Made by a program: the position numbers and the translations under genes. DNA of 64,000 nucleotides from Methylobacterium sp. Leaf117 (lineage in GTDB: Bacteria; Pseudomonadota; Alphaproteobacteria; Rhizobiales; Beijerinckiaceae): the NCBI RefSeq assembly GCF_001422985.1, contig NZ_LMNL01000012.1, positions 313,096 through 377,095 on the forward strand, read 5' to 3'. How positions within the stretch are numbered: the first letter of the stretch is position 1; every line of letters starts with the position of its first letter. Shown here piece after piece: positions 1 to 64,000 of the stretch. Below the pieces are notes generated by a model, which worked only from the letters and a program-made list of their open reading frames with translations, searched no databases and had not been told where the DNA came from.

Positions 1-2
1 CC

Positions 3-401
3 CTGGCGAGCCATATCCAGGACGAACCCGACCGGGAGGTCTTCCTGGCCGAGGCGCCGCGCCACACCTCCCGCCGGCTCGAACCCGGCGCCGGCATCGG
101 CTTCGCGCGCCTGCTCGCGCCGTCGACGCCCGGCAACGGTCGGATCGTGAGCAACCGTCGCTGCGAGATCCTGCACCTCTCGGCCGCCGCCCTGGGCGAG
201 GCCATCGACCGCGCGGTGATCACACCAGCCGATCTCGCCGCCCACGACGCCGATCTTGCCGCGCACGATGTCGATCTCGCCGCGCACGATGTCGATCTCG
301 CGCGCCGGCCCATCGATCCCGGCATCGCCCCGCCGGACGGGATGCCGGCGAACGCCCCGGCGTCGCAGGGCGATGCACTGACGAGGGTGGACATCCACTG
401 A
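3..401 (+). CDS. Hypothetical protein, 5' end outside window
   Basis: An open frame enters from the left edge and stops at 399-401, giving about 132 visible residues. I do not recognise a family. The visible part has a basic, Pro/Arg-rich start and then a leucine-rich stretch, followed by a seven-residue tandem repeat (consensus DLAAHDV, three full copies plus a partial) encoded by a 21-bp DNA repeat at 231-302. The tail is Pro/Ala-rich with no membrane segment. The first in-window candidate start, a GTG at 147, has no convincing ribosome site, so the true start most likely lies upstream. It faces the phytochrome operon tail-to-tail. Confidence 0.5.
   Translation: MASHIQDEPDREVFLAEAPRHTSRRLEPGAGIGFARLLAPSTPGNGRIVSNRRCEILHLSAAALGEAIDRAVITPADLAAHDADLAAHDVDLAAHDVDLARRPIDPGIAPPDGMPANAPASQGDALTRVDIH
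231..302 (+). repeat. 21-bp in-frame tandem repeat
   Basis: Three full copies and one partial copy of a 21-bp unit beginning gatctcgccg, at 231-251, 252-272, 273-293 and 294-302. The unit is a multiple of three, so it adds seven residues (DLAAHD plus A or V) per copy without breaking the frame. Confidence 0.85.
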
Positions 402-595
402 ACCTCGCGGATCTGGGTGCGCGGAGCGGAAATTGTGGGCACGAAGAGCCGCGCGCGCCGTGGTCCCATCTTCGATACGCGGCAGATACGCGGGCGGAGA
501 GACGGCCCTCGAAGCGACCCCAGCCTCGGCTCAAGCATTCCTCTACGCCGCAGCCGTCATGATTCTCGTCCGAAGGCTTGAACGCGCCTGATGAC

Positions 596-2383
596 TTACC
601 GGATGGGCTTTCGGGCCGAGTTGCGGCTCGAGACGAGCCGCAGGGCCGCCGGGGCGGGCCTGCCGGCCAGGATCGCCGCCGCCTTGCGGTGGAGTTCGCC
701 GTCCTGGAACGGCTTCTGGACGATGCGGTCGGCGCCGACCTCGCCCGCCTGCATCAGGGCGGTGGTGTCGGCGTAGCCGGTCACGAACATCACCGGAAGG
801 TGCGGCCAGCGCCGCCGGATCTCGCAGGCCGCCTCGGCGCCGTTCATGCCCGGCATGGCGAAGTCGAGCACGATCAGGTCGACGCAGGGATCCCCCTCCA
901 GGGAGGCGAGGGCGGCGAGGCCGGAGCCCGCCTCGCGGACCTGATAGCCGGCCTCGAACAGGATGGTGGTGGTGACCTCGCGGACCGCGCTGTCGTCGTC
1001 GACCACCAGCACCACGGGCCGGTCCCCTGCGCTGCGCTGCGCGGCGCAGTCGATCCCCGGAGCCGGACTCTCGGCGGCGTCGGACCCGCCCTCGGCACGC
1101 GGAAGGTAGACCCGGACGGACGTTCCCTCGCCAAGCCGAGTGTCGATGCGGACGCCGCCGCCGGACTGCTTGACGAAGCCGTAGACCTGAGCGAGGCCGA
1201 GGCCCGAGCCCTTGTCGACCGCCTTTGTGGTGAAGAACGGCTCGAAGACTCGGGCCAGGACCTCGGGGGCGATGCCGGTGCCGGTGTCGCTCACCGCCAG
1301 CATCACGTACTCGCCGGGGGCCGGCTCCTCGGCGCGGGTCGGAGCCGGGGTCAGGCTGACATTGGCGGTCTCGATGGTGAGGCAACCGCCCACCGCCATG
1401 GCATCGCGGGCGTTGATCGCGAGATTCAGGATCACGAGTTCGATCTGCGTCGCATCGACGAGGGCCGACCACAGGTCGGATTGCAGCGTCATCTCGATCC
1501 GTACCGCCCCGCCGATCGAGCTCTGAAGCAGGTCGCGCATGGAGGAGACGGTCTGGTTCAGCTCCACCGGCGTCGGCTCGAGACGCTGCCGCCGCGAGAA
1601 GGCGAGGAGCTGGGCGGTGAGGCGAGCGCCCCGGTCGGCGGCTCCGCGCATCATCGTCAGGCGGCGCTGCGAGCGCTCGTCGTTCACCACCCGCTCCAGG
1701 AAGGCGATGTTGCCGGAGATCACCGTGAGGAGATTGTTGAAGTCGTGGGCAACGCCGCTGGTGAGCTGCCCGACCGCCTCCAGGCGTTGGGCCTGCCGCA
1801 GGGCTTCCTCGACCCGCTCGCGCTCGACGATCTGGCGATGCAGCTCGGCATTGCTGGCCGCGAGTTCGCTGGTCCGGGCCTCGACCCGCGCCTCCAGGGT
1901 CTCGTTGAGGTGGCGCAGGTCGCGCAGGGCGCGCTCACGCTCGGCATAGGCGCGCGCCTCGGCGAGCGCCCGCATGATGGTGCGGGGCAGGCGGTCGAGG
2001 CGCTGTTTGGTGACGTAATCGGTGGCCCCGCGCTTCAGGGCCTCCACAGCGACATCCTCACCGAGCGTCCCGGATACGAACACGAACGGGATTCCGGGGC
2101 AGCGGGCGCGGGCGATCGCCAGGGCGCTGAGGCCGTCGAAGGTCGGCAACACGTAATCGGCCAGGATGAGGTGGTGCTCGCACCGGTCGGCCGCAGTGGT
2201 GAAGTCGGCCGCGGTCATCACCCGGTCGAGGTCGTAGGGGTGGCCCAGATCGTCGAGCACCGCGCCGAGCAGTTCCGTGTCGAGGTCGCTGTCTTCCAGG
2301 AGAAGGATTCTCAACGGCTCCGATCCGAAGCCGTCCTGCATCTCCCGATCCGGATCACGCTGCGTCACGTGTTCGATGGCCAT
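596..2383 (-). CDS. Hybrid sensor histidine kinase with two receiver domains
   Basis: A soluble 595-residue kinase. Order: N-terminal receiver (about 25-145, acidic ED pocket, LADY phospho-acceptor region), a coiled-coil linker (about 150-200), a histidine-kinase core with the VAHDFNNLL H-box near 220, an ATP-binding domain with NLAINARDAM (N box) and a GLGL G-box, then a C-terminal receiver (about 465-580, VVDDDS pocket, VLDFAMPGMNG phospho-acceptor). No transmembrane or PAS segment is visible, so input probably arrives by phosphotransfer to the first receiver. Its start overlaps the receiver gene upstream (2365-2829) by 19 bp, so the two are probably co-transcribed after the phytochrome. 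Red/far-red light signalling through it is inferred from context. Confidence 0.9.
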   Translation of the reverse strand: MAIEHVTQRDPDREMQDGFGSEPLRILLLEDSDLDTELLGAVLDDLGHPYDLDRVMTAADFTTAADRCEHHLILADYVLPTFDGLSALAIARARCPGIPFVFVSGTLGEDVAVEALKRGATDYVTKQRLDRLPRTIMRALAEARAYAERERALRDLRHLNETLEARVEARTSELAASNAELHRQIVERERVEEALRQAQRLEAVGQLTSGVAHDFNNLLTVISGNIAFLERVVNDERSQRRLTMMRGAADRGARLTAQLLAFSRRQRLEPTPVELNQTVSSMRDLLQSSIGGAVRIEMTLQSDLWSALVDATQIELVILNLAINARDAMAVGGCLTIETANVSLTPAPTRAEEPAPGEYVMLAVSDTGTGIAPEVLARVFEPFFTTKAVDKGSGLGLAQVYGFVKQSGGGVRIDTRLGEGTSVRVYLPRAEGGSDAAESPAPGIDCAAQRSAGDRPVVLVVDDDSAVREVTTTILFEAGYQVREAGSGLAALASLEGDPCVDLIVLDFAMPGMNGAEAACEIRRRWPHLPVMFVTGYADTTALMQAGEVGADRIVQKPFQDGELHRKAAAILAGRPAPAALRLVSSRNSARKPIR

Positions 2384-2829
2384 CCTCCTCCACGGTGCGG
2401 CGGCGGCTCGTTCAGCACCGCCCAGAACACGCCGAGATCCTGGATCGCCTCGAAGAATTCCGTGAACCCAACAGGCTTGACCACGAAAGCGTTCACGCCG
2501 AGATCGTAGGACCGCACCAGATCAGTCTCCTCGCGCGAGGATGTGAGCATCACCACCGGGATCGCGCGGGTTCGGATATCGCCCTTGACCTGGGCCAGGA
2601 CCTCCAGGCCGTCCACCTTCGGCAGCTTGAGGTCGAGAAGCACCACCGCAGGATCACGGCTGTCCCGCATCTCGTAGGCGCCGCGGCGGTACAGAAAATC
2701 CAGGGCCTCGGCACCGTCGCGACAGATGACGATCTCATTGGCGAGCTGGCTCTTCTCCAGCGCCGCGAGGGTGAGTTCGATGTCGTTGGGATTGTCCTCG
2801 ACGAGGAGGATCGGCTTCAGGTCCGCCAT
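2365..2829 (-). CDS. Single-domain response regulator (Rcp1-like)
   Basis: A 154-residue CheY-like receiver. The acidic pocket (VEDN), the phospho-acceptor Asp in VVLLDLKLPKVDG, the Thr in MLTSS and the Lys in VVKPVG are all present. The protein has the insertion-rich alpha4 region typical of phytochrome partners such as Rcp1. It begins 3 bp after the phytochrome stop and overlaps the hybrid kinase start, which places it between sensor and hybrid kinase in one operon. The likely role is to take phosphate from the phytochrome and pass it on; it has no output domain. Confidence 0.9.
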   Translation of the reverse strand: MADLKPILLVEDNPNDIELTLAALEKSQLANEIVICRDGAEALDFLYRRGAYEMRDSRDPAVVLLDLKLPKVDGLEVLAQVKGDIRTRAIPVVMLTSSREETDLVRSYDLGVNAFVVKPVGFTEFFEAIQDLGVFWAVLNEPPPHRGGGWPSNT

Positions 2830-2832
2830 GGC

Positions 2833-5226
2833 TCAGCGTGCTTCCCTCGAATTCCTCGGCGAACGGGACCTGCCCCCGGCATTCGGATTGGGGACCGGAG
2901 TCGGTGTCGGAAGGGTGAAGTAGAAAGTCGCGCCAGCATCCACCGCACCCTCGGCCCAGGTGCGGCCGCCGTGGCGCTCGACGATGCGGCGGACGTTGGC
3001 AAGGCCGATGCCAGTCCCCTCGAACTCTTCGACCCGGTGAAGGCGCTGGAACACGCCGAACAGCTTGCCGACATAGGCCATGTCGAACCCGACGCCGTTG
3101 TCGCGGACGAAGAACACCGCCTGACCGGAGGGGGCGCCTTCCGGATCGAGGCCGGTCGTCGGCGCCTCGAGGCGCCCGATCTCGATCGTCGCCTCGGCCC
3201 GGTGCCGGGTGTACTTGATGGCGTTCGAAAGCAGATTCTCGATGACGAGGCGCAGCATCACCGGGTCGGCATGGACCCGGCCGAGCGGCCCCACCGTCCA
3301 ATGGATGGTCCGGTCCGGTCCGGCGTCCCGCAGGGTCGAGCGGCGAACCTCTTCGACCAGGGCATTGAGGTCGCCCGTGACCGGGTTCAGGGCGTTGCGG
3401 CCCATCTGCGAGAAGCGCAACAGGTTGTCCACCAGGGTGCCGGCCGAGAAAGCGGCCTCCACGATGGTGTCGATGTAGTGCCGGCCCTTCTCGGACAGGC
3501 GGCTGCCCTCGCGCGAGCGCAGCAGCTCCGAATAGCCGACGATGTGCCGGAAGGGCGCGCGCAGATCGTGGCTGACCGAGTAGGAGAACGCCTCCAGCTC
3601 CTTATTGGAGCGCTGCAGTTCCTCGCTGAGGGAGGCGAGTTCCTCCGCCCGGCGCAGCACGATGCCGAGCACGGAGGTCCGAAGATCCTTCACTGCGTCG
3701 GTCTCGGCACGGGACCAGGGCAGGGAGCGGCCCTGCAGCGTCTCTTTCCAGGTCTCGAAGGATTTGCGCGGGTGCAGGCGCTGCGGCCCACCGGCCGGAT
3801 CAGGCACCGCCGCCTTGGTGGGATCACCGCCCCACTTGACGGTGCGCACCACCTCCGGCCTGAACCACAACACGTAGCTGGCGTATTTCTGCGAGATCGA
3901 GATCGCCAGGAGGCCGCTTGCCCGCGCGGCGAAGGCCCGCGCCGGAGGATAGGCCTCGCCGAGGAAGTCGGTGACGACGAGATCCGCACCGCCGGGGCCG
4001 CTGGACAACCACTGGTAGATCGCCCGAACCTCGGGTTCCTGCGGGGTCGCCCCAATCAGCCGGCAGCTGTCGGAGGTGATCACCGCCGCTCCGGAGGCGC
4101 CGGCCAGGGCCAGCACGTCGTCGGGATGCTGCAGCAGGCCGTCGACGAAGTTCTCCTCCTCCGCCATATAGCCCAGCAGCTGGGCCTGGATCGCCCCCAG
4201 CCGCAGGCGCTGCTCGGCCTCGGCACCGCGCTCCTTGGCGGCGAGCTGCAGCGCGAAGATGCGGGTGAGGAAGTCGCAGGCGTTGCGGGCCTGAAGAGGC
4301 ACCCGGCGGGCCTCGCGATTGTGGCAGGAGATCAGGCCCCAGAGCGCACCGTCGACCAGGATCGACACCGACATCGAGGCCATCGTGCCCATGTTGCGCA
4401 TATATTCGACATGCACCGGCGAGACGCTGCGCAGGATCGACTGGCTGAGGTCGAGGGGCTCAGCGTCGGCGAGCGCGGCCTCCCGCAGGATCGGCACCGG
4501 CCGATAGCCCGCATCCGGGATGATCCGCAGGCGATTGCGACGGTAGAGTTCCCGCGCCTGGGCCGGAATGTCGGTCGCGGGGAAGCGCAGGTCGAGATAG
4601 GAGGGCAGGGCGCCGTTCCCGTCCTCGGCGATGACGGTACCGTGCCAGTCGCGATCGAACCGGTAGACCAGGGTTCGGTCGAAGCCCGTGATGTGGCGGA
4701 TGTCGACCGCCACGAGATCGCACAGCTCCGCCACCGAGGCGGCCTCGTGCAGGCCCTCGACGAAGCGGCTGAGGCGCGGATAGAGCGCGTCCAGGCTGTG
4801 CTCGGAGGCGAGCGCGTTCGGGACCGCCTCGAATTCGAGGACGGCAAGATCGCTCGCAGCAGGATCGCCCGCAGCAGGATCGCCCGAACCCAAATCGCCC
4901 GGACAATGAACCGCGAGATCGTAGGCCCCGAGACCTTCGGGTGTTTCCAGCGTCACGGTGCGCAGATATTGCGCGCCGTCGCGCGCGCTCTCGCCAAAAT
5001 CCCGCGGCAGAAGCCCGTCCAGGCTCGGGAAGACTTCGGCGAAGCGGCGTCCGAGCACCCGTTCGATCCCGCCCGGCACATTGGCGCTCGCCTCGACGAT
5101 CCGACCGTCGGCAATCCGGAAAGCGATGAGGAACCCGTGAGGCTGGATCGTCCCGAGCCGGTGAATCGGCTCTCGGTCGCAGGCCGTCAGGGCCTCGGCC
5201 GGTGGCGATTCTAAGGTCAGGCTCAA
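2833..5226 (-). CDS. bphP: Bacteriophytochrome histidine kinase
   Basis: A 797-residue red/far-red photoreceptor. The N-terminal PAS carries the biliverdin-binding Cys at about residue 16 in ACDREPIH, followed by IQPHG. The GAF domain has the FPATDIPAQAR signature and RYR-like motifs; the PHY domain has the tongue motif PRKSF (PRxSF family). The C-terminal kinase has the H-box SVSHDLRAP and an ATPase domain with NLLSNAIKY and the GTGIGL G-box. The start is a TTG, chosen because an AGGGAG site lies 8 bases upstream and no in-frame ATG fits. No heme oxygenase gene for biliverdin synthesis is adjacent. A four-copy 15-bp in-frame repeat (4845-4904) expands a loop between PAS and GAF. Confidence 0.95.
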   Translation of the reverse strand: MSLTLESPPAEALTACDREPIHRLGTIQPHGFLIAFRIADGRIVEASANVPGGIERVLGRRFAEVFPSLDGLLPRDFGESARDGAQYLRTVTLETPEGLGAYDLAVHCPGDLGSGDPAAGDPAASDLAVLEFEAVPNALASEHSLDALYPRLSRFVEGLHEAASVAELCDLVAVDIRHITGFDRTLVYRFDRDWHGTVIAEDGNGALPSYLDLRFPATDIPAQARELYRRNRLRIIPDAGYRPVPILREAALADAEPLDLSQSILRSVSPVHVEYMRNMGTMASMSVSILVDGALWGLISCHNREARRVPLQARNACDFLTRIFALQLAAKERGAEAEQRLRLGAIQAQLLGYMAEEENFVDGLLQHPDDVLALAGASGAAVITSDSCRLIGATPQEPEVRAIYQWLSSGPGGADLVVTDFLGEAYPPARAFAARASGLLAISISQKYASYVLWFRPEVVRTVKWGGDPTKAAVPDPAGGPQRLHPRKSFETWKETLQGRSLPWSRAETDAVKDLRTSVLGIVLRRAEELASLSEELQRSNKELEAFSYSVSHDLRAPFRHIVGYSELLRSREGSRLSEKGRHYIDTIVEAAFSAGTLVDNLLRFSQMGRNALNPVTGDLNALVEEVRRSTLRDAGPDRTIHWTVGPLGRVHADPVMLRLVIENLLSNAIKYTRHRAEATIEIGRLEAPTTGLDPEGAPSGQAVFFVRDNGVGFDMAYVGKLFGVFQRLHRVEEFEGTGIGLANVRRIVERHGGRTWAEGAVDAGATFYFTLPTPTPVPNPNAGGRSRSPRNSREAR
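4845..4904 (-). repeat. 15-bp in-frame tandem repeat in phytochrome gene
   Basis: Four imperfect 15-bp units (4845-4859, 4860-4874, 4875-4889, 4890-4904; consensus caggatcgcccgcag on the plus strand). On the coding strand they give a repeated Gly/Ser-Asp-Pro/Leu-Ala-Ala pattern in the PAS-GAF linker. Confidence 0.75.
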
Positions 5227-5568
5227 GACATTCGCTCCCTGCTGACAGCCCCGCCGTGCCGACCCGGAATGCGGTGCCTACGCGGATCGGCCGGCAGGCG
5301 CAACGCACTCCGTTGTGTCGGGTACATAACATTGCGCGATCCGTCGCATCGCGTAATCCGGCCTATCCGTGAGCCGTACGAACCACGATCCGCAGGGCCT
5401 CGCTCCCCCCGCCTCATCGGCGGGCCCGGCCCCCGGCGACCGGGAGGCCTGCGCCAGCGGTCGACATCGGACCGGATCGCTCTAGCTTCCCCGCACAGAA
5501 GGCAGGAACCCGGCAGGAACCCGGAAGACGGGGACCGGTCGAACCCATGCAACCGAGGGGGGAACAGG
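5227..5568. other. Divergent intergenic region, phytochrome / acyl-CoA dehydrogenase
   Basis: 342 bp between two divergent genes, so it should hold both promoters. Open frames cross it on both strands but have no ribosome site or recognisable product. I see no clear operator, RNA gene or strong -35/-10 pair; the sequence around 5315-5360 (gggtacataacattg) is the least GC-rich part. Confidence 0.5.
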
Positions 5569-6795
5569 ATGGCCAAGCCCGATCGCGTGGACCCTTCTCC
5601 GCCGGACCTGCTGCCGCCGTGGCGCACCGAGGCGCGCGCGGCGCTCCAGGCGGAGGCGCGGGCCTTCGCCAGAGACGTCGTCATGCCACTGGCCGACGAA
5701 CTCGACCCGCAGAAGGCGGAGATGCCGCGGACCCTCATCGACCGGATGGCGGCCAAGGGCTGGTTCGGCATCACCATTCCGGCCGAGCAGGGCGGCCTCG
5801 GCCTCGGGGTGTTCGAGTACTGCCTGGTATCCGAGGAACTGGCCCGCGCCTGGCTCTCGGTCGGCAGCATCCTGGCTCGCGGCCAGGGTCTCGGCACCCA
5901 GACTCTCGATCCGGAGCGGCGCCGGAGCCTCCTCGAGAAATCCGCCCGGGGTCAGTGGATCGGCAGCATCGCGCTGTCCGAGCCGACGGCGGGCTCCGAT
6001 CTGGCCGGCGTGCAGACCCGGGCGGTGCGCGACGGCGACACCTGGGTCCTCACGGGAACCAAGCGCTGGGCGGGCTTCGCCAAGGCGGCGGACTTCGTCG
6101 AGGTTCTGGCCCGTACCCGCGACCCGGAGCCCGGCGAGCCGCGCTCGGCCGGTTTGGAGCCTTTCCTGGTGGTCAAGGAGCCCGGGACCTTCCCGCCCGG
6201 GATGACCGGACGGGTGATCGACAAGATCGGATATCACGGCTTCCTGACCTTCGAACTCGATCTCGACGGCGTGCGGGTGCCGGAGAGCGACCGTCTGACC
6301 GGGCTCTACGGAGACCAGGGCGCGGATGCGGATTCGGGTGGCTTCGCCTCGGTCCAGCGCGGCCTCAACATCGCGCGGGTGCACACGGCGGCCCGCGCGG
6401 TCGGCGTCGCCCGGGCGGCGCTGAAGGACACCCAGGCCTACCTGCAGGAGCGTGAGCAGTTCGGTCACCCGATCGGCGATTTCCAGGCCCTGCGCTTCGC
6501 GCTCGCCGACATGGCGGCCGATATCGCGCAAGCACGCGCCTTCTGGAACCAGGTCGCGCATCTGCTCGATGCCGGCGAACCGGCGGAGAGCGAATCGGCG
6601 ATGGTCAAACTCGTCTGTACCGAGATGGCCGTGCGGGTGACCAACCAGGCGATGCAGCTCCATGGCGGCAACGGCTACACCACGGAGCGCCGGGTCGAGC
6701 GCTACTGGCGCGACGCGCGGCTGACCACGATCTTCGAGGGCACCAGCGAAATCCAGCGACGCATCATCAGCGACCGGATGCTGCCCAAGCCCTGA
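5569..6795 (+). CDS. Acyl-CoA dehydrogenase
   Basis: A 408-residue flavoprotein of the acyl-CoA dehydrogenase family, which oxidises an acyl-CoA to the 2,3-enoyl-CoA and passes electrons to ETF. Visible features are the N-terminal helical domain, the FAD-contacting segment GSIALSEPTAGSD near residue 140, the C-terminal helical domain with the MQLHGGNGYT motif, and the catalytic Glu in IFEGTSEIQ near 390. The frame is open 300 bp further upstream, but the ATG at 5569 follows an aggggggaaca site and gives the standard N-terminus and length. No other fatty-acid genes are adjacent, so the substrate (short chain, branched or aromatic) cannot be read from context. Confidence 0.93.
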   Translation: MAKPDRVDPSPPDLLPPWRTEARAALQAEARAFARDVVMPLADELDPQKAEMPRTLIDRMAAKGWFGITIPAEQGGLGLGVFEYCLVSEELARAWLSVGSILARGQGLGTQTLDPERRRSLLEKSARGQWIGSIALSEPTAGSDLAGVQTRAVRDGDTWVLTGTKRWAGFAKAADFVEVLARTRDPEPGEPRSAGLEPFLVVKEPGTFPPGMTGRVIDKIGYHGFLTFELDLDGVRVPESDRLTGLYGDQGADADSGGFASVQRGLNIARVHTAARAVGVARAALKDTQAYLQEREQFGHPIGDFQALRFALADMAADIAQARAFWNQVAHLLDAGEPAESESAMVKLVCTEMAVRVTNQAMQLHGGNGYTTERRVERYWRDARLTTIFEGTSEIQRRIISDRMLPKP

Positions 6796-6839
6796 CACGC
6801 GTGACGCGGCGCTGACGAACCCCGACGGGTGTCAGCGCC
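6796..6839. terminator. Bidirectional terminator hairpin
   Basis: A perfect 9-bp inverted repeat, GGCGCTGAC at 6808-6816 and GTCAGCGCC at 6831-6839, spans the 36-bp gap between two convergent genes and touches the stop codon of the minus-strand kinase. The loop can pair further (CCC/GGG). There is no long T tract, so its strength is uncertain. Confidence 0.55.
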
Positions 6840-9258
6840 CGCCCATCACCAGACGTAGCTTGTCGGCGAGATCCTCGCGCCGATACGGCTTGTTGAGGAG
6901 CGGCAAGTCCACGGGGACACCCTGCTCGCCGAGCGCCGAGCCGGTATAGCCGGAGGCGAGCAGCACCCGCAGGCCGGAACGCAGCGTCCGGGCATGGGTG
7001 GCGAGTTCAACCCCGTTCATGCCACCCGGCATCACCACGTCCGAGAACAGGATGTCGATCCGCTCCGGCCCCTTCAGGCGGTCCAGCGCCTCGGCCGCAT
7101 GCGTGGCGGTGAGGGTGCGGTAGCCGAGTTCGGACAGGCTCTCGACCGCCATCTCCAGAACGGCCGCCTCGTCCTCGACCACCAGAACGACCTCGCCCTC
7201 CACCGCCCGGCGCAGAGGCAGGAGTGCGTCGGTGCGCAGGCTCGCGATTGCGGGCTCGGCCGAGCGCGGCAGGTCGATGGTGATGGTGGTGCCCTGGCCG
7301 GGCGCGCTCGTGACGCGGACCTGACCGCCGCCCTGGCGGGCGAAACCGTAGACCTGGCTCAGGCCGAGGCCGGTGCCCTTTCCGACATCCTTGGTGGTGA
7401 AGAACGGCTCGAACACCCGCGCGGCTGTGGCCGCATCCATGCCGAGGCCGGTATCGATGACGCAAACGCGGACATAGTTTCCCGGCGTCAGGTCGGACAG
7501 GGCGCCGCGGCGCTCCGGCGTCACGGCGAGGTTCTGGGTCCGGATCGTCAGGGTGCCACCGCCCGGCATGGCATCGCGCGCATTGACCGCGAGGTTGAGG
7601 ATGGCGCTCTCGAACTGGCCGGGATCGAGGCGGACCGGATCGAGAGCCGCGTCGAGGTCGAGGATCAGAGCCACGGTCTCGCCGACCGCGCGCTGAAGCA
7701 GGCCCTGGAAGTCCTTCAGCAGATGGTTGGGATTCACGGTCTCGGGCCGCAGCACCTGCCGCCGCGAGAACGATAGCAGTTTCTCGGTGACCTCGGCCCC
7801 GCGTCGCGCCGCGGTCATCGCCGAGGTCGCGAGGCGCTCGACGCGCTGCGCGTTGTCCGGTCGGCGCACGATCATGTCGAGATTGCCGACGATCACCGTC
7901 AGGAGGTTGTTGAAGTCGTGGGCGACACCGCCGGTGAGTTGGCCGATCGCCTCCATCTTCTGCGACTGATTCAGGCGCTGCTCGGCCTCGCGCCGATCGG
8001 TGGTGTCGATGACCACCCCCGCCAGGGTGGCGGGACGGCCGTCGGCGCCGCGATAGAGGCGGCCGCGCACGTCGATCCAGCGCTCGGCGCCATCGCCGGC
8101 TCGGGTGATCCGGCACTGGAAGCAGAGCGTGGACTCATCCTCGGCCCGTGCCAGGGCGGCCTCCACCAGGGCGCGGTCCTCGGTCACCACATGGCCGATG
8201 AAGTCGGCGAGGCCCCAGCGCGGCAAGAGACTGTCGTAGCCGAAGATGCGGTCGTGGCGCAGGGTGCGCCGGGCCTGTCCGGTAGCGAGATCGAGGGTCC
8301 AGTCACCCATGTCGGCGGCCTCAAGCGCCACCGCGAAGTTGTCGCGTGCGATCTCGAGTTCCGCCCGCTGGCGCTCGCTCGCCTCGGCCGCCGATTCGGC
8401 CGCGCCGTACAGAATGTCGACCTCGCGCAGATAGACCCCGAGGACGATGATCCCGGCCATCAGGGCCTCGAGCCGCCCGGCGATCCAGCCCACCGTGCCG
8501 CGCGCCGCCCCCACGAGGGTGATCAGGTTGTCGAGCACGAGGAGCAGCAGCGAAACCGCGAGCCAGAGCTGGAGCACGCTGCGCAGGCGCGTCGTCCAGC
8601 ACAGGGTGGCCAGCGCCGCAACGGTCAGGACAACGACTCCGGGGCCGATGCCGGAGGTTGTCAGAAGCCAGTACTTGTCGCCCTCGACGCTGCGCGGCAG
8701 GTAATCGACATAGTCGGTGATGATCCAGGTCAGCGCGGCGACGACGGCCGTCACCGCCAGGGCTGTTAGGCCGCCGACCCGGGCGACGCGATGGCTCGGC
8801 ACGGCGCGCGGGCGCTGATCGCCCTCCATGATCGCATACGGAAGGGCGAAGAGCGGCGGCGCGAGATGCCACAGGGTCCAGAGCCAGGTCGTGGTGCCGG
8901 GACCGGACCCGATGATGCGCCCCGGGCCGAACAGGCCCGGAAAGGTCAGGAGCTGTATCGCGACGATCTCGGTGGTGCAGAGGCTGCCGGCAGCCAGTAC
9001 CAGGAGCGGCACCGAGCGGGTCCGCCTGAACTGCGCGAAGAACAGGCATGTGGTGACGGCGTAGACCGTGATCAGCGCAGCCTGATAACTGGGAACGAAG
9101 CCCGGCATCGCCCCGATGGGATCGGCCGCGATGGGCAGGAGCGCGAGGGTCAGGACACCGAAAGCCAGAGAGACGACCGCCGCGAATCGGGTCTGGAGGC
9201 GCGTCGGTCCGGCATCCGCGAAGGTCGAGAGGCCTGAAATACCAGCGTTTTTCGGCAC
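6832..9258 (-). CDS. Membrane hybrid histidine kinase (MASE4-PAS-HK-REC)
   Basis: An 808-residue sensor kinase in the inner membrane. About eight hydrophobic segments fill residues 20-290 in the pattern of MASE4 sensory domains. They are followed by a short coiled coil, a PAS_3-type domain (about 305-420, ending VIDTTDRREAE), a kinase core with GGVAHDFNNLL, an ATPase domain with NLAVNARDAM and GTGLGL, and a C-terminal receiver (acidic VVEDEA, phospho-acceptor in FSDVVMPGG). The frame is open 87 codons further upstream, but a GTG at 9258 with an AGGAAG site 6 bases before it starts directly ahead of the membrane domain. The ligand is unknown and no partner regulator is adjacent. Confidence 0.88.
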   Translation of the reverse strand: MPKNAGISGLSTFADAGPTRLQTRFAAVVSLAFGVLTLALLPIAADPIGAMPGFVPSYQAALITVYAVTTCLFFAQFRRTRSVPLLVLAAGSLCTTEIVAIQLLTFPGLFGPGRIIGSGPGTTTWLWTLWHLAPPLFALPYAIMEGDQRPRAVPSHRVARVGGLTALAVTAVVAALTWIITDYVDYLPRSVEGDKYWLLTTSGIGPGVVVLTVAALATLCWTTRLRSVLQLWLAVSLLLLVLDNLITLVGAARGTVGWIAGRLEALMAGIIVLGVYLREVDILYGAAESAAEASERQRAELEIARDNFAVALEAADMGDWTLDLATGQARRTLRHDRIFGYDSLLPRWGLADFIGHVVTEDRALVEAALARAEDESTLCFQCRITRAGDGAERWIDVRGRLYRGADGRPATLAGVVIDTTDRREAEQRLNQSQKMEAIGQLTGGVAHDFNNLLTVIVGNLDMIVRRPDNAQRVERLATSAMTAARRGAEVTEKLLSFSRRQVLRPETVNPNHLLKDFQGLLQRAVGETVALILDLDAALDPVRLDPGQFESAILNLAVNARDAMPGGGTLTIRTQNLAVTPERRGALSDLTPGNYVRVCVIDTGLGMDAATAARVFEPFFTTKDVGKGTGLGLSQVYGFARQGGGQVRVTSAPGQGTTITIDLPRSAEPAIASLRTDALLPLRRAVEGEVVLVVEDEAAVLEMAVESLSELGYRTLTATHAAEALDRLKGPERIDILFSDVVMPGGMNGVELATHARTLRSGLRVLLASGYTGSALGEQGVPVDLPLLNKPYRREDLADKLRLVMGGR

Positions 9259-9684
9259 GGTCTGCTTCCTGGGCACACGTCGCAGGCGAATCGCCCGGCC
9301 GACAGGACCAAAGCTGGTGTACCACCGATGAGCTTGGCCGCACACGGTCCGGGCGACCCCGGATGCGCGTCGATGATTTGTAAAAGGACACGCTGTTGCT
9401 AAGCGGCGACAGGCTGTTGCTACGGGGCGAAAGCCATGGCGCAGATCCCCACCGACCACGAATCGCGTTTCATGCATGTTTCGAGGCGGAATCTGAAAAG
9501 ACGAATACTTGATATACAAACCTTGGTATAATGGCGTCGACCCAAGGGATCACAGCGATGATCCGCTGTATAATATCATGCCTCTCCGGGTTGGCTAAGA
9601 TGTGATCACGAACCGAGGACTGGCGACACGAAGTGTTCAGTCCACGGATCGCCCTCGGAACCACCATCCAACCGGAGACATCCC
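9259..9684. other. Divergent intergenic region with AT-rich core
   Basis: 426 bp between the divergent MASE4 kinase and the small secreted protein gene. The middle (about 9480-9590) is AT-rich for this genome and contains two exact TATAAT hexamers, at 9533-9538 and 9569-9574. Neither has a good -35 at 16-18 bp (the TTGATA before the first is only 12 bp away). Promoters for both flanking genes probably lie here, but I cannot assign them. Confidence 0.4.
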
Positions 9685-9933
9685 ATGATCAAGCAGCTCG
9701 CCACCCTCGCGGTTCTCCAGCTCGGCCTCGTCGTCCCCGCCTTCGCGACGCCCATGCATCACCCGGTCGCCACCCTTCAGGGCGCCGATATCGCCACGAC
9801 CGGTTCGCTCCCGACCGACAGGGCGCCGCAGGCCGGCCGGAGCCTCGACAGCTCGGCCAAGGGCGGCAACGCCGACGAGACCAATCATGCGGTCCCGAAT
9901 TTCGGCACGACGTCCGGCGGCCCCGCCTTCTGA
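9685..9933 (+). CDS. Small secreted protein, unknown function
   Basis: An 82-residue protein with a typical signal peptide (basic MIKQ, hydrophobic core, cleavage after AFA near residue 22). The mature part is about 60 residues, polar, with Asn/Gly-rich ends and no cysteine. A GGAGA ribosome site lies 7 bases before the ATG. The family is not recognised; short periplasmic proteins of this type are common in Methylobacterium-like genomes. It is followed 51 bp later by a second tiny secreted protein with its own ribosome site, so the two may be co-transcribed. Confidence 0.65.
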   Translation: MIKQLATLAVLQLGLVVPAFATPMHHPVATLQGADIATTGSLPTDRAPQAGRSLDSSAKGGNADETNHAVPNFGTTSGGPAF

Positions 9934-9984
9934 CTCCCGTCCAGTCCGGCCCGCCGCCGCGCGGCATCTCCAGGGAGACCGACC

Positions 9985-10185
9985 ATGAACCTGCTCGTCC
10001 GGCCCTTCCTCGCAGCCGCCCTGGCCCTCGGGTCGACGGCACCCTTCGCCCAGACCTACACACCCCCGGCGGGACTCGCCGCCGCCGGGGCACCGGGGGG
10101 CCAGACCGCCCGAACCCCGGCGACACAGGATCGGGGGGAGGGCGCCCCGCGCCGCCATCACGGCCTCCTGCGCACCCACCCGTGA
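9985..10185 (+). CDS. Small secreted Pro/Ala-rich protein
   Basis: A 66-residue protein with a signal peptide (MNLLVRP, then an Ala/Leu core, cleavage after PFAQ near 24). The mature peptide is only about 40 residues, rich in Pro, Ala, Gly and Thr and ending with a His/Arg cluster. A CAGGGAGA site lies 6 bases before the ATG. The family is not recognised. It sits 51 bp after another small secreted protein and converges with the oxidoreductase gene at 10197. Confidence 0.55.
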   Translation: MNLLVRPFLAAALALGSTAPFAQTYTPPAGLAAAGAPGGQTARTPATQDRGEGAPRRHHGLLRTHP

Positions 10186-10196
10186 CGGGAAGCGAG

Positions 10197-11900
10197 TCAG
10201 GGATCCGGATGTAGGAAGGCGTGGACCGCCTGGACAACCACCGAGCCCTCGCCGACGCCGGAGGCGACCCGCTTCACCGAGCCCGCCCGGACGTCGCCGA
10301 CGGCGTAGAGGCCGGGCACGACGGTGGCGTAGGGCGACGTGGCCGGTAGCCCGTCCCGGTTCATCCCCGTCGGCACGAAGCCCTTCGGATCGAGGGCGAG
10401 GCACTCCGCCAGCCATCCGGTGTTCGGCACCGCGCCGATCATGACAAAGATGTTCCCGATCGGCCGGGTCTCGCCGAGGCCGGTCGACCGGGCGCGCCAC
10501 GTCACCGACGTCAGCGTATCGTCGCCGTGCAGCGCCTCGATCTCGGTCCGGGTATGCAGGGTTATGCGCGGCGACGACGCGATCCGACGCACGAGATAGT
10601 CCGACATGGTGGCGGCCAGCCCGTCCGCCCGCACCAGGAGATGGACGTGCGCCACGGTGCGGGACAGGAACATCGCGGCCTGACCGGCCGAGTTCCCGCC
10701 GCCGACCACGATCACCTCGGCGCCCGTACAGAGCTGCGCCTCCATGGCCGTGGCGGCGTAATGAATGCCCTGGCCCTCGAAATGGGCGTAGCGCGGCAAG
10801 TCCAGCCGGCGATAGCGCGCCCCCGTGGCAGCGATGACCGCACGGACCGGAACGCTTCCGCCGTCCTCCAGGACCACCCGGAAGGCCGAACCGCCGCAAT
10901 CGAGCTGCGCCGCCATGCGGGAGATCGCGAGCCGCGCCCCGAATTTCTGCGCCTGGACCTGGGCCCGACCGGCGAGCGCCTGGCCCGAGATGCCGGTGGG
11001 AAAACCCAGATAGTTTTCGATTTTCGAGGAGGTCCCGGCCTGCCCGCCCGGGGCCATCCCCTCGATCACGATGGTGTCGAGTCCCTCTGAGGCAGCATAG
11101 ACGGCGGCCGCGAGGCCCGCCGGACCGGCGCCGATCACCGCCACGTCGTAGATGCGGCCCGGGTCGAGGGCTTCGGTCAGGCCGAGCGCATCCGCCAGGG
11201 CCGCGTTCGAGGGATTGCGCAGCACGGCCTCGCCCGGGGCGATCACCACCGGCAGGTCGGCTGCCGTGAGGCCGAACCCCTGGAGGGCGTGCCGGGCCTC
11301 GGGGTCGAGGGCGATGTCGAGAATGCGGTGGGGATAGGCGTTGCGAACGAGGAAGCGTTCGAGACGCAACGTTTCACGGTGATGGCCAAGGCCGATCAGC
11401 ACCACGCCACCCCGTCCGTGCCGGATCAGTCCGACCCGGCGCAGGATGAACGCCCGCATGATGATCTCGCCGATATCTGGCTCCGCCGTCACCAGGCGGC
11501 GGAAGTCGCTGCGCGGGATGCGGACCACCCGCGTCTCCACGGCGGCCCGGCCCGAAACCAGGATCTCGCGATCGTTGAGCAGATCGAGCTCGCCGGTGAA
11601 CTGGCGGGCGGTGTGCACGGTGAACACTGTGGCGGCCCCCGCATGATCGGTCTCGAACATGTCGACCTGACCCGAGAGGACCAGGAAGAAGTCCACGCTG
11701 CGCTGGCCGCGCGAGAACAGCAGCGTCCCGGCCGCAAGGATCTCCTCGGTGCCATAGGCGGCCACCCGCTGCGCCATTTCCGCGATCAGGTGGGGAAAGG
11801 TCTGCGCGGAGCGATCGTCGCCCCCGGCGTCCGGTGCCACATTCGTAGGCGCCGAATCTTGGGGCGCCGAATCTTGGGGCGCCGAATTCGTGTCGGTCAC
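10197..11900 (-). CDS. Cyclic-nucleotide-binding / thioredoxin-reductase-like fusion
   Basis: A 567-residue soluble protein. Residues about 45-160 form a Crp-type cyclic-nucleotide-binding fold (ILAAGTLLFSRG, a GELDLL segment, then an R-rich end). A short thioredoxin-like linker follows (about 165-245), then a thioredoxin-reductase-type FAD/NAD(P)H domain from about 253 with GAGPAGLAAA (FAD), VVGGGNSAGQAA (NADPH) and YAVGDVR near the end. The redox CxxC found between the NADPH-site elements of true thioredoxin reductases is missing: the equivalent stretch just before the NADPH glycine motif reads YAATAMEAQLC. It therefore probably reduces something other than thioredoxin, under control of a nucleotide or redox signal. 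The N-terminus carries a 15-bp repeat coding SAPQD. Confidence 0.88.
   Translation of the reverse strand: MTDTNSAPQDSAPQDSAPTNVAPDAGGDDRSAQTFPHLIAEMAQRVAAYGTEEILAAGTLLFSRGQRSVDFFLVLSGQVDMFETDHAGAATVFTVHTARQFTGELDLLNDREILVSGRAAVETRVVRIPRSDFRRLVTAEPDIGEIIMRAFILRRVGLIRHGRGGVVLIGLGHHRETLRLERFLVRNAYPHRILDIALDPEARHALQGFGLTAADLPVVIAPGEAVLRNPSNAALADALGLTEALDPGRIYDVAVIGAGPAGLAAAVYAASEGLDTIVIEGMAPGGQAGTSSKIENYLGFPTGISGQALAGRAQVQAQKFGARLAISRMAAQLDCGGSAFRVVLEDGGSVPVRAVIAATGARYRRLDLPRYAHFEGQGIHYAATAMEAQLCTGAEVIVVGGGNSAGQAAMFLSRTVAHVHLLVRADGLAATMSDYLVRRIASSPRITLHTRTEIEALHGDDTLTSVTWRARSTGLGETRPIGNIFVMIGAVPNTGWLAECLALDPKGFVPTGMNRDGLPATSPYATVVPGLYAVGDVRAGSVKRVASGVGEGSVVVQAVHAFLHPDP
11848..11889 (-). repeat. 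15-bp in-frame tandem repeat at gene start
   Basis: Nearly three copies of ggcgccgaatcttgg at 11848-11862, 11863-11877 and 11878-11889. They encode the repeated SAPQD at the N-terminus of the cyclic-nucleotide-binding oxidoreductase. Confidence 0.85.
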
Positions 11901-12364
11901 GTCAGCGCACTCCGTGTCTTCGAACGCGGTATTTTAGATCCGGTGGGGCGCTCGGGCCACGCCTGATCCGCGCGCCGTCCCGCCGGGTCGGTGCGAGCGA
12001 GGCTGGACGACGGCGTCGCGTCGCGCTTGTCCGATCGCGCGTCGTTTTGTACGGAGCCGCCCCCATCGAGGCGTGGGGTGATCCGACGCGGAACGCGCCC
12101 GGACACAGGGATTGGATCGTCCAATCTGCAAGCGGAACATGCAAGATTCGCAGTCCTGTCAGGATCGAGGACAGGGGGTCGGCTGCCGGTCCCGGCAAGC
12201 CCGGGAGGAACGGAGCGAACGCATGCGGACGCAGACCCGAGAGGCGGCGCGCCGAAGGGCGCGGAGGCGTGTGCCGTGAAGGTTGTGCGTCGAGCCCGGC
12301 TGTCGTCGGCCGTCCCGAGCCGACGGAGATGCACGCTCGTCCCAAGCAGGCGCGCGAAGTTTCG
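11901..12364. other. Divergent intergenic region with palindrome
   Basis: 464 bp between the oxidoreductase and the FixL-like kinase, which point away from each other. Long spurious open frames cross it. The only structure I see is a perfect 6-3-6 palindrome at 12111-12125 (listed separately), followed by two direct copies of tgcaag within 25 bp. If the kinase used an earlier ATG (12329), the region would end there. Confidence 0.45.
12111..12125. promoter_or_regulatory. Candidate operator palindrome
   Basis: Perfect inverted repeat ATTGGA-TCG-TCCAAT in the shared upstream region of a nucleotide-binding oxidoreductase and a sensor kinase. The size and symmetry suit a dimeric regulator. No cognate regulator can be named from sequence. 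Confidence 0.3.
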
Positions 12365-14299
12365 ATGGACGCGCGCCTCGTAGCCGGTCCATCCGCTCTC
12401 GGCACCGGCGACGAAGGCCGCGGACGCCTGAGAGGCCTCGGCGCGCTCGCGCTCGGCTGTGCGGCGGCGCTGTTCCTCATCGATGCGTTCACCCCGCTGG
12501 AGGGGGCGGTGGCCGTCCTCTACGTCGTCGTCGTGCTGATGGCGGCGCGGGCCTTCGAGCGGAATGGCGTCATCCGGGTGGCGATCGGCTGCCTGATGCT
12601 GACGGCGGTGGCCTACCTGCTGTCGCACGACCCGCTCGACCGCGATTCCGCATTGCTGCGCGCGTTCGTCAGCCTCGCGGCGATCGGGGTGAGCACTCTG
12701 CTGGTGCTGCGCAACCAGGCGACCGCCACCATCCTGGCCGAGCAGGCCGAACTGCTCGAACTCACCCACGACCCGATCTTCGTGCGCGCGCCGAGCGGGA
12801 TCGCGACGTTCTGGAACCGGGCGGCGGAGGATCTCTACGGCTGGCGCCGGGACGAGGTTCGGGGCCGGCGGGTCCACGCGCTGCTGCGCACCGTCTTCCC
12901 GGACGGGGAGGCGGCGATCCGGGCCGAATTGATGCGAACCGGGCGATGGGAGGGCGAGCTGGTCCAGTCCGTCCGGTCGGGGGCCAAGGTGGTGGTCGAG
13001 AGCCGCTGGTCGCTCCAGCGCGATGCGCGCGGCGAGCCGGTCGCGATCCTGGAGACCAATACCGACATCACGGAGCGCCGCCGCGCACACGCAGCCCTGG
13101 TGCAGAGCGAGCGTCGCTACCGCACCATCTTCGACAGCGCGCGGGTCTCGATCCTGCAGCAGGATTGGCGAGCGGTCCGGGCGGCCCTCGATGCGCTCCC
13201 GGCCGAGACGCGCGCAACGCTCGGGACCTATCTCGACGGGCATCCCGAGATGGTTCGCACCCTGCGCCGCAGCGTCACCATCGTCGAGGCGAACGCGGAG
13301 ATGCGGCGCCTGATCGGAGCCGGGGAGGAAGCGGCGCCCCCCCGCACCCTCGACGCGTACCTGCCCGACGACGAGCCGACCTTCGCCGCTTCCCTGGCCG
13401 CACTCGCGCGCGGCGACGCGTTCTTCGAGGGCGAGACGGCGATCCGGACGCTGTCGGGCGCACGGGTGCCGATCCTGTTCGGCATCACCTTCCCCTCCGA
13501 GCCCGGCGGGTTCGAGTGCGTGCTGGTCTTCGCGGTCGACATCACCGAGCGCAAGCAAGCCCAGGAAGCACTCCTCGCCGTCCAGGCCGAGCTGGCTCAC
13601 GCCGCGCGCGTCACCACGCTCGGCGAACTGACTGCCTCGATCGCCCACGAGGTGAACCAGCCCCTGGCGGCGATCGTCACCAATGCCGAGGCGGCCCTGC
13701 GCTGGCTTCGACGGGATGTTCCAGACCTGATGGAAGCCGCATCGGCCCTGCGCCGGGTCGTGGCAAGCGGGACGCGCGCGGGCGAGATCGTGTCCCGCAT
13801 CCGCACCTTCCTGGCCAAGGCACCGCCCCCGCGCGACTGGATCGACCTGCGCGAGATGATCGATGAATCGGCCCAGTTGCTGGAGCGTGAATTGGCGCGC
13901 AGCGGCGTGCGCCTGATGCGAGAGCTGGCATCCGACCTGCCCGCCATCCTGGGCGACCGGGTGCAGGTGCAGCAGGTGCTGATCAACCTGATGATCAATG
14001 CCGTGCAGGCCATGGCGACGGTCGACGACCGTCCCCGTCGTCTCATCCTCCGAGTCGCAGCGGACGCGGCGGCGGTCCGCGTCACCGTGGCGGACAATGG
14101 CGCGGGCATCCCGGATGAGGTCGTCGAGCAGGTGTTCCGACCCTTCTTCACCACCAAGCCCGACGGGATGGGCATGGGGCTGGCGATCTGCCGCTCGACC
14201 ATCGAGGCCCATGGCGGTCGCCTCTGGGTCTCCGGCCACGAGGGGCCAGGCGCCGCCTTCCACTTCACGATCCCCACGACGCCCGGGAGGCGTTCATGA
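12365..14299 (+). CDS. FixL/DctB-like membrane sensor histidine kinase
   Basis: A 644-residue kinase. Four or so hydrophobic segments occupy residues 20-115 (a short MASE-like membrane region). They are followed by a PAS domain (about 135-245, ending NTDITERR), a second, degenerate PAS-like region (about 250-395, ending VDITERKQ), and a kinase core with the H-box IAHEVNQPLAAI and ATPase domain (NLMINAVQAM, DNGAGI, GMGMGL). HEVNQPL is typical of the FixL/DctB/NtrY-like group. Starts at 12329 or 12365 are both possible; 12365 was preferred because the earlier ATG abuts its ribosome site. Its stop overlaps the start of a FixJ-like regulator (ATGA), so the two are a cognate pair. Confidence 0.85.
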   Translation: MDARLVAGPSALGTGDEGRGRLRGLGALALGCAAALFLIDAFTPLEGAVAVLYVVVVLMAARAFERNGVIRVAIGCLMLTAVAYLLSHDPLDRDSALLRAFVSLAAIGVSTLLVLRNQATATILAEQAELLELTHDPIFVRAPSGIATFWNRAAEDLYGWRRDEVRGRRVHALLRTVFPDGEAAIRAELMRTGRWEGELVQSVRSGAKVVVESRWSLQRDARGEPVAILETNTDITERRRAHAALVQSERRYRTIFDSARVSILQQDWRAVRAALDALPAETRATLGTYLDGHPEMVRTLRRSVTIVEANAEMRRLIGAGEEAAPPRTLDAYLPDDEPTFAASLAALARGDAFFEGETAIRTLSGARVPILFGITFPSEPGGFECVLVFAVDITERKQAQEALLAVQAELAHAARVTTLGELTASIAHEVNQPLAAIVTNAEAALRWLRRDVPDLMEAASALRRVVASGTRAGEIVSRIRTFLAKAPPPRDWIDLREMIDESAQLLERELARSGVRLMRELASDLPAILGDRVQVQQVLINLMINAVQAMATVDDRPRRLILRVAADAAAVRVTVADNGAGIPDEVVEQVFRPFFTTKPDGMGMGLAICRSTIEAHGGRLWVSGHEGPGAAFHFTIPTTPGRRS

Positions 14300-15018
14300 G
14301 ACGCAACGGCGCAACGGAACCCGCCCGCCCTACGGCCGCGCCCCCCACGGTGTTCGTGGTGGACGACGACAGCGATCTCCGGGGCGCACTCTCGGGCCTC
14401 CTGCGCTCGGTCGACCTGCCCTGCCTCAGCTTCGGCTCGGTGACGGATTTCCTCGCCGCGCCACGCCCACCGGGCGGGGGCTGCCTCGTGGTCGACGTCC
14501 GGTTGCCGGGGGTGAGCGGCCTCGACTTCCAGGATCAGATAAGCGCGCTCGGGATCGACCTGCCGATCATCCTGATGACCGGGCACGGCGACATCCCGAT
14601 GTCGGTGCGAGCGATGAAGGCCGGAGCGGTGGATTTCCTGGCCAAGCCCTTCCGCGAGCAGGACCTGCTCGACGCAATCGCAGCCGCCCTCGCGCGCGAT
14701 TCGCATCAGCGCAGCGCCCACGCGGCCCTGGACGGCCTGAAAGGCGATTACGCGACCTTGACGCCGCGCGAGCGCGAAGTGATGGCGCAGGTCACCGCCG
14801 GTTTGCTCAACAAGCAGGTCGCGGGCAATCTCGGGCTCAGCGAGATCACGGTGAAGATCCATCGGGGCCAAGTCATGCGCAAGATGAAGGCGCGGTCGCT
14901 GGCCGATCTGGTCCGCAGCGCGGAAGCCCTCGGCATCTCGCCGGGCCGAGATCGACCGGGAGCGTCATTGCTGTCGCCGCGACAGTCCCCGAGGATGGAG
15001 GGCGAGCCCCCGGCCTGA
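14296..15018 (+). CDS. FixJ-family response regulator (REC-LuxR HTH)
   Basis: A 240-residue regulator. The receiver (about 15-130) has VVDDDS, the phospho-acceptor Asp in LVVDVRLPGVSG, Thr in LMTGHGD and Lys in LAKPF. The C-terminal LuxR-type helix-turn-helix (about 150-215) starts with LTPREREV and continues LLNKQVAGNLGLSEITVKIHR. The start codon overlaps the kinase stop by 4 bp, showing translational coupling and partner identity. It is a transcription factor whose targets are unknown; oxygen or redox control is suggested by the family only. Confidence 0.92.
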   Translation: MRRNGATEPARPTAAPPTVFVVDDDSDLRGALSGLLRSVDLPCLSFGSVTDFLAAPRPPGGGCLVVDVRLPGVSGLDFQDQISALGIDLPIILMTGHGDIPMSVRAMKAGAVDFLAKPFREQDLLDAIAAALARDSHQRSAHAALDGLKGDYATLTPREREVMAQVTAGLLNKQVAGNLGLSEITVKIHRGQVMRKMKARSLADLVRSAEALGISPGRDRPGASLLSPRQSPRMEGEPPA

Positions 15019-15125
15019 CGGCAAACCTCCGTATGATTCCCAGCGGCGATGCCGAAGCCCATATCAGAGCATGGGCCAACGCCTCCGGATCGCCGTGACC
15101 GGGCAGCAAACCCCGGGGTCAAGCC

Positions 15126-15509
15126 ATGCCAGCAGTGCCGGTGATCGCCATCGTGGACGATGACGAGGAGGTGCGGATCGCCACCGGAAGCCTGGTTCGC
15201 TCCCTCGGCTACACCGCCCGCATCTACACCTCCGGCCGCGCCTTCCTCGAATGCCACGACGCGCCGGTGCCCGACTGCGTCCTCACCGACGTGCAGATGC
15301 CTGGAATGTCGGGCCTGGAATTGTACCAGGGCCTGCTCGCCCGCGGCTCGACCGTGCCGGTGATCTTCATGACGGCGTTCCCCACCAACCGCCTCCGCGA
15401 CACCCTTCTGGCGGCCGGCGCCAGCGACTTCCTCAAGAAGCCCTGCGACGGGGCCGAGATCATCCGGTCCCTGCACCGCGCCCTGCACACCGGGACCCGA
15501 TCCACCTGA
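15126..15509 (+). CDS. Stand-alone FixJ-type receiver
   Basis: A 127-residue receiver without output domain: acidic VDDDEE, phospho-acceptor Asp in VLTDVQMPGMSG, Thr in FMTAF and Lys in LKKPC. It lies 107 bp after the FixJ-like gene on the same strand. It may act as a phosphate sink or competitive inhibitor for the FixL-like kinase, as FixT-like or lone receivers do elsewhere; this is inference from position. Confidence 0.88.
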   Translation: MPAVPVIAIVDDDEEVRIATGSLVRSLGYTARIYTSGRAFLECHDAPVPDCVLTDVQMPGMSGLELYQGLLARGSTVPVIFMTAFPTNRLRDTLLAAGASDFLKKPCDGAEIIRSLHRALHTGTRST

Positions 15510-15552
15510 GCCGCTCCTGCCGGACGGAATGGCGCCGCGACGCGCGCCCCAG

Positions 15553-16278
15553 TCAGGCGGGAATCCGTTGCCCGTCCCAGGCAAAGACGCCGCCCGAATC
15601 CGGGGGATTCAACCCGTCGAGCACCGCCAGGAGGTGGGCCGCGCTAGCCTCCGGCGTGAACAGACCCGGAGCCCCGGCATCGGGCCGGAACGGCCGGGAC
15701 AGGCCGGTCGCCACCGTTCCGGGATGGAGGCCGGCCACGATCGCGTCGGGATGGGTGCGCTTCGCCTCGATGGACAGGGTCCGGAGGATCTGGTTCAGCG
15801 CCGCCTTCGAGGCACGATAGGCGTACCAGCCGCCCAGGCGATTGTCGTCGATCGACCCTACCCGCGCCGACAGGGCGGCGAAGACGCTGCGTCCGCTCCG
15901 GGGCAACAGCGGCAGGAAGTGCTTGGCCACCAGGGCAGGACCGATGGTGTTGACGGCGAATACCGTCGCCATGGCGGCCGGGTCGAGGGTGCGGATCGCC
16001 TTCTCGGGTACCAGTCCACTCTGATGCAGGAGGCCCGTGGCGACGATGACGAGCCCAACCGGCCCGCAGCGCGCCACGCGCTCGGCCGCGGCAGCAATCG
16101 AGGCCTCGTTGGTCACATCCACGCAGCCGTAGCGGACCGGTTCGGGGACGACGTCCCCCAGGGCGGCTCCCGCACGGGACAGGGCGAAGACGCTAGCGTG
16201 CTCCCCACCCAGCGCGAGAGCGCCGACGAGCGCGCGGCCGAGCCCCCCGGAGGCACCGATCACCACAGCGCTGGCCAT
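15553..16278 (-). CDS. Short-chain dehydrogenase/reductase
   Basis: A 241-residue Rossmann oxidoreductase. The cofactor motif is GASGGLGRA near the N-terminus, NTIG occurs in the fourth strand, and the active-site YxxxK is YRASK. The start at 16278 gives the usual SDR N-terminus; 64 further codons upstream are open but have no ribosome site. The sequence resembles the C-factor/CsgA-like SDR subgroup. The substrate is unknown and there is no metabolic neighbour. It converges with the lone receiver gene (43 bp gap). Confidence 0.87.
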   Translation of the reverse strand: MASAVVIGASGGLGRALVGALALGGEHASVFALSRAGAALGDVVPEPVRYGCVDVTNEASIAAAAERVARCGPVGLVIVATGLLHQSGLVPEKAIRTLDPAAMATVFAVNTIGPALVAKHFLPLLPRSGRSVFAALSARVGSIDDNRLGGWYAYRASKAALNQILRTLSIEAKRTHPDAIVAGLHPGTVATGLSRPFRPDAGAPGLFTPEASAAHLLAVLDGLNPPDSGGVFAWDGQRIPA

Positions 16279-17141
16279 AGCTTCATTTACCCTGTCAATT
16301 TTGCTGGAACCGTTCGGACACCTTCGACGTTTCGGGGCGGAATCCGATGCGTCTCGAGCAGGTCCGGGGAGCTGGTGAGACGCTATGGCTGCACAGGCTC
16401 CAAGGGTAGATGAATGAGTACATCCTCGGCGTCGCACCCGGGTTCTGCACGGTTTCATCGTATTCGGCATCGCGAACGGGCCGCGCCGCGCGCGGCGGGT
16501 CCGGTGAGTTCGGTGGGGAACGCACGACGCCCGGATTTAGTGGTGCCGGAGCCCGTGGGATGGAACCCACAACGCTTGTTCGAGGCCCCGGCGGGCGGAA
16601 CCGGCACTTTCCATCCGGTCCTTCAGCCTCGCTGAGCATCAGGCTCTTCCAGCCTGGGTGGATCGCTACGAGCGGCAAGGTTGATGGAGATCACGAGAGA
16701 CGTGACAGGATTTCGCCGCGTTTGTCTGACACTGCGTTCTCGTTATCGTACGTAGAAAATCGATTTCCCCTCAACGCCTATGAACAAGCACACCGACAGC
16801 GCCGCATTTGATCAAATGACACCCTTCTAACCCATTATCGTTACAACAGAGATTCGGCCATCGAAAGCAATCGAACAGTCAATCAAAACTGTCGATCGTA
16901 AGCCGTCTCGGTATAAAAAGTGGCACCATTGTTCATCACCTGCTCTGACATTGCCTCTCTGTCCCAAAATACGCCTGCACGTATTTTTTTATGGTGCGGC
17001 CATCGGCGTGTTTCTGCTATGGCACCCGCAACAGCGCTCCCGAACGTCCAAAAATGGCGCGAAATTCCTAAATTCGATGTGGCACGAATTTCGCTGAAAT
17101 TGGCCAACATCTGATTAACTGCTGTTCGAAAGGACACCGAT
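16279..17141. other. Long intergenic region upstream of sugar transferase
   Basis: 863 bp without a credible gene. Several short open frames exist on both strands but none has a ribosome site with plausible coding character. GC falls sharply after about 16730, and the last 400 bp are AT-rich, which fits a regulated promoter region for the exopolysaccharide-type transferase gene that follows. I could not identify a specific box or RNA. Confidence 0.5.
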
Positions 17142-17828
17142 ATGAAACGGGATGATTACGTGGCGGCAGAACAATCGAACCTTGCGTTTCCTCTCAGCCA
17201 GACCCAGTCTCGTCACATCGGTTTGGCGGCAAAGCGCAGTGTGGATGTCTCGATCGCCCTGATCACCCTGTTCCTTCTGCTTCCGCTGATGGCCGTTCTT
17301 CTGGTCGCGGTCTGGGCTCAAGATGGTAAATCGCCCATCTTCCGTCACCGCCGCATCGGCCTTGGCGGACGGACCTTCGATTGCCTCAAGATCCGGTCGA
17401 TGATGGCCAATGGTGATGCCCTGCTTCAGGAGCATCTTGCGCAAAGCCGCTCTGCACGTGCGGAATGGGACGCAACCCACAAGCTCACGAACGATCCGCG
17501 GATCACCCCGCTCGGTCATATACTCCGCAAGACCAGCCTCGACGAGTTGCCCCAGCTGATCAACGTTCTGAAGGGCGAGATGAGCTTGGTCGGTCCCCGG
17601 CCCATCGTGCAGGCAGAGGTTGCCCGTTATGGCGCCGCCTTCCAAACCTGCTTCTCGGTCACGCCCGGCGTCACCGGACTGTGGCAGGTCTCCGGTCGCA
17701 GCAACTGCTCCTATGCCGAGCGGGTCGAGATGGACCTTGCCTACGCCCTGGACTGGTCGTTCTCACGCGATCTTTCGATCCTGGTCCGCACGGTCCCGGC
17801 CGTGCTCGCCCAGCGCGGAAGCCGCTAA
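17142..17828 (+). CDS. Exopolysaccharide sugar transferase (ExoY-like)
   Basis: A 228-residue polyprenyl-phosphate sugar-1-phosphate transferase of the bacterial sugar transferase family, which loads the first sugar onto undecaprenyl phosphate. One hydrophobic membrane segment lies at about 30-55. The cytoplasmic catalytic part has the RRIGLGG segment, [31 protein letters not shown] and [12 protein letters not shown] motifs. The length fits the short ExoY/PssA type rather than the long WbaP type. The ATG follows a GAAAGGA site. No other polysaccharide genes are adjacent; it ends in strong hairpins. Confidence 0.92.
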
Positions 17829-17840
17829 GCGCGCCACGCC

Positions 17841-17889
17841 CGATCGCGCCGACATCTCATCTGCGCGAGATGTCTCATCCGCGCGATCG
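17841..17889 (+). terminator. Nested hairpin after sugar transferase
   Basis: Two nested inverted repeats: outer CGATCGCGC (17841-17849) with GCGCGATCG (17881-17889), inner GACATCTC (17851-17858) with GAGATGTC (17867-17874). It begins 12 bases after the stop codon. There is no T run, so it may stabilise the 3' end or act with Rho. Confidence 0.5.
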
Positions 17890-17934
17890 GATGTTCCATA
17901 CCCCTCGCCATCCCGCCTTGGACGATGACGGAAC

Positions 17935-17978
17935 GGCGAACCGGGCCGCGTGAACGAGGGACGCGAACCCGGTTCGCC
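17935..17978. terminator. Second hairpin, 11-bp perfect stem
   Basis: GGCGAACCGGG at 17935-17945 pairs perfectly with CCCGGTTCGCC at 17968-17978 across a 22-base loop. It lies between convergent genes (sugar transferase and the small secreted protein at 18050) and could serve both. Confidence 0.5.
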
Positions 17979-18049
17979 GGCCATCCCTCGCATGGGGGCG
18001 GGCAGGGGACGGCACGACAAGCTTGAGCGTTCGATGTTGCTCGGGTGTT

Positions 18050-18328
18050 TCAATTGCAGCCGTTGCAGATCCCGCTGGTGATCTCCGAATCCTTCTTCTG
18101 CTGCGGCGTGCGGCGTTCCGGTTCGCCGGACATCTCAGGCCCCGCGGTACTGCCCGGGGGCTTGGTCCGCCCGACGCTCGACGTGTTGGGTGCGGTCGTG
18201 GTGGACAGGGCTCCACCGCCCGTCCCGGTCTGAGCCGGGCTTTCCGCTCGCGCCAATCGCGTCCCGATGATGGCGAGCGGCAGAACCAAGGCAAGCGCAG
18301 CCTTGATCAGCACAATCTTCGTGGCCAT
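18050..18328 (-). CDS. Small secreted protein with C-terminal CNGC
   Basis: A 92-residue protein with a strong AAGGAGGAAGG ribosome site just before its ATG. A signal peptide covers residues 1-29 (hydrophobic core, cleavage after ARA). The mature part is polar, Thr/Ser/Pro-rich with a KKDS stretch, and ends with two cysteines in CNGCN. The family is not recognised. It sits 91 bp downstream of a decayed TonB receptor fragment on the same strand and near the exb/ton cluster, so a role in metal handling is possible but unproven. Confidence 0.65.
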   Translation of the reverse strand: MATKIVLIKAALALVLPLAIIGTRLARAESPAQTGTGGGALSTTTAPNTSSVGRTKPPGSTAGPEMSGEPERRTPQQKKDSEITSGICNGCN

Positions 18329-18418
18329 GAACCTTCCTCCTTTCGCGCGCCAACCGCGCGCGCGACGGATCGGTTCATGCTGGCCTGGAGCTTGGGCGCT
18401 TCGAGCCTGCGGCGACAT

Positions 18419-18763
18419 CTACCAGCGAGTGGTCACGGAGCCCGTAATGCGGCGGCCATCACCGTAGTTGCAGCCGGTACAGCCGGCGAGCAGCGCGCAG
18501 GTCCCGACATAGACCCGGTCGAACAGATTGTTGGCTGCAACCTGGAAGCGCCAGCTGTCATAGGTGTAGCGGATCGAAGCATCGGTGAGGACGTAGTCCG
18601 GCACCCGGATCGTATTCTGGGCGTCCGCGAAGGTATCGCCGATGTAGCGCAGGCCGACGCCGAAAACATCATCGGTCTGCACGGTATTCTCGAGCCAGTT
18701 CGATCTCACGATGCTGAGTATCCGGCTCGGACGCCCACAAACCGCGCGAAGGCAGGCCGGCAT
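18419..18763 (-). pseudogene. TonB-dependent receptor, C-terminal remnant
   Basis: The last 90 or so residues match the end of a FhuA-type siderophore receptor barrel: VFGVGLRYIGDTF, a RVPDYVLTDASIRY strand, the NLFDRVYVGTC near-terminal segment and a terminal aromatic (TTRW). The rest of the receptor (signal peptide, plug, most strands) is missing, and the sequence upstream of about 18690 is unrelated in this frame. Another frame upstream carries RGCEIEG, reminiscent of the RGIELEG segment of receptors, which suggests decay by deletion and frameshift. A complete receptor occurs at 28382. Confidence 0.7.
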
Positions 18764-19550
18764 CGTGACCCACGTTCAGCGCCCTGACCGAGTTCAGCGG
18801 GTGAATCCTGGTCTTGCGCTGGATCGTCCCCTCGATCTCGCAGCCACGTATCCGATCTCGCCGATCTCGTAAGAGGTCCACGACCGTCTCAAGACCCACC
18901 GTGGCCTCACGCCCTACGAAGCCAGCAGCAAGGAACCACCGAGCCCAGCCGTTTTCCGTCAAACCTGCTTCACCCAATGCCGGGACCAAACAATCGCGCA
19001 GGTCTGCCTCCAGGTCTGTCAGGGTCGCCGTTCCACGACCTTGCACAGCGTAGGGCTCGGCCTCAAACGCCCTCGAAGCTTGCGGGACGAACCGCGAAAA
19101 TTGCCCCTCCCTCGAGCCGAGAATGGATTTGACACCCGGGGACTGCTCCCAGTGCATGGACTGGACGCGCGTGGCCAAAGTCTTCGCAGATGCCGGCCAC
19201 GCAGCTCAACGACTCGCAACCGCCCCGATCATCGCCGGAGGCATCGTGGATAAAAGCTCTGATCGGTTGGGCTTCGCCGCCCATTCGGACCGCTGCGTCG
19301 TTGAGGGCTTCTTCGTCTGGGTCATTGGCAATCGCCGCCTTCGGAAGGAACCGGGATCACCCTTTGCTTCAGCCCAGGCTTTCCTCAACGCCGGGGCGCT
19401 CCGAGACCTGTACTCCTGCGAAGCAGCAAACATCTGGCGCCCGGACAAAGGCCGGCAATTCGAAAAATGCGGGAAAGCCGTGGCAGATTGAGCGCGTCGT
19501 CCCACAGACCCTTCGACGAACCACGGTGACCGCAACGAAGGTTGAGTGCG
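18764..19550. other. Gene-poor stretch before exbB
   Basis: 787 bp. Open frames at 18669-19178 (minus) and 19123-19491 (plus) have no recognisable product and no good ribosome site. The left part is probably decayed receptor DNA. The right end must hold the promoter of the exbB operon, but I see no clear Fur/Irr-type box. Confidence 0.45.
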
Positions 19551-20519
19551 ATGACAGTGATGACGGCCTTGCAGGATTCCGGCTGGACGATGTGTCTGCG
19601 GCGTGGAGTTGTCCTGACAATCACAGGCCTGATTTTGATCGGGACTGTCGCCATCACCGCCCCGGCGGTAGCGCAGGACGCTGAGGCACCCGCGGCAACC
19701 GTTGCGGGCACGATCAATCCCACCGCAGCCGTACCGCCATCTCCGGCTGGTGCGACCGTGCCGGCCCTGCCCGTGGCAACGAGCGCACAGCTCCCGGTGA
19801 CAGACAAAGCGACCGAGGCTGCCCACGATCTCTCGCCGATGGGGATGTTCCTGCACGCGGACATGGTCGTGCGGGCCGTCATGGTAACCCTTCTACTGGC
19901 TTCGGTGGTGACCTGGGCCATCCTCTTGGTGAAGACGCTGAGCCTACACTTCGCCAAGCGCGAGATCCGCACCAGCCTCAAGGCACTCCGGTCGGTGGCG
20001 AATCTGGCAGAGGCAAACGATTCGGTCCGCCGCGGCGTCGGAGCGCTTCTTCTGGTGGAGATCGAGGGGGAGGTCGCCCTGTCTCAGGGGTTACCCAGCG
20101 AAGGTATCAAGGAGCGGGCCGCCATGGCGCTGGTCAGGATCGAGGCCATGGTTGGCAAGCGGATGGCGTCCGGCACCGGGATCCTGGCGACGATCGGTTC
20201 GATCGGTCCGTTCGTCGGCCTGTTCGGTACGGTCTGGGGCATCATGGGCAGCTTCATCGGCATCGCCAACTCGAACACCACCTCTCTTGCGGTGGTGGCG
20301 CCTGGCATCGCCGAAGCATTGCTGGCCACCGGCATCGGGTTGGTCGCGGCGATTCCCGCGGTCGTGATCTACAACGCGCTGACCCGCTCCATCACCGGCT
20401 ACCGCGCCCTGGTCGGCGATGCCGTTGCGCTGACCATGCGCCACCTGTCGCGTGATCTCGATGGTCGCGAGCGGGTGACCTACAGCCGCCCGTCCGACCT
20501 TCGCCTGGCGGCGGAGTAG
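19551..20519 (+). CDS. exbB: ExbB, TonB-system proton channel subunit
   Basis: A 322-residue MotA/TolQ/ExbB-family inner-membrane protein that uses proton flow to energise TonB. It has an N-terminal signal-like segment (about 15-45, ending AVAQ), an Ala/Pro-rich periplasmic stretch, and three membrane helices (about 110-130, 220-245, 265-290) with the conserved ATIGSIGPFVGLFGTVWGI and GLVAAIPAVVIYN segments. The longer N-terminus is usual in alphaproteobacteria. The ATG at 19551 was chosen over a TTG three codons earlier. It is the first gene of exbB-exbD-tonB. Confidence 0.95.
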   Translation: MTVMTALQDSGWTMCLRRGVVLTITGLILIGTVAITAPAVAQDAEAPAATVAGTINPTAAVPPSPAGATVPALPVATSAQLPVTDKATEAAHDLSPMGMFLHADMVVRAVMVTLLLASVVTWAILLVKTLSLHFAKREIRTSLKALRSVANLAEANDSVRRGVGALLLVEIEGEVALSQGLPSEGIKERAAMALVRIEAMVGKRMASGTGILATIGSIGPFVGLFGTVWGIMGSFIGIANSNTTSLAVVAPGIAEALLATGIGLVAAIPAVVIYNALTRSITGYRALVGDAVALTMRHLSRDLDGRERVTYSRPSDLRLAAE

Positions 20520-20523
20520 GCGC

Positions 20524-20961
20524 ATGGCCGTCAATCTGGGATCGAACGACGGCGGCGATCTCGTCGAAAACGCCGAGATCAACATCACGCCCTTCATTGA
20601 TGTGATCTTGGTGCTGATGATCATCTTCATGGTGGCGGCGCCGCTCTCGACCGTCAGCGTCCCCGTGGAACTGCCGACGTCGTCGGCTCAACAGCAGCCG
20701 CGGCCTGACAAACCGGTCTACGTCAGCATCAAATCCGATCTCTCCGTCACCGTGGGTGAAGACACGCTGGCCCGGGCCGATCTCGGCGCCGCTCTCGACG
20801 GGGCGACCAAAGGCAACAAGGAAGAGCGAATCTTCCTGCGTGCCGACAAGGGCGTGCCCTATGGCGAACTGATGCAGGTGATGAACCTGTTGCGCGGAGC
20901 GGGCTACCTGAAGGTCGGCCTGGTTGGGCTGGAGGAAATGGCCGGCGGAGCGCAGCCATGA
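20524..20961 (+). CDS. exbD: ExbD, TonB-system subunit
   Basis: A 145-residue ExbD/TolR-family protein with a short cytoplasmic N-terminus, one membrane helix (about 20-42) containing the essential Asp in TPFIDVILVLMIIFMV, and a periplasmic domain with FLRADKGVPYGELMQVM. It starts 4 bp after exbB and its stop overlaps the tonB start, so the three subunits are made from one message. Confidence 0.96.
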   Translation: MAVNLGSNDGGDLVENAEINITPFIDVILVLMIIFMVAAPLSTVSVPVELPTSSAQQQPRPDKPVYVSIKSDLSVTVGEDTLARADLGAALDGATKGNKEERIFLRADKGVPYGELMQVMNLLRGAGYLKVGLVGLEEMAGGAQP

Positions 20962-21845
20962 TGCATCCGCCGCCCGAAGCCTTCCTTCAGGCCATCGAGC
21001 AGCGTCGCTGGGAGCTGGAAAGATCCGAGAGATCCTCGGCTGTCCGGGTCCTCGGCTGGGCGGTCGCCGTTTTCCTGACGCTCGCCGCCCATGTCGGTCT
21101 CTACCTCGCTTTGACCTACCAATCCGAAACGCCGTCCGTTCCGCCGGAACAACCGGCGGCGATCATGATCGATATGTCGCCCGAGCCCACCGTCGCGAAG
21201 TCCGATCTCGACAACGCCAAGGATGGCCCTGTGGCCCCGGATGCGCAGGAGACGCAGCCGGAAACGCCCGACGAGCCCCCGCCGCCCGATCCGCCGGCAG
21301 CTCTTGCAGCGCCGCCGCCCCCGCCTCAGGTCGTGTCGCAGGCCGTACTTCCACCCGAGGTCCCGAAGGAGGTCAGCCCGCCGCAGCAAAAGCCGCCGGA
21401 GAAGAAGCATCCCGAAAAACCGCAGCCTCGGAAGAAGCCGGTTCCGAAACACCCCGTTCACAAGAAGCCTGAACCAAGCCCGGCATCCCGGAGTGGCGGT
21501 GGTCCGAAGTCGGACCAGCAGAATGCGAATCGGACCGCTGCCTCTGCCGCAGGCTCCGCAATCAGCCAAGCGTCGCGCGCGACGTGGCAGAACGAGATGC
21601 GGGCCCGGATTGTCCGTGCCAAGCGCTTTCCGCCCGCGGCTGCCGGTGCGGTTGGGGTGGCAGTGGTGAGCGTCACGTTCGCGGCCAACGGCAGCGTGAC
21701 AGCGGCCCGTCTTATCGCGTCGTCCGGCAATGCGGCCCTCGATGCCGAGGCGGTTGCCGTGATGTATCGGGCAGCGCCTTTCCCGCCACCGCCCGGCGGT
21801 CAGGCGATGACGCAGACGATCCCGCTCAACTTCAGCCGCCGGTAG
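20958..21845 (+). CDS. tonB: TonB energy transducer
   Basis: A 295-residue protein with a cytoplasmic tail, one membrane helix (about 30-52), a long Pro/Lys-rich periplasmic spacer (about 85-185, with PPPPDPP and repeated KKP/EK units) and a C-terminal TonB domain (about 210-295; AVVSVTFAANGSV, ALDAEAVAVMYRAAPFPPPP, ending LNFSRR). It links ExbB/ExbD to outer-membrane receptors, most likely the receptor at 28382. Start and exbD stop overlap as ATGA. Confidence 0.95.
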   Translation: MMHPPPEAFLQAIEQRRWELERSERSSAVRVLGWAVAVFLTLAAHVGLYLALTYQSETPSVPPEQPAAIMIDMSPEPTVAKSDLDNAKDGPVAPDAQETQPETPDEPPPPDPPAALAAPPPPPQVVSQAVLPPEVPKEVSPPQQKPPEKKHPEKPQPRKKPVPKHPVHKKPEPSPASRSGGGPKSDQQNANRTAASAAGSAISQASRATWQNEMRARIVRAKRFPPAAAGAVGVAVVSVTFAANGSVTAARLIASSGNAALDAEAVAVMYRAAPFPPPPGGQAMTQTIPLNFSRR

Positions 21846-21943
21846 CGAACCGGTGGTTTTCCGGAACCAGGATCCGATCGTCCGCCGGACGTCGTTAGAA
21901 AAACCCCGAGCAGCACAAGATCCCGAGCCAGAAACGAGCAGCA

Positions 21944-23299
21944 ATGCCTTCGCATCCGTCCAACCTCCCGACAACCGCAGCGACGCCGGACGCAGCCGTC
22001 TCGGTTTCGGAGTTCAGGCTTGAGAACGGGATGCAGGTCGTGGTTATCCCGGATCGACGCAGCCCGATCGTCACTCACATGATCTGGTATCGCAACGGCT
22101 CGACGGACGATCCGCCCGGCCAATCGGGACTGGCCCATTTCCTCGAACACCTGATGTTCAAGGGCACCGCGACCTATCCGGCCGGTGCCTTCAGCGATCT
22201 CCTGACCTCCCTGGGCGCCGAGGAGAACGCTTTCACCGGCTGGGACTTCACCGCCTACCACCAGCGGATTCCCAACGAATATCTTGCGACCTGCATGGCC
22301 TACGAAGCCGACCGGATGTGCAATCTCGTCCTCGAAGAGGCCGCTGTGGCAACCGAGCGGGACGTGATTCTCGAGGAACGCTCCATGGTCGCGGATGCGA
22401 ACCCGGCCGGACTGCTCGGGGAGGCTCTGGCGATCGCCGCAAGCCCCGCCCACCCATCGGGGCGCCCGATCATCGGCTGGCGCCATGAGATCGCTGGTCT
22501 GACCCGGGCAGATGCCCTGGCTCATTATCGACGCTTCTATACGCCTGAGAATGCGCTTCTCGTAGTGGCCGGCGATGCCGAGCCGGAGGCGGTGCGAGAT
22601 CTCGCCGCCGAGATCTACGGCGCGATCCCGGCCTCGGGCGCTCCTCCCGAGCGCCGTCACCTGCAAGACCCGCCGAGCCGGGTCCATCGGCAGATCACCC
22701 TGGCTGAGACGACCGTCGGCGAGCCGCAGTTGACGCGGCTGCACAAGGTGCCGTCACCCACGGACGCAGTTCCGGGGCAAGCCGAGGCCCTGGAAGTGCT
22801 GGCCTTTCTGCTCGGCGGCGACGAAACCTCGATTCTCCATACTCGTCTCGTCGTCGAGGAGGCCCGTGCGACCCGCGTCGGGGCAGCCTATTGGGCGCTT
22901 CTCTTCCGCGGTCCCTCACGCTTCTACATCCACGGATCGCCCTCGGTCGGGACCACGCCCGAAGAGCTCGACCACGCAATCGATGCGCACCTCGACGACC
23001 TGCGAGTGTCCGGGTTCGAGGCATCGGCCGTCAAGCGCGCCAAGACTCAGCTCGTGGCCAGCGCTCTCTATGCCCGCGATAGCCAAGTCAGCCTCGCCAA
23101 CTGGTACGGCATGGCTCTGTGCTGCGGCCTCACGCTCGACGATCTGGCAACTTGGCAGACCCGCATCGAGACAGTCGACACCGAGGCGCTCCAGCAGGCC
23201 CTCGCCCTTCTGGAACGGCGAGACACCGTCTCGGGCCATCTCATTCGTTTCCAAACGGCCTGCCCGAGCGTGCTGAACGGGGAAGACCTCTCGTCATGA
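21944..23299 (+). CDS. M16 zinc peptidase, catalytic subunit
   Basis: A 451-residue insulinase-family (M16) metallopeptidase. The inverted zinc motif HxxEH is present as HFLEH near residue 66, with the downstream metal-ligand Glu in the region around EERSM. Both halves of the peptidase fold are present. There is no signal peptide, so it is probably cytoplasmic. It is followed by an overlapping gene for an inactive M16 partner, as in two-subunit M16B peptidases. The position inside a TonB/ABC uptake cluster suggests that it degrades an imported peptide. Confidence 0.93.
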   Translation: MPSHPSNLPTTAATPDAAVSVSEFRLENGMQVVVIPDRRSPIVTHMIWYRNGSTDDPPGQSGLAHFLEHLMFKGTATYPAGAFSDLLTSLGAEENAFTGWDFTAYHQRIPNEYLATCMAYEADRMCNLVLEEAAVATERDVILEERSMVADANPAGLLGEALAIAASPAHPSGRPIIGWRHEIAGLTRADALAHYRRFYTPENALLVVAGDAEPEAVRDLAAEIYGAIPASGAPPERRHLQDPPSRVHRQITLAETTVGEPQLTRLHKVPSPTDAVPGQAEALEVLAFLLGGDETSILHTRLVVEEARATRVGAAYWALLFRGPSRFYIHGSPSVGTTPEELDHAIDAHLDDLRVSGFEASAVKRAKTQLVASALYARDSQVSLANWYGMALCCGLTLDDLATWQTRIETVDTEALQQALALLERRDTVSGHLIRFQTACPSVLNGEDLSS

Positions 23300-24570
23300 C
23301 GATTCACGTCACAACGTCCGGCAGGCCCCTGGCCGCCCGCGTTCGGTGCTTTCGCAGCCCTGGCGGCATCGAGGCCTGGCTCCTTGAGGACCACACGCTG
23401 CCGATCCTGTCGATGCAGTTCGGGTTTCGGGGCGGTCCCACGCTCGACCCAACGGACCGCTCGGGGACGGCGCGGATGCTTACTGGCCTGCTCACCGAGG
23501 GTGCTGGATCGATGGACGGCGGCGCCTTCCGCCAAGTCCTCGGGGATCGGGCGATCCAGCTGTCCTTCTCGGTCTGGAGCGACAGCCTGCGCGGTGAGCT
23601 CAAGACCCTTGCACGTGAAACGGAGGCTGCGTTCGAGCTGATCGGCCTCGCCTTGTGTGACCCGTGTCTGGCCGCGGATGACATCGTTCGGGTCCGAAAC
23701 GCTTTGGAGGCGGATGTCCGCGCCAGCCTCAGCCGCCCGGATCAGGTCGTGAACCAGACCTTTGCCGCGCACGGCTTTGCCGGTCACCCCTATGGCCGGC
23801 CCTCGTCCGGCAATCTCGACAGCCTTCGGCGGATCGAGCGCGCGGACTTGGTAGCTCTACAGGCGCGCATGGTGACCCGCACCAACCTGGGCGTCGCCGT
23901 CGTCGGTGCGATCGGTCCCGAAGATCTCGGCCTCGCCCTGGATGGTGCCTTCGGGCAACTTCCGGCGGGTGTCCCCGTGCAGACGGCAGCGACCGCAATC
24001 CAGGGACTCGGCGAGCGCATCGTCAAACGGCTCGCGCTGCCCCAATCGACGATCCGATTCGGGCGGCCCGGCATCCCTCGCGCGGACGCGGATTTCGCCG
24101 CCGCCACCGTGGTGAACCACGCCTTGGGGGGGGACATGTCCTCCCGCCTGTTTCGCGAGGTTCGCAAGAAGCGCGGCCTTTGTTATGCGGTGGGAACCGC
24201 CCTTCAAGTTGTGGACGGCGCCGCCACCCTGGTGGGCAGGACGGCGACCGGCAACGATCGCGTCGAGGAAGCACTCGGTGTGATCGAAGACGAGCTTCGC
24301 CATCTGGCTCGGGACGGACTCGACGCACAGGAGATGGAGCGGGGCAAGGGCTATCTTATCGGCTCGTCCAAGCTGCGCCTCGACAGTTCGTCGGCCATCG
24401 CTGCCCTGCTTCTCGGGTTGCAGCTCGACGGGCGCGGGTTGGACTGGCCCGATACCCACAACTCGCGCATCGCCGCCGTGACGGCGGAGGACGCGCGGCG
24501 AGCCGCAGCGCGCCTGATCGGCGATGCTCGGATGCTCGTCGCGATCGCAGGAGATCCGACCGAACCGTAA
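23296..24570 (+). CDS. M16 peptidase-like, non-catalytic subunit
   Basis: A 424-residue M16 homologue lacking HxxEH: the equivalent segment reads LTGLLTEGAGS. The C-terminal half keeps the substrate-binding signature FREVRKKRGLCYAVG. The family's usual arrangement is a heterodimer of active and inactive subunits, and the ATGA overlap with the catalytic gene supports this. The start at 23296 is set by that overlap; the frame is open further upstream without a ribosome site. Confidence 0.92.
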   Translation: MTIHVTTSGRPLAARVRCFRSPGGIEAWLLEDHTLPILSMQFGFRGGPTLDPTDRSGTARMLTGLLTEGAGSMDGGAFRQVLGDRAIQLSFSVWSDSLRGELKTLARETEAAFELIGLALCDPCLAADDIVRVRNALEADVRASLSRPDQVVNQTFAAHGFAGHPYGRPSSGNLDSLRRIERADLVALQARMVTRTNLGVAVVGAIGPEDLGLALDGAFGQLPAGVPVQTAATAIQGLGERIVKRLALPQSTIRFGRPGIPRADADFAAATVVNHALGGDMSSRLFREVRKKRGLCYAVGTALQVVDGAATLVGRTATGNDRVEEALGVIEDELRHLARDGLDAQEMERGKGYLIGSSKLRLDSSSAIAALLLGLQLDGRGLDWPDTHNSRIAAVTAEDARRAAARLIGDARMLVAIAGDPTEP

Positions 24571-24688
24571 TCGCCGGGGCATACGCCGAGTCGGGCGGCT
24601 CGGCGGCACTTCGGCATCGGGAAGCCGAAATCAGTGTCAAAATTTGGCAAATCCGGGCGGCACCGTCGTCTAATCGGGAGTGAAGGCC

Positions 24689-25144
24689 GTGAGATCCATC
24701 GTCATAGTGAGCCTGGGGCTGATCCTCGCATCCCCAATCACGGCACAGGCGCAAGTCGCTTCAAGCAAACCGCTTATTCCCGGGGCACCTGTTCAAACAC
24801 AGACCGGAACTGGGCGGTCCGGCTCCGCGAGTGCAACGCTTCTCGAAACGCCCGGCGCGGCTCCATCCGCTCCGAGCGGTTTCGATCCACCCGGCCAGAA
24901 GCCGCCACGCCCGGATACGGCAATCGGACCTGATCTCGTCGCCTACATCTTTGCGCCGGTCGGGAAGATCGTCGGACCGATCACCGAGGGCCTCCACGTC
25001 TTCGACGCATCTCTTGCGCCGATCAACGCGGTTCTGCTCCCGCTGACCGGTCCTCATGACCCTGCACCCGAAGTCGCACCGGCCTCCGCGCCGGTCTCGC
25101 CTGTGGCGGAGGCGGTTCCGACAACGCGCGGGCCACGCAAGTAA
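24689..25144 (+). CDS. Secreted Pro-rich protein in uptake cluster
   Basis: A 151-residue protein with a signal peptide (hydrophobic SIVIVSLGLILASPI, cleavage after AQA near 23). The mature part is Pro/Ala/Ser-rich at both ends around a hydrophobic centre (DLVAYIFAPVGKIVGPITEG). No cysteine and no known family. A GTG three codons earlier (24680) is possible; 24689 was chosen for its ribosome-site spacing. Being co-oriented between peptidase and thioredoxin genes, it probably belongs to the uptake system; a periplasmic or lipid-associated accessory role is a guess. Confidence 0.7.
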   Translation: MRSIVIVSLGLILASPITAQAQVASSKPLIPGAPVQTQTGTGRSGSASATLLETPGAAPSAPSGFDPPGQKPPRPDTAIGPDLVAYIFAPVGKIVGPITEGLHVFDASLAPINAVLLPLTGPHDPAPEVAPASAPVSPVAEAVPTTRGPRK

Positions 25145-25253
25145 CGGCCCGCTCGACCATTTGGCGCCGCCCGGTCCGCGTCCACTGACGGATGTGTGTT
25201 GCGACCAGGACGGCCGATTTCCTCGCGGCAAGGTCCCGAGAAAGGTTTCCCCC

Positions 25254-26366
25254 ATGTCTTCTTCCGAGTTGCTCGTCGGCGATCCCGCACCCGCGATCGA
25301 AGTCGAGACGTTTCTGAAGGGCGAGCCGCTCACGGGCTTCGCTCCCGGCTGCGTCTACGTCGTCGAGTTTTGGGCGACTTGGTGCGGTCCCTGCGCGACC
25401 AGCATCCCGCACCTGACGGAGCTTCAGGCGCGCTACCCGAACGTTCCAATTCTCGGGGTCGCCGTGGGTTGGACAGACCTCATGGTGGTCGAGAGCTTCG
25501 TACGCGATTGGAATGACCGCATCGGCTACCGGATCGCCGTCGATCGGCGGCCAGAGCGAGAGGTTGGCCGGAGCCTGATGCGCGCGGCCTGGTGCGATGC
25601 GGCCTTCCAGAAAGGCGTACCGACGTCCTTCATTGTGGATCGGGCGGGCCGCATCGCATGGATCGGACATCCGATGGACCTGGATACCCCGCTCGCAGCC
25701 GTGGAAGAGGGACGCTGGGATCTCGCAGCCGCTGCCGACGCGCACCGATCACAGCTGGTACGCGAGAAGGTCCGCGAAGCTCAGGCCTTGGAACGGGCGG
25801 TGCGCGCTTGCTCCGAGATGGGCGACCGGGACGGCATGCTGCGGGCCTATGACGCGGCCTTCGCGGCTGAGCCCGAACTGGAGCCGACTTATGGCTTCGG
25901 CAAATTCAAGCAATTTGCGCCTGGCGGTGAAGCCGCCCTGGTCTACGGGCAACATCTGATCACGCGGGCTGCCGCGAACGACATCAACACGCTCTTCAAA
26001 ATTGGAATGAGTTTGACCCGACAGGGCGAAACCCTCAGGGAGCCGGTTTCCGAGCCGGCCGCGGCCCTGGCGATCCAGGCCCTGGATCGAGTTTGGTCCC
26101 TTGCCGGGTCCGAGCCGAACCCCCGCCTGCGGATGCGGCTGTCGGAGGCTTACGCATATGCCTTGCTGGCGGCCGGCCGGCGGGGGGAGGCGATGTCCTA
26201 CGCAAGAGCCGCACTGGACGCCGGAAAGGCGACCGGAGCGAACGAGGAGGTGCTGGCACCGCTCCAAGCTCTTCATGAGCGGTGCGTGGCGGCGACTCCC
26301 TCCGTGCCGACGCCACCGCCGTCGATGATCTGCGACGGCGACAGTTGCCGTCTCGCCGATTCTTGA
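25254..26366 (+). CDS. TlpA-like thioredoxin with C-terminal helical domain
   Basis: A 370-residue protein. Residues 8-150 are a TlpA/ResA-type thioredoxin fold with the redox motif WCGPC near 44 and the cis-Pro in VPTSFIVD. The remaining 220 residues are helical and TPR-like, with a Leu/Ala/Arg pattern. There is no signal peptide, unlike classical TlpA, so it should act in the cytoplasm. A pair of cysteines at the extreme C-terminus (ICDGDSCRLADS) could be a second redox site. Its place beside a cysteine-metabolising enzyme and peptidases suggests reduction of disulfides in the imported compound. Confidence 0.85.
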   Translation: MSSSELLVGDPAPAIEVETFLKGEPLTGFAPGCVYVVEFWATWCGPCATSIPHLTELQARYPNVPILGVAVGWTDLMVVESFVRDWNDRIGYRIAVDRRPEREVGRSLMRAAWCDAAFQKGVPTSFIVDRAGRIAWIGHPMDLDTPLAAVEEGRWDLAAAADAHRSQLVREKVREAQALERAVRACSEMGDRDGMLRAYDAAFAAEPELEPTYGFGKFKQFAPGGEAALVYGQHLITRAAANDINTLFKIGMSLTRQGETLREPVSEPAAALAIQALDRVWSLAGSEPNPRLRMRLSEAYAYALLAAGRRGEAMSYARAALDAGKATGANEEVLAPLQALHERCVAATPSVPTPPPSMICDGDSCRLADS

Positions 26367-26525
26367 TTGCCGCCCTCAAACGGTTCGGCGTCTTACCGCT
26401 CCGAGACTCCGCGACGCATGCCGGCAAGCCCGGAGGCACGCGACCCACAATTCCAAAGAGCAGCCTCAAACCTGCTCCTCAAGCTGCTGCGTTCCGCTAT
26501 CGCTCCCTGCTTCTCCGGCAAAGAC

Positions 26526-27122
26526 ATGACGCTTCACACTTGGCTCGCCTTCGTGGCCGCATCCTGCCTCACCTTGGCGCTCCCCGGGCCGACCGCCCTC
26601 ATCCTCCTCCGCTACGCCTCGTTGCCCGGACCCCGCACCCTTCCCTCCATCGTCGCGGGCGCGGTTCTGGGTGATACGTTCGCGCTGACCATCTGCAATT
26701 TCGGTCTGGGGACGCTACTGGCGGCCTCCTCCGATCTCCTCACGGTGTTGAAGATCGCGGCGGCGGCCTATCTGATCGGGCTCGGCCTCTCCAGCCTATT
26801 TGCCCGCCCCTCGATTCGCGTCGCACCGCCGCACCACACCCGCCGCCCCTTCGCCGGCGTCTTCCTGGTGACCGCCTTCAATCCCAAGGGCATCATCTTC
26901 TTCTGTGCCCTGTTGCCCCAATTCGTCGACGCCGCCCAACCTGTGCTGCCGCAACTCGCGATTTTGCAGGTGACGTTCTGCACGCTGTCCCTGGTCGCTG
27001 CCGTGACCTGGGTCTCCGCCGGACGCCTGCTGCGCCGAACGGCCGATCGATGGATCCGGCGCACGACAGGTCTGCTTCTCATCAGCACTGGTGTCGCGCA
27101 GGCGACCGGTCGGCTCGCATGA
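26526..27122 (+). CDS. LysE-family exporter
   Basis: A 198-residue inner-membrane exporter with six hydrophobic segments. The N-terminal family signature ([15 protein letters not shown]) is present, followed by GLSSLFARP and a [16 protein letters not shown] segment typical of RhtB/LysE proteins, which export amino acids or small amines. Its stop overlaps the start of the PLP enzyme gene (ATGA), so exporter and enzyme are coupled; a cysteine-related substrate is therefore plausible. The frame is open upstream, but the ATG at 26526 gives the family N-terminus. Confidence 0.88.
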
Positions 27123-28291
27123 ACCGGGGTGGCGAGGGCCGAGAGCCCGGAGCCGCCCTCCTGGGCTCCATCCGCGCTCCGGCGGTTCGGGCACGCGAAT
27201 GGATCGCGGGCGCTATCGAGACGATCGAGGCCGATGTCAATCGGTCCGCGGACACACACCTGTTGCGGGTGCCGCTTCCAGCCTGTCCCAGGATCAGCTT
27301 CTACATCAAGGACGAGTCGACGCATCCGACCGGGAGCCTCAAGCACCGCTTGGCCCGCTCGCTTTTCCTCTACGCCCTGTGCAGCGGCTGCATCGGCCCG
27401 GACACGACGATCGTCGAGGCCTCCAGCGGATCGACCGCGGTCAGCGAAGCCTATTTCGCCCAACTGCTCGGATTGCCGTTCATTGCGGTGATGCCGAGGG
27501 CCACCTCCGCCGAAAAAGTCGCCCAGATCGCCCGCTATGGCGGTCGCTCCCACTTCGTCGACACCTCGGGCGCCGTCTATGCTGAGGCCGAGCGGATCGC
27601 GGCCGCGTCTGGCGGCTACTACATGGACCAGTTCACCTTCGCTGAACGGGCGACGGACTGGCGCGGCAACAACAACATCGCGGAATCGATCTTCACCCAG
27701 ATGTCTCATGAGACCGACCCGGTTCCGGCCTGGGTTGTCGTGGGCGCCGGCACCGGCGGTACCTCCGCCACCATCGGACGATTCATCCGCTATCGCCGAC
27801 TCGCGACACGGCTCTGCCTCGCCGACCCGGAAGCTTCGGTGTTTCACCGTCACCTTGCAGACCGCTCCGTACGCAGCCACGAGGGGGGAGCGTCGATCGT
27901 CGAGGGCATCGGCCGCGCACGCTGTGAGCTGTCGTTTCTTCCTGATCTGATCGATCGCAGCGAGGCGATCTCGGACGTGGGGAGCTTGGCCGCCGCCCGC
28001 GTCCTATCCGAGCGGCTCGGCCGCTCCTGCGGGGCCTCGACGGGGACGAACATGTGGGCGGCCGCGCGGATCGTCTCCGACATGGCGGCGGCGGGCGAGC
28101 ACGGCTCCGTCGTGACGCTTCTGTGCGATTCCGGTGAGCGCTATCGCAGCACACATCTCGACCCGGACTGGTTGGCGGACCGCAATCTCGACCTTGCTGC
28201 CCCGCGTGCAGCGATGGAGGCCTTCTTCGACAGGGGCGTCTCGCCGGACCTAGCCCTGGCGGAGCGGAGCCGCTCCAGTACCGGACTGTGA
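27119..28291 (+). CDS. PLP-dependent cysteine synthase/desulfhydrase-like enzyme
   Basis: A 390-residue fold-type II PLP enzyme. The PLP-binding Lys is in [11 protein letters not shown] near residue 76, the substrate loop is [11 protein letters not shown], the phosphate-binding loop is [12 protein letters not shown], and DSGERY lies near the C-terminus. The longer N-terminus and this motif set resemble the actinobacterial Cds1 type (cysteine desulfhydrase) more than CysK. It could release sulfide from cysteine or split a C-S bond of an imported thio-compound; the reaction is inferred. It overlaps the LysE exporter gene. Confidence 0.85.
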
Positions 28292-28381
28292 CTGCATCCA
28301 TCCGGAAAATCTCAAGCTCGACTGTGGGAACTTGGGCGCCGGCTCAGACAACAAGGTGCGAACCAAGTTTGAGGGACGGCG

Positions 28382-30802
28382 ATGTTCAATGTGTTAAGGC
28401 GATCAGCGTACCGGTCCGGTCTCCCGGTTGTCGCCGCCTTGATGAGCAGCGCGAGCCCGACCTATGCGGGCCTCGATACCCCGGTCGAGCTCGATATCCC
28501 CGCCGGAGACCTCGGCCGCACACTGATCGCGATTTCACGCCAGGGCGGGATCACGATTTCCTTTCCGCCTGAGATCGTCGCCGGCCGTAAGGCTTCGGCC
28601 GTGAAGGGACGGGTCGTCGTCCGGGATGCGCTGATGCGCGTACTCGGAGGAACGGGCCTCCGCCTCGTGCCGGGTTCGGGCGGTGGCGTGACCGTCGTCG
28701 CCGACCGCGGCACAGGCGTCAGCCCCCAGGGTCTCGGCGATATCGCGGCGATCGACGTGACCGACGAGAGTGCGGGTTCGCGGTTCAGCGACGTCGGCTT
28801 CCAAGCCGGCGATGCGGGCACGTCGTCGCGTCTCTCCGGCACGCCGACGAAGGAGTTGGCGAACACGATCACGACCGTGACGCAGAAGGTGATCCAATCG
28901 CAGGTGGTCACGAGCGCCGCCGAGGCGGCGCAGAACGTTTCGGGCGTAACGCTGGGAGCCAGCGGCGATGGCCGCGCCAATTTCGTGATCCGCGGCTTCC
29001 AAACCCAGGGAGTGATGGTCGACGGCATCGGATCCTTCAACCGGAGTATGACTCTTTACGGTCAACCCCCGATCGACAACGTGGAACGCATCGAAGTCTT
29101 GAAAGGACCCAGTGCCATCCTGACGGGTGCGACCGTAGAGGGCGGCGGTGTGAACGTCACCACGAAGCGGCCGACTGAGTCGGTCATCCGCGATGCCACA
29201 GTGCGGTACGGTTCTTACGGCTACAAGACGCTCGCGTTCGATTTCGGTGGTCCCGTCGCCGACGCTCAGGGCTTGACTTACCGTTTCGTTACTTCAGGAA
29301 ATTCGGCAGATAGCAATTATGCAGGCTATCAAGATCCGCACGAATACTTGATTGCACCCAGTGTCCGGTGGACAGACGGCAAAACAAATTTGCTTGCGGG
29401 CCTGAGCTATACGGATCAGATCCGAAAGCCAAGTCAGAATACATTCATTCCAGTATTTGGCGCCGACCCTTCGCACCCCATCCTTCGGCTTCCGAGAGGT
29501 ATTCCAAATATCAATCCGAATTTGGGATATTCCACTAATCTGCTCCAGCTTTTCAGCGAACAATCCCACGACTTCGGGGATGTCTTAGGCGCCAACATTG
29601 TCCTCAACAACCGCCTTCGATACGATACCTCGAGTGATGCCTTGAATTCGGGTACCTGGATCGGCCGTCGGGGGCAAAACGGAACTTATAGTAGTACGCA
29701 AACGAGTGCCGACTATCGATTTTCGCGCCTGTTCGAACAAGTCGATCTGACGAGCACCTACGATGCAGGCTTTGCGCGTCAAACCCTGAAGTTCGGCCTT
29801 GACTATTCCACTACACAAATCGCGTACAGCCAAACGGGAGCGCCGTCTTCTCAGATTTTATTTACAAACCCCTCTCTCGGACTTCCGATTGCTCCTTTAT
29901 TTGTTCCGTCTGTTATACCACCATCAAGCATCGGCGCATTCAACAGCACCTCACTTGGTTACTACGTCATCGACAAAATCGATACGCTGGACAATCGGCT
30001 ACATATCACCGGCAGCGTTCGCTATGACGACTTCTTGTTCAGTTCCACCACCGGCCAGCAGGCTAAATTACCAGTAAAATCAGCTGGCATGACATGGTCT
30101 TCAGGGGCGGTTTTCGACATAACGCCGTACTTTAGCGCTTATGGCAATATCAACACTGGACTAACTCCATCTAATCAAATCGATAAAGATACCGGTATTG
30201 TCAGTCCACCAGAGCAGAGGCATCAATGGGAGGCGGGCGGCCGCGCTTACTTGTTTGACAAGAAATTATCACTCACGGCAGGCTATTTCGATTTGGCCGC
30301 CACGAACGTGACTATCTGCGATCCAAGCGGCTGCAACCCGGTCACGTCTATATTGGTTCCAGGCCAGAAAAGCCGTGGCGTCGAATTTGACCTGCAGGGC
30401 GAAATTTATCCGGGGTTGAATATCATTGCGTCGTTTGCATCGACGGTCGTAAAATTCGTGAGCCCTCAGTACACAAGCCCCTTCGCGGGTATACCGCAAT
30501 ACACCGGTAGCCTCTGGACGACCTATACTTGGCAGGACGGCTTGCTGAGAGGTCTGACGATTGGCGCCGGCGGACACGGAAATTCCGACAGCACGGTTTT
30601 TGATACAAGTAATAAGATCTATCCGGTCCCAGGGTTTATCACCGCTGATGCGTTCATTGGATACGACATCGATCAATGGTCACTCAGCTTTAAGGTCAAT
30701 AATCTTCTGAATAAATATTACTACAATCCCAGCTACGACAGTCGATTTATCGGTATTGGCCAAGGAAGGAACTTTCTTTTCGCCGCAAAAACGTCATTTT
30801 AG
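28382..30802 (+). CDS. TonB-dependent siderophore-type receptor with STN domain
   Basis: An 806-residue outer-membrane receptor. It has a signal peptide (1-29), an STN signalling domain (about 35-100, ELDIPAGDLGRTL to TVVADR), a plug domain (about 155-275, FVIRGFQTQGVMVDGI and VEVLKGPSAIL-like segments) and a 22-strand barrel ending in an aromatic residue (AAKTSF). The STN domain normally talks to a FecR-type anti-sigma factor, yet no fecI/fecR is in the window. GC content falls sharply after about 29290: the barrel is encoded by much AT-richer DNA than the plug, as if it had been exchanged. The start has a GAGGGA site. Confidence 0.93.
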   Translation: MFNVLRRSAYRSGLPVVAALMSSASPTYAGLDTPVELDIPAGDLGRTLIAISRQGGITISFPPEIVAGRKASAVKGRVVVRDALMRVLGGTGLRLVPGSGGGVTVVADRGTGVSPQGLGDIAAIDVTDESAGSRFSDVGFQAGDAGTSSRLSGTPTKELANTITTVTQKVIQSQVVTSAAEAAQNVSGVTLGASGDGRANFVIRGFQTQGVMVDGIGSFNRSMTLYGQPPIDNVERIEVLKGPSAILTGATVEGGGVNVTTKRPTESVIRDATVRYGSYGYKTLAFDFGGPVADAQGLTYRFVTSGNSADSNYAGYQDPHEYLIAPSVRWTDGKTNLLAGLSYTDQIRKPSQNTFIPVFGADPSHPILRLPRGIPNINPNLGYSTNLLQLFSEQSHDFGDVLGANIVLNNRLRYDTSSDALNSGTWIGRRGQNGTYSSTQTSADYRFSRLFEQVDLTSTYDAGFARQTLKFGLDYSTTQIAYSQTGAPSSQILFTNPSLGLPIAPLFVPSVIPPSSIGAFNSTSLGYYVIDKIDTLDNRLHITGSVRYDDFLFSSTTGQQAKLPVKSAGMTWSSGAVFDITPYFSAYGNINTGLTPSNQIDKDTGIVSPPEQRHQWEAGGRAYLFDKKLSLTAGYFDLAATNVTICDPSGCNPVTSILVPGQKSRGVEFDLQGEIYPGLNIIASFASTVVKFVSPQYTSPFAGIPQYTGSLWTTYTWQDGLLRGLTIGAGGHGNSDSTVFDTSNKIYPVPGFITADAFIGYDIDQWSLSFKVNNLLNKYYYNPSYDSRFIGIGQGRNFLFAAKTSF

Positions 30803-30951
30803 CGACCAATTCTCCAATGCTTCACTGTCGAGGGAGGGTTAATAGTCTCAGTAAGCAGTGTTGCTCAACGATTAATTCGAGACCTCGAATCTCGGTATGC
30901 TCGACGCTTTTCGTAGGCCCAGGGGTCACGCCTAAACTTTAATCGGAACAT

Positions 30952-32676
30952 ATGGCCGCCGGTCCCGCAGAGTACCAATCCCGCGTCGACGCGTCGCTGT
31001 TCCGTCGCGTTCTCCGTCTGACGCTCCCATTTTGGCGCAGGCGGCAAGCATGGCCGGCCTGGATCGGGCTGGCCGTGCTGCTTGGCCAGGGAATGCTGCT
31101 CTCCTACCTCGTCGTGCGCGCCGCCGGATTGCTCAAGGAAATGACGGACGGGCTCCTGAATGGAGATCGGGCGGTATTCGAGGCTACGCTCCTCGCCTAT
31201 CTACTTGTCTTCACGGCCAAGACCCTTGTTCCGCAAGCCCGCTTCATCGTCGACGCCTTCGTCGAGGCGGCTTGGTCCCGTTGGTTGAATCGGCACGTGA
31301 TCGACCAATATTTGGCTAAGCGCGCCTATTACGACATCCGGCTGCAAGGTGATCTCGACAATCCCGACCAACGGATCGCAGACACCGTCGGGCCGTTCGT
31401 GACGCAGGTGATTCAAATCCTGCAATGGACGGTGAGTGTCGTGGCCCGTCTCGGCGCAGCCGTCGTTGTTTTCGTTTCCCTCGACCCTCGCTTTCTCGTC
31501 ATCGTGCCACTGCTCGGGTTGGTTCAACTCGCCGCAACGATTCTGACGATCCCCCCCGATGTACGACGGCAGGTTGCCGTTCAAGTCGCCGAAGGCGAGC
31601 TGCGCCGCGACCTCATTCACATCCGCGATCACGCGGAGGCCATCGCCTTTTACGGTGGCGAGGCCATGGAGCGGCGCACGGTGATGATGCGCGTGAGCGC
31701 TGCGGCCGACCGGATTTTCCGCTTGGCGCGGTTTCAGGCTTTCCTATTCCTGACGGTGCATGCCGGCTTGGCCTTCGCCTGGATGGCACTGCCCTATGCC
31801 GTACTGAGCGAGGAGGTCTCCAGCGGTACGCTGACCTACGGAACCTTGGCGCAGGCCACGGCCATCACCCTGATGATGCGCGGGGTCATCGACACGATCT
31901 CGTCCATCGTCGCCTCCTTTGGCGAGCTTGCCGTCCAGGTCGCCCGGCTCGCCCCCCTGCAAGAACGCTTCGACGCCCTTGCACAATTCCGCCTCGGAAG
32001 CCCCGGAATTCGATTGCAGCGCGGGCACGGTCACATTGCGGTGGACGCGCTCACCCTCGTAACGCCCGATGGTACCCGGCGCCTCGCGACCGATCTATCC
32101 CTCAGGATCCGGCAAGGGGAAAGCTTGGTGATTGTCGGGGAAACCGGTGTCGGCAAGAGTTCGCTCCTGCGTGCGATGGCCGGACTTTGGAGCCGGGGGC
32201 AGGGCCAGATTACCATGCCGCCCATCCGCGACACCCTGTTTCTCCCTCAGCGCCCCTACCTCACAGGAGGCTCGCTCCGAGGGCAACTTCTCTACCCGCA
32301 CGGGTCGGAAACATCCGACGACGAACTCCTGGCTGTTCTTGAGGCGGTGCGCCTCCCCGACCTTGCGGCGGCTCATGGGGGGCTCACGGCGATTCGCGAT
32401 TGGGCACAGATCTTGTCCGGTGGCGAGCAGCAGCGCGTCGCTTTCGCCCGTGCGCTCCTCGCGCGTCCGGCCTTCGTGTTTCTCGACGAAGCCACCAGTG
32501 CCCTCGATGCCGAAACGGAAGGGCATCTCTACGCGCGCCTGGCCCGCAGCGGTGCAAGCTTCATCAGTGTCGGGCACCGGATCGGCATCGTTGAGCATCA
32601 CAGCTCCATTCTGACGTTGCATCCCGGCGGCCGGTGGGATCTCGCTCCCGTTCTGACGCGGGCCGACGCGTCGTGA
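30952..32676 (+). CDS. BclA/YddA-type ABC transporter (SbmA/BacA-like + ATPase)
   Basis: A 574-residue fused permease-ATPase. The membrane domain (about 20-330, six helices) carries the DNPDQRIADT signature and the EAIAFYGGE segment of the SbmA/BacA-like (ABC_membrane_2) family. The ATPase has Walker A GETGVGKSS, signature LSGGEQQR and Walker B FVFLDEATSALD. SbmA/BacA-like proteins import peptides, and BclA of Bradyrhizobium combines this domain with an ATPase. The next gene is a paralogue overlapping by 4 bp, so they may form a heterodimer. The location after a TonB receptor and peptidases supports inner-membrane import of a peptide-like compound. Confidence 0.92.
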   Translation: MAAGPAEYQSRVDASLFRRVLRLTLPFWRRRQAWPAWIGLAVLLGQGMLLSYLVVRAAGLLKEMTDGLLNGDRAVFEATLLAYLLVFTAKTLVPQARFIVDAFVEAAWSRWLNRHVIDQYLAKRAYYDIRLQGDLDNPDQRIADTVGPFVTQVIQILQWTVSVVARLGAAVVVFVSLDPRFLVIVPLLGLVQLAATILTIPPDVRRQVAVQVAEGELRRDLIHIRDHAEAIAFYGGEAMERRTVMMRVSAAADRIFRLARFQAFLFLTVHAGLAFAWMALPYAVLSEEVSSGTLTYGTLAQATAITLMMRGVIDTISSIVASFGELAVQVARLAPLQERFDALAQFRLGSPGIRLQRGHGHIAVDALTLVTPDGTRRLATDLSLRIRQGESLVIVGETGVGKSSLLRAMAGLWSRGQGQITMPPIRDTLFLPQRPYLTGGSLRGQLLYPHGSETSDDELLAVLEAVRLPDLAAAHGGLTAIRDWAQILSGGEQQRVAFARALLARPAFVFLDEATSALDAETEGHLYARLARSGASFISVGHRIGIVEHHSSILTLHPGGRWDLAPVLTRADAS

Positions 32677-34457
32677 ACACCGCAAGTCCGGCGGCACCGC
32701 ACGTCGACCCCTCGGCGTCGAGCGTCGTGAACAGAGCCGATCTCGGGCTTGATCTTCGGCTGCTTCGGCGCGTCGCGCGCTTCTTCCTGCCGTTCTGGAC
32801 CCGGCGCGTAGCGTGGCCCTATTGGATCGGCATGGCCGCGATCCTGAGTCAAACCAGCGTGGGTACTCTCCTTAATCTCGCCTCGTCGTACGCCCTTCGG
32901 GACATGACAAACGCGCTTACGAGCCACGATGAGGCGCTGTTCCGCTGGAAGTTCTTCCTCTACGCTGGGTTCTTCCTTGGCGACATCCTTCTGGGTGGGC
33001 TGGCAATGATCGTCGCCGCCTGGATCACCAAGGGCTGGCGAATCTGGCTGACCGCGTGGATTACGGACCGATACCTGGGAGCGCGCGTCTACTACGACAT
33101 CGCCCAGCGCGGCGACCTCGACAATCCTGACCAGCGCATCCAAGAGAGCCTCGCCACCGTCGTGCGCCAGTTCTTCGGCCTTCCGATTCAGGTCTTTGGC
33201 CTGGTGGGCAGTCTCGCCGCAGGCAGTGCCGTGCTGACCACGATCGATAGCCGGCTGGTGCTGGTGGTCGTCGGCCTCAGCCTCGGCCAAGCCATCGCGA
33301 CCTACCTCGGCTACGTGCCGCTGGTGCGCCTGCGCTACGTGACTGCCATGGCCACCGGAAACCTGCGTTACGGTCTCGCCCGGATCCACGCCAACGCAGA
33401 GGCCATCGCGTTCTATCGCGGCGAGCCGGTCGAACGGGTCCAACTGCACGCGCAGGTGGGGATGGCAGTGCAGCGCGACCTCATGGTCACGTTGTTCCGG
33501 CGCGGAGTGACGGATATGGCGCCACTCCTCTTCGGAGTGGCCTGGGTCGGCGCCCCCTATCTCGTTCTCGCCCCGAGACTGTTCGCGGGCGAGATCGATT
33601 TCGGGACTTTGACACAGGGCATCGCAGTCTCGGTCACGGTCGCCAACGGGGCCTCGAGCCTGCTCGGCATCCTGGCGCCACTTTCCGGAATCGCTCCCCA
33701 TACGGTCCGGATCGCACAAATCGTCGAACGCTTCGATGCGCTTTCGAAGCGGCAAGCGATGGACGTGGGTATCGCCCTCGAACGTCGGCACGACACAGTA
33801 GCGCTCGACGGCCTGAGCCTAGAGACGCCGGGGGGCGAGCAACGGCTCGCGCAGAACCTGAACCTGACGCTGGGTCCGCGCGAGAACCTCATCATCGTAG
33901 GCCAAACCGGTGTTGGCAAAAGTTCGCTCCTGCGTGCAATGGCGGGCTTATGGACGCGCGGGACGGGCAGGGTGGTGATGCCTCCTGCCGCCGATTGCCT
34001 TTTCCTGCCTCAGCGCCCCTACGTCACGCTAGGCGACCTGCGAACCCAACTTCTCTACCCCGATGCGCCTGACATCCCCGACCTTGTCCTGCTCGATGCA
34101 TTGAAGACGGTACGTCTCGGTGATCTCGCGGCGAACCATGGCGGTCTCTCGATGGTCAAGGACTGGGGACAAATCCTGTCTCTCGGAGAACAACAGCGTT
34201 TGGCCTTCGCCCGCGTGCTGATTGCGCGCCCCCGGTTGGTCCTGCTCGACGAGGCGACGAGCGCGGTGGATAGCGCGACGGAAGCCCATCTTTACAGCGT
34301 GTTGGCGCGGGCGGGAGCCCGTTACGTCAGCGTCGGGCATCGTGAGGGCATCCTGAAATACCATGCACAGATGCTGACGCTCGCTCCGGGAGGCGCCTGG
34401 ACACTGACGGCCACTAAGAGCCTGTTTGAGGCGGCTTCTTTTAGGCTGGGTTGTTGA
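32673..34457 (+). CDS. Second BclA/YddA-type ABC transporter, 3' end altered by IS
   Basis: A 594-residue paralogue of the preceding transporter, with the same DNPDQRIQES and EAIAFYRGE signatures, Walker A GQTGVGKSS, signature LSLGEQQR (second Gly replaced by Leu, as in other YddA-type proteins) and Walker B LVLLDEATSAVD. The GTG start overlaps the upstream stop (GTGA). An IS5-family element is inserted at 34418, and the last 13 codons are read from the element, so the natural C-terminus is lost; all catalytic motifs lie upstream, so function may survive. Confidence 0.9.
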   Translation: MNTASPAAPHVDPSASSVVNRADLGLDLRLLRRVARFFLPFWTRRVAWPYWIGMAAILSQTSVGTLLNLASSYALRDMTNALTSHDEALFRWKFFLYAGFFLGDILLGGLAMIVAAWITKGWRIWLTAWITDRYLGARVYYDIAQRGDLDNPDQRIQESLATVVRQFFGLPIQVFGLVGSLAAGSAVLTTIDSRLVLVVVGLSLGQAIATYLGYVPLVRLRYVTAMATGNLRYGLARIHANAEAIAFYRGEPVERVQLHAQVGMAVQRDLMVTLFRRGVTDMAPLLFGVAWVGAPYLVLAPRLFAGEIDFGTLTQGIAVSVTVANGASSLLGILAPLSGIAPHTVRIAQIVERFDALSKRQAMDVGIALERRHDTVALDGLSLETPGGEQRLAQNLNLTLGPRENLIIVGQTGVGKSSLLRAMAGLWTRGTGRVVMPPAADCLFLPQRPYVTLGDLRTQLLYPDAPDIPDLVLLDALKTVRLGDLAANHGGLSMVKDWGQILSLGEQQRLAFARVLIARPRLVLLDEATSAVDSATEAHLYSVLARAGARYVSVGHREGILKYHAQMLTLAPGGAWTLTATKSLFEAASFRLGC

Positions 34458-35340
34458 TGGCGTTGGCGGCCATCAGGCTGACGGCGCAGGCAAGGCGACC
34501 CGTTGCGACGTCAAGGCGACCGGCGCGCTCGCGGTGTAGGCCGGCCCAATGGCTGAGCCAGCCGAAGGTCCTCTCCACGACCCAGCGCCGCTCCAAGACG
34601 ACGAAGCTCTTCTGGTCCGGCAATTTCTCGACGACACGGTGGCGCATGCTATGGACGAGGCACCATTCTTGGCAGCGCTCGGCCGTGAAGGCACCGTCGA
34701 AGATGGCCAGTCGCAGGCTGGGCCACGTCTCCTTGCCATTATCGAGAGCCGGGAGCGTGTCACGATCCTGCACGTTTGCTGGCACGACGGCGAGCGCCAG
34801 CACGTGCCCTTCGGCATCGACCAATGCGACGCGTTTGCGCCCGACCAGCTTCTTGGCTCCGTCATAACCGCGTGGCCCGCGCACACCGATGCACTTGATG
34901 CTTTGTGTGTCGACGATTGCCAGCCGCGGCTCCGGTCGGCGCCCGCAACGCTGTCGTTGCCGGCGGGTCAGATTTCGCATCAGGTCCTCGAACAGGCCCT
35001 TCTCGATCCAGCGTCGGAACCAGCCGTAGACCGTACGCCAGGGTGGAAAGCCCGCTGGCAGCGCCCGCCACGCGCCGACAACCCGCAGGTGCCAAGCAAT
35101 CGCTGCCAGCACTTGGCGCGCAGGCGTCGCTCCCGGACTGTTTGGCGGATCTGCCCGCTCCACGAAGCGGGTGACCTCGTCCAAGCCTGCCTGCAGCACC
35201 ATGTCCTTCAGATGCGCCTCATGACGCGTCCGATGTCGGTCCGTCCACATCTGCACTCCACTCCGCTCCGCCAGGCGGAATTCGTGTTTGCACACGAGGC
35301 AGATGGGGACGGACGGCTCAGGGGCTCAAACAGGCTCTAA
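34415..35340. mobile_element. IS5-family insertion sequence, about 920 bp, intact
   Basis: The element runs from 34418 to 35337. Its ends are perfect 13-bp inverted repeats, GAGCCTGTTTGAG at the left and CTCAAACAGGCTC at the right. The target duplication is TAA (34415-34417 and 35338-35340), as usual for IS5-family elements. It encodes one transposase on the minus strand and interrupts the 3' end of the second ABC transporter gene. Confidence 0.92.
34441..35295 (-). CDS. IS5-family transposase
   Basis: A 284-residue DDE transposase. The catalytic residues are visible as D in LAIVDTQS, D in LAIFDGAF and E in RWVVERTFGWL. An N-terminal helical DNA-binding part precedes them. The true start may be the internal Met before WTDRHRT, 15 residues in. 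It appears intact and therefore potentially active. Confidence 0.93.
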   Translation of the reverse strand: MCKHEFRLAERSGVQMWTDRHRTRHEAHLKDMVLQAGLDEVTRFVERADPPNSPGATPARQVLAAIAWHLRVVGAWRALPAGFPPWRTVYGWFRRWIEKGLFEDLMRNLTRRQRQRCGRRPEPRLAIVDTQSIKCIGVRGPRGYDGAKKLVGRKRVALVDAEGHVLALAVVPANVQDRDTLPALDNGKETWPSLRLAIFDGAFTAERCQEWCLVHSMRHRVVEKLPDQKSFVVLERRWVVERTFGWLSHWAGLHRERAGRLDVATGRLACAVSLMAANAINNPA

Positions 35341-36285
35341 GAGTCTGTCCGGGATCATTTTGGGGTTTGGCAGAGCTTACGGATCATGAGGCGGACGGAG
35401 GCCCAGTTGAGGAAGGCCAGGGCCTTTCGGCTGTGGCATTCCCAGTCCTTGGCGAGGCGGCGGCAGCGGTTCAGCCAAGCGAAGGTTCGCTCGACGATCC
35501 AGCGTTTTGGCAGCACGGTGAAGCCCTTCGCCGTGACGGCGTCGGGCTGATCGGATCGCTTGACGATCTCGACATCGACCCGTCGGCACGCGCGACGTAG
35601 TCCGGCCTGGAAGCGCGGTCCCTGATAGCCGCCGTCGGCGTAGAGCTTGAGCAGGAACGGATAGAGGCCGAACAGGGTCGCCATCACCCACACCCCGCCG
35701 TCGCGGTCCTGCACGCCGGCCGAATGCACCAGGGCGTGCATCAGCAGACCCTGGGTGTCGACGAGGATGTGGCGCTTCTTCCCTTTGATCTTCTTGCCCG
35801 CGTCGAAGCCGGGCGGATCGATCGACGCCCCCCTTTTTCCGCGCCCTTGACGCTCTGGCTGTCGATGATCGCTGCCGTCGGGCTCGCCTCGCGTCCCGCC
35901 TGCTCCCGGCACTGCACGAACAGCGCGTGATGGATGCGCATCAGCGTACCATTGTAGTCCCACAGGTCGAAGTAGCCGTAGACCGTGCTGCGGGCCGGCA
36001 TATCCGTGGGCAAGGCCCGCCACTGACAGCCTGTGCTCAACACGTACATCAGGGCGTCCACCACGGCCCGGGTCTCGACCGTGCGCTTGTTCCCGCCCCG
36101 CTTGGCCGGCGGGATCAGCGGCGCAATCACGCCCCATTCCGCGTCCGTCAGGTCGCTCGCGTAGCGCAGCGCGCTCCGGTCATAGCGGGCTCGGTTCTCG
36201 GTCGTCCACATCAGCAAAGGCCTTTCTCAGCCCTCGCTTGGATCACAACCTGCTCAGATTGCACACCTTGTTACCGAACAGACAC
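35341..36285. mobile_element. IS5-family (IS427/IS1031-like) insertion sequence
   Basis: About 945 bp, abutting the first element. Imperfect terminal repeats match at 12 of 16 positions: left GAGTCTGTCCGGGATC, right (complement) GTGTCTGTTCGGTAAC. The flanks do not match (TAA on the left, TTA on the right), so there is no clean target duplication, which suggests recombination or deletion at one end. It carries a two-frame transposase. Confidence 0.82.
35355..36217 (-). CDS. Two-frame IS5-type transposase (probable -1 frameshift)
   Basis: The first frame (36217 down to 35741) encodes the N-terminal part (LTDAEWGVIAPLIPP, then IIDSQSVKGAEKGG with the first catalytic Asp). The second (reading to 35355) continues with GKKRHILVDTQG, the Asp in LYADGGYQG and the Glu in RWIVERTFAWLN. 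They meet at an A5G6 run near 35831-35841, where a -1 slip joins them into about 286 residues. IS427/IS1031-type elements use such programmed slippage, so this is probably functional rather than broken. Confidence 0.85.
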
Positions 36286-36341
36286 TTAGCAGCAAATGCC
36301 CATTCACCTGATCGCATTATCATTTAGGGGTTGCAGAAGCC

Positions 36342-38315
36342 GTGCCGGCGGATAGCTTGGCGCCTCCTGGAGGGATGATGGCTGCGACGGCGGGATTAGA
36401 AGCAATTGACGACGACGCTGCGGCACGGAACCGGCTTTGGACGGCGGACGCCGCAGCGCGGCTGCTGGTCGACGCCGGACCTGGCACCGGCAAGACCCAG
36501 GCTGCTGCCCGGCGAATTGTGCATCTTGTGTCGATCGGGCTATCACCCTCTCAGATCTTAGTCTTGAGCTTCTCGCGCAGCGCCGTCAGAACGTTAACTC
36601 GGCGTATGACGGCTGTAGTGGGAGTCGAAGAGCGAGTTGTCGAGGATCTGCGCCACGTCTCGGTGCGAACCTTCGACTCGTGGGCCTTTCGCATCCTCCG
36701 ACTTCTAGGCGGTCAGCCTGAGGACCTGCTGCGGCGACGTCATGACGATAACGTTGAGGCGCTGGTCGGGCTCCTGAGGGGACCATCCCGCGATGACGTG
36801 CGGCAGGTGCTTGGCGACCGGCGGCACCTTGTCGTCGACGAGTTCCAGGACTTGCCGGGCGTTCGCGGCGAGCTCGTCCTGGCGCTCATGGACCTGCTCG
36901 CCCCGCTTGGCGGTGGCGGGTGCGGCTTCACCGTCCTCGGCGATCCGGCGCAGGCCATCTACGGCTTCGCGGCCGCGGGCGACCGCGACGCGGTCAGCGC
37001 TGCCGCCTACTGGCGCCGCATCGTCGAGCGGTATGGCGACGGTATTGAGCATCTCCGTCTGACCCACAACTTCCGCTCCACGCCACCAATTGCCGCGATG
37101 TCGGCGCGGCTGCGGGCAGTGCTGACCGGCGATTTGAAAAATGAGGAAAAGCTCCGTGCCGTGCAGGAGGCGCTGGCCGCGCTGCCCAAAAGCGAAGGCT
37201 TCGACTTAGCGTCGATCACCGGTGGCGGCAGTTCGGCGGTTCTGACCCGCACCAACGGCGAGGCGCTGCGGGTGCTCACAGGATTGATGGGTAGGGAGCT
37301 TGAGGGCGCGGGCAGGCTGCGCATGCGGGCCGCGAGCTTCGCGACGCTGCCACCCGCGTGGATCGCCGGGTTGCTCCGGCGGGTTCCAACGGGGAGCGTT
37401 GCGCGGTCACAGTTCGACCGCATCCACGCCCATCTTTCTGGGGCTTGGGGACCTTCGCTGTGCGCTGAGCTCGCGCTGCCGGCTGCCGACGTGGCCTGGG
37501 GACGGATCGCTTTGGCTTCGGGGGTCGCCGCCGACGCAACATCGCTCGAACTGGCAATGCTTCGGGCGAGGCTCGGCTGGCACGACGCCTTCCCGGACGA
37601 CCAGCCGTTGCTCGAGGATGGCGTCGTCATCACGACCATCCACCAGTCCAAAGGCGCTGAGTTCGACGCGGTGACAATCCTAGAGACCGCACCCGACCGA
37701 TTGCCGGACGATGGCGACCACGCGGAAGAAGCGCATGTCGGCTACGTCGCAATGACGCGTGCCGGCAGTTCGCTTGCGCGGGCGTCCGCCGATGTCATCT
37801 ACAGGCCGCCGACCGGCTGGACCTTCCGCAACGACCGGACACGTCTCTGCTCCTGGTGGAATGGCTGGATCAACCTTGAGATGGGGCAGAATGGCGATGT
37901 CGACCCGCTGAGCTTCGTCGACCCCGCCCTGCATGGTCCGGGCGGGCCGGCGGCGTTGCAGGAATATCTCCTCGCGAACGCAGAATCCCTGGCCGGTCGT
38001 AAGGTGATACTCTGTAAGTACCTTGACGCCGACCAGCACGCGACGTGGCGTATTCACCTGCAGATCAAGGAGGGGCCGGGCATGCTGCTCGGCGCGACCA
38101 CTCCGCAGCTCACGTTCGACCTGCTGCACGTCCTGAACAAGAAAGGCTATACGCTGCCTCACCGCATCTTCAACCTCAGGATTTCTGGCGTCGGTACAAT
38201 CACGTCCGACGCCGACGCGCGCCTGGAGGTGCCGGAGAGCTCGAGTCGACTGTGGCTTGGCGTCTCGCTGTTCGGCACCGGTGACTTCCGCCCCTCGAAA
38301 TGGAAGGGCCGCTGA
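36342..38315 (+). CDS. UvrD/Rep-like superfamily 1 helicase
   Basis: A 657-residue SF1 helicase, first gene of the DISARM-like operon. Motifs in order: Walker A GPGTGKT near residue 46, Ia-like ILSFSRSAVRTL, DEFQDLPG (motif II), GDPAQAIYGFA (III), THNFRST (IV), TTIHQSKGAEFD (V) and YVAMTRA (VI). The C-terminal 180 residues carry no motif I can place and no nuclease motif. The GTG at 36342 is one choice; ATG at 36378, shortly after GGAGGG, is the alternative. Its stop overlaps the drmA start (TGATG). It lies 56 bp from the IS5 element. Confidence 0.88.
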   Translation: MPADSLAPPGGMMAATAGLEAIDDDAAARNRLWTADAAARLLVDAGPGTGKTQAAARRIVHLVSIGLSPSQILVLSFSRSAVRTLTRRMTAVVGVEERVVEDLRHVSVRTFDSWAFRILRLLGGQPEDLLRRRHDDNVEALVGLLRGPSRDDVRQVLGDRRHLVVDEFQDLPGVRGELVLALMDLLAPLGGGGCGFTVLGDPAQAIYGFAAAGDRDAVSAAAYWRRIVERYGDGIEHLRLTHNFRSTPPIAAMSARLRAVLTGDLKNEEKLRAVQEALAALPKSEGFDLASITGGGSSAVLTRTNGEALRVLTGLMGRELEGAGRLRMRAASFATLPPAWIAGLLRRVPTGSVARSQFDRIHAHLSGAWGPSLCAELALPAADVAWGRIALASGVAADATSLELAMLRARLGWHDAFPDDQPLLEDGVVITTIHQSKGAEFDAVTILETAPDRLPDDGDHAEEAHVGYVAMTRAGSSLARASADVIYRPPTGWTFRNDRTRLCSWWNGWINLEMGQNGDVDPLSFVDPALHGPGGPAALQEYLLANAESLAGRKVILCKYLDADQHATWRIHLQIKEGPGMLLGATTPQLTFDLLHVLNKKGYTLPHRIFNLRISGVGTITSDADARLEVPESSSRLWLGVSLFGTGDFRPSKWKGR

Positions 38316-41300
38316 TGGCGACCGCATCGCCCGCCGAGCTTCTGGCCAGAGCCCGCGCCGAAGTCCGGGCGGAGGTCGTCCGGCTCGCCGGCAGCCTCCT
38401 TCTAGGCCCGGTCGATGCGAATGAGCAGATCGCCTCGGCGCCGCTCGACACGTACCTCACTGGGGTGCTCTGGCCCGAGGGCCAGACCCTTTCGGCCATA
38501 GAGGATGAGGCCGAGGAGGGTGCCTCGACCACCGCTGACGGTGAGGAGGACGGATCGGTTCCCGGATACCGGTCAATGCGTCCTTGCTCGATCGGGCTCA
38601 CCTTCGCGCTGGCAGCGGACGCTGCGGCGACGATCGATCTCGGCACCACAGCGCGCTACGAGCCGGTCACTGGCGAGGCGTCCGAAGAGAACGGTCGGGC
38701 GACGCGCAAGTGGGTCCGCCGGGAGCTCGGCTATTCGGTGGCGCTGGAGTCCGGCCCGGCCGCAGTCTGGGACGTTGAAGAGTTTCGAACGGCCGCTGGT
38801 TTTGTCCGTGATGCCGCTGTCCGTCTCCACGTGCGCCGGCGCATTGCTGGCGGCCAGCAAGTTTTGACGGTGACGCTCATCAACGCGGCTGTCGAGACTG
38901 ACGACACGTCTCGCGACGCAGTTTGTCTGTTCCAGGCGCAAGTGCGGGTAGCGGGGGCCGACGGGGCGCGCGTCATCCGCCCCCGACCGATTGTCCCGCA
39001 GCCGGATGCCGATGAGGACGCCCGGTCAGCGGCTCTGCTCTACCGCGAAGTCCGCGAATACGCAGTCGGCCATGGCGTCTCGGCATCTTGGTCCGGTGTG
39101 CAGGGCGGTTGTGCCGCCTCCGTCTCGACGGAATGGATGCCGGCGACCGCGGTCAGCGGTACGAGTGCCGACGGGCACTCCAGCTTCGGCACCTTCAGGG
39201 CCGCGCACCCGCGGGCGCTGGAGGCCGCTTGGCTCTCCGACGGGGCGGCCCGTGACGAAGTCCTGCCCGTTCTGGACGCGTTCGTCGACGCCTACGAGAC
39301 GTGGATCGCGGACAGTCTGACTGCCCGTCTTCAATTCTTCGAAGGCGAACTCGCCGCCGCGGCCTTGCTGAACCGCGACAGGTGTGCCGCGGCCGCGAGC
39401 CGCATGCGCCTGGGCGTGGCGGTTCTTGCACACGACGCCGCTGCTTGGTCCGCCTTCGCACTCGCGAACGAAGCAATGGACAGGCAGTCGCGCTATACGA
39501 TTAAGGGATCGCGCGCCGCGCCGCTCCGCTGGCGCCCGTTTCAGCTGGCCTACATCTTCCTCGTGCTCCCCGGCATCGTAGACCCCAAAGCCGGGGGTGG
39601 CGGCCGCGACGTCGTCGACCTGCTCTGGTTCCCGACAGGCGGTGGCAAGACTGAAGCCTATCTTGCTCTGACCGCCTTCCAGATTTTCCTCCGTCGCCTG
39701 ACCGATGCCGGGCGGCGCGCGGACGGCGGCGTAGACGTGCTGATGCGCTACACGCTTCGGCTGCTGACCGTGCAGCAGTTCCAGCGCGCCGCGTCGCTCA
39801 TCTGTGCCTGCGACGCCCTCAGGGTCGAGCGTGGCGACCTCGGCGACGCGCCGATCTCGCTTGGCCTCTACGTAGGTCGAGACGCGACGCCCAACAGCGG
39901 CGTTGAGGCGCGGGAAGCGCTGCGCGAGGAAGTCGACGGCCTTGCGCCAAAGTCAACGCCGCGACAGTTGCTTGAATGCCCGGTCTGCGGAGTCGCCCTA
40001 TCCGCGTCCGACTACGAGACGGCGCCAGACGGCACCTCAATCGAGATCCGCTGCCGCGACGCGTCTTGTGCAACGGCCGGTCGGCCGATCCCCGTGCTGA
40101 CGGTCGACCAGCACATCTACGACGCGCCGCCGTCACTGCTGATCGGAACCATCGATAAGTTTGCGCAGCTGCCGCGCTCGGCGCGGTTGCGGCCGCTCTT
40201 CGGGCTGGACGGAGGCTCGCCACCGGGGCTTGTAATCCAGGACGAGCTACACCTTATCTCGGGTCCGCTGGGCTCAATGGCCGGCCTCTACGAGACGATC
40301 GTCGATCTGCTGTGTACGCGTGACGGCGTCCGCCCGAAGGTCATCGGCTCGACCGCGACCATCGGTCAAGCCGCCCGCCAGGTAAGGGCGCTTTTCGATC
40401 GGGAGGTGCTGCAGTTCCCGCCATCCGGGTTCGAGGCAGGCGACTCTTTCTTCGCCGTTACCGAAACCCGCGGCCCTGACCGGCTCTATGTTGGCGTCAG
40501 CTCGGCTGGCCGAAGCCCGAAGTTCGCGCTTCAGGCTGTGTCGGCGGCCCTCCTGCAGGCGACCGCGGCCGTTCGCGCAATCGGCCTGCCGTCGCCCGAG
40601 ATTGATCCGTACTGGACCGGCGTCCTCTACTTCAACAGCCTGCGCGAGTTGGGCGGTGCCTACGTCCTGTTGCAGGACGACGTCCCCCGCCAGATTGGCT
40701 TTGTTGCCGGGAGGCTCGGGCTGGTGCCCGCACGCGCCCTCGAGCATGAGCCGGTTGAATTGAGCAGCCGCGTCCCGTCCCGCGAGCTGCCGCAAAAGCT
40801 GCAGCGCCTTGGCGTCGACCTCGCCCGTTCCGAGGCAGACCCGTTTGCGCCGCCGCCCGAGGACGTTGTCCTCGCCTCGAACATGATCTCGGTCGGGGTC
40901 GACGTGCCGCGGCTGGGGCTGATGATCGTGAACGGCCAGCCGAAGTCGACGGCCGAGTACATCCAGGCGAGCAGCCGGGTGGGCCGCGGCCTCCCCGGCC
41001 TCGTCGTGACCGTTTACAACGCGGGCCGTCCGCGAGACGTCTCGCACTTCGAGCATTTTGTCGGCTATCACGCGGCGCTCTACCGCGCCGTAGAGGCGAG
41101 CAGCGTGACTCCATGGGCGCCCCGAGCGCGCGATAAGGCACTACACGCCGTCGTCGCCGCCGTGGTACGCCACCTTGTCTCTGGAATGGACGATGACGAC
41201 GATGCTATCGCCTTCGATCCCTCCGATCCGGCCACGGTCACGCTGATCGGCTTGATCGTCGCCCGCGCGTCGAGTTCATCTGGCGGCATAGAGGGTCCGG

Positions 41301-41548
41301 ACGCCGAAGCGGATATCCGCGCGATCGTTCGCGAGTGGGCGCAGCGCGGGAGCGACACGAGGGCTGCCGGGCGTCGGCTGCTCTACTGGGAACGCCGCGC
41401 GCCATTCGGCGCAACGCTGCCGCATCTGATGGCGTCAGCCGAAGAGGGCGCGCGGCAGACCGGGCTCGCGTGGCCAACGCCTAACTCGATGCGTGAGGTT
41501 GAGCCGTCGACCGCATTCAGCCTCAGAACCTTCAGAAGGACGACTTGA
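38315..41548 (+). CDS. drmA: DrmA, DISARM-type SF2 helicase
   Basis: A 1077-residue helicase. Motifs: Walker A in LLWFPTGGGKTEAYL near residue 440, DELHLISG (DExH) near 643, GSTATIG (III), and SVGVDVPRLGLMIVNGQPKST followed by QASSRVGRG (V/VI) near 875-890. A four-Cys zinc element (CPVCG ... CRDASC) is inserted near 552-590. These features, and the gene for a DUF1998 protein immediately downstream, are those of DrmA in DISARM anti-phage systems, where DrmA and DrmB form a complex that engages incoming DNA. The ATG overlaps the upstream stop by one base and has a GGAAGGG site. Confidence 0.9.
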   Translation: MATASPAELLARARAEVRAEVVRLAGSLLLGPVDANEQIASAPLDTYLTGVLWPEGQTLSAIEDEAEEGASTTADGEEDGSVPGYRSMRPCSIGLTFALAADAAATIDLGTTARYEPVTGEASEENGRATRKWVRRELGYSVALESGPAAVWDVEEFRTAAGFVRDAAVRLHVRRRIAGGQQVLTVTLINAAVETDDTSRDAVCLFQAQVRVAGADGARVIRPRPIVPQPDADEDARSAALLYREVREYAVGHGVSASWSGVQGGCAASVSTEWMPATAVSGTSADGHSSFGTFRAAHPRALEAAWLSDGAARDEVLPVLDAFVDAYETWIADSLTARLQFFEGELAAAALLNRDRCAAAASRMRLGVAVLAHDAAAWSAFALANEAMDRQSRYTIKGSRAAPLRWRPFQLAYIFLVLPGIVDPKAGGGGRDVVDLLWFPTGGGKTEAYLALTAFQIFLRRLTDAGRRADGGVDVLMRYTLRLLTVQQFQRAASLICACDALRVERGDLGDAPISLGLYVGRDATPNSGVEAREALREEVDGLAPKSTPRQLLECPVCGVALSASDYETAPDGTSIEIRCRDASCATAGRPIPVLTVDQHIYDAPPSLLIGTIDKFAQLPRSARLRPLFGLDGGSPPGLVIQDELHLISGPLGSMAGLYETIVDLLCTRDGVRPKVIGSTATIGQAARQVRALFDREVLQFPPSGFEAGDSFFAVTETRGPDRLYVGVSSAGRSPKFALQAVSAALLQATAAVRAIGLPSPEIDPYWTGVLYFNSLRELGGAYVLLQDDVPRQIGFVAGRLGLVPARALEHEPVELSSRVPSRELPQKLQRLGVDLARSEADPFAPPPEDVVLASNMISVGVDVPRLGLMIVNGQPKSTAEYIQASSRVGRGLPGLVVTVYNAGRPRDVSHFEHFVGYHAALYRAVEASSVTPWAPRARDKALHAVVAAVVRHLVSGMDDDDDAIAFDPSDPATVTLIGLIVARASSSSGGIEGPDAEADIRAIVREWAQRGSDTRAAGRRLLYWERRAPFGATLPHLMASAEEGARQTGLAWPTPNSMREVEPSTAFSLRTFRRTT

Positions 41549-43452
41549 TGGCGAGGGCTGCGAGAGGCGGCGGGACGACCGCCGGGATCGCCGATCCCGT
41601 GGAACCGGTCGGGACAGTGCGGCGGTCGCAGCTCGTGTCGACCTATGGGATCGGTGCGATCGTCGACCTCGAAAAGGGTTCCTTCATGCCGATGGGCCTG
41701 GAGGACTGGGAAATTGCCACGCGCCTACCCTCCCTCTCCATCAGCGAGCCAACGCTTGAGACCATGCTGAACGTCAGCCACCTTCGCCTAGGTCCAGTGG
41801 TGAAGGCGGTTCAAGGTGCGCGGACGGTCAGCGCCCGGACTACGATCCCTGCCGTTCGCTTCCCCGAGTGGCACGAGTGCCCGAAGTGTCATCGCATTGG
41901 GACGGAAGGGGCACCTTTCGAGCTTGCGCCCGACGGCAGTCGCCTCCTCTGCCTTGCGCATGCCGGCGCAACGGTCCACACGACGCCAGTCCGCTTCGTC
42001 GTGGCCTGCCGCCGCGGGCACGTCTCCGACTTCCCGTGGGTCTGGTGGGCACACCGCGCCCGGGAGGAAGGCTCGTGTGAAAACCCAAGCCTCTACCTCC
42101 GCTCGCACGGCCGGTCGGCCTCGCTTGCTGACCTCTACGTCGTGTGCAACTCCTGCCGTACGGGCGAACGCCAGACGTCCCAGTCGCTCGGTGGCGCCTT
42201 CGGCGGCGAGGCGCTGCGCGGCCACGCATGCGGAGGGGTGCGGCCCTGGCTCCGCGACCGCGAGGAAGGCTGCCAAGCTGTCCCGCAGGCGCTCCAGCGC
42301 GGCGCCTCTAACGTGCATTTCCCGGTCGTCTGCTCGGCATTGTCGATTCCACCGGCCTCCGAGGCTGCGATGCAGATCGTGCAGGAGCTGCGCTACATGC
42401 TCGATCCGGTCCCGGCCTCGGCGATCGCCGACGTGCTCGGCGGGGTCGCCGCACAGTACGGCATCGCAGCAGAGCCGCTGATTGTCGCGTGGCGGAACCT
42501 CAAGGAGTTGGAGAGTGGTCGCCGTGGGCAGCTGACCGAGCGGATCGCGCGGGCGGAGGAGTACGCGGCGCTGTCGGAGGACAGGGACGACCCGGTGATC
42601 GCCGGTGTCGTGCCGCAGTTCCAGAACACGGTATCGCAGCCCCCACCGGCGCTCGCGCGCTGGTTCGACCTCGTAGGCGCAGTCACCCGATTACGCGAGG
42701 TCCGCGCGATCGCCGGCTTCTCGCGCATCGAACCGCATCCGGTTGCCGCCGAGGACGTCGCGGCGGCCATCGTGCAGGGCGACGTGGCGCCACTGTCGAA
42801 GGCGCCGCGCAATTGGTTGCCAGCCGCCGAGATCCGCGGCGAGGGCGTGTTTCTCCGGTTCGACGCAACCACAATTGAAGCGTGGTTGGATGCCAACCCG
42901 GGCGTCGCGGCGCGGGCAGCGGAGATCGACGCCGTCGCCGCCGCCGCCGCCGCGCGCCGCGGCCATGCGCGCGATCACGTCGTTACGCCCCGCTTACTGC
43001 TCGTGCACAGCTTCGCCCATGCGCTCATCCGCCAGATCAGCATCGAGTGCGGCTACTCGGCGTCGGCGCTGAGGGAGCGGCTCTACGTGACCGAGCCGGA
43101 CGATGGCGTGCCAGCAACGAACGGCGTCCTGGTCTACACGGGATCTCCCGATTCTGAGGGCAGCCTCGGCGGGCTGGTCCGCCTCGCGACGCCGGAGATG
43201 CTCGGGCCCATCGTGCTCCGCACGCTGGCTGCCGCGCGCTGGTGCGGCAGCGATCCGGTTTGCATCGAGACCGAGCCGGCGCAGGCCGGGGAGCGGCTGA
43301 GCGGCGCCGCATGCCACTCCTGCCTTCTGCTACCTGAAACCGCGTGCGAGCGCTTTAACCGCGAGCTCGACCGCGCCGTGCTCGTCGGCGATACCGATGG
43401 CGAGTTCCAAGGGTTCTTCGCGGATGCGGAGGCGTCCCCTTGGCCGTCCTGA
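41548..43452 (+). CDS. drmB: DrmB, DUF1998-domain protein
   Basis: A 634-residue protein. The N-terminal half starts with VRRSQLVSTYGIGAIVDLEKGS, typical of DrmB, and contains a CPKCHRIG zinc-type element and further Cys pairs. The DUF1998 part near residues 480-600 has LLLVHSFAHALIRQIS, GYSASALRERLY, VYTGSPDSEGSLGGL and a C-terminal Cys cluster (CHSCLLLPETAC). In DISARM, DrmB partners DrmA. The start is the ATG at 41548 in a TGATG overlap with drmA. Confidence 0.92.
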   Translation: MARAARGGGTTAGIADPVEPVGTVRRSQLVSTYGIGAIVDLEKGSFMPMGLEDWEIATRLPSLSISEPTLETMLNVSHLRLGPVVKAVQGARTVSARTTIPAVRFPEWHECPKCHRIGTEGAPFELAPDGSRLLCLAHAGATVHTTPVRFVVACRRGHVSDFPWVWWAHRAREEGSCENPSLYLRSHGRSASLADLYVVCNSCRTGERQTSQSLGGAFGGEALRGHACGGVRPWLRDREEGCQAVPQALQRGASNVHFPVVCSALSIPPASEAAMQIVQELRYMLDPVPASAIADVLGGVAAQYGIAAEPLIVAWRNLKELESGRRGQLTERIARAEEYAALSEDRDDPVIAGVVPQFQNTVSQPPPALARWFDLVGAVTRLREVRAIAGFSRIEPHPVAAEDVAAAIVQGDVAPLSKAPRNWLPAAEIRGEGVFLRFDATTIEAWLDANPGVAARAAEIDAVAAAAAARRGHARDHVVTPRLLLVHSFAHALIRQISIECGYSASALRERLYVTEPDDGVPATNGVLVYTGSPDSEGSLGGLVRLATPEMLGPIVLRTLAAARWCGSDPVCIETEPAQAGERLSGAACHSCLLLPETACERFNRELDRAVLVGDTDGEFQGFFADAEASPWPS

Positions 43453-45173
43453 TCCCGGCGGTCCCGAAAGACTGCCCCGCCGGCGAGCGGGTAGTATACG
43501 AGAAGATCGGTCGCGAGCTTCCTGAAACTTGGGTAGCGCTGCACTCGCTTGGCCTTCCGCGGCACGAGCGCAAGGTCTGGGGCGAGGCGGATATCGTCCT
43601 GCTCTCGACCCACGGTGTATTCGCCCTCGAGGTGAAGGGCGGGAAGGTGTCCTGCCTCGAGGGTGAGTGGACCTACGCGGGACCCGGTTTCAAGACATAC
43701 ACCCGCAAGGAGGATCCCTGGACGCAGTCGAAGACCGCGATGATGGCGGTGCGTTCCGCGCTGCACAATGCCAATGCCGCGTTCAGGGACGTGCTGTTCG
43801 GCTACGGCGTGGTCATGCCTTTCTGCCGCTTCGACGCGCGCGGGGCTGAGATCGTGCCGGAGGTTCTGAACGACCGGTCCACATTTCGGCAGGGTATGGA
43901 CCAGTACGTCGGGCGGCTGCATCGGCACTGGGACTCCGACTATGCGCAAAAGCACGGCCGTGCTTACCGCAGCCTCACCCCTCACCAGATCCGTGAGGCG
44001 CGCCAGATCCTACGTCCGGATCTCGAGACGGCGCTCAGTCTCGGCGGATGGCTGACTGGCGTTGACGCCGAGATCCTGCAGCTGACAAACGCGCAAATCC
44101 GCATTTCGCGGCGGCTTGCCGCGAACCCGCGTTCGATCGTCACTGGGCCGGCCGGCACCGGCAAGTCGATCCTCGCACTCGACCGCGCACGCCATCTCGC
44201 CTCCAGCGGCGCGCGCGTCCTCTACCTCTGCTTCAACCGGGTTCTAGCCGGCCATGTCTCGCGTTCGCTGGAGGCGGGGGGGTTGAAGGGCGTGGAGGCG
44301 TGGCACGCGCACGGCCTCTACGGTCGCCTCGTCGCCGACGCCGGCATGGGCGGCGAGCTTGCTGCACTTAACACTGACGATCCAGCGTTCTTCGCCGAGC
44401 GGTTTCCAGAATTGGCGGCCATTGCGGCGCTGGAACTCGGGCGGGAACCCTGGGATGCGCTCGTCGTAGACGAAGCGCAGGACCTGCTGACACCGTCCCA
44501 TCTCGACACGCTGGACCTGCTCGTGCGCGACGGATTGGAGGGCGGGGTCTGGCACCTGTTTCATGATCCCAACCAGAACCTCTACGACACCGACGTCCGG
44601 CAGGCCTGCGAGATCAGGTTAGCGGGGGGCCACCCCGTCCGCGAGCTGCTGGAGGAGAACTGCCGCAACACGCGGCAGGTCGCGACGCAGGCCTCGATCA
44701 CGTCGGGGATCGACCTGCCTACGGTGGGCGCGCCGGAGGGGCCCGACTGCGACGTGACGTTCTACGGCAGCCGGGCCGATGGCTTGGCGGCGCTGGAGGC
44801 GGCTGTCGCAGAATTGCTCAAGGGCGAAGTGCGGCCTAGCGACGTCGTTGTGCTGTCCACGCGCCAGTTGGCGAACTCGCTTCTGGCGGGCGTCTCGACA
44901 ATCGCTGGCCGCGCGATCGCGGATGTTGGCAACGGTCCACCGCCGCCCGGCACTATCGCCTTCTCGACAATGCATAGCTTCAAGGGCTTGGACCGGCTCG
45001 CGGTTTTGGCCATCGACATGACAGAGATAGGGGATCCGCTGTGGTCGATGCTGCACTATGCTGGCCTGTCTCGTGCACGATGCCTGCTACGTTGCTTCGC
45101 GCCGGAGGCAGCGGCCAAGCGCTACTCCAGGCAAGCAATAGCCTGGGGGAAACGGGTTAAGCCTCCGACGTGA
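43440..45173 (+). CDS. NERD nuclease-domain / UvrD-like helicase fusion
   Basis: A 577-residue protein. Residues about 15-130 match the NERD (nuclease-related) domain: an acidic WGEADIVLL, then FALEVKGGKV with the E-x-K of the PD-(D/E)XK-like core. The rest is an SF1 helicase: Walker A GPAGTGKS near 238, VVDEAQDLL near 342, FHDPNQNLYD, ENCRNT, and TMHSFKGLDRLAVL. It occupies the position where DISARM normally has the phospholipase-D protein DrmC, so it may supply the nuclease activity (inference). The start is a TTG with a GGAGG site 7 bases upstream, giving a 13-bp overlap with drmB. Confidence 0.88.
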   Translation: MAVLIPAVPKDCPAGERVVYEKIGRELPETWVALHSLGLPRHERKVWGEADIVLLSTHGVFALEVKGGKVSCLEGEWTYAGPGFKTYTRKEDPWTQSKTAMMAVRSALHNANAAFRDVLFGYGVVMPFCRFDARGAEIVPEVLNDRSTFRQGMDQYVGRLHRHWDSDYAQKHGRAYRSLTPHQIREARQILRPDLETALSLGGWLTGVDAEILQLTNAQIRISRRLAANPRSIVTGPAGTGKSILALDRARHLASSGARVLYLCFNRVLAGHVSRSLEAGGLKGVEAWHAHGLYGRLVADAGMGGELAALNTDDPAFFAERFPELAAIAALELGREPWDALVVDEAQDLLTPSHLDTLDLLVRDGLEGGVWHLFHDPNQNLYDTDVRQACEIRLAGGHPVRELLEENCRNTRQVATQASITSGIDLPTVGAPEGPDCDVTFYGSRADGLAALEAAVAELLKGEVRPSDVVVLSTRQLANSLLAGVSTIAGRAIADVGNGPPPPGTIAFSTMHSFKGLDRLAVLAIDMTEIGDPLWSMLHYAGLSRARCLLRCFAPEAAAKRYSRQAIAWGKRVKPPT

Positions 45174-45231
45174 CATCGTTTTTTAGTGCACAATGGTGCA
45201 TTGTGATGTATCGTTTCAGGTAGGAGGAGCC

Positions 45232-45414
45232 GTGCCAAATCCCTGTAACAGCGTGACGACGTCGGTGATGCTTCCGGACCGCATGTACCAGAAAGTCGCG
45301 GCGCTGGCCGCCGCGAACGACGTTTCAACCGCATGGGTCATCCCGCAGGCAGTGGTCCGCTACCTCCCCGAGCGGCGCGGCCAGAGCGAGCTGCCATTCG
45401 GCGTCGGCGAGTGA
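45232..45414 (+). CDS. Small putative DNA-binding protein (RHH-like)
   Basis: A 60-residue protein starting at a GTG with an AGGAGGA site. The segment TTSVMLPDRMYQKVAALAAANDVSTAWVIPQAVVRYL has the beta-strand/helix/helix spacing of ribbon-helix-helix (CopG/Arc-like) proteins. Its stop overlaps the methyltransferase start (GTGA). It may regulate the operon or assist the methyltransferase. Assignment rests on pattern only. The 58-bp gap before it is the only real spacer between genes of the operon, and its AT-rich sequence (45174-45222) could hold an internal promoter. Confidence 0.6.
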   Translation: MPNPCNSVTTSVMLPDRMYQKVAALAAANDVSTAWVIPQAVVRYLPERRGQSELPFGVGE

Positions 45415-46919
45415 CGGCCAACGCGCGAGTCGTTGCCGCCAAGGCAGCTAGGCTCCGGGCGGGCGGAAGGCCGCGTGTCCTCGACCTCTTTTCCGGCTGC
45501 GGGGGGCTATCGCTCGGCTTCGAGGCAGCCGGCTGTGATATAGCCGCGGCGGTCGAATTCGATCCGGACGCCGCACGATCTCACGGCATGAACTTCCATG
45601 GCGGGCATGCACGCCATTGTGTTGCGCGGGACATCACAGCGACAGCCCCCCAAGCGTTGACATCGGAACTCGGCCTGGGTGCAGCCGACGCCGCGTTTGA
45701 CGTGCTCGTAGGGGGGCCTCCGTGCCAAGCCTTTGCGCGAGTCGGCCGATCAAAGCTGCGCGAGGTGGCGGAGCACCCAGAGGCGTTCCGGCACGATCCA
45801 CGCGCTCGACTCTACATTGAATACCTACGCTACGTTGACGCGTGCGCGCCGCTCGCGGTCGTTATCGAGAATGTACCCGACATGCTCAATCACGGCGGAC
45901 ACAATCTGGCCGCCGAAATTGGCGAAACCTTGGCGCTCCGGGGTTACGTCGTCCGCTATACGCTCCTGAACGCTGCCTTCTACGGCGTGCCGCAAATGCG
46001 CGAGCGGATGATACTCGTCGCGATTCGGACGGAGGTGGCCGAAGATGTCGACCTGCCTGAACCGACGCACTGGATCGACCTTCCTTCAGGCTATTTGGGA
46101 TCGCGCGCGGTCGCGCTGAAGCTCGCGCAGACCAGAGGCGTGGATCCGTGCGTCCGCTATGTTGCCGCGCCTGAGCCAGCGCGCGCGCTGCCCCGCGCTG
46201 TGACCGCGGAAGAGGCGATCGGTGACCTGCCAGAACTGCGGGCGCAAGAGATGCTCGCTGCTGGTACGCTCAGGCGGGGAGCACGCCGCTTCGACGTCGC
46301 TATCCCGTGGGGCGGACACAACCGCCAAAGTCCCTACGTACGGTTGATGCGTGGCTGGGCGGGTCACGAAGGCGGACCATCGGTGGACGACCACGTGATT
46401 CGCTACCTTCCCCGCGACTACCGCATCTTCGCCGGACTTAAGCCGGGCGATCAGTATCCCGAGGCGCACCGCTACGCGCTGGCGCTGCTCGGCGAGGAAC
46501 TGAATAGGCTCGCTGCCGACGGACAGCCGGTTGCGGACGGGTCGCCGGAGTTGGCCGCGCTCCGCGCGGCGTTCGTACCGCCCTACGACGACGGCAAGTT
46601 TCCGAACAAGTGGCGCAAGATGGAGGCCGATGCGCCGGCTCGCACACTGCTCGCGCACCTCGGCAAAGACGGGTACAGCCACATCCATTACGACGACGTG
46701 CAGGCGAGGCCAATCTCGGTGCGCGAGGCCGCCCGGCTCCAGTCCTTCCCAGACGGCTTTCGCTTTTCGGGCACGATGAACCCCGCTTTCCGGCAGATCG
46801 GCAACGCGGTACCACCTCTCCTTGCGAAGGCCGTCGCCGCAGTGCTCGTTCCCCAACTGCGGGGTCGCCGAACGGGCGACTCCGAAATGCCTCTGTTCGC
46901 GTTTGGAGGACGCCGGTGA
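45411..46919 (+). CDS. DNA (cytosine-5) methyltransferase
   Basis: A 502-residue C5-cytosine methyltransferase. Motif I DLFSGCGGLSLGFEAAG, motif IV with the catalytic Cys in GGPPCQAF, motif VI VVIENV, motif VIII QMRERMILV and motif X FRQIGNAVPP are all present; a target-recognition region lies between VIII and X. Class 2 DISARM systems carry a 5mC methyltransferase that marks host DNA as self. It is translationally coupled on both sides by GTGA overlaps, and a Vsr gene follows. The recognition site is unknown. Confidence 0.94.
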   Translation: MTANARVVAAKAARLRAGGRPRVLDLFSGCGGLSLGFEAAGCDIAAAVEFDPDAARSHGMNFHGGHARHCVARDITATAPQALTSELGLGAADAAFDVLVGGPPCQAFARVGRSKLREVAEHPEAFRHDPRARLYIEYLRYVDACAPLAVVIENVPDMLNHGGHNLAAEIGETLALRGYVVRYTLLNAAFYGVPQMRERMILVAIRTEVAEDVDLPEPTHWIDLPSGYLGSRAVALKLAQTRGVDPCVRYVAAPEPARALPRAVTAEEAIGDLPELRAQEMLAAGTLRRGARRFDVAIPWGGHNRQSPYVRLMRGWAGHEGGPSVDDHVIRYLPRDYRIFAGLKPGDQYPEAHRYALALLGEELNRLAADGQPVADGSPELAALRAAFVPPYDDGKFPNKWRKMEADAPARTLLAHLGKDGYSHIHYDDVQARPISVREAARLQSFPDGFRFSGTMNPAFRQIGNAVPPLLAKAVAAVLVPQLRGRRTGDSEMPLFAFGGRR

Positions 46920-47512
46920 CCGGGACGCGCCGCGATGTGATCCTGATCCGCTCCCTTGCGGATTCAGATCTCGGGCTGTTTTCATCCCATCGCGCCAGCG
47001 CGACGAGCAAGCAGCGCGCGATCGCCATTACCAGCCCCGCGGCGCGCATGCTATTGAGCCCAAGACTTCACGTAGCTAAGGGCACGGAGTTCGACTTCAT
47101 CTGCGTGTACGGAGCGGCCGCTACACGAGAGCTGCGCCACGTCAGTAAGGTCGGCAAGAACTGGCGGCTTGGTGGACGCAAGCTCGCCGGCAGCGAGTTC
47201 GCTTTCCTTGACAGCCGAGACTTCGCGTTGGTCAGGTCGGTGCGAAATAACGACGGCGACTCACCCATGATGATGACGTTTGTGGGTAGGCAGCGCGAAC
47301 GGCTCGTCCACGCCGGCATCGTTGCGATGGTCGGTGAGCGGCTGCGGGATGGGGTCGCGGTCGTGCCGGAGGGCAGCGATGCGTTCGAGGCGCTGGCGTC
47401 CGCCTTTCCGTGCGTGCCTGCGATTTTCGCCCTCGGTCCGCCGTACGCACCTGAAAGTGAGGACGGAGGGAAGTCGCTGCTGCTGTCCGCCGTAGCCGCG
47501 GATGGCAGATAG
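46916..47512 (+). CDS. Unknown protein between methyltransferase and Vsr
   Basis: A 198-residue soluble protein; I do not recognise a family. Notable conserved-looking elements are FDFICVYGAAATRELRH, a basic KVGKNWRLGGRKL stretch, FLDSRDFALVRSVRNND and FVGRQRERLVHAGI. The basic charge suits nucleic-acid binding; no metal or nuclease motif is clear. The GTG start overlaps the methyltransferase stop, and its own end overlaps the Vsr start by 11 bp, so it belongs to the same functional unit, possibly as a restriction or specificity subunit. Confidence 0.8.
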   Translation: MTGTRRDVILIRSLADSDLGLFSSHRASATSKQRAIAITSPAARMLLSPRLHVAKGTEFDFICVYGAAATRELRHVSKVGKNWRLGGRKLAGSEFAFLDSRDFALVRSVRNNDGDSPMMMTFVGRQRERLVHAGIVAMVGERLRDGVAVVPEGSDAFEALASAFPCVPAIFALGPPYAPESEDGGKSLLLSAVAADGR

Positions 47513-47969
47513 GCTGACGCCGGAGCAGCGCCGGCTCAACATGAGCCGCGTTCGGGCGAAGGACACCGGTCCCGAGATGGCAGTACGCCGCCTGCTCCAT
47601 CATGCGGGATATAGGTACCGGCTGCATTCCCGAGAGCTGCCTGGCCGGCCTGATCTGGTCCTGCCACGATACCGGACAGTCGTTTTCGTGCATGGTTGCT
47701 TCTGGCATGGCCATGGATGCTCACTCTTTAAAGTGCCGACAACCCGCACGGAGTTCTGGACCGCCAAGATCGACGCGAACAAGCGCCGGGACGAAGCAGC
47801 GGTGGTTGCGCTGGCCACTGCGGGATGGCGCAGCCTCTGGGTATGGGAGTGCGCGCTACGCGGACGCGGCCGCCGGTCGCCAGAGGCCTTGCGGGACGGG
47901 ATTGTCGCGTTCATCAACGGCGAGACAGGCTTCCAAGCTATCGGCCAGGCTGAAGTGCCGTCCCGATGA
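47502..47969 (+). CDS. vsr: Vsr very-short-patch repair endonuclease
   Basis: A 155-residue Vsr-family nuclease. Visible family motifs: MSRVRAKDTGPE, then the catalytic core with the Asp in GRPDLVLP, and VFVHGCFWHGHGC with zinc-binding His/Cys, and a WVWEC segment near the C-terminus. Vsr nicks T:G mismatches produced by deamination of 5-methylcytosine and normally accompanies a 5mC methyltransferase, as here. It is not a standard DISARM component. An IS3 remnant starts just after the stop. Confidence 0.93.
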   Translation: MADRLTPEQRRLNMSRVRAKDTGPEMAVRRLLHHAGYRYRLHSRELPGRPDLVLPRYRTVVFVHGCFWHGHGCSLFKVPTTRTEFWTAKIDANKRRDEAAVVALATAGWRSLWVWECALRGRGRRSPEALRDGIVAFINGETGFQAIGQAEVPSR

Positions 47970-47970
47970 A

Positions 47971-48520
47971 ACCGGGCCTGTCACGGTTGGGTGGCGCTGA
48001 AGGTGGCGCGGCGCATCAACAGCCTCGGTGTGATCGAGGCGCTGGCCGACGCGATGTGCCTGCACGGCATCCCGGAGAACATCCGCTGCGACAACGGTCC
48101 AAGCTACGTCGCCAGCGACCTGGCTGACTGGCTCGGCATTCGAGGCATGACCCACATCCGCGGCGCGCCATGCCATCCGCAAACGCAGGGCAAGATCGAG
48201 CGTTGGCATCAGACGCTCAAGAACCGCATCCTGCTCGAACACGCCTACTTGCCCGGCGAGATGGAGACGCAGGTTGCCGACTTCGTCGAACACTACAACC
48301 ATGCCCGAGCCCATGAGAGCCTGAGCAACCTCACACCCGCCGACGTCTACTTCGGACGCGGCGAAGGGATCCTGGCCGAGCGGGAACGCATCAAGCGCCA
48401 GACCCTGATGGATCGCCGCTTGCGCCATCACGCGCAGGTTGCCTAACCTCTCACCCCAGATGGACCAGAGCCTGCGCTCCTGAACACCGCTGTATGTCCC
48501 AAATCATCTGACGACGGACA
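47971..48520 (+). mobile_element. IS3-family remnant, 3' part only
   Basis: The left end is missing; the sequence begins in mid-transposase directly after vsr and runs to a probable IS terminus at gacgacggaca (48510-48520). It marks the right edge of the DISARM-like block and shows that DNA has been deleted or exchanged here. Confidence 0.7.
47991..48446 (+). pseudogene. IS3-family transposase OrfB, C-terminal fragment
   Basis: About 150 residues of an rve integrase core: DNGPSYVASDLADWL with the second catalytic Asp, HPQTQGKIERWHQTLK with the catalytic Glu, and ADFVEHYNHARAHESL. The N-terminal half and the first catalytic Asp are absent, so it cannot be active. It is not the missing half of the IS3 fragment at 60.9-61.6 kb, whose subgroup differs. 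Confidence 0.85.
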
Positions 48521-48702
48521 GTTCACTACTCCAAATTATCGCGGATACGATGCAAGTAAAATATAAGCTAGATCCGGATATAATAAGATGATTGACTTTA
48601 CTTATAATATATTTTTACCCATAAGAAAAGGTAAAACTAACCTGGGCTGCGCACAAGATAGGTAGATGTCACAATTTCACTATTTCAAAGGGACTGTAAT
48701 AC

Positions 48703-49374
48703 ATGCGTGGGATAAGAAAAATCATCCAAACCGCACAACAAGGCGGCCTAGACGCGCAAAGCACTTATTCCAGATGGTCAAACGGGATGGGAATATCGTA
48801 CTCGGGAGTAGAAGCCTTTGTGTCAGTCAAGATTGCGGAAAAGATACACCTTGAATTGAACGACACAAAGAAGCTTTTTGTGACTCTAGAGTATCCAGTT
48901 CAAGCTCTAATTAATAATGCAGAGAAAAAATTCAGAGGGCGCAAGCCAAGACGGTTGAGTGCCAATGGCCGTGTTGATGTAACAGTCTGGGATAAAGATG
49001 ACTATCCCCGAGTTATCATCGAAGTCAAGAGGCATTTAAAGTGGCAGAGTTTAGAGGACGACATAGACAGAATTAGTCTGTTTATGAAGCGTTACGGGAC
49101 GCAAAATGAAGGATCATTAGCTGCCGGACTAATGATTGTTCCGTTCGTGACTTGGCAGAAACTGGGTCGGGAGAAGATCCATACCCATGAACAAACCATC
49201 TTAGAAATTGCGGAAAACGCGGGTAAGTACGGCTTTACTCGTGAAAGAGAAATCTATCAGGACATTCAAGACGATGATCCGTTCAAGAATTTAAGAGATG
49301 AGGATGGAGATCCAACGTATGTTCATCATCAGTATGGCTGCATGTGTTTAACACTTCTACCGAACGCTTGCTAA
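48703..49374 (+). CDS. Low-GC protein with PD-(D/E)XK-like nuclease motif
   Basis: A 223-residue protein coded by AT-rich DNA unlike its neighbours. Residues 90-110 read RVDVTVW...RVIIEVKRH, placing D92, E107 and K109 in the PD-(D/E)XK nuclease pattern. A short charged N-terminus precedes it; the C-terminal part is acidic, with a His-rich end (YVHHQYGCMC). An AAAGGGA ribosome site lies upstream. I do not recognise a named family. Composition and position between a transposon remnant and restriction-type genes suggest a horizontally acquired defence nuclease. Confidence 0.65.
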   Translation: MRGIRKIIQTAQQGGLDAQSTYSRWSNGMGISYSGVEAFVSVKIAEKIHLELNDTKKLFVTLEYPVQALINNAEKKFRGRKPRRLSANGRVDVTVWDKDDYPRVIIEVKRHLKWQSLEDDIDRISLFMKRYGTQNEGSLAAGLMIVPFVTWQKLGREKIHTHEQTILEIAENAGKYGFTREREIYQDIQDDDPFKNLRDEDGDPTYVHHQYGCMCLTLLPNAC

Positions 49375-49470
49375 AGCTTACTTATAGAAAAGGACTCAAA
49401 ACTAACACGCCTGTAAGCGGCAACTACTGTCGATTACTATTTTTCACCAAAAACTTCACGCAAAATACAC

Positions 49471-50490
49471 CTACATTATTTGACCCACCGCAGATACAGG
49501 ATGACCTGAATAGACATCAGCAAGAAACTCATACCGTTTTATAAGATAATCAGCCCATCCAATATTATCTCCAGGATCCCCGAGGAGTGTTGCAAATAAC
49601 GCCCGCGTTGACCAACTGACAAAGTCTAGCGGCTGCGATAGAGTGGACTTATAGACAGCAAAAGCATCATTGCCAAATCTGCGCAATCCCGGAGATGTCA
49701 CACGATGTAGCGCTAAGTTGTTGCAAGGTGAAATATGCAGGACACGGACGCGTGTTGTGCCGTCTTCATTTGCTCCCTGCATGCGACGCGCAAGTATTTG
49801 CTGTCGGATTAGCTGGTAAAATGGCTCCCAAAAAAAATCACGCACTGTGATATCCAAATCCGTGCGTAAAGGGCCGTCGGGTGAAAATGCCAGCTTTTCG
49901 TAACGCTTGATACGGGTGATGTTCCCTGCTGGCCCGACTGGCTGACCATAGGACTCGGTGTATTTCCACTCAATCAGCAACGTTTCGATGCCTGTATCGG
50001 TCTGGAACCTCACAATTGCATCAGCACTGGTTGCATTGGCACCGCGGGTACGTGCTCCCGTAGCCCCCCCCTCGTTGAGGTAGTCGGCCCGGCCAATCCA
50101 CTCGAATGCAACGTAGCAAGGTTCGTCCGCCTCGCTATCGATAGGAAGCATGGTTGGCGGCGCGATGCTAAGCGCTCGCCCAACGAGGCGCGATAGCGCC
50201 TTCGGGGAGCGAGCCAGAGGCATTAAAAAATTCAAGCAGCAGACCTGGGATGACAGGGCGTGATTGGCGTGCTGGTGCCAACAGATGCGATGCCGTGCAA
50301 AATAGGCATCGGCCACCTTCCGGATGGACGGTTCGAGGTTTAACGCCCGAGAGGCAGGTTGGAGTCTGTAATCCTTTCCGCCGAACCCGATGTGTTGCTC
50401 ATGGTGAGACTTGAAGAACGCGGCCTGTCTCGTCCGTTCGCGCTTTAAAAAAGCGGTAGGCGATCTGTGGCTCGCAGACTTCTCACTCAT
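49471..50490 (-). CDS. Putative restriction-type nuclease (PD-(D/E)XK-like)
   Basis: A 339-residue protein. The segment around 157-180 (ADAIVRF...LLIEWKYTES) gives D157, E174 and K176 in the PD-(D/E)XK arrangement. The N-terminal half has a SSQVCCLNFLMPL segment similar to that in families annotated as putative restriction endonucleases. Its start overlaps the stop of the upstream DUF262 gene (50487-50490), so the two are coupled and probably work together. Confidence 0.7.
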   Translation of the reverse strand: MSEKSASHRSPTAFLKRERTRQAAFFKSHHEQHIGFGGKDYRLQPASRALNLEPSIRKVADAYFARHRICWHQHANHALSSQVCCLNFLMPLARSPKALSRLVGRALSIAPPTMLPIDSEADEPCYVAFEWIGRADYLNEGGATGARTRGANATSADAIVRFQTDTGIETLLIEWKYTESYGQPVGPAGNITRIKRYEKLAFSPDGPLRTDLDITVRDFFWEPFYQLIRQQILARRMQGANEDGTTRVRVLHISPCNNLALHRVTSPGLRRFGNDAFAVYKSTLSQPLDFVSWSTRALFATLLGDPGDNIGWADYLIKRYEFLADVYSGHPVSAVGQIM

Positions 50491-52433
50491 GTCGTGGTTT
50501 CCAAGCCCACCGGCGCTGCGGCCGGTTTGGCAGAGATAGTCATCTCAGCCTCGGCACCATCCTTGTCCTGCTCGTCATCGACCCCTTCCTCGGTGATGCC
50601 GCCTGTATAAGCCGCCTTGCCCATTGCGGCTTCAATCAAGTCTAGCAGCCGCTTCTGCCTGTCTGCCATAAACTGTGCAAAGTCATCGCTCCTCAGAAGT
50701 GCGGGATCAATAAGATGCGTAATGAGGTAGGCGTCCATGTTTGCACGTCCGATGGCCGGGGTGTCAGAGTTGCCGGCTTCAAGTCGCCCGAGATAAACGG
50801 ACGGCGCTGCGCCTCCAATGATTCGATTAGTCTTATATGACAGAGGAGTTTTATTAATAATCGAGTCGTAAATGTCCGATTTAACGCCTGCTTTCTTGCA
50901 CCAATCTTGTGGAAAAATGTGATGAATGTCCACGTTTTCCCCGAAAAAGATGGTGTGGTCGAACTTTTGCCCTGACCGAAAATCTTGCGCACCTTCCTTC
51001 ATGAGCAGCGCATTGACGCCCTTATAGGCGGCTGACAATCGCATGCGCATCGTCTTTAGGCGATCCGCTCGGAAAATGGTCTCGCTAATCGTCGTTGGTT
51101 CCTGACCGCCCTTCAGCCAGACGGGAACTTCCATGAAGTCACGAGAGATCCGGCTATCGACTGCGGAGCCATAAAGTTCTCCGAACACACCATTCCAGTA
51201 CCATTGAACCAGCTTTGCGCGATTGGCTTCGTGCTCCCATGCGTCACCAATATCGGCAAGGATCGCTGCAAGCGGTACAAGTTGGGACTGATAAGGAAGG
51301 TCAAAAACCCGATAGATGTGCAAGAGATTCAAGAACTTGGCGGCTCGCACGAAGCCGCCTTCAACGCGCGCCTCATAAGTTTTGTAAGCGGCAAGCGGCA
51401 GGCTTAGTAGCGCTTGTCGATTGCCAGTGACTGCCGGCAACTCCTTGCCCTGTTTGCCTGCGGCCTCGGCCTCGCGACGGCGATCCCGCGTGTGAAACAA
51501 TGAAATTGCCTGCAAGAAGTCGGTATTGGCCACGTTGACCAAGATGCCCGTATCTTGCCCAGGCGGCCGCATAGTTTCAGCGAAGCGGCGATGGCGGCCT
51601 TTGGTAGATACGTCCCCGTACCAATCCTTCCGGAGTTCGTGTCCATCGGCGGCGTACATAGCCGTCACGAGTTCGAAGGCATCCAGCGGCTTGCCGCCGG
51701 TGTTCACCTTCTCGAACACGAGGCAGACAGCCTCCTTGGAAGTGCTTTTGTCCAGCGATATGACTGGTACATGATAGTCGGTGAAATTCTTAATCACTTC
51801 ATCATGGAAGCGGCTGATTATAGGCCATTTCTCAGCAAAGTCACCTTTAGCATTTGCGTGACCGACGAACTCCATTTGCCATCTGTTCCAGTCGAAGACC
51901 ATCGCGACCGGATACATCAGTGCTTCGAATTCGCGAGCGCGGGTAGATAGATCGAGTACAACGTTCTTCGCGAAATTTTCACGGATAACGCGGTCTTCGG
52001 GAACGCCGATGATTGCCTCTTCCCGTTCCGCTGCCTCATCAAGCGCAGCGAGTATATCGATATAAAACCAGCGTTTCACACGCTTGTTTTTGGGCGTGAC
52101 CGTCTCGACAACATGGTTGCGCAGAGTTACTTGATAGAGGGATGTCATCCGCTGTTGCCCGTCAAGTAGAAGCTCGTCCGGCTTTGCTGCACGTGCGACG
52201 TCAGGAGCGCCTTCCACTGGGCGAGGTTTGAAGTTCACTGTGCCGGACGTTTCGAGCGTCATTAACGCTCCGACTGGGAATGCGCGTGAAATTGAGGCGA
52301 TCAGGCTCTTGATGCGATCTTCGTCCCAAACCCAACTACGTTGGAAGTCAGGCAGTTGAAGCGCGCCCTCGTGACATGCGCGCAACAACGTGCTGAGTGC
52401 GACCTTGTTGGTCTGAAATGAGCCGCCGGCCAT
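50487..52433 (-). CDS. DUF262 / HNH (GmrSD-like) protein
   Basis: A 648-residue protein. The N-terminal DUF262 domain has LPDFQRSWVWDEDRI (about 27-41) and the nucleotide-binding/cleaving DGQQRMTSLYQ at 91-101. The C-terminal DUF1524-type HNH region has DIHHIFPQDW at 502-511 followed by NKTPLSYKTNR. This is the architecture of GmrSD-type modification-dependent (type IV) restriction enzymes, which use NTP to cut phage DNA with modified cytosines. Here it is paired with an overlapping second nuclease-like gene. Confidence 0.88.
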   Translation of the reverse strand: MAGGSFQTNKVALSTLLRACHEGALQLPDFQRSWVWDEDRIKSLIASISRAFPVGALMTLETSGTVNFKPRPVEGAPDVARAAKPDELLLDGQQRMTSLYQVTLRNHVVETVTPKNKRVKRWFYIDILAALDEAAEREEAIIGVPEDRVIRENFAKNVVLDLSTRAREFEALMYPVAMVFDWNRWQMEFVGHANAKGDFAEKWPIISRFHDEVIKNFTDYHVPVISLDKSTSKEAVCLVFEKVNTGGKPLDAFELVTAMYAADGHELRKDWYGDVSTKGRHRRFAETMRPPGQDTGILVNVANTDFLQAISLFHTRDRRREAEAAGKQGKELPAVTGNRQALLSLPLAAYKTYEARVEGGFVRAAKFLNLLHIYRVFDLPYQSQLVPLAAILADIGDAWEHEANRAKLVQWYWNGVFGELYGSAVDSRISRDFMEVPVWLKGGQEPTTISETIFRADRLKTMRMRLSAAYKGVNALLMKEGAQDFRSGQKFDHTIFFGENVDIHHIFPQDWCKKAGVKSDIYDSIINKTPLSYKTNRIIGGAAPSVYLGRLEAGNSDTPAIGRANMDAYLITHLIDPALLRSDDFAQFMADRQKRLLDLIEAAMGKAAYTGGITEEGVDDEQDKDGAEAEMTISAKPAAAPVGLETTT

Positions 52434-52808
52434 TCATTTCTCCCTCATCGTCCGAACCGCCGTTTCGGTCTCAGGCGCGCTTTGCACCGACCGTGAATGC
52501 GTAAGTCGGCTCTGCGTCGCTACAGACCCCATACCCATACACGGGACACATTGCTTGCTTAATGTCGAGGTCGTACGCAACTGGCCGATGTCTCCACCGG
52601 CACTTGAGTGAAGCGCTTTCTTATCGGCGGGTACGCTTTGAAGTGTCGTGAACGCGGATTGAGAATGGTAGCCAAGCAACCGCAACGACGTAAACGGCTC
52701 TGTTGTGAGTTCGGGCGGTCCACGTCGCTAAGGGCACCTTCGCGCGTTTGACCACTTATTCACTGCCCTTATCGCATGATGTGTCCCGCATGAGGGACGG
52801 CCGATAGG
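52434..52808. other. Divergent intergenic region, no clear gene
   Basis: About 370 bp between the DUF262 gene and the KfrA-like pseudogene. A minus-strand open frame (52434-52685) has no recognisable product. The promoter of the DUF262 operon should lie here. The pseudogene's N-terminus is probably lost in this stretch, since a stop (52791-52793) precedes its first recognisable residues without a start codon. Confidence 0.4.
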
Positions 52809-53821
52809 GAACTCAAGGACCGGATTAAGCGCATCGCGGACGATCTCCGCGGCCAGGAGCGCGTGACCTACGGAGCCATCCAAAAACGACTGAAGGCGCA
52901 ATCAGGCAAGGGATGCTCGAACTCCACCTTGAAGCCCGTCTACGCCGAGTGGAAGCGGGAAACCGAGTACAGTCCTAGAATCGAAAGTGACCCTGAGCTA
53001 CCGCCAGCCGTCCAGAAAAGCCTGATTGCAATTGGGCACACCATCCTCAGGGAAGGCGAGGAAAGGGCCAGGTCCAAGCTGGCCGAGCAGCAACGCCAGC
53101 TGGACCGGCAGGCCGAGATCTTACTCGAAGTCGATGGTGAGATTGCCATAGCCGCCGACCGTTTGGAGGAGGAGATCGCCAACCTCCGCCTGGAGGTCAC
53201 AGGCTCCACGAAGCCCTGGCCCGGGCCTAGGCGGGCCGCCGTGATCCCGAGCCCGAACATCAGCCGAGCCTCCCCACCCCCAAGAAATCCGGTGCGCTGG
53301 CCCCCATCACAGCCGCGGCGGCCGACTTCAACGAGAAGGACGCACGAACGAAGGATCCCAACGCTCTGCTGACCGGCATAGCCGGTCGGATCAAGGAACT
53401 GCTGGCCGACCATGGACCGTGCGATGCCAGCCAGTTGCACTTCCACCTGCAGCAGGAGTTCGGCAAGCGGGCCGGTGCCATGCAGATGCCACTGGAGACC
53501 GGATGGTTACCCCACTGGCTGCGTGGCTTCACGGGGCCGGCCGGGGGGCTCATCGAGGAGAAAGGTGCCTTCGACCTGGCGTCCCGAACCTCCGATGCGG
53601 GCGCAGCCTTCCAGGTCAGGGTAATGGCCGACGTCCACGCCCTGCTGCAAGACCACGGCTTCCCCATGGCCTTGCCGGCAATCACCAAGCGCTTGGCCCC
53701 AAAGCTGGGCCAGGAACTCCGGTTGACGGGTGGACAACTCGGCGACTGGATGAAGGCGCGGCCAGACCTATTCAGGAAGACCAAGAAGGGGTGGTTCGCG
53801 AGCCTGCCCGGCCCGCTTTGA
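52809..53821 (+). pseudogene. KfrA-like / winged-helix protein, frameshifted
   Basis: The first part (to about 53230) reads LKDRIKRIADDLRGQERVTYG and continues into a Gln/Glu/Arg coiled coil (KLAEQQRQLDRQAEIL), the layout of plasmid KfrA-type DNA-binding proteins. No start codon is present before the conserved N-terminus except an internal GTG at 52863. After about 53230 the coding character moves to another frame and continues (AADFNEKDARTK, RIKELLADHG, then two winged-helix-like repeats) to a stop at 53819-53821. A single indel explains this. Similar plasmid- or island-borne genes suggest mobile origin. Confidence 0.6.
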
Positions 53822-53865
53822 CCCTCGAACTTCAGCCCCGGCCCGCTTTGACCCTCGAACTTCAG
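53807..53865. repeat. Tandem repeat, 29-30 bp, two copies
   Basis: The 29-bp unit beginning cccggcccgctttgaccctc occurs at 53807-53835 and again at 53837-53865. It covers the end of the KfrA-like pseudogene and the stop region of the NmrA-like gene, so the duplication made or modified one of these gene ends. Confidence 0.85.
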
Positions 53866-54770
53866 CGGCCTGCGAGCACCGTACGCACCTCGGTCCACCC
53901 GATCCCGGGGTAGCGGTCGTTATCAAGCGGAGCGAGCTTTCCGTCGCCGCTGAACATGTCGCGCATGTACTGCATGCCCTGCCAAGGCGGGAACACCTGG
54001 CCCTTCCCGGGCGCCACCAGGCGGGCGGCCTTGATCATCCCCTCCAGGAAGCCGATGCCGCCAACGCGGAACGTCTTGAACGGCTTGCCGGTCACCTCGT
54101 TCGCTGCCGCCGCCAAGCCACGCGGGCTGGTCACTTCGCCCGCGATCCGGAGCCATCGCGGCGCATCAGGATCCATCGCCGCGGCTGCCGTGTAGGCCGC
54201 CACGTCATCCATCGTCGTGAAATCGAGTGCTTGGTCCGCATCGCCCCAATGGATTACCCGGCGTGGCACGAACAGGATGAACGGTGCCTGCCCGGTCAGC
54301 ATGTCCATGAAGGCCCCGTTGACAATGGACGTCGCTCGGATCGGCGCCGCATCCAGGCGTGCCTTGAACTCCCGCCGCAGGTCCATGTTGCGGTTCGACC
54401 CTGCCGGTGTCCGAGAGAAGTCGAGGCAGAAATCCGAGGGCATGAAGCGCGGGACCCCGGCCGCGATGGCCGCATCGAGCAAAACCGATTGCGTGCCGAT
54501 GATCGTCTCATGGAGACCGTTGAGCGCGGAGACGACGCAATCCACGCCGACACAAGCCCCCTTGAGCTGACCCAGGTCGTTGAGGTCGACCTCGACGACG
54601 GTCACCCCCGCCTCCCGCAGGGGCGCGATCCTGTCCGCCGAAGTCCCACGTCGGACGACCGCCTTCACGCCGGCACCACGGGCTCGCAGCGCCCTCCCGA
54701 TGCGCCGGCCCAGGCCGCCTGTCGCACCAGCCAGCAGGATCTCGTTTGGAGGAGACGCGAAACCCGTCAC
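53862..54770 (-). CDS. NmrA-like NAD(P)-binding oxidoreductase
   Basis: A 302-residue Rossmann protein of the NmrA/isoflavone-reductase-like atypical SDR group. The cofactor motif is LLAGATGGLGRRIG near residue 12, an Arg cluster (VVRRGTSADR) follows the second strand as for NADPH, and FMPSDFCLDF marks the substrate region. The active-site YxxxK of classical SDRs is absent, as usual for this group. It could be a reductase or a redox-sensing protein. Its 5' end overlaps the small basic protein gene upstream (54767-54770). Confidence 0.85.
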   Translation of the reverse strand: MTGFASPPNEILLAGATGGLGRRIGRALRARGAGVKAVVRRGTSADRIAPLREAGVTVVEVDLNDLGQLKGACVGVDCVVSALNGLHETIIGTQSVLLDAAIAAGVPRFMPSDFCLDFSRTPAGSNRNMDLRREFKARLDAAPIRATSIVNGAFMDMLTGQAPFILFVPRRVIHWGDADQALDFTTMDDVAAYTAAAAMDPDAPRWLRIAGEVTSPRGLAAAANEVTGKPFKTFRVGGIGFLEGMIKAARLVAPGKGQVFPPWQGMQYMRDMFSGDGKLAPLDNDRYPGIGWTEVRTVLAGR

Positions 54771-54907
54771 TTCTTTGACCTCCCGCCCTTCTTGCCGAGC
54801 TCGGCCTGCGCCGATGACGATGTGCGAGGGTTATCCTTTCCCTCCTTGGCTGCCTTGGCATTCGCCTTCTGCGCCGTCGCGCTGCCGCCGCCCTTCTTGT
54901 CCGTCAT
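54767..54907 (-). CDS. Small Lys/Gly-rich basic protein
   Basis: A 46-residue protein: TDKKGGGSATAQKANAKAAK, a Ser-rich middle and the C-terminal AELGKKGGRSKK. The ATG at 54907 has a GCGAGG site 6 bases upstream, and the stop overlaps the NmrA-like gene start (ATGA). The KKGG elements recall KGG-type stress proteins, but the match is weak. No function is assigned. Confidence 0.55.
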   Translation of the reverse strand: MTDKKGGGSATAQKANAKAAKEGKDNPRTSSSAQAELGKKGGRSKK

Positions 54908-55019
54908 CACCATCCTCGCTTCGCCCAACGGGAATGGACGCCGTGCGACATCGTTCCGGCCCATCGACATGGGTGACGGCTCGTCAGCACCGGTAACGAG
55001 TAGCGAGTAACGTTATCCA

Positions 55020-55868
55020 TTACGCGCTACTCACCGAGTCACCGGAGTGCTCCACGGTACGGGTAACCTGCACCAACTTGTCCGGCAGGAATCCCGATTG
55101 CTCTTCCACGTGCCCCCGGGCGTTGCAGACCACACGGGTCCGGCCCACCACGTAATCTGAGGCATGGTGGATGTGCCCGTGGACCCACAGATCTGGTCTC
55201 CGGTCCAGGATGAGGTCGGTGAGGTCGGAGGCATAGCACCACCGAAGATCCTCGGCCTGGGAGTGCAGGCTTTCCGGGTGCGGGGCGTGGTGGGTCACCA
55301 CCACGGTGGGGCCGGGATGCGCCACGGCCAGGGTCGCCTCCAGGAAAGTCCTGGTCGCCCGGTGCATCGCGAAAATTTCTTCGGGCTCGATGCGGTCGCG
55401 TGACCTTGGGCCTGTGCGGATCCGGCGGTAGTCGACCATCCCGCCACGACCCTGGGCGGACCGAAAACCGTGGTTCAGGGAGAATGACCCGAGGCGGAAG
55501 TCCGTCCAGAGGGGGCCGCCCAGGAAGCGCACGTCGCCCAAAGTGACCACGTCATCGAGCAGCAGGTGGATGCCAAGCGCGGCGGCGCGATCCCGGCCCC
55601 GTTCAAGCTGATCCCGGATCGTGTAGCGCTCCTCACCCCGGTCCCACCACATGTCGTGGTTCCCTGGGACATAGCAGACGTTCGAACCCGGCAACCGCTC
55701 GGTCAGCCAGTCCAGGGCTCGAAGTAGGGGCATGTGCACGTCGCCGGCCACCACGGCCACGTCGAAGCCGTCCGGTGGCGCGTGCGCGACCGGGTTCCAG
55801 GCGTTCTCAGGCCATTCCTGGTGCAGATCCGACCACACCCACAGGCGAGTCGCCGCTGGCGGGGTCAT
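55020..55868 (-). CDS. Metallophosphoesterase
   Basis: A 282-residue calcineurin-like phosphoesterase. The metal-binding motifs appear in order: SDLHQEW (D-x-H), VAGDVHMP (GD), PGNHDMWWD (GNHD), VVVTHHAPHP (H) and VHGHIHHASD (GHxH). It may act on phosphodiesters or phosphoproteins. The ATG at 55868 overlaps the stop of the next metallophosphoesterase gene upstream, so the two are coupled. Confidence 0.9.
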   Translation of the reverse strand: MTPPAATRLWVWSDLHQEWPENAWNPVAHAPPDGFDVAVVAGDVHMPLLRALDWLTERLPGSNVCYVPGNHDMWWDRGEERYTIRDQLERGRDRAAALGIHLLLDDVVTLGDVRFLGGPLWTDFRLGSFSLNHGFRSAQGRGGMVDYRRIRTGPRSRDRIEPEEIFAMHRATRTFLEATLAVAHPGPTVVVTHHAPHPESLHSQAEDLRWCYASDLTDLILDRRPDLWVHGHIHHASDYVVGRTRVVCNARGHVEEQSGFLPDKLVQVTRTVEHSGDSVSSA

Positions 55869-56413
55869 GGCCCGCCTCCCGTGAGGGCGTTCTGGGCGAG
55901 ACGCTCGCGGATCCGGGCCAGGGTCACCGGCGTCCAATCCCAGCAATCGACACCGACATCCAGGCGCGTCGCCGTCCCCGGAAGGCTGCCATGGGAATGC
56001 CCGTAGAGGTGGATGGCTCCACGGAAGCTGTTCGGCCAAACCACGTGCGCGTAATGACTAAGCCATACGCGGACGGGACCTACTTCCTCATCCAGCACTT
56101 CGATGCGGGCCACGTCGCGGACCGGCTCGGCCCAGGGCAGGCGTGCACCGATGCGGTCATGGTTGCCTCGGATCAGGAGCTTCCGCCCGTTCAGGCGTTC
56201 GAAGATCGCCCGCGCATGGGCCTCGGAGCAGCGGTAGGCGAAATCGCCCAGGTGCCAGACGGTGTCCTCAGGACGAACCACCCCGTTCCAGCGATCCACA
56301 AGCGTCTCGTCATGCCCCTCAATGGAGGCGAACGGACGCGGGGCGTGCATCCGCTCGCCAATGATGGCTCGGTGGCCGAAATGGTCGTCGCTCGTGAAAA
56401 AGGTTCTCGGCAT
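55865..56413 (-). CDS. Metallophosphoesterase, short type
   Basis: A 182-residue phosphoesterase of a different subfamily: TSDDHFGHRAII (D-x-H), HLGDFAYR (GD), RGNHDRIG (GNHD), LSHYAHVVW (H) and YGHSHGSLPG (GHxH). Proteins with this DDHFGH start are common on phages and mobile elements. The ATG at 56413 was taken because it precedes the conserved N-terminus directly. It is paired with the longer phosphoesterase downstream (4-bp overlap). Confidence 0.9.
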   Translation of the reverse strand: MPRTFFTSDDHFGHRAIIGERMHAPRPFASIEGHDETLVDRWNGVVRPEDTVWHLGDFAYRCSEAHARAIFERLNGRKLLIRGNHDRIGARLPWAEPVRDVARIEVLDEEVGPVRVWLSHYAHVVWPNSFRGAIHLYGHSHGSLPGTATRLDVGVDCWDWTPVTLARIRERLAQNALTGGGP

Positions 56414-56555
56414 GTCAGCCTCTCGCGGTTGCGGAGGCTGGGCACGCGGCATCGCTCTCCGGGGTTAGTCGGTCGGGAGGAGCGGCATGCGTTTCATGAC
56501 TGAGGTTCCTAGAACGTCTTTATGATCGCCTGGGCGATGCTTTGGAGCAATGGGT

Positions 56556-58505
56556 TCAGCGTAGGAACACACCTACTTCTCGTTGGGGTACGGCGACGGG
56601 GCCTGCTCCAAGGGAAGCCCCGCAACGGTAGGTGCGACATTCCTCGACCGGGCCTTCAGCCAGTATCACCGAGATGCGTCGCTTGCACCTGGAGCATGGA
56701 ATGTAGAACTGCTTTTCGGTGTCTTGCCTGCTGCTGGCCGTGGCTGTCCGATTGTCGAAATGCCCTGGGCGCCAGATCTCTATGATGTCTCCTGGCACCA
56801 GGCGCCAAAGATCAGGGTGCGGGCCTGCTTCGGGACGTTCCCCCTTCACGTTCACGCAGACGTTCGTTCTCTGGGTGACGTTGGTGCTCGGAACAGCAGT
56901 GACGAACGAGCTTCCCTTTGCGGCCCCAGGTTCACCTTGGTCGCCAATAGATCGCCCTGCACCGTCATCCTTCGGCAGCGCCAAGCCGAACTCAATATCG
57001 TGAAACTCCCCCTGGGTCTCGGTCCCACGACCAGTGGACTTCAGGACGACATTCACGACGTAGTCGTGGTCGATGCGGAGATGGCACTCGATCCGCTCCA
57101 GAAGCGGTTGGGCCTTCGGATCAATCGGCAGGCTCGCAATGCAGAGCGTCGTGCGAGGATCGTCCGGACTTGCAACGCCAATACGCACGGGCTTGGCGAG
57201 TTCGATGATCGCGACCCCCTCGCGCGGATCCACGCAAAAGAGGCGCGTGTTGGTCGCGAGCTTGACTTCGTTCTCCACCGGCAATTGAAAGCCGGCATCG
57301 ACAAGCTTGTGGTAGGCGCCACGCCCCGAACTGTCGGCGACCAGGATTTCGATGGGCTTCGACAGGGTCAGGCGAAGGCCATCGTGCGCGATCCAGGCGG
57401 CCCCTTCCGCGATGATGCGGTCGCCATTGTCCAGCCTCGGCACCCTTCCAGGGAAGCGCTCGAACAATCCATCGCGGATCGCAGGCATGTTCACCATGCC
57501 ACCCGTTGCGAGGCAGAGCTCGATGTCCTGGTAAGTCAGCCGCGCCCGGTCCAGGATCGCGTCGATCTCCGCGAGACCGCGGGCCACGGTGCCGGCGCTG
57601 ACTTTTTCCAGCTCCGTACGCGTGACCGATCCCACGAGGTTTCGAGCCGGGCCATCCACCTTGAGGTAGTTGCGAAGAATGATGTCCTCGCTCGCGGTGT
57701 CCTTGTCCGAGAGGTGGATCTTCACGATCTCGCATTGGTTCAGGAGCTTGGCGGCCATCCCAGGCTGCTCGAAGGAGGACACGTCCTCCAATCCATGCGC
57801 GGCGGCATGCTTTTCCTTGAACAGATTCCGCAGCCGATTGTCGAATTCGTCGCCGCCGACCTCGTTGTCGCCGCGGTTGGCGACCTGCATGATCGAGCCG
57901 CCCTGGATGCGGCAAAGCGTGAGATCCAGGGTGCCGCCACCCCAGTCGAATACCAGGATCGAACGACCCTCAAGGCGAGCCAACTCCTGCCGGAAATCGT
58001 CCTTCGACCTCAGGTAGCCATAGAGAGCCGCCACCGGCTCGTGCACGAACTGAACTACCGATACGCCGGCAGCCCGCGCCGCTTGGCGCATCGCCCGCCG
58101 CTCCGGCCCTCCGAAGTCCACCGGGATGGTCATGACGGCGCGATCCAGCGACGACCCCGGTGCCCTTTCGCGTGCCTTCATGGCGTCGGCCTTGAGGTGC
58201 TTCAGGACCTCGGCGACAGCATCCACCGGATCGACGGATCGTCCATCGATGTAGATGGGACCAGGCCGTCGAAGGCTCATTTTCGGGGAGCGGACGAACC
58301 CAAGCGGCGCGCCTTCCGGTATGATGTCGAGGTGCTCCCTTGCTTCTCGACCGATGACGATGTCCCCACCGGGTCGATACCAAAGCACGGAGGGATGCGG
58401 GCGCAGGGTCGTGGTATCGACCAGCGGAAGCACTTTTGTTCCGACCACCCGGGCAGCCAAGCTGTTCGTCGTGCCGAAATCGATACCGAACGCTGAACCA
58501 CTCAC
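56556..58505 (-). CDS. Hsp70/DnaK-like protein with C-terminal Cys cluster
   Basis: A 649-residue actin-fold ATPase of the Hsp70 type. Nucleotide-binding motifs: GIDFGTTNS at 7-15, VFDWGGGTLDLT near 205, EVGGDEFDNRL near 228 and LATGGMVNMPAI near 340. A beta-rich substrate-binding-like region (LTLSKPIEILVAD) follows. The C-terminal tail has CSRCKRR and a second Cys pair (ECRTYRC), a probable zinc ribbon absent from housekeeping DnaK. It is the last gene of a three-gene operon and overlaps the coiled-coil gene by 4 bp. Confidence 0.9.
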   Translation of the reverse strand: MSGSAFGIDFGTTNSLAARVVGTKVLPLVDTTTLRPHPSVLWYRPGGDIVIGREAREHLDIIPEGAPLGFVRSPKMSLRRPGPIYIDGRSVDPVDAVAEVLKHLKADAMKARERAPGSSLDRAVMTIPVDFGGPERRAMRQAARAAGVSVVQFVHEPVAALYGYLRSKDDFRQELARLEGRSILVFDWGGGTLDLTLCRIQGGSIMQVANRGDNEVGGDEFDNRLRNLFKEKHAAAHGLEDVSSFEQPGMAAKLLNQCEIVKIHLSDKDTASEDIILRNYLKVDGPARNLVGSVTRTELEKVSAGTVARGLAEIDAILDRARLTYQDIELCLATGGMVNMPAIRDGLFERFPGRVPRLDNGDRIIAEGAAWIAHDGLRLTLSKPIEILVADSSGRGAYHKLVDAGFQLPVENEVKLATNTRLFCVDPREGVAIIELAKPVRIGVASPDDPRTTLCIASLPIDPKAQPLLERIECHLRIDHDYVVNVVLKSTGRGTETQGEFHDIEFGLALPKDDGAGRSIGDQGEPGAAKGSSFVTAVPSTNVTQRTNVCVNVKGERPEAGPHPDLWRLVPGDIIEIWRPGHFDNRTATASSRQDTEKQFYIPCSRCKRRISVILAEGPVEECRTYRCGASLGAGPVAVPQREVGVFLR

Positions 58506-59551
58506 TGTGCCGATCCCTCAATGGTGGAAAGCGCCGACTTGAGCCGCCGGATCGCCACGTGCGGGACCGCAGGCTCGATCTCCAAGGCATCGACGGCATC
58601 GTTCAAGAGGGGCACCACACGCTCCTTCAGGAGAACGGCCTGACGCGCTTTCACGTCGACCATGTCGTGCCCCCAGTGCTGCTGCTTCTCGTCGAGTTGA
58701 AGCTTGGTCGCACAGAGCTGCTCTTGCAGATTTCGGATTTCGGTGTCCCGATCCCCTGCCAGAACCTTCAGCTCCGCGATCTCCGTACGGGCGTCGGTCA
58801 ACTGCGCCTGGACAAGCACCCTCTGCTGACGCTCGCTATCCCGCTGCGACAGGGCGTCTCGCACGACCTTCCGGGCAATCTTCGCGACCGCGCTGACGCG
58901 GATGATCTCGCCGGACTTGCCGTGTGCGAGAGCCTTGCGGACATGCCGTCCGGCGTCTTCATCGCCCTTAATGAAAGTCTCGCCCAGGAGTTCCATCGCG
59001 GCGAAGGGATCCAGGGAGGCACGTCGGGTGACCATCAAGGCAAGGCCAAGCAGCAGGAGCGTGGTGGCCTTCCGGCGTTTATCTTTGTCGTCAGCAGAAA
59101 GGGCGGGGGAGAGCTCTTCGTGGAGCTTCCTGAATTCCCGGTCGGCATCGACGCCATAGACCTCGAAGGCGGCGGGCACCTTCGACCTGAGGAGCGCCTG
59201 CACCGCTGACCAGACCCAAGCCTTGATGGGTTGCGGCGCCTCTGGTTGACCGACCAGTGCCAGGAGACGAAGGCCAAGAGGATCGTGCAGATCCATCTGA
59301 GCGAATGCCTCGGCAGCATCGGTCTCCGAGAACCTCTGGATCTTCGCGTTCTTGACGGCCGTCACGAACGCACCGGAAGAAACCAGTTCGGGACCGAAGT
59401 ACGCTTTCAGCGTCGGATCGACCGGCGGCCGCTCGGGCCTTTTCACCTTGGGTGCTTTGCTTGCCTTCCCGACGGCATCGGGAGGGCCAGCCTCGTCCGT
59501 GGGACGGACGGCATCGGGAACATCGCTCACGTCGTCACCGTTTCGAGGCAT
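58502..59551 (-). CDS. Coiled-coil partner of Hsp70-like protein
   Basis: A 349-residue protein of no recognised family. A Pro/Lys-rich N-terminus leads to a helical domain (about 45-210), then a long coiled coil (about 225-310: RDSERQQRVLVQAQLTDART and later heptads), and a helical end. The layout loosely recalls GrpE-type nucleotide-exchange factors, but no homology is claimed. The ATG at 59551 overlaps the zinc-finger gene upstream by 25 bp; its stop overlaps the Hsp70-like start. Confidence 0.75.
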   Translation of the reverse strand: MPRNGDDVSDVPDAVRPTDEAGPPDAVGKASKAPKVKRPERPPVDPTLKAYFGPELVSSGAFVTAVKNAKIQRFSETDAAEAFAQMDLHDPLGLRLLALVGQPEAPQPIKAWVWSAVQALLRSKVPAAFEVYGVDADREFRKLHEELSPALSADDKDKRRKATTLLLLGLALMVTRRASLDPFAAMELLGETFIKGDEDAGRHVRKALAHGKSGEIIRVSAVAKIARKVVRDALSQRDSERQQRVLVQAQLTDARTEIAELKVLAGDRDTEIRNLQEQLCATKLQLDEKQQHWGHDMVDVKARQAVLLKERVVPLLNDAVDALEIEPAVPHVAIRRLKSALSTIEGSAQ

Positions 59552-60678
59552 GCGTTTGCCCAGATCGAGAATGGATAGATGGCCGAGATCTGGGCCAAGG
59601 GTTCGACGGCTTCCTGTGGAGCGCCCAATCTCAGGGCGGTCAACGCCCAAAGTGCCAGGGCCTTCTGACGATCCATGATGTCGAGGGTCCCGGTCTCCGC
59701 CGCCTGACGGCATTCGTCCCGCAGCACAGGTCCCCATCGGTCCTGCCGCGACATCCGACCCGCGAGCCCAAGGATCCAGTCCGTCCCGTGATCCATAGGA
59801 CATGCCGCTTGGCGGCCCGGAATGTCCGCTGGCATGGGTATGGCCGGTCCCATGACCGGACCTCGCAACATCACGGTGGCGGCATCGAGTTCATGGTAGC
59901 CGGTATCGAGGGGACCGGTGCCGAACTGGTTGAGGGCAAACCGCATCACGGCGCAGAGAAGTTGCGGAAGCGGGCGCTGGTGGGGGGTGAGTTTCTCCAA
60001 CGCAGATCCGAACAAGCTTCTGTACCGGTCGAGGGCAGATGTTATCGACTGGCCGTGTGGGCGCTCTTTGACGAGAACGCCCAGCACGTATTCGGCCATG
60101 CCGGTGGCATAATCGCTGGCAGCCCCTTGGCATCGGGCGTCGGCCCTGAATTCACCGACCGTCCCGACGGTCAAACCATTGACAGTCATCCGCTCCAGAA
60201 ACGCGCGCTCCACCGCTTGCAGGGCCCGCGGCGCCGCGATTTGAAATGCGAGATCGTAGTTCGCCCTAACAGGTGCAGCCAATCGCTCGGAAGCGTTCGC
60301 GAGAGCGACCTTAACGGTACCGACCTTCAACCCCGCCAAGGTTCGTCCTAGCTCTTTCTCGCTGACTGTGGTCTCTGACATTCCATCGATGCGGATCGAC
60401 AGAGACGTCGCATTCGCAAGCACGAAATCCTTCGCCGGTCGACGCTCGCGAACGGTGAACCCCGCTTTGGGCTCCTTGCCCCCGATAAGCAGGATCGGGC
60501 GAGAGATGTGGTGCTCGCGGGCAAGATGATCCTGGAGGAGCCCCGGGCGCGGCCAAGCCTGGAGGCAAAAGGGGCACGGATAGGAGGATGGTAGAGGACC
60601 CTTGGGCCCAGGCACGTGGTCCGTGGCCGCGAGAAAGGCGTCGCGGGCGTCCTCATGCACCCAACCGAATGTCGGCAT
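59527..60678 (-). CDS. Zinc-finger-like protein, first gene of Hsp70-like operon
   Basis: A 383-residue protein. Near residues 34-58 lies a C2H2-type finger, CPFCLQAWPRPGLLQDHLAREH, unusual in bacteria. The remainder is helical, with VPGPKG and LALWALTALRLGAP-like repeats towards the C-terminus; no family is recognised. The finger suggests DNA, RNA or protein recognition. As first gene of the operon it may be the sensor that hands a target to the Hsp70-like ATPase (inference). Confidence 0.75.
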   Translation of the reverse strand: MPTFGWVHEDARDAFLAATDHVPGPKGPLPSSYPCPFCLQAWPRPGLLQDHLAREHHISRPILLIGGKEPKAGFTVRERRPAKDFVLANATSLSIRIDGMSETTVSEKELGRTLAGLKVGTVKVALANASERLAAPVRANYDLAFQIAAPRALQAVERAFLERMTVNGLTVGTVGEFRADARCQGAASDYATGMAEYVLGVLVKERPHGQSITSALDRYRSLFGSALEKLTPHQRPLPQLLCAVMRFALNQFGTGPLDTGYHELDAATVMLRGPVMGPAIPMPADIPGRQAACPMDHGTDWILGLAGRMSRQDRWGPVLRDECRQAAETGTLDIMDRQKALALWALTALRLGAPQEAVEPLAQISAIYPFSIWANACLETVTT

Positions 60679-60927
60679 TTCGAATCTGTCTCCCCGCCAT
60701 CCAACCTACGGTATCGGCGCCGGAGACCAAGGCACCTCAATCGCTAATTTGAGGGTGGAAGGAGCTTCACGGAGAACCGTTGCTCAGACGCTGCAACTAG
60801 CGAAATGCCTGAGGACGCTGAAGCTGACATTTGATGGGAACCCGCGTCGTAAGCGCACTACCGCGGTCATGACGATGAGGCTCTTGAGGTTTGTCACCGC
60901 CAGCCTGGAAAGAGGCTCATCGCCCAC

Positions 60928-61357
60928 TCAGGACGGATACTGACAAGGGGGTGTTCCAAACAGGTGTCGTTTATACCAACGAGCCTGTCGTCCTACACAG
61001 CGCGTCGGAGACGAAGTCCATCGACCAACGCTCATTTGGCCGCAGCGCGGCAGGCTGGCGCTCCCGCTGTGCTGCGCTGACGTGCCGGCGGGGGCGCTTG
61101 AGTCGCAGGCTGAGGCCCTCATCCCTGTAGAGGCGATAGACCCTCTTATGATTGACCCGCCAGCCCTCCCGGCGCAGCAGAATGTAGATCCGGGAATATC
61201 CGTAGCGCACCCGGCTCTTGGCCAGATCGCAGATGCGCATCCGCAGCGGTGCCTGATCGGGCTTGGTCGAGCGGTAGCGGATACTCGACCGGCCGACGCC
61301 AAGCGCGACGCAGCCGCGTCGCTCACTCACCCCGTGCGCCTCCTGAACCTGGTGCAC
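60928..61357 (-). pseudogene. IS3-type OrfB, truncated after first catalytic motif
   Basis: About 115 residues of OrfB: GVGRSSIRYRS, RVRYGYSRIY, the HTH-like RVYRLYRDEGLSLR, then RWSMDFVSDAL carrying the first catalytic Asp, after which homology stops and the frame closes. The integrase core is lost. Confidence 0.85.
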
Positions 61358-61380
61358 GAGTTCGCGTCGCCGAGCAGGCG

Positions 61381-61647
61381 TCAGAGCTTTTTTGCGAGCA
61401 CGTCCTGCAGGATGTGCTTGTCGAGGCTCAGATCGGCCACGAGCTGCTTGAGCTTGCGGTTCTCGTCTTCAAGCTGCTTCAGCCGCCGCAGTTCGCCCGT
61501 GCCCAAACCGCCGTAGAGCTTCTTCCAGCGGTAGAATGTCTGCTCGGAGATACCCATCCGGCGCAGCACCTCCGCGACCGGCGCCCCAGTCTCGGCCTGC
61601 TTCAGCGCGAAAGCGATCTGCTCTTCGGTGAACCTACTTTTCTTCAC
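61381..61647 (-). CDS. IS3-family OrfA (helix-turn-helix)
   Basis: An 88-residue HTH protein: RFTEEQIAFALKQAE, GISEQTFYRWKKLYGG and a leucine-zipper region (RRLKQLEDENRKLKQL). Intact, but useless for transposition without a complete OrfB. Confidence 0.9.
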   Translation of the reverse strand: MKKSRFTEEQIAFALKQAETGAPVAEVLRRMGISEQTFYRWKKLYGGLGTGELRRLKQLEDENRKLKQLVADLSLDKHILQDVLAKKL

Positions 61648-61967
61648 GGCTGCGCTCCTCCCGTCAGGGTCTCACAAAACCGGAAAACTCGCACTCAGGC
61701 CGGACCAAAGCGATGGGGGAACGTCAGTTTAGGCCGGTCAACCTTAAACAGACGATTTCGCGCGGCAGAATCGCAGGGACGGTGGATCCAGTGGAAAACC
61801 TGGGCCCGATCCCCGCGTCGCGAGGAGCCAGCATTTCTGTTGCGGTCTCCGGAAACTTCACCCCAGTCCTACAGAGACCTCGCAATGCCCTGGTCAGTCT
61901 ATCCAGATAGCCCCGATTAATCTAGTATGCAAGTCAACAAATATTGAATCTAACATCAAAATTTTAT
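61648..61967. other. Junction region between IS remnant and low-GC DNA
   Basis: 320 bp. The first part is the outer end of the IS3 element; a sharp fall in GC occurs near 61915. No credible gene, RNA or attachment repeat is seen. Confidence 0.45.
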
Positions 61968-62792
61968 TTAAACAGACTTTTTATAGATTAAATAAAGTAC
62001 AAAACCTGATCCTATGATCACAACTATTGCATGTAGTATTTCGTAGAACCGCCACCGACGGGCAGCACTTCGAAGTTTATCAATGTGAACAACTTGCACT
62101 TGTTGGTCGATCACTCCGGTTTGTCCTGTACCAGGGAAAGTGATCAACCTAACGGCATCCGCTTTCTCTCTTAAGCCAGGCCCCGGAGAATTTTCACTAA
62201 AATGCAGATAGCCACGAAGACATTTCTTCCAAGTGTGGATAGTCCATTGAATGCCCCAAATTGTCGCAAGTACCGGAACAGACCACATAAATAGCTTCAA
62301 TGCATTTAGCTCCGAATACCATTTTGTTGCAGCTTCTAAATTTGGGAGGGCCTTCGAAACCTGCCACATAGCATTCAATATAGTCGCAATACCAAACAAT
62401 ATACAAAGAGAAAACATGTAGTTTAAACTGTTCATTAGCTGATATGGAGGATGAGAACCGATATATGGGTTAAAATACTTTCGATCCTCCTTTGAAAAAT
62501 AAACAGCTTCAACGTTTGCCAAGAAAGCAATTGCTCGCAGCGACCAATAATTTGCATCAATCACAGATAAGGCGCCCCAGAATGCTGCAATCAATGCAAT
62601 CGTTGTCGCGATCGGCAACCCAATTTTGTCGTCAGATCCTGCTGTTAGAATTGCGGCGCCACCCGCCAAGACAGCAATTGTCTGCCAACCCTGCTTAAGA
62701 TGTCGATCGAGATCGGTCGTGGCCATCTTATAGTATTCTTTTACAAAATCATGTCGCTGTGCACGGATTTCTTTGCCTTCCTCGTCAGCCAC
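61968..62792 (-). CDS. Low-GC membrane protein, unknown
   Basis: A 274-residue protein with five hydrophobic segments (about 38-55, 60-78, 125-145, 175-195, 250-270), soluble charged loops and a short basic C-terminus. The GTG start at 62792 has a strong GGAAGGAG site 7 bases upstream; the frame is open further but without a start signal. No family is recognised. It is divergent from the putative transglycosylase-like gene, with only 62 bp between them, and has the same AT-rich composition, so the two were probably acquired together. Confidence 0.7.
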   Translation of the reverse strand: MADEEGKEIRAQRHDFVKEYYKMATTDLDRHLKQGWQTIAVLAGGAAILTAGSDDKIGLPIATTIALIAAFWGALSVIDANYWSLRAIAFLANVEAVYFSKEDRKYFNPYIGSHPPYQLMNSLNYMFSLCILFGIATILNAMWQVSKALPNLEAATKWYSELNALKLFMWSVPVLATIWGIQWTIHTWKKCLRGYLHFSENSPGPGLREKADAVRLITFPGTGQTGVIDQQVQVVHIDKLRSAARRWRFYEILHAIVVIIGSGFVLYLIYKKSV

Positions 62793-62854
62793 TGTGCAAC
62801 TCCTTCCGACGTTCAAGCCCCTCGACAAAGAGTGCGCATCGTAACAGGATGTGA

Positions 62855-63562
62855 ATGAAAATGGGAGGTGCGGCAAACTTGCTATCAGAAACTGAGAAGG
62901 GCCAGGAAGTCGCGCGTTATTCAACTAATGGGAAGGCAATTTTACAGAAGTTTGTTGCTCATAGTTTCCGAGCTTCCAACATAGCTTTAAAACATGGCTG
63001 GTTACCTGGAGCTAGGTATACTAATCTTCGTGATGTAAGTAATTTCGACCGACTAGGATTTTTAGATATCGACTGGAAAAACTATAATTTCGAACGACAT
63101 TTAAGAGCAGCAATATCGACTAAGCCCATGCTTACTATTGCTAGGGACATCGAGAACATAAAGGAAATCAACAGGTCCTTAGATGAAGCACACTTGCTGA
63201 AAGAGCACTCAGACTTAGTAGCAGTGGTTCCAAAAGCAATCGAGTTGATTGACTGCCTTGAAGATATTATACCAACCCAATTTATATTTGGCTATAGCGT
63301 TCCAACAAAATACGGAGGCACTTTGATACCGCCTAACAATTTTAAGCGTCCCGTTCACTTATTGGGCGGCAGACCTGATGTGCAGAGAAAATTAGGCAAC
63401 GAAATGGTAGTCGTAAGTCTAGACTGCAACAGGTTTACACTAGATGCAGCTTTTGGCGATTTTTTTGATGGCACGAGGTTTCGACCGCATCCAACGGGAG
63501 GATATGATAATTGTATCGAATGTTCAGTTATCAATATCAATAAGCTGTGGACTGGCTACTGA
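62855..63562 (+). CDS. Possible DpdA/TGT-like (DUF6610-type) protein
   Basis: A 235-residue protein. The N-terminal part reads HGWLPGARYTNLRDV and GFLDIDWKNYNFERHL; the rest shows a strand-helix series suggestive of a TIM barrel: LTIARDIEN, LVAVVPKAIEL, FIFGYSVPTKYGGT, PVHLLGGRPDVQRKL and VVVSLDCNRFT. This resembles, from memory, proteins named DUF6610 and the DpdA-type paralogues of tRNA-guanine transglycosylase that insert 7-deazaguanines into phage or island DNA. Function is a hypothesis. The coding DNA is AT-rich. A Cys-cluster protein gene follows 42 bp downstream. Confidence 0.5.
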   Translation: MKMGGAANLLSETEKGQEVARYSTNGKAILQKFVAHSFRASNIALKHGWLPGARYTNLRDVSNFDRLGFLDIDWKNYNFERHLRAAISTKPMLTIARDIENIKEINRSLDEAHLLKEHSDLVAVVPKAIELIDCLEDIIPTQFIFGYSVPTKYGGTLIPPNNFKRPVHLLGGRPDVQRKLGNEMVVVSLDCNRFTLDAAFGDFFDGTRFRPHPTGGYDNCIECSVININKLWTGY

Positions 63563-63604
63563 GCCGTTTTGATAGGCTAACCTTTTGGGGGAAGGGTTAT
63601 ACGC

Positions 63605-64000
63605 GTGCGGCATTCGGATACACTAGACAAAATCGTTGGAACATACCTCCCGGCAGTAGCTCACGAACCGATTGAATACAAAGGGAAGAAATACCAACCA
63701 AAACCCCTTGTAGTCTCCCCAAATCTAATTCGGGGATTTACATGCCCGCCCCTCTGTGGAGCGTGCTGTGGAAGTTTTTCGCTCGACTATTTGCCTGATG
63801 AGTCTCCGACGTCGGAGGCAGCCCCACGAGTAGTTCAAGTAAATGGGAATGTTTATTTAGTTAAATCGGACAGGCAGGCGGATGTTGGAGATAGATGGTG
63901 TAGAAATTTGGACAAAACCAATGGCAGATGTCTGGTGTACGATCTTCGGCCTATGGCATGTGATTTTGAACTTATAAGATTTTTAGTATATACAGATAAA
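63605..64000 (+). CDS. YkgJ-like Cys-cluster protein, 3' end outside window
   Basis: 132 codons are visible and the frame is open at the right edge. A GTG start has a GGGGGAAGGG site 8 bases upstream. The segment GFTCPPLCGACCGSFSLDYLP and later WCRNLDKTNGRCLVYDLRPMACDFE give the cysteine spacing of YkgJ/UPF0153-type proteins, which bind zinc or an Fe-S cluster. It is co-oriented with the DpdA/TGT-like gene and probably in the same operon. Confidence 0.75.
   Translation, partial: MRHSDTLDKIVGTYLPAVAHEPIEYKGKKYQPKPLVVSPNLIRGFTCPPLCGACCGSFSLDYLPDESPTSEAAPRVVQVNGNVYLVKSDRQADVGDRWCRNLDKTNGRCLVYDLRPMACDFELIRFLVYTDK

What the first reader, a model, noticed from the sequence alone, without database searches (positions are those of the whole stretch)
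36342..47969. DISARM-like operon without DrmC: UvrD - DrmA - DrmB - NERD-helicase - RHH - 5mC methyltransferase - unknown - Vsr
DrmA (FPTGGGKTEAYL, DELHLISG) and DrmB (DUF1998) are the defining DISARM pair and a 5mC methyltransferase matches class 2. However, no phospholipase-D DrmC or class-specific DrmD/DrmE is visible. In their place are a UvrD-like helicase, a NERD nuclease-helicase fusion and a Vsr nuclease. The eight genes are co-oriented and nearly all overlap, so this looks like one complete, different system rather than a decayed DISARM.
Basis: partly seen in the sequence, partly recalled or inferred. Interest (0 to 1): 0.87.

Follow-up and report, generated by a model that had tools for sequence, protein, structure and literature searches.

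The report
DISARM-like helicase cassette with NERD nuclease
A bacterial gene cluster pairs the core of the DISARM phage-defence machine with its own helicase and nuclease-helicase, plus an exchangeable DNA-marking module; it looks like a distinct, recurring variant of a known defence system that may show which nuclease such systems use.

Summary
Eight co-oriented genes lie at 36342-47969: UvrD-like helicase, DrmA, DrmB, NERD nuclease-helicase, RHH, 5mC methyltransferase, unknown X, Vsr; no DrmC, DrmD or DrmE. It is not decayed DISARM: ten loci share the order UvrD-DrmA-DrmB-NERD, their DrmA proteins form one fully supported clade apart from class 1 DISARM, and none matches a DrmC profile. But the eight genes are not one fixed system. 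They are a four-gene core plus a separable RHH-MTase-X-Vsr module, which occurs without DrmAB on rhizobial plasmids and has McrB-McrC-like genes in X's place in the sister locus. The window's MTase is closer to the rhizobial copies (73%) than to the sister's (62%). The NERD slot was filled by two NERD lineages (AU p 0.0003). Likely mechanism: DrmAB senses foreign DNA, the SF1 helicases and NERD nuclease process it, 5mC marks self; sensing is by homology, the rest inferred. Missing DrmC alone is weak evidence: it is published as dispensable and often absent. New variant of a known kind.

The parts
36342..38315 (+). UvrD/GajB-like SF1 helicase, 657 aa by the longest GTG frame (an ATG shortly inside is also possible)
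   Evidence: A-G-P-G-x-G-K-T (45-52) and D-E-x-Q-D (166-170) are invariant, x excepted, in 8 of 8 aligned homologues
38300..41548 (+). DrmA, SF2 YprA-family helicase, 1082 aa
   Evidence: PDB 7s9v chain A 5.2e-153; FPTGGGKTEAYL 444-455 invariant in 8 of 8; V1067 aligns with Serratia V1296
41545..43452 (+). DrmB, DUF1998/MZB zinc protein, 635 aa
   Evidence: PDB 7s9v chain B 3.5e-80
43440..45173 (+). NERD nuclease domain fused to SF1 helicase, 577 aa
   Evidence: PF08378 above its cut-off; G48, E49, D51, E64-G68, K242 and D344-E345-x-Q347-D348 invariant in 8 of 8 aligned
45174..45231 (.). 58-bp gap between the two halves, with a ribosome-binding-like AGGAGGAG just before the inferred RHH start
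   Evidence: sequence printed; no sigma-70 type match in 36000-48500
45232..45414 (+). RHH (CopG-like) small protein, 60 aa; start inferred
   Evidence: weak PHROG matches; homologues annotated CopG before the same MTase family in L016, L032, L033
45411..46919 (+). C5 cytosine methyltransferase (about 502 aa; start inferred from the GTGA overlap; longest frame starts at 45333)
   Evidence: PF00145 4.3e-54, TIGR00675 3.5e-50
46916..47512 (+). X, unknown protein, about 198 aa (start inferred from the GTGA overlap)
   Evidence: no Pfam/NCBIfam/PADLOC/PDB match; four-member family aligned
47502..47969 (+). Vsr-type mismatch endonuclease, 155 aa
   Evidence: TIGR00632 6.2e-45, PF03852 1.8e-32

Best explanation
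The locus is a DISARM-related phage-defence cassette of its own DrmA clade, with the core UvrD - DrmA - DrmB - NERD nuclease/helicase. A separately mobile 5mC module (RHH - methyltransferase - X - Vsr) has been joined behind it. Proposed working: (1) DrmAB loads on foreign DNA with exposed 5' single strands and starts to translocate (reported for Serratia DrmAB; here by homology). (2) The UvrD-like helicase and the NERD nuclease-helicase act on the opened DNA and degrade it, the role DrmC or host nucleases are assumed to play elsewhere (inferred). (3) The methyltransferase marks host DNA with 5mC, which dampens DrmAB through the base-contacting valine V1067 (conservation shown; function here inferred). 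(4) Vsr repairs T:G mismatches from deaminated 5mC (recalled role), and X stands where other loci carry an McrB-McrC-like pair, so it is probably the restriction or specificity part of a LlaJI-like R-M module (inferred). RHH is probably the module's regulator (inferred).
For: Ten loci with the strict order UvrD-DrmA-DrmB-NERD. Their DrmA is one clade: 8 of 8 then known, 100/100 in a 35-row IQ-TREE; 10 of 10, FastTree 1.0, in 41 rows. Class 1 DISARM is a separate clade (100/99; 0.991). No DrmC match in 10 of 10. Catalytic and ATPase motifs of UvrD, NERD and DrmA kept in 8 of 8 aligned (L069 and L070 were not in it). V1067 aligns with Serratia V1296 in SMREVE and is invariant in 8 of 8. Codon positions 1 and 2 differ less than position 3 between window and L002 in all six genes compared (DrmB 0.26/0.22/0.50), as expected under selection on the protein. 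NERD next to DrmAB recurs, P about 1e-7. The module is exchangeable: X module without DrmAB in L032 and L033; McrB-McrC-like pair in X's place in L002, L016 and L053; MTase 73% to L032/L033 against 62% to L002, while DrmA is closest to L002 (63%). LlaJI shows that an McrB/McrC-like pair beside 5mC MTases can restrict unmethylated DNA (PMC1459862, abstract).
Against: I know of no phage assay for any of these loci. The ten NERD proteins are not one clade (AU p 0.0003), and in the best UvrD tree the ten are not one clade either, though a single origin is not rejected (AU p 0.35; 4% of bootstrap trees have it). DrmA falls under NCBIfam's DrmAS cut-off (so does the class-2-like DrmA of L061, 861 bits). 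Coupling between core and methylation module is not shown: L014, L044 and L070 have no MTase match in the stretch seen (the stretches reach 0.5 to 6.6 kb beyond the core). The tree join of the window's MTase with L032/L033 has only 90/92 support. X has no fold or function (AF2 pLDDT 34). UvrD-DrmA-DrmB also occurs outside the clade (L017).
Confidence: 0.6

Rival explanations
1. Two independent defence systems that happen to sit side by side: a complete UvrD-DrmA-DrmB-NERD system and a complete R-M system (RHH-MTase-X-Vsr), without functional coupling.
For: The module is found without DrmAB in S. meliloti GR4 and R. etli. Its affinity differs from the core's. A 58-bp gap separates the halves. 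Three of ten core loci show no MTase in the stretch seen.
Against: An MTase and a Vsr frame lie beside the core in 6 of 10 core loci, on either side (the Vsr of L035 is in short pieces), and an MTase-McrBC-Vsr version lies beside a different DrmAB cassette in Deinococcus (L053). DISARM normally includes a methyltransferase, and DrmAB activity is methylation-sensitive (PMC9142583, passages).
Confidence: 0.3
2. A DNA-repair cassette (YprA-type helicase, UvrD and nuclease, comparable to MrfAB) rather than phage defence.
For: YprA-family helicases include repair enzymes such as MrfAB (PMC12458937, section 3). UvrD and Vsr are repair families.
Against: The only strong PDB matches of DrmA and DrmB are DISARM chains. 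DrmA matches are rare (9 of 385 class genomes). Four of the ten loci come from plasmid records (a collection I searched on purpose), some beside transposases; the window has further restriction-like genes downstream.
Confidence: 0.06
3. A decayed or truncated DISARM that lost DrmC and other parts.
For: DrmC, DrmD and DrmE are absent; a DrmA/DrmB neighbour with a shortened DrmA beside IS66 genes exists (L064).
Against: Ten loci with the same four-gene order in one DrmA clade, open frames (except drmB of L035, in two pieces) and kept active sites.
Confidence: 0.02
4. A member of ARMADA, TALON, BRIGADE, Druantia or Dpd.
For: Shares parts: a Vsr nuclease (ARMADA, fused), a NERD nuclease (TALON), a GajB-like helicase (ARMADA II) (PMC12458937).
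Against: Here helicase and DUF1998 are separate genes as in DISARM; no fused Vsr, BrxHII, PglX, TBP or TPR-CSD gene was matched in the operon; DrmA scores far above DpdJ.
Confidence: 0.02

Closest known systems
DISARM (classes 1 and 2; DrmAB core)
   Same: DrmA plus a separate adjacent DrmB; a DNA methyltransferase nearby, cytosine type as DrmMII; Serratia DrmAB is the only strong PDB match.
   Different: No DrmC, DrmD, DrmMI or DrmE; UvrD-like and NERD-helicase genes flank DrmAB; DrmA is a separate clade from class 1.
ARMADA type II
   Same: YprA-type helicase, GajB-like helicase, Vsr-type nuclease and a methyltransferase in one cluster (PMC12458937).
   Different: In ARMADA the Vsr is fused to the YprA helicase, with a PglX-like MTase and BrxHII-like helicase; here Vsr is a separate protein beside a 5mC MTase.
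LlaJI-type restriction-modification (5mC MTases with McrB/McrC-like R1/R2)
   Same: The sister locus L002 and L016 carry MTase-McrB-McrC-Vsr.
   Different: LlaJI has two MTases; the window has X in place of the McrB/McrC-like pair.
MORC/paraMORC R-M systems (Iyer 2008, PMC2292703, passages)
   Same: The RHH-MTase-X-Vsr module lies divergently beside ATP-binding, Z1, PD-(D/E)XK and AIPR genes in L032 and L033; methylase and Vsr genes are frequent in MORC neighbourhoods.
   Different: That engine has an ATP-binding protein and Z1 protein in place of DrmAB. That the ATP-binding gene is MORC-like was not tested.
DISARM-like operons with ShdA (Shield paper, PMC10270631, passages)
   Same: Also DISARM-like operons with an extra nuclease-type partner (about 70 ShdA homologues).
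   Different: The partner is ShdA (RmuC domain), not NERD or UvrD; NERD and UvrD do not occur in that text.

Membership tests
DISARM | DrmA helicase | tested here: met
   PADLOC DrmA 3e-210; 7s9v chain A 5.2e-153; but NCBIfam DrmAS 907 bits, under the 950 cut-off
DISARM | DrmB as a separate adjacent gene | tested here: met
   NCBIfam DrmB_fam 487 bits against cut-off 240; 7s9v chain B 3.5e-80
DISARM | DrmC phospholipase-D nuclease (reported as dispensable and often missing) | tested here: not met
   No match to a DrmC profile (five sequences from loci here, all class 1 type) in the window stretch or 9 relatives; genome-wide only a weak match, E 2.3e-4, 26%, in a 554-aa frame on another contig. 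A very divergent DrmC could be missed.
DISARM class 1 | DrmD SNF2 helicase and DrmMI adenine methyltransferase | tested here: not met
   No match in window 28001-56000 or among its operon proteins; a SNF2 gene resembling DpdE/DrmD, far under both cut-offs where scored (L015), lies divergently in five relatives
DISARM class 2 | DrmE and DrmMII | tested here: not met
   No DrmE match (PADLOC) or (query: one protein of L061, called DrmE only by its position). The MTase matches DrmMII 3.4e-70 but a general type II MTase profile better, so the DrmMII part is inconclusive.
DISARM (function) | Broad phage protection | not testable with these tools
   needs a phage assay
ARMADA | YprA helicase with DUF1998 and Vsr in one protein, plus BrxHII and PglX | tested here: not met
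   DrmA, DrmB and Vsr are separate; no BrxHII or PglX match among the operon proteins
TALON | ARMADA-like YprA with TPR-CSD and TBP genes and a NERD nuclease | tested here: not met
   Only the NERD part is present, fused to an SF1 helicase
LlaJI-like R-M | 5mC MTase with McrB/McrC-like restriction pair | tested here: not met
   MTase present, McrB/McrC-like genes absent in the window; present in L002, L016 and L053

The most novel reading that the evidence does not exclude
A further branch of DISARM in which DrmAB has a dedicated nuclease-helicase partner in the operon (NERD-SF1), a slot filled at least twice by different NERD lineages, plus a UvrD motor. Its self/non-self mark comes from a plug-in 5mC module shared among unrelated restriction engines (DrmAB, McrBC-like, Z1/AIPR). 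X would be a new type of restriction or adaptor protein able to stand in for the whole McrB-McrC pair.
Probability: 0.35. Interest if true: 0.78.

Novelty: new variant of a known kind. Interest (0 to 1): 0.6.

Why it matters
How DISARM recruits a nuclease is described in print as unresolved ('it has remained a mystery', PMC9142583, passage). This clade encodes a candidate in a fixed place beside DrmAB, and two NERD lineages have taken that place, which suggests a real functional need. The exchangeable 5mC module gives a natural experiment on how such systems are told what is self. [quoted passage not shown]

Tried and rejected
X structure: AlphaFold2 without an alignment gave mean pLDDT 34; no fold search was run. 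UvrD (window plus L002, alignment A2) gave pLDDT 37; no fold search either, so its C-terminal part (about 500-657, invariant E513, G515, D519 in 8 of 8) remains unassigned. X in viral contigs: no relative. X in 385 class genomes: only the window's own. X in plasmids: 5 records, 3 opened. X against PDB: none. DrmA in 50,697 phage records: no match at 1e-10. Promoter scan: no sigma-70 match; 4 terminator-like sites against 6.9 in shuffles. Repeats: nothing tied to the operon.

Idea 'X is a remnant of McrB or McrC': no similarity found. Idea 'failing the NCBIfam DrmAS cut-off marks the clade as non-DISARM': rejected, since a class-2-like DrmA also fails it. Idea 'the four-gene core is one inherited unit': rejected for NERD, not rejected for UvrD (AU p 0.35); DrmB was not tested by a tree of its own.

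Rows dropped or not opened: L064 (shortened DrmA) and L043 (fragment) were left out of the DrmA trees; G545 (483-aa frame) and near-duplicate plasmids were not fetched; of 79 plasmid records with a DrmA match, 18 were opened. L071 starts at a contig edge, so a UvrD upstream cannot be judged. In one search, 10 core loci, 9 NERD-DrmAB loci of other types and 4 loci without DrmAB were used. Annotation of loci used profiles built from these same loci, so it shows family membership within this set; the SNF2/DrmD, DrmE and GajB labels are by best profile or position.
Full report
WHAT IS THERE. Profile searches identify a UvrD/GajB-like SF1 helicase, DrmA, DrmB, a NERD nuclease domain fused to an SF1 helicase, a C5 methyltransferase and Vsr. 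The RHH gene is supported weakly by profiles and by homologous genes annotated CopG in front of the same methyltransferase family elsewhere. X matches nothing curated or solved. DrmA and DrmB each have one PDB match at E <= 0.001, the two chains of Serratia DrmAB, 7s9v.

GENE SPACING. Within each half the genes overlap, given the inferred starts. Between NERD (stop 45173) and RHH (likely start 45232) lie 58 bp with a ribosome-binding-like stretch. So the operon reads as two blocks: UvrD-DrmA-DrmB-NERD and RHH-MTase-X-Vsr.

RELATIVES. The samples overlap and their E-value limits differ (1e-20, 1e-60, 1e-100). Ten loci carry UvrD-DrmA-DrmB-NERD in this order: the window, L002 (Sphingomonas BK345), L014 (Azospirillum), L015 (Rhizobium ruizarguesonis), L016 (R. 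rhizogenes), L021 (Shinella), L035, L044, L069 and L070. In L035 drmB appears in two frames with a stretch between them.

DrmA PHYLOGENY. In a 35-row IQ-TREE the eight such loci then known form one clade (100/100), and 13 class 1 DISARM loci form another (100/99). With six rows added, FastTree keeps ten of ten together (1.0) and class 1 together (0.991). The rest includes a class-2-like locus (L061), loci with NERD-DrmA-DrmB, and loci with DrmA-DrmB-GajB-like helicase. L017 (Tsukamurella) has UvrD-DrmA-DrmB followed by SNF2 and an Eco57I-type methylase and lies outside the clade, so the UvrD-DrmA neighbourhood alone does not define it.

DrmC. A profile from five DrmC-like genes finds nothing in the ten loci even at E 10, and a DrmC query finds only a weak match in a longer frame elsewhere in the window's genome. 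But 8 of the 13 class 1 loci here lack a match too, and the literature says DrmC is dispensable and often missing (PMC9142583, passages). DrmC absence is thus consistent with a different system but does not prove it; the conserved order and the clade are the better evidence.

NERD. In one sample of 385 genomes, DrmA (9) and NERD-helicase (8) coincide in 5, against 0.19 expected. Active-site and ATPase residues are invariant in 8 of 8 aligned. The ten NERD proteins are, however, not one clade: those of the window and L002 group with NERDs of nine DrmAB loci of other types (99/98.6), and holding the ten together is rejected (AU p 0.0003). The same place in the operon has been filled by two NERD lineages. 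This goes against a fixed inherited unit but speaks for a repeated need for a NERD-helicase beside DrmAB. For UvrD the best tree does not join the ten either, but a single origin is not rejected (AU p 0.35; 4% of bootstrap trees).

THE METHYLATION MODULE. RHH-MTase-X-Vsr occurs without DrmAB on S. meliloti GR4 and R. etli plasmids, divergent from ATP-binding, Z1, PD-(D/E)XK and AIPR genes; L034 has X-Vsr with only a short MTase frame. In L002, L016 and Deinococcus L053 the place of X is held by an AAA protein and a DUF2357 protein (with PD-(D/E)XK in L002 and L016), an McrB-McrC-like pair. The window's MTase is 73% identical to those of L032/L033 and 62% to L002, and X is found in L032-L034, whereas the window's DrmA is closest to L002 (63%; 45-49% to the seven other core loci then known). 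The join in the MTase tree has only modest support (90/92). The simplest reading is that core and module have separate histories. LlaJI (PMC1459862, abstract) shows an McrB/McrC-like pair with 5mC MTases restricting unmethylated DNA.

COMPANIONS. Five of the ten loci (L014, L015, L044, L069, L070), all in one DrmA subgroup of the tree, have a divergent SNF2 helicase (DpdE/DrmD-like) next to a roughly 1000-aa protein (1275 aa by the longest frame in L014); the copies of L015, L070 and L014 gave no accepted Pfam match. Six of ten have an MTase and a Vsr frame nearby (window, L002, L016, L021, L035, L069). The MTases of L021 and L069 are of another kind (L021 37% identical to the window's; L069 277 bits against about 800), and the Vsr of L035 is in short pieces.

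MECHANISM. Serratia DrmAB prefers DNA with 5' single-stranded ends and is limited by methylation, with V1296 proposed as the sensor (PMC9142583, passages). The window's V1067 aligns with V1296 and is invariant in 8 of 8. I infer that DrmAB is the sensor, that UvrD and NERD-helicase process and cut the DNA, and that the 5mC module marks self. Vsr goes with the MTase and probably repairs deaminated 5mC, its known role (recalled). Coupling between the halves is not shown, and two uncoupled neighbours remain the main rival.

NOVELTY. Searches for DISARM with Vsr, NERD, UvrD, DUF1998, 'DISARM-like' and class 3 terms (lists capped at 20, 15, 15, 20 and 12) showed no paper that, from titles, abstract starts and the passages I read, describes this cassette; most subscription papers, the original DISARM paper among those I did not read, are outside what I saw. 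Bell et al. 2025 (PMC12458937; abstract, sections 3, 5, 7, 8, 9, 26 and passages) mention many uncharacterized DISARM-like classes; their supplements were not read. Bell et al. 2024 (PMC11090510, passages) mention a DISARM-like system associated with McrBC, which may include such loci. The Shield paper (PMC10270631, passages) reports ShdA in DISARM-like operons. I therefore rate it a new variant of a known kind.

Noticed in passing
window 49471-52433 (-): A second restriction-like pair: REase-ARP family PD-(D/E)XK protein (PF22558) and a GmrSD_N protein (PF03235).
   Followed up: no
window 48703-49374 (+): Protein with a weak HSDR_N-like match (PF13588, 0.0013, under its cut-off), possibly another restriction remnant.
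   Followed up: no
window 47991-48446 and 34406-36137: Integrase-core (rve) transposase frame directly after Vsr; IS5-type transposase at 35355-36137 (-) upstream, and a 25-nt inverted repeat 34406-34430/35325-35349 that may bound a related element. The cassette seems flanked by insertion-sequence material.
   Followed up: partly
L015 1553-7446; L014, L044, L069, L070, L055: A SNF2 helicase (DpdE/DrmD-like) plus a roughly 1000-aa unassigned protein, divergent from five of the ten core loci and also near a NERD-helicase in Leisingera L055.
   Followed up: partly
L018, L019, L036, L045, L053, L063, L072, L073, L074: DrmA-DrmB followed by a small GajB-like SF1 helicase; three further proteins of 483-614 aa tested beside such loci (L019, L053, L072) have no Pfam match: another DISARM-like arrangement.
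   Followed up: partly
L037, L039, L040, L047, L052, L053: NERD-helicase directly upstream of DrmA-DrmB: a second NERD-containing DISARM-like arrangement, also in Rhodococcus (L052) and Deinococcus (L053).
   Followed up: partly
L017 6687-22411: Tsukamurella plasmid: RelA/SpoT-domain protein, UvrD, DrmA, DrmB, SNF2-type helicase and a 1571-aa Eco57I-type methylase in a row.
   Followed up: no
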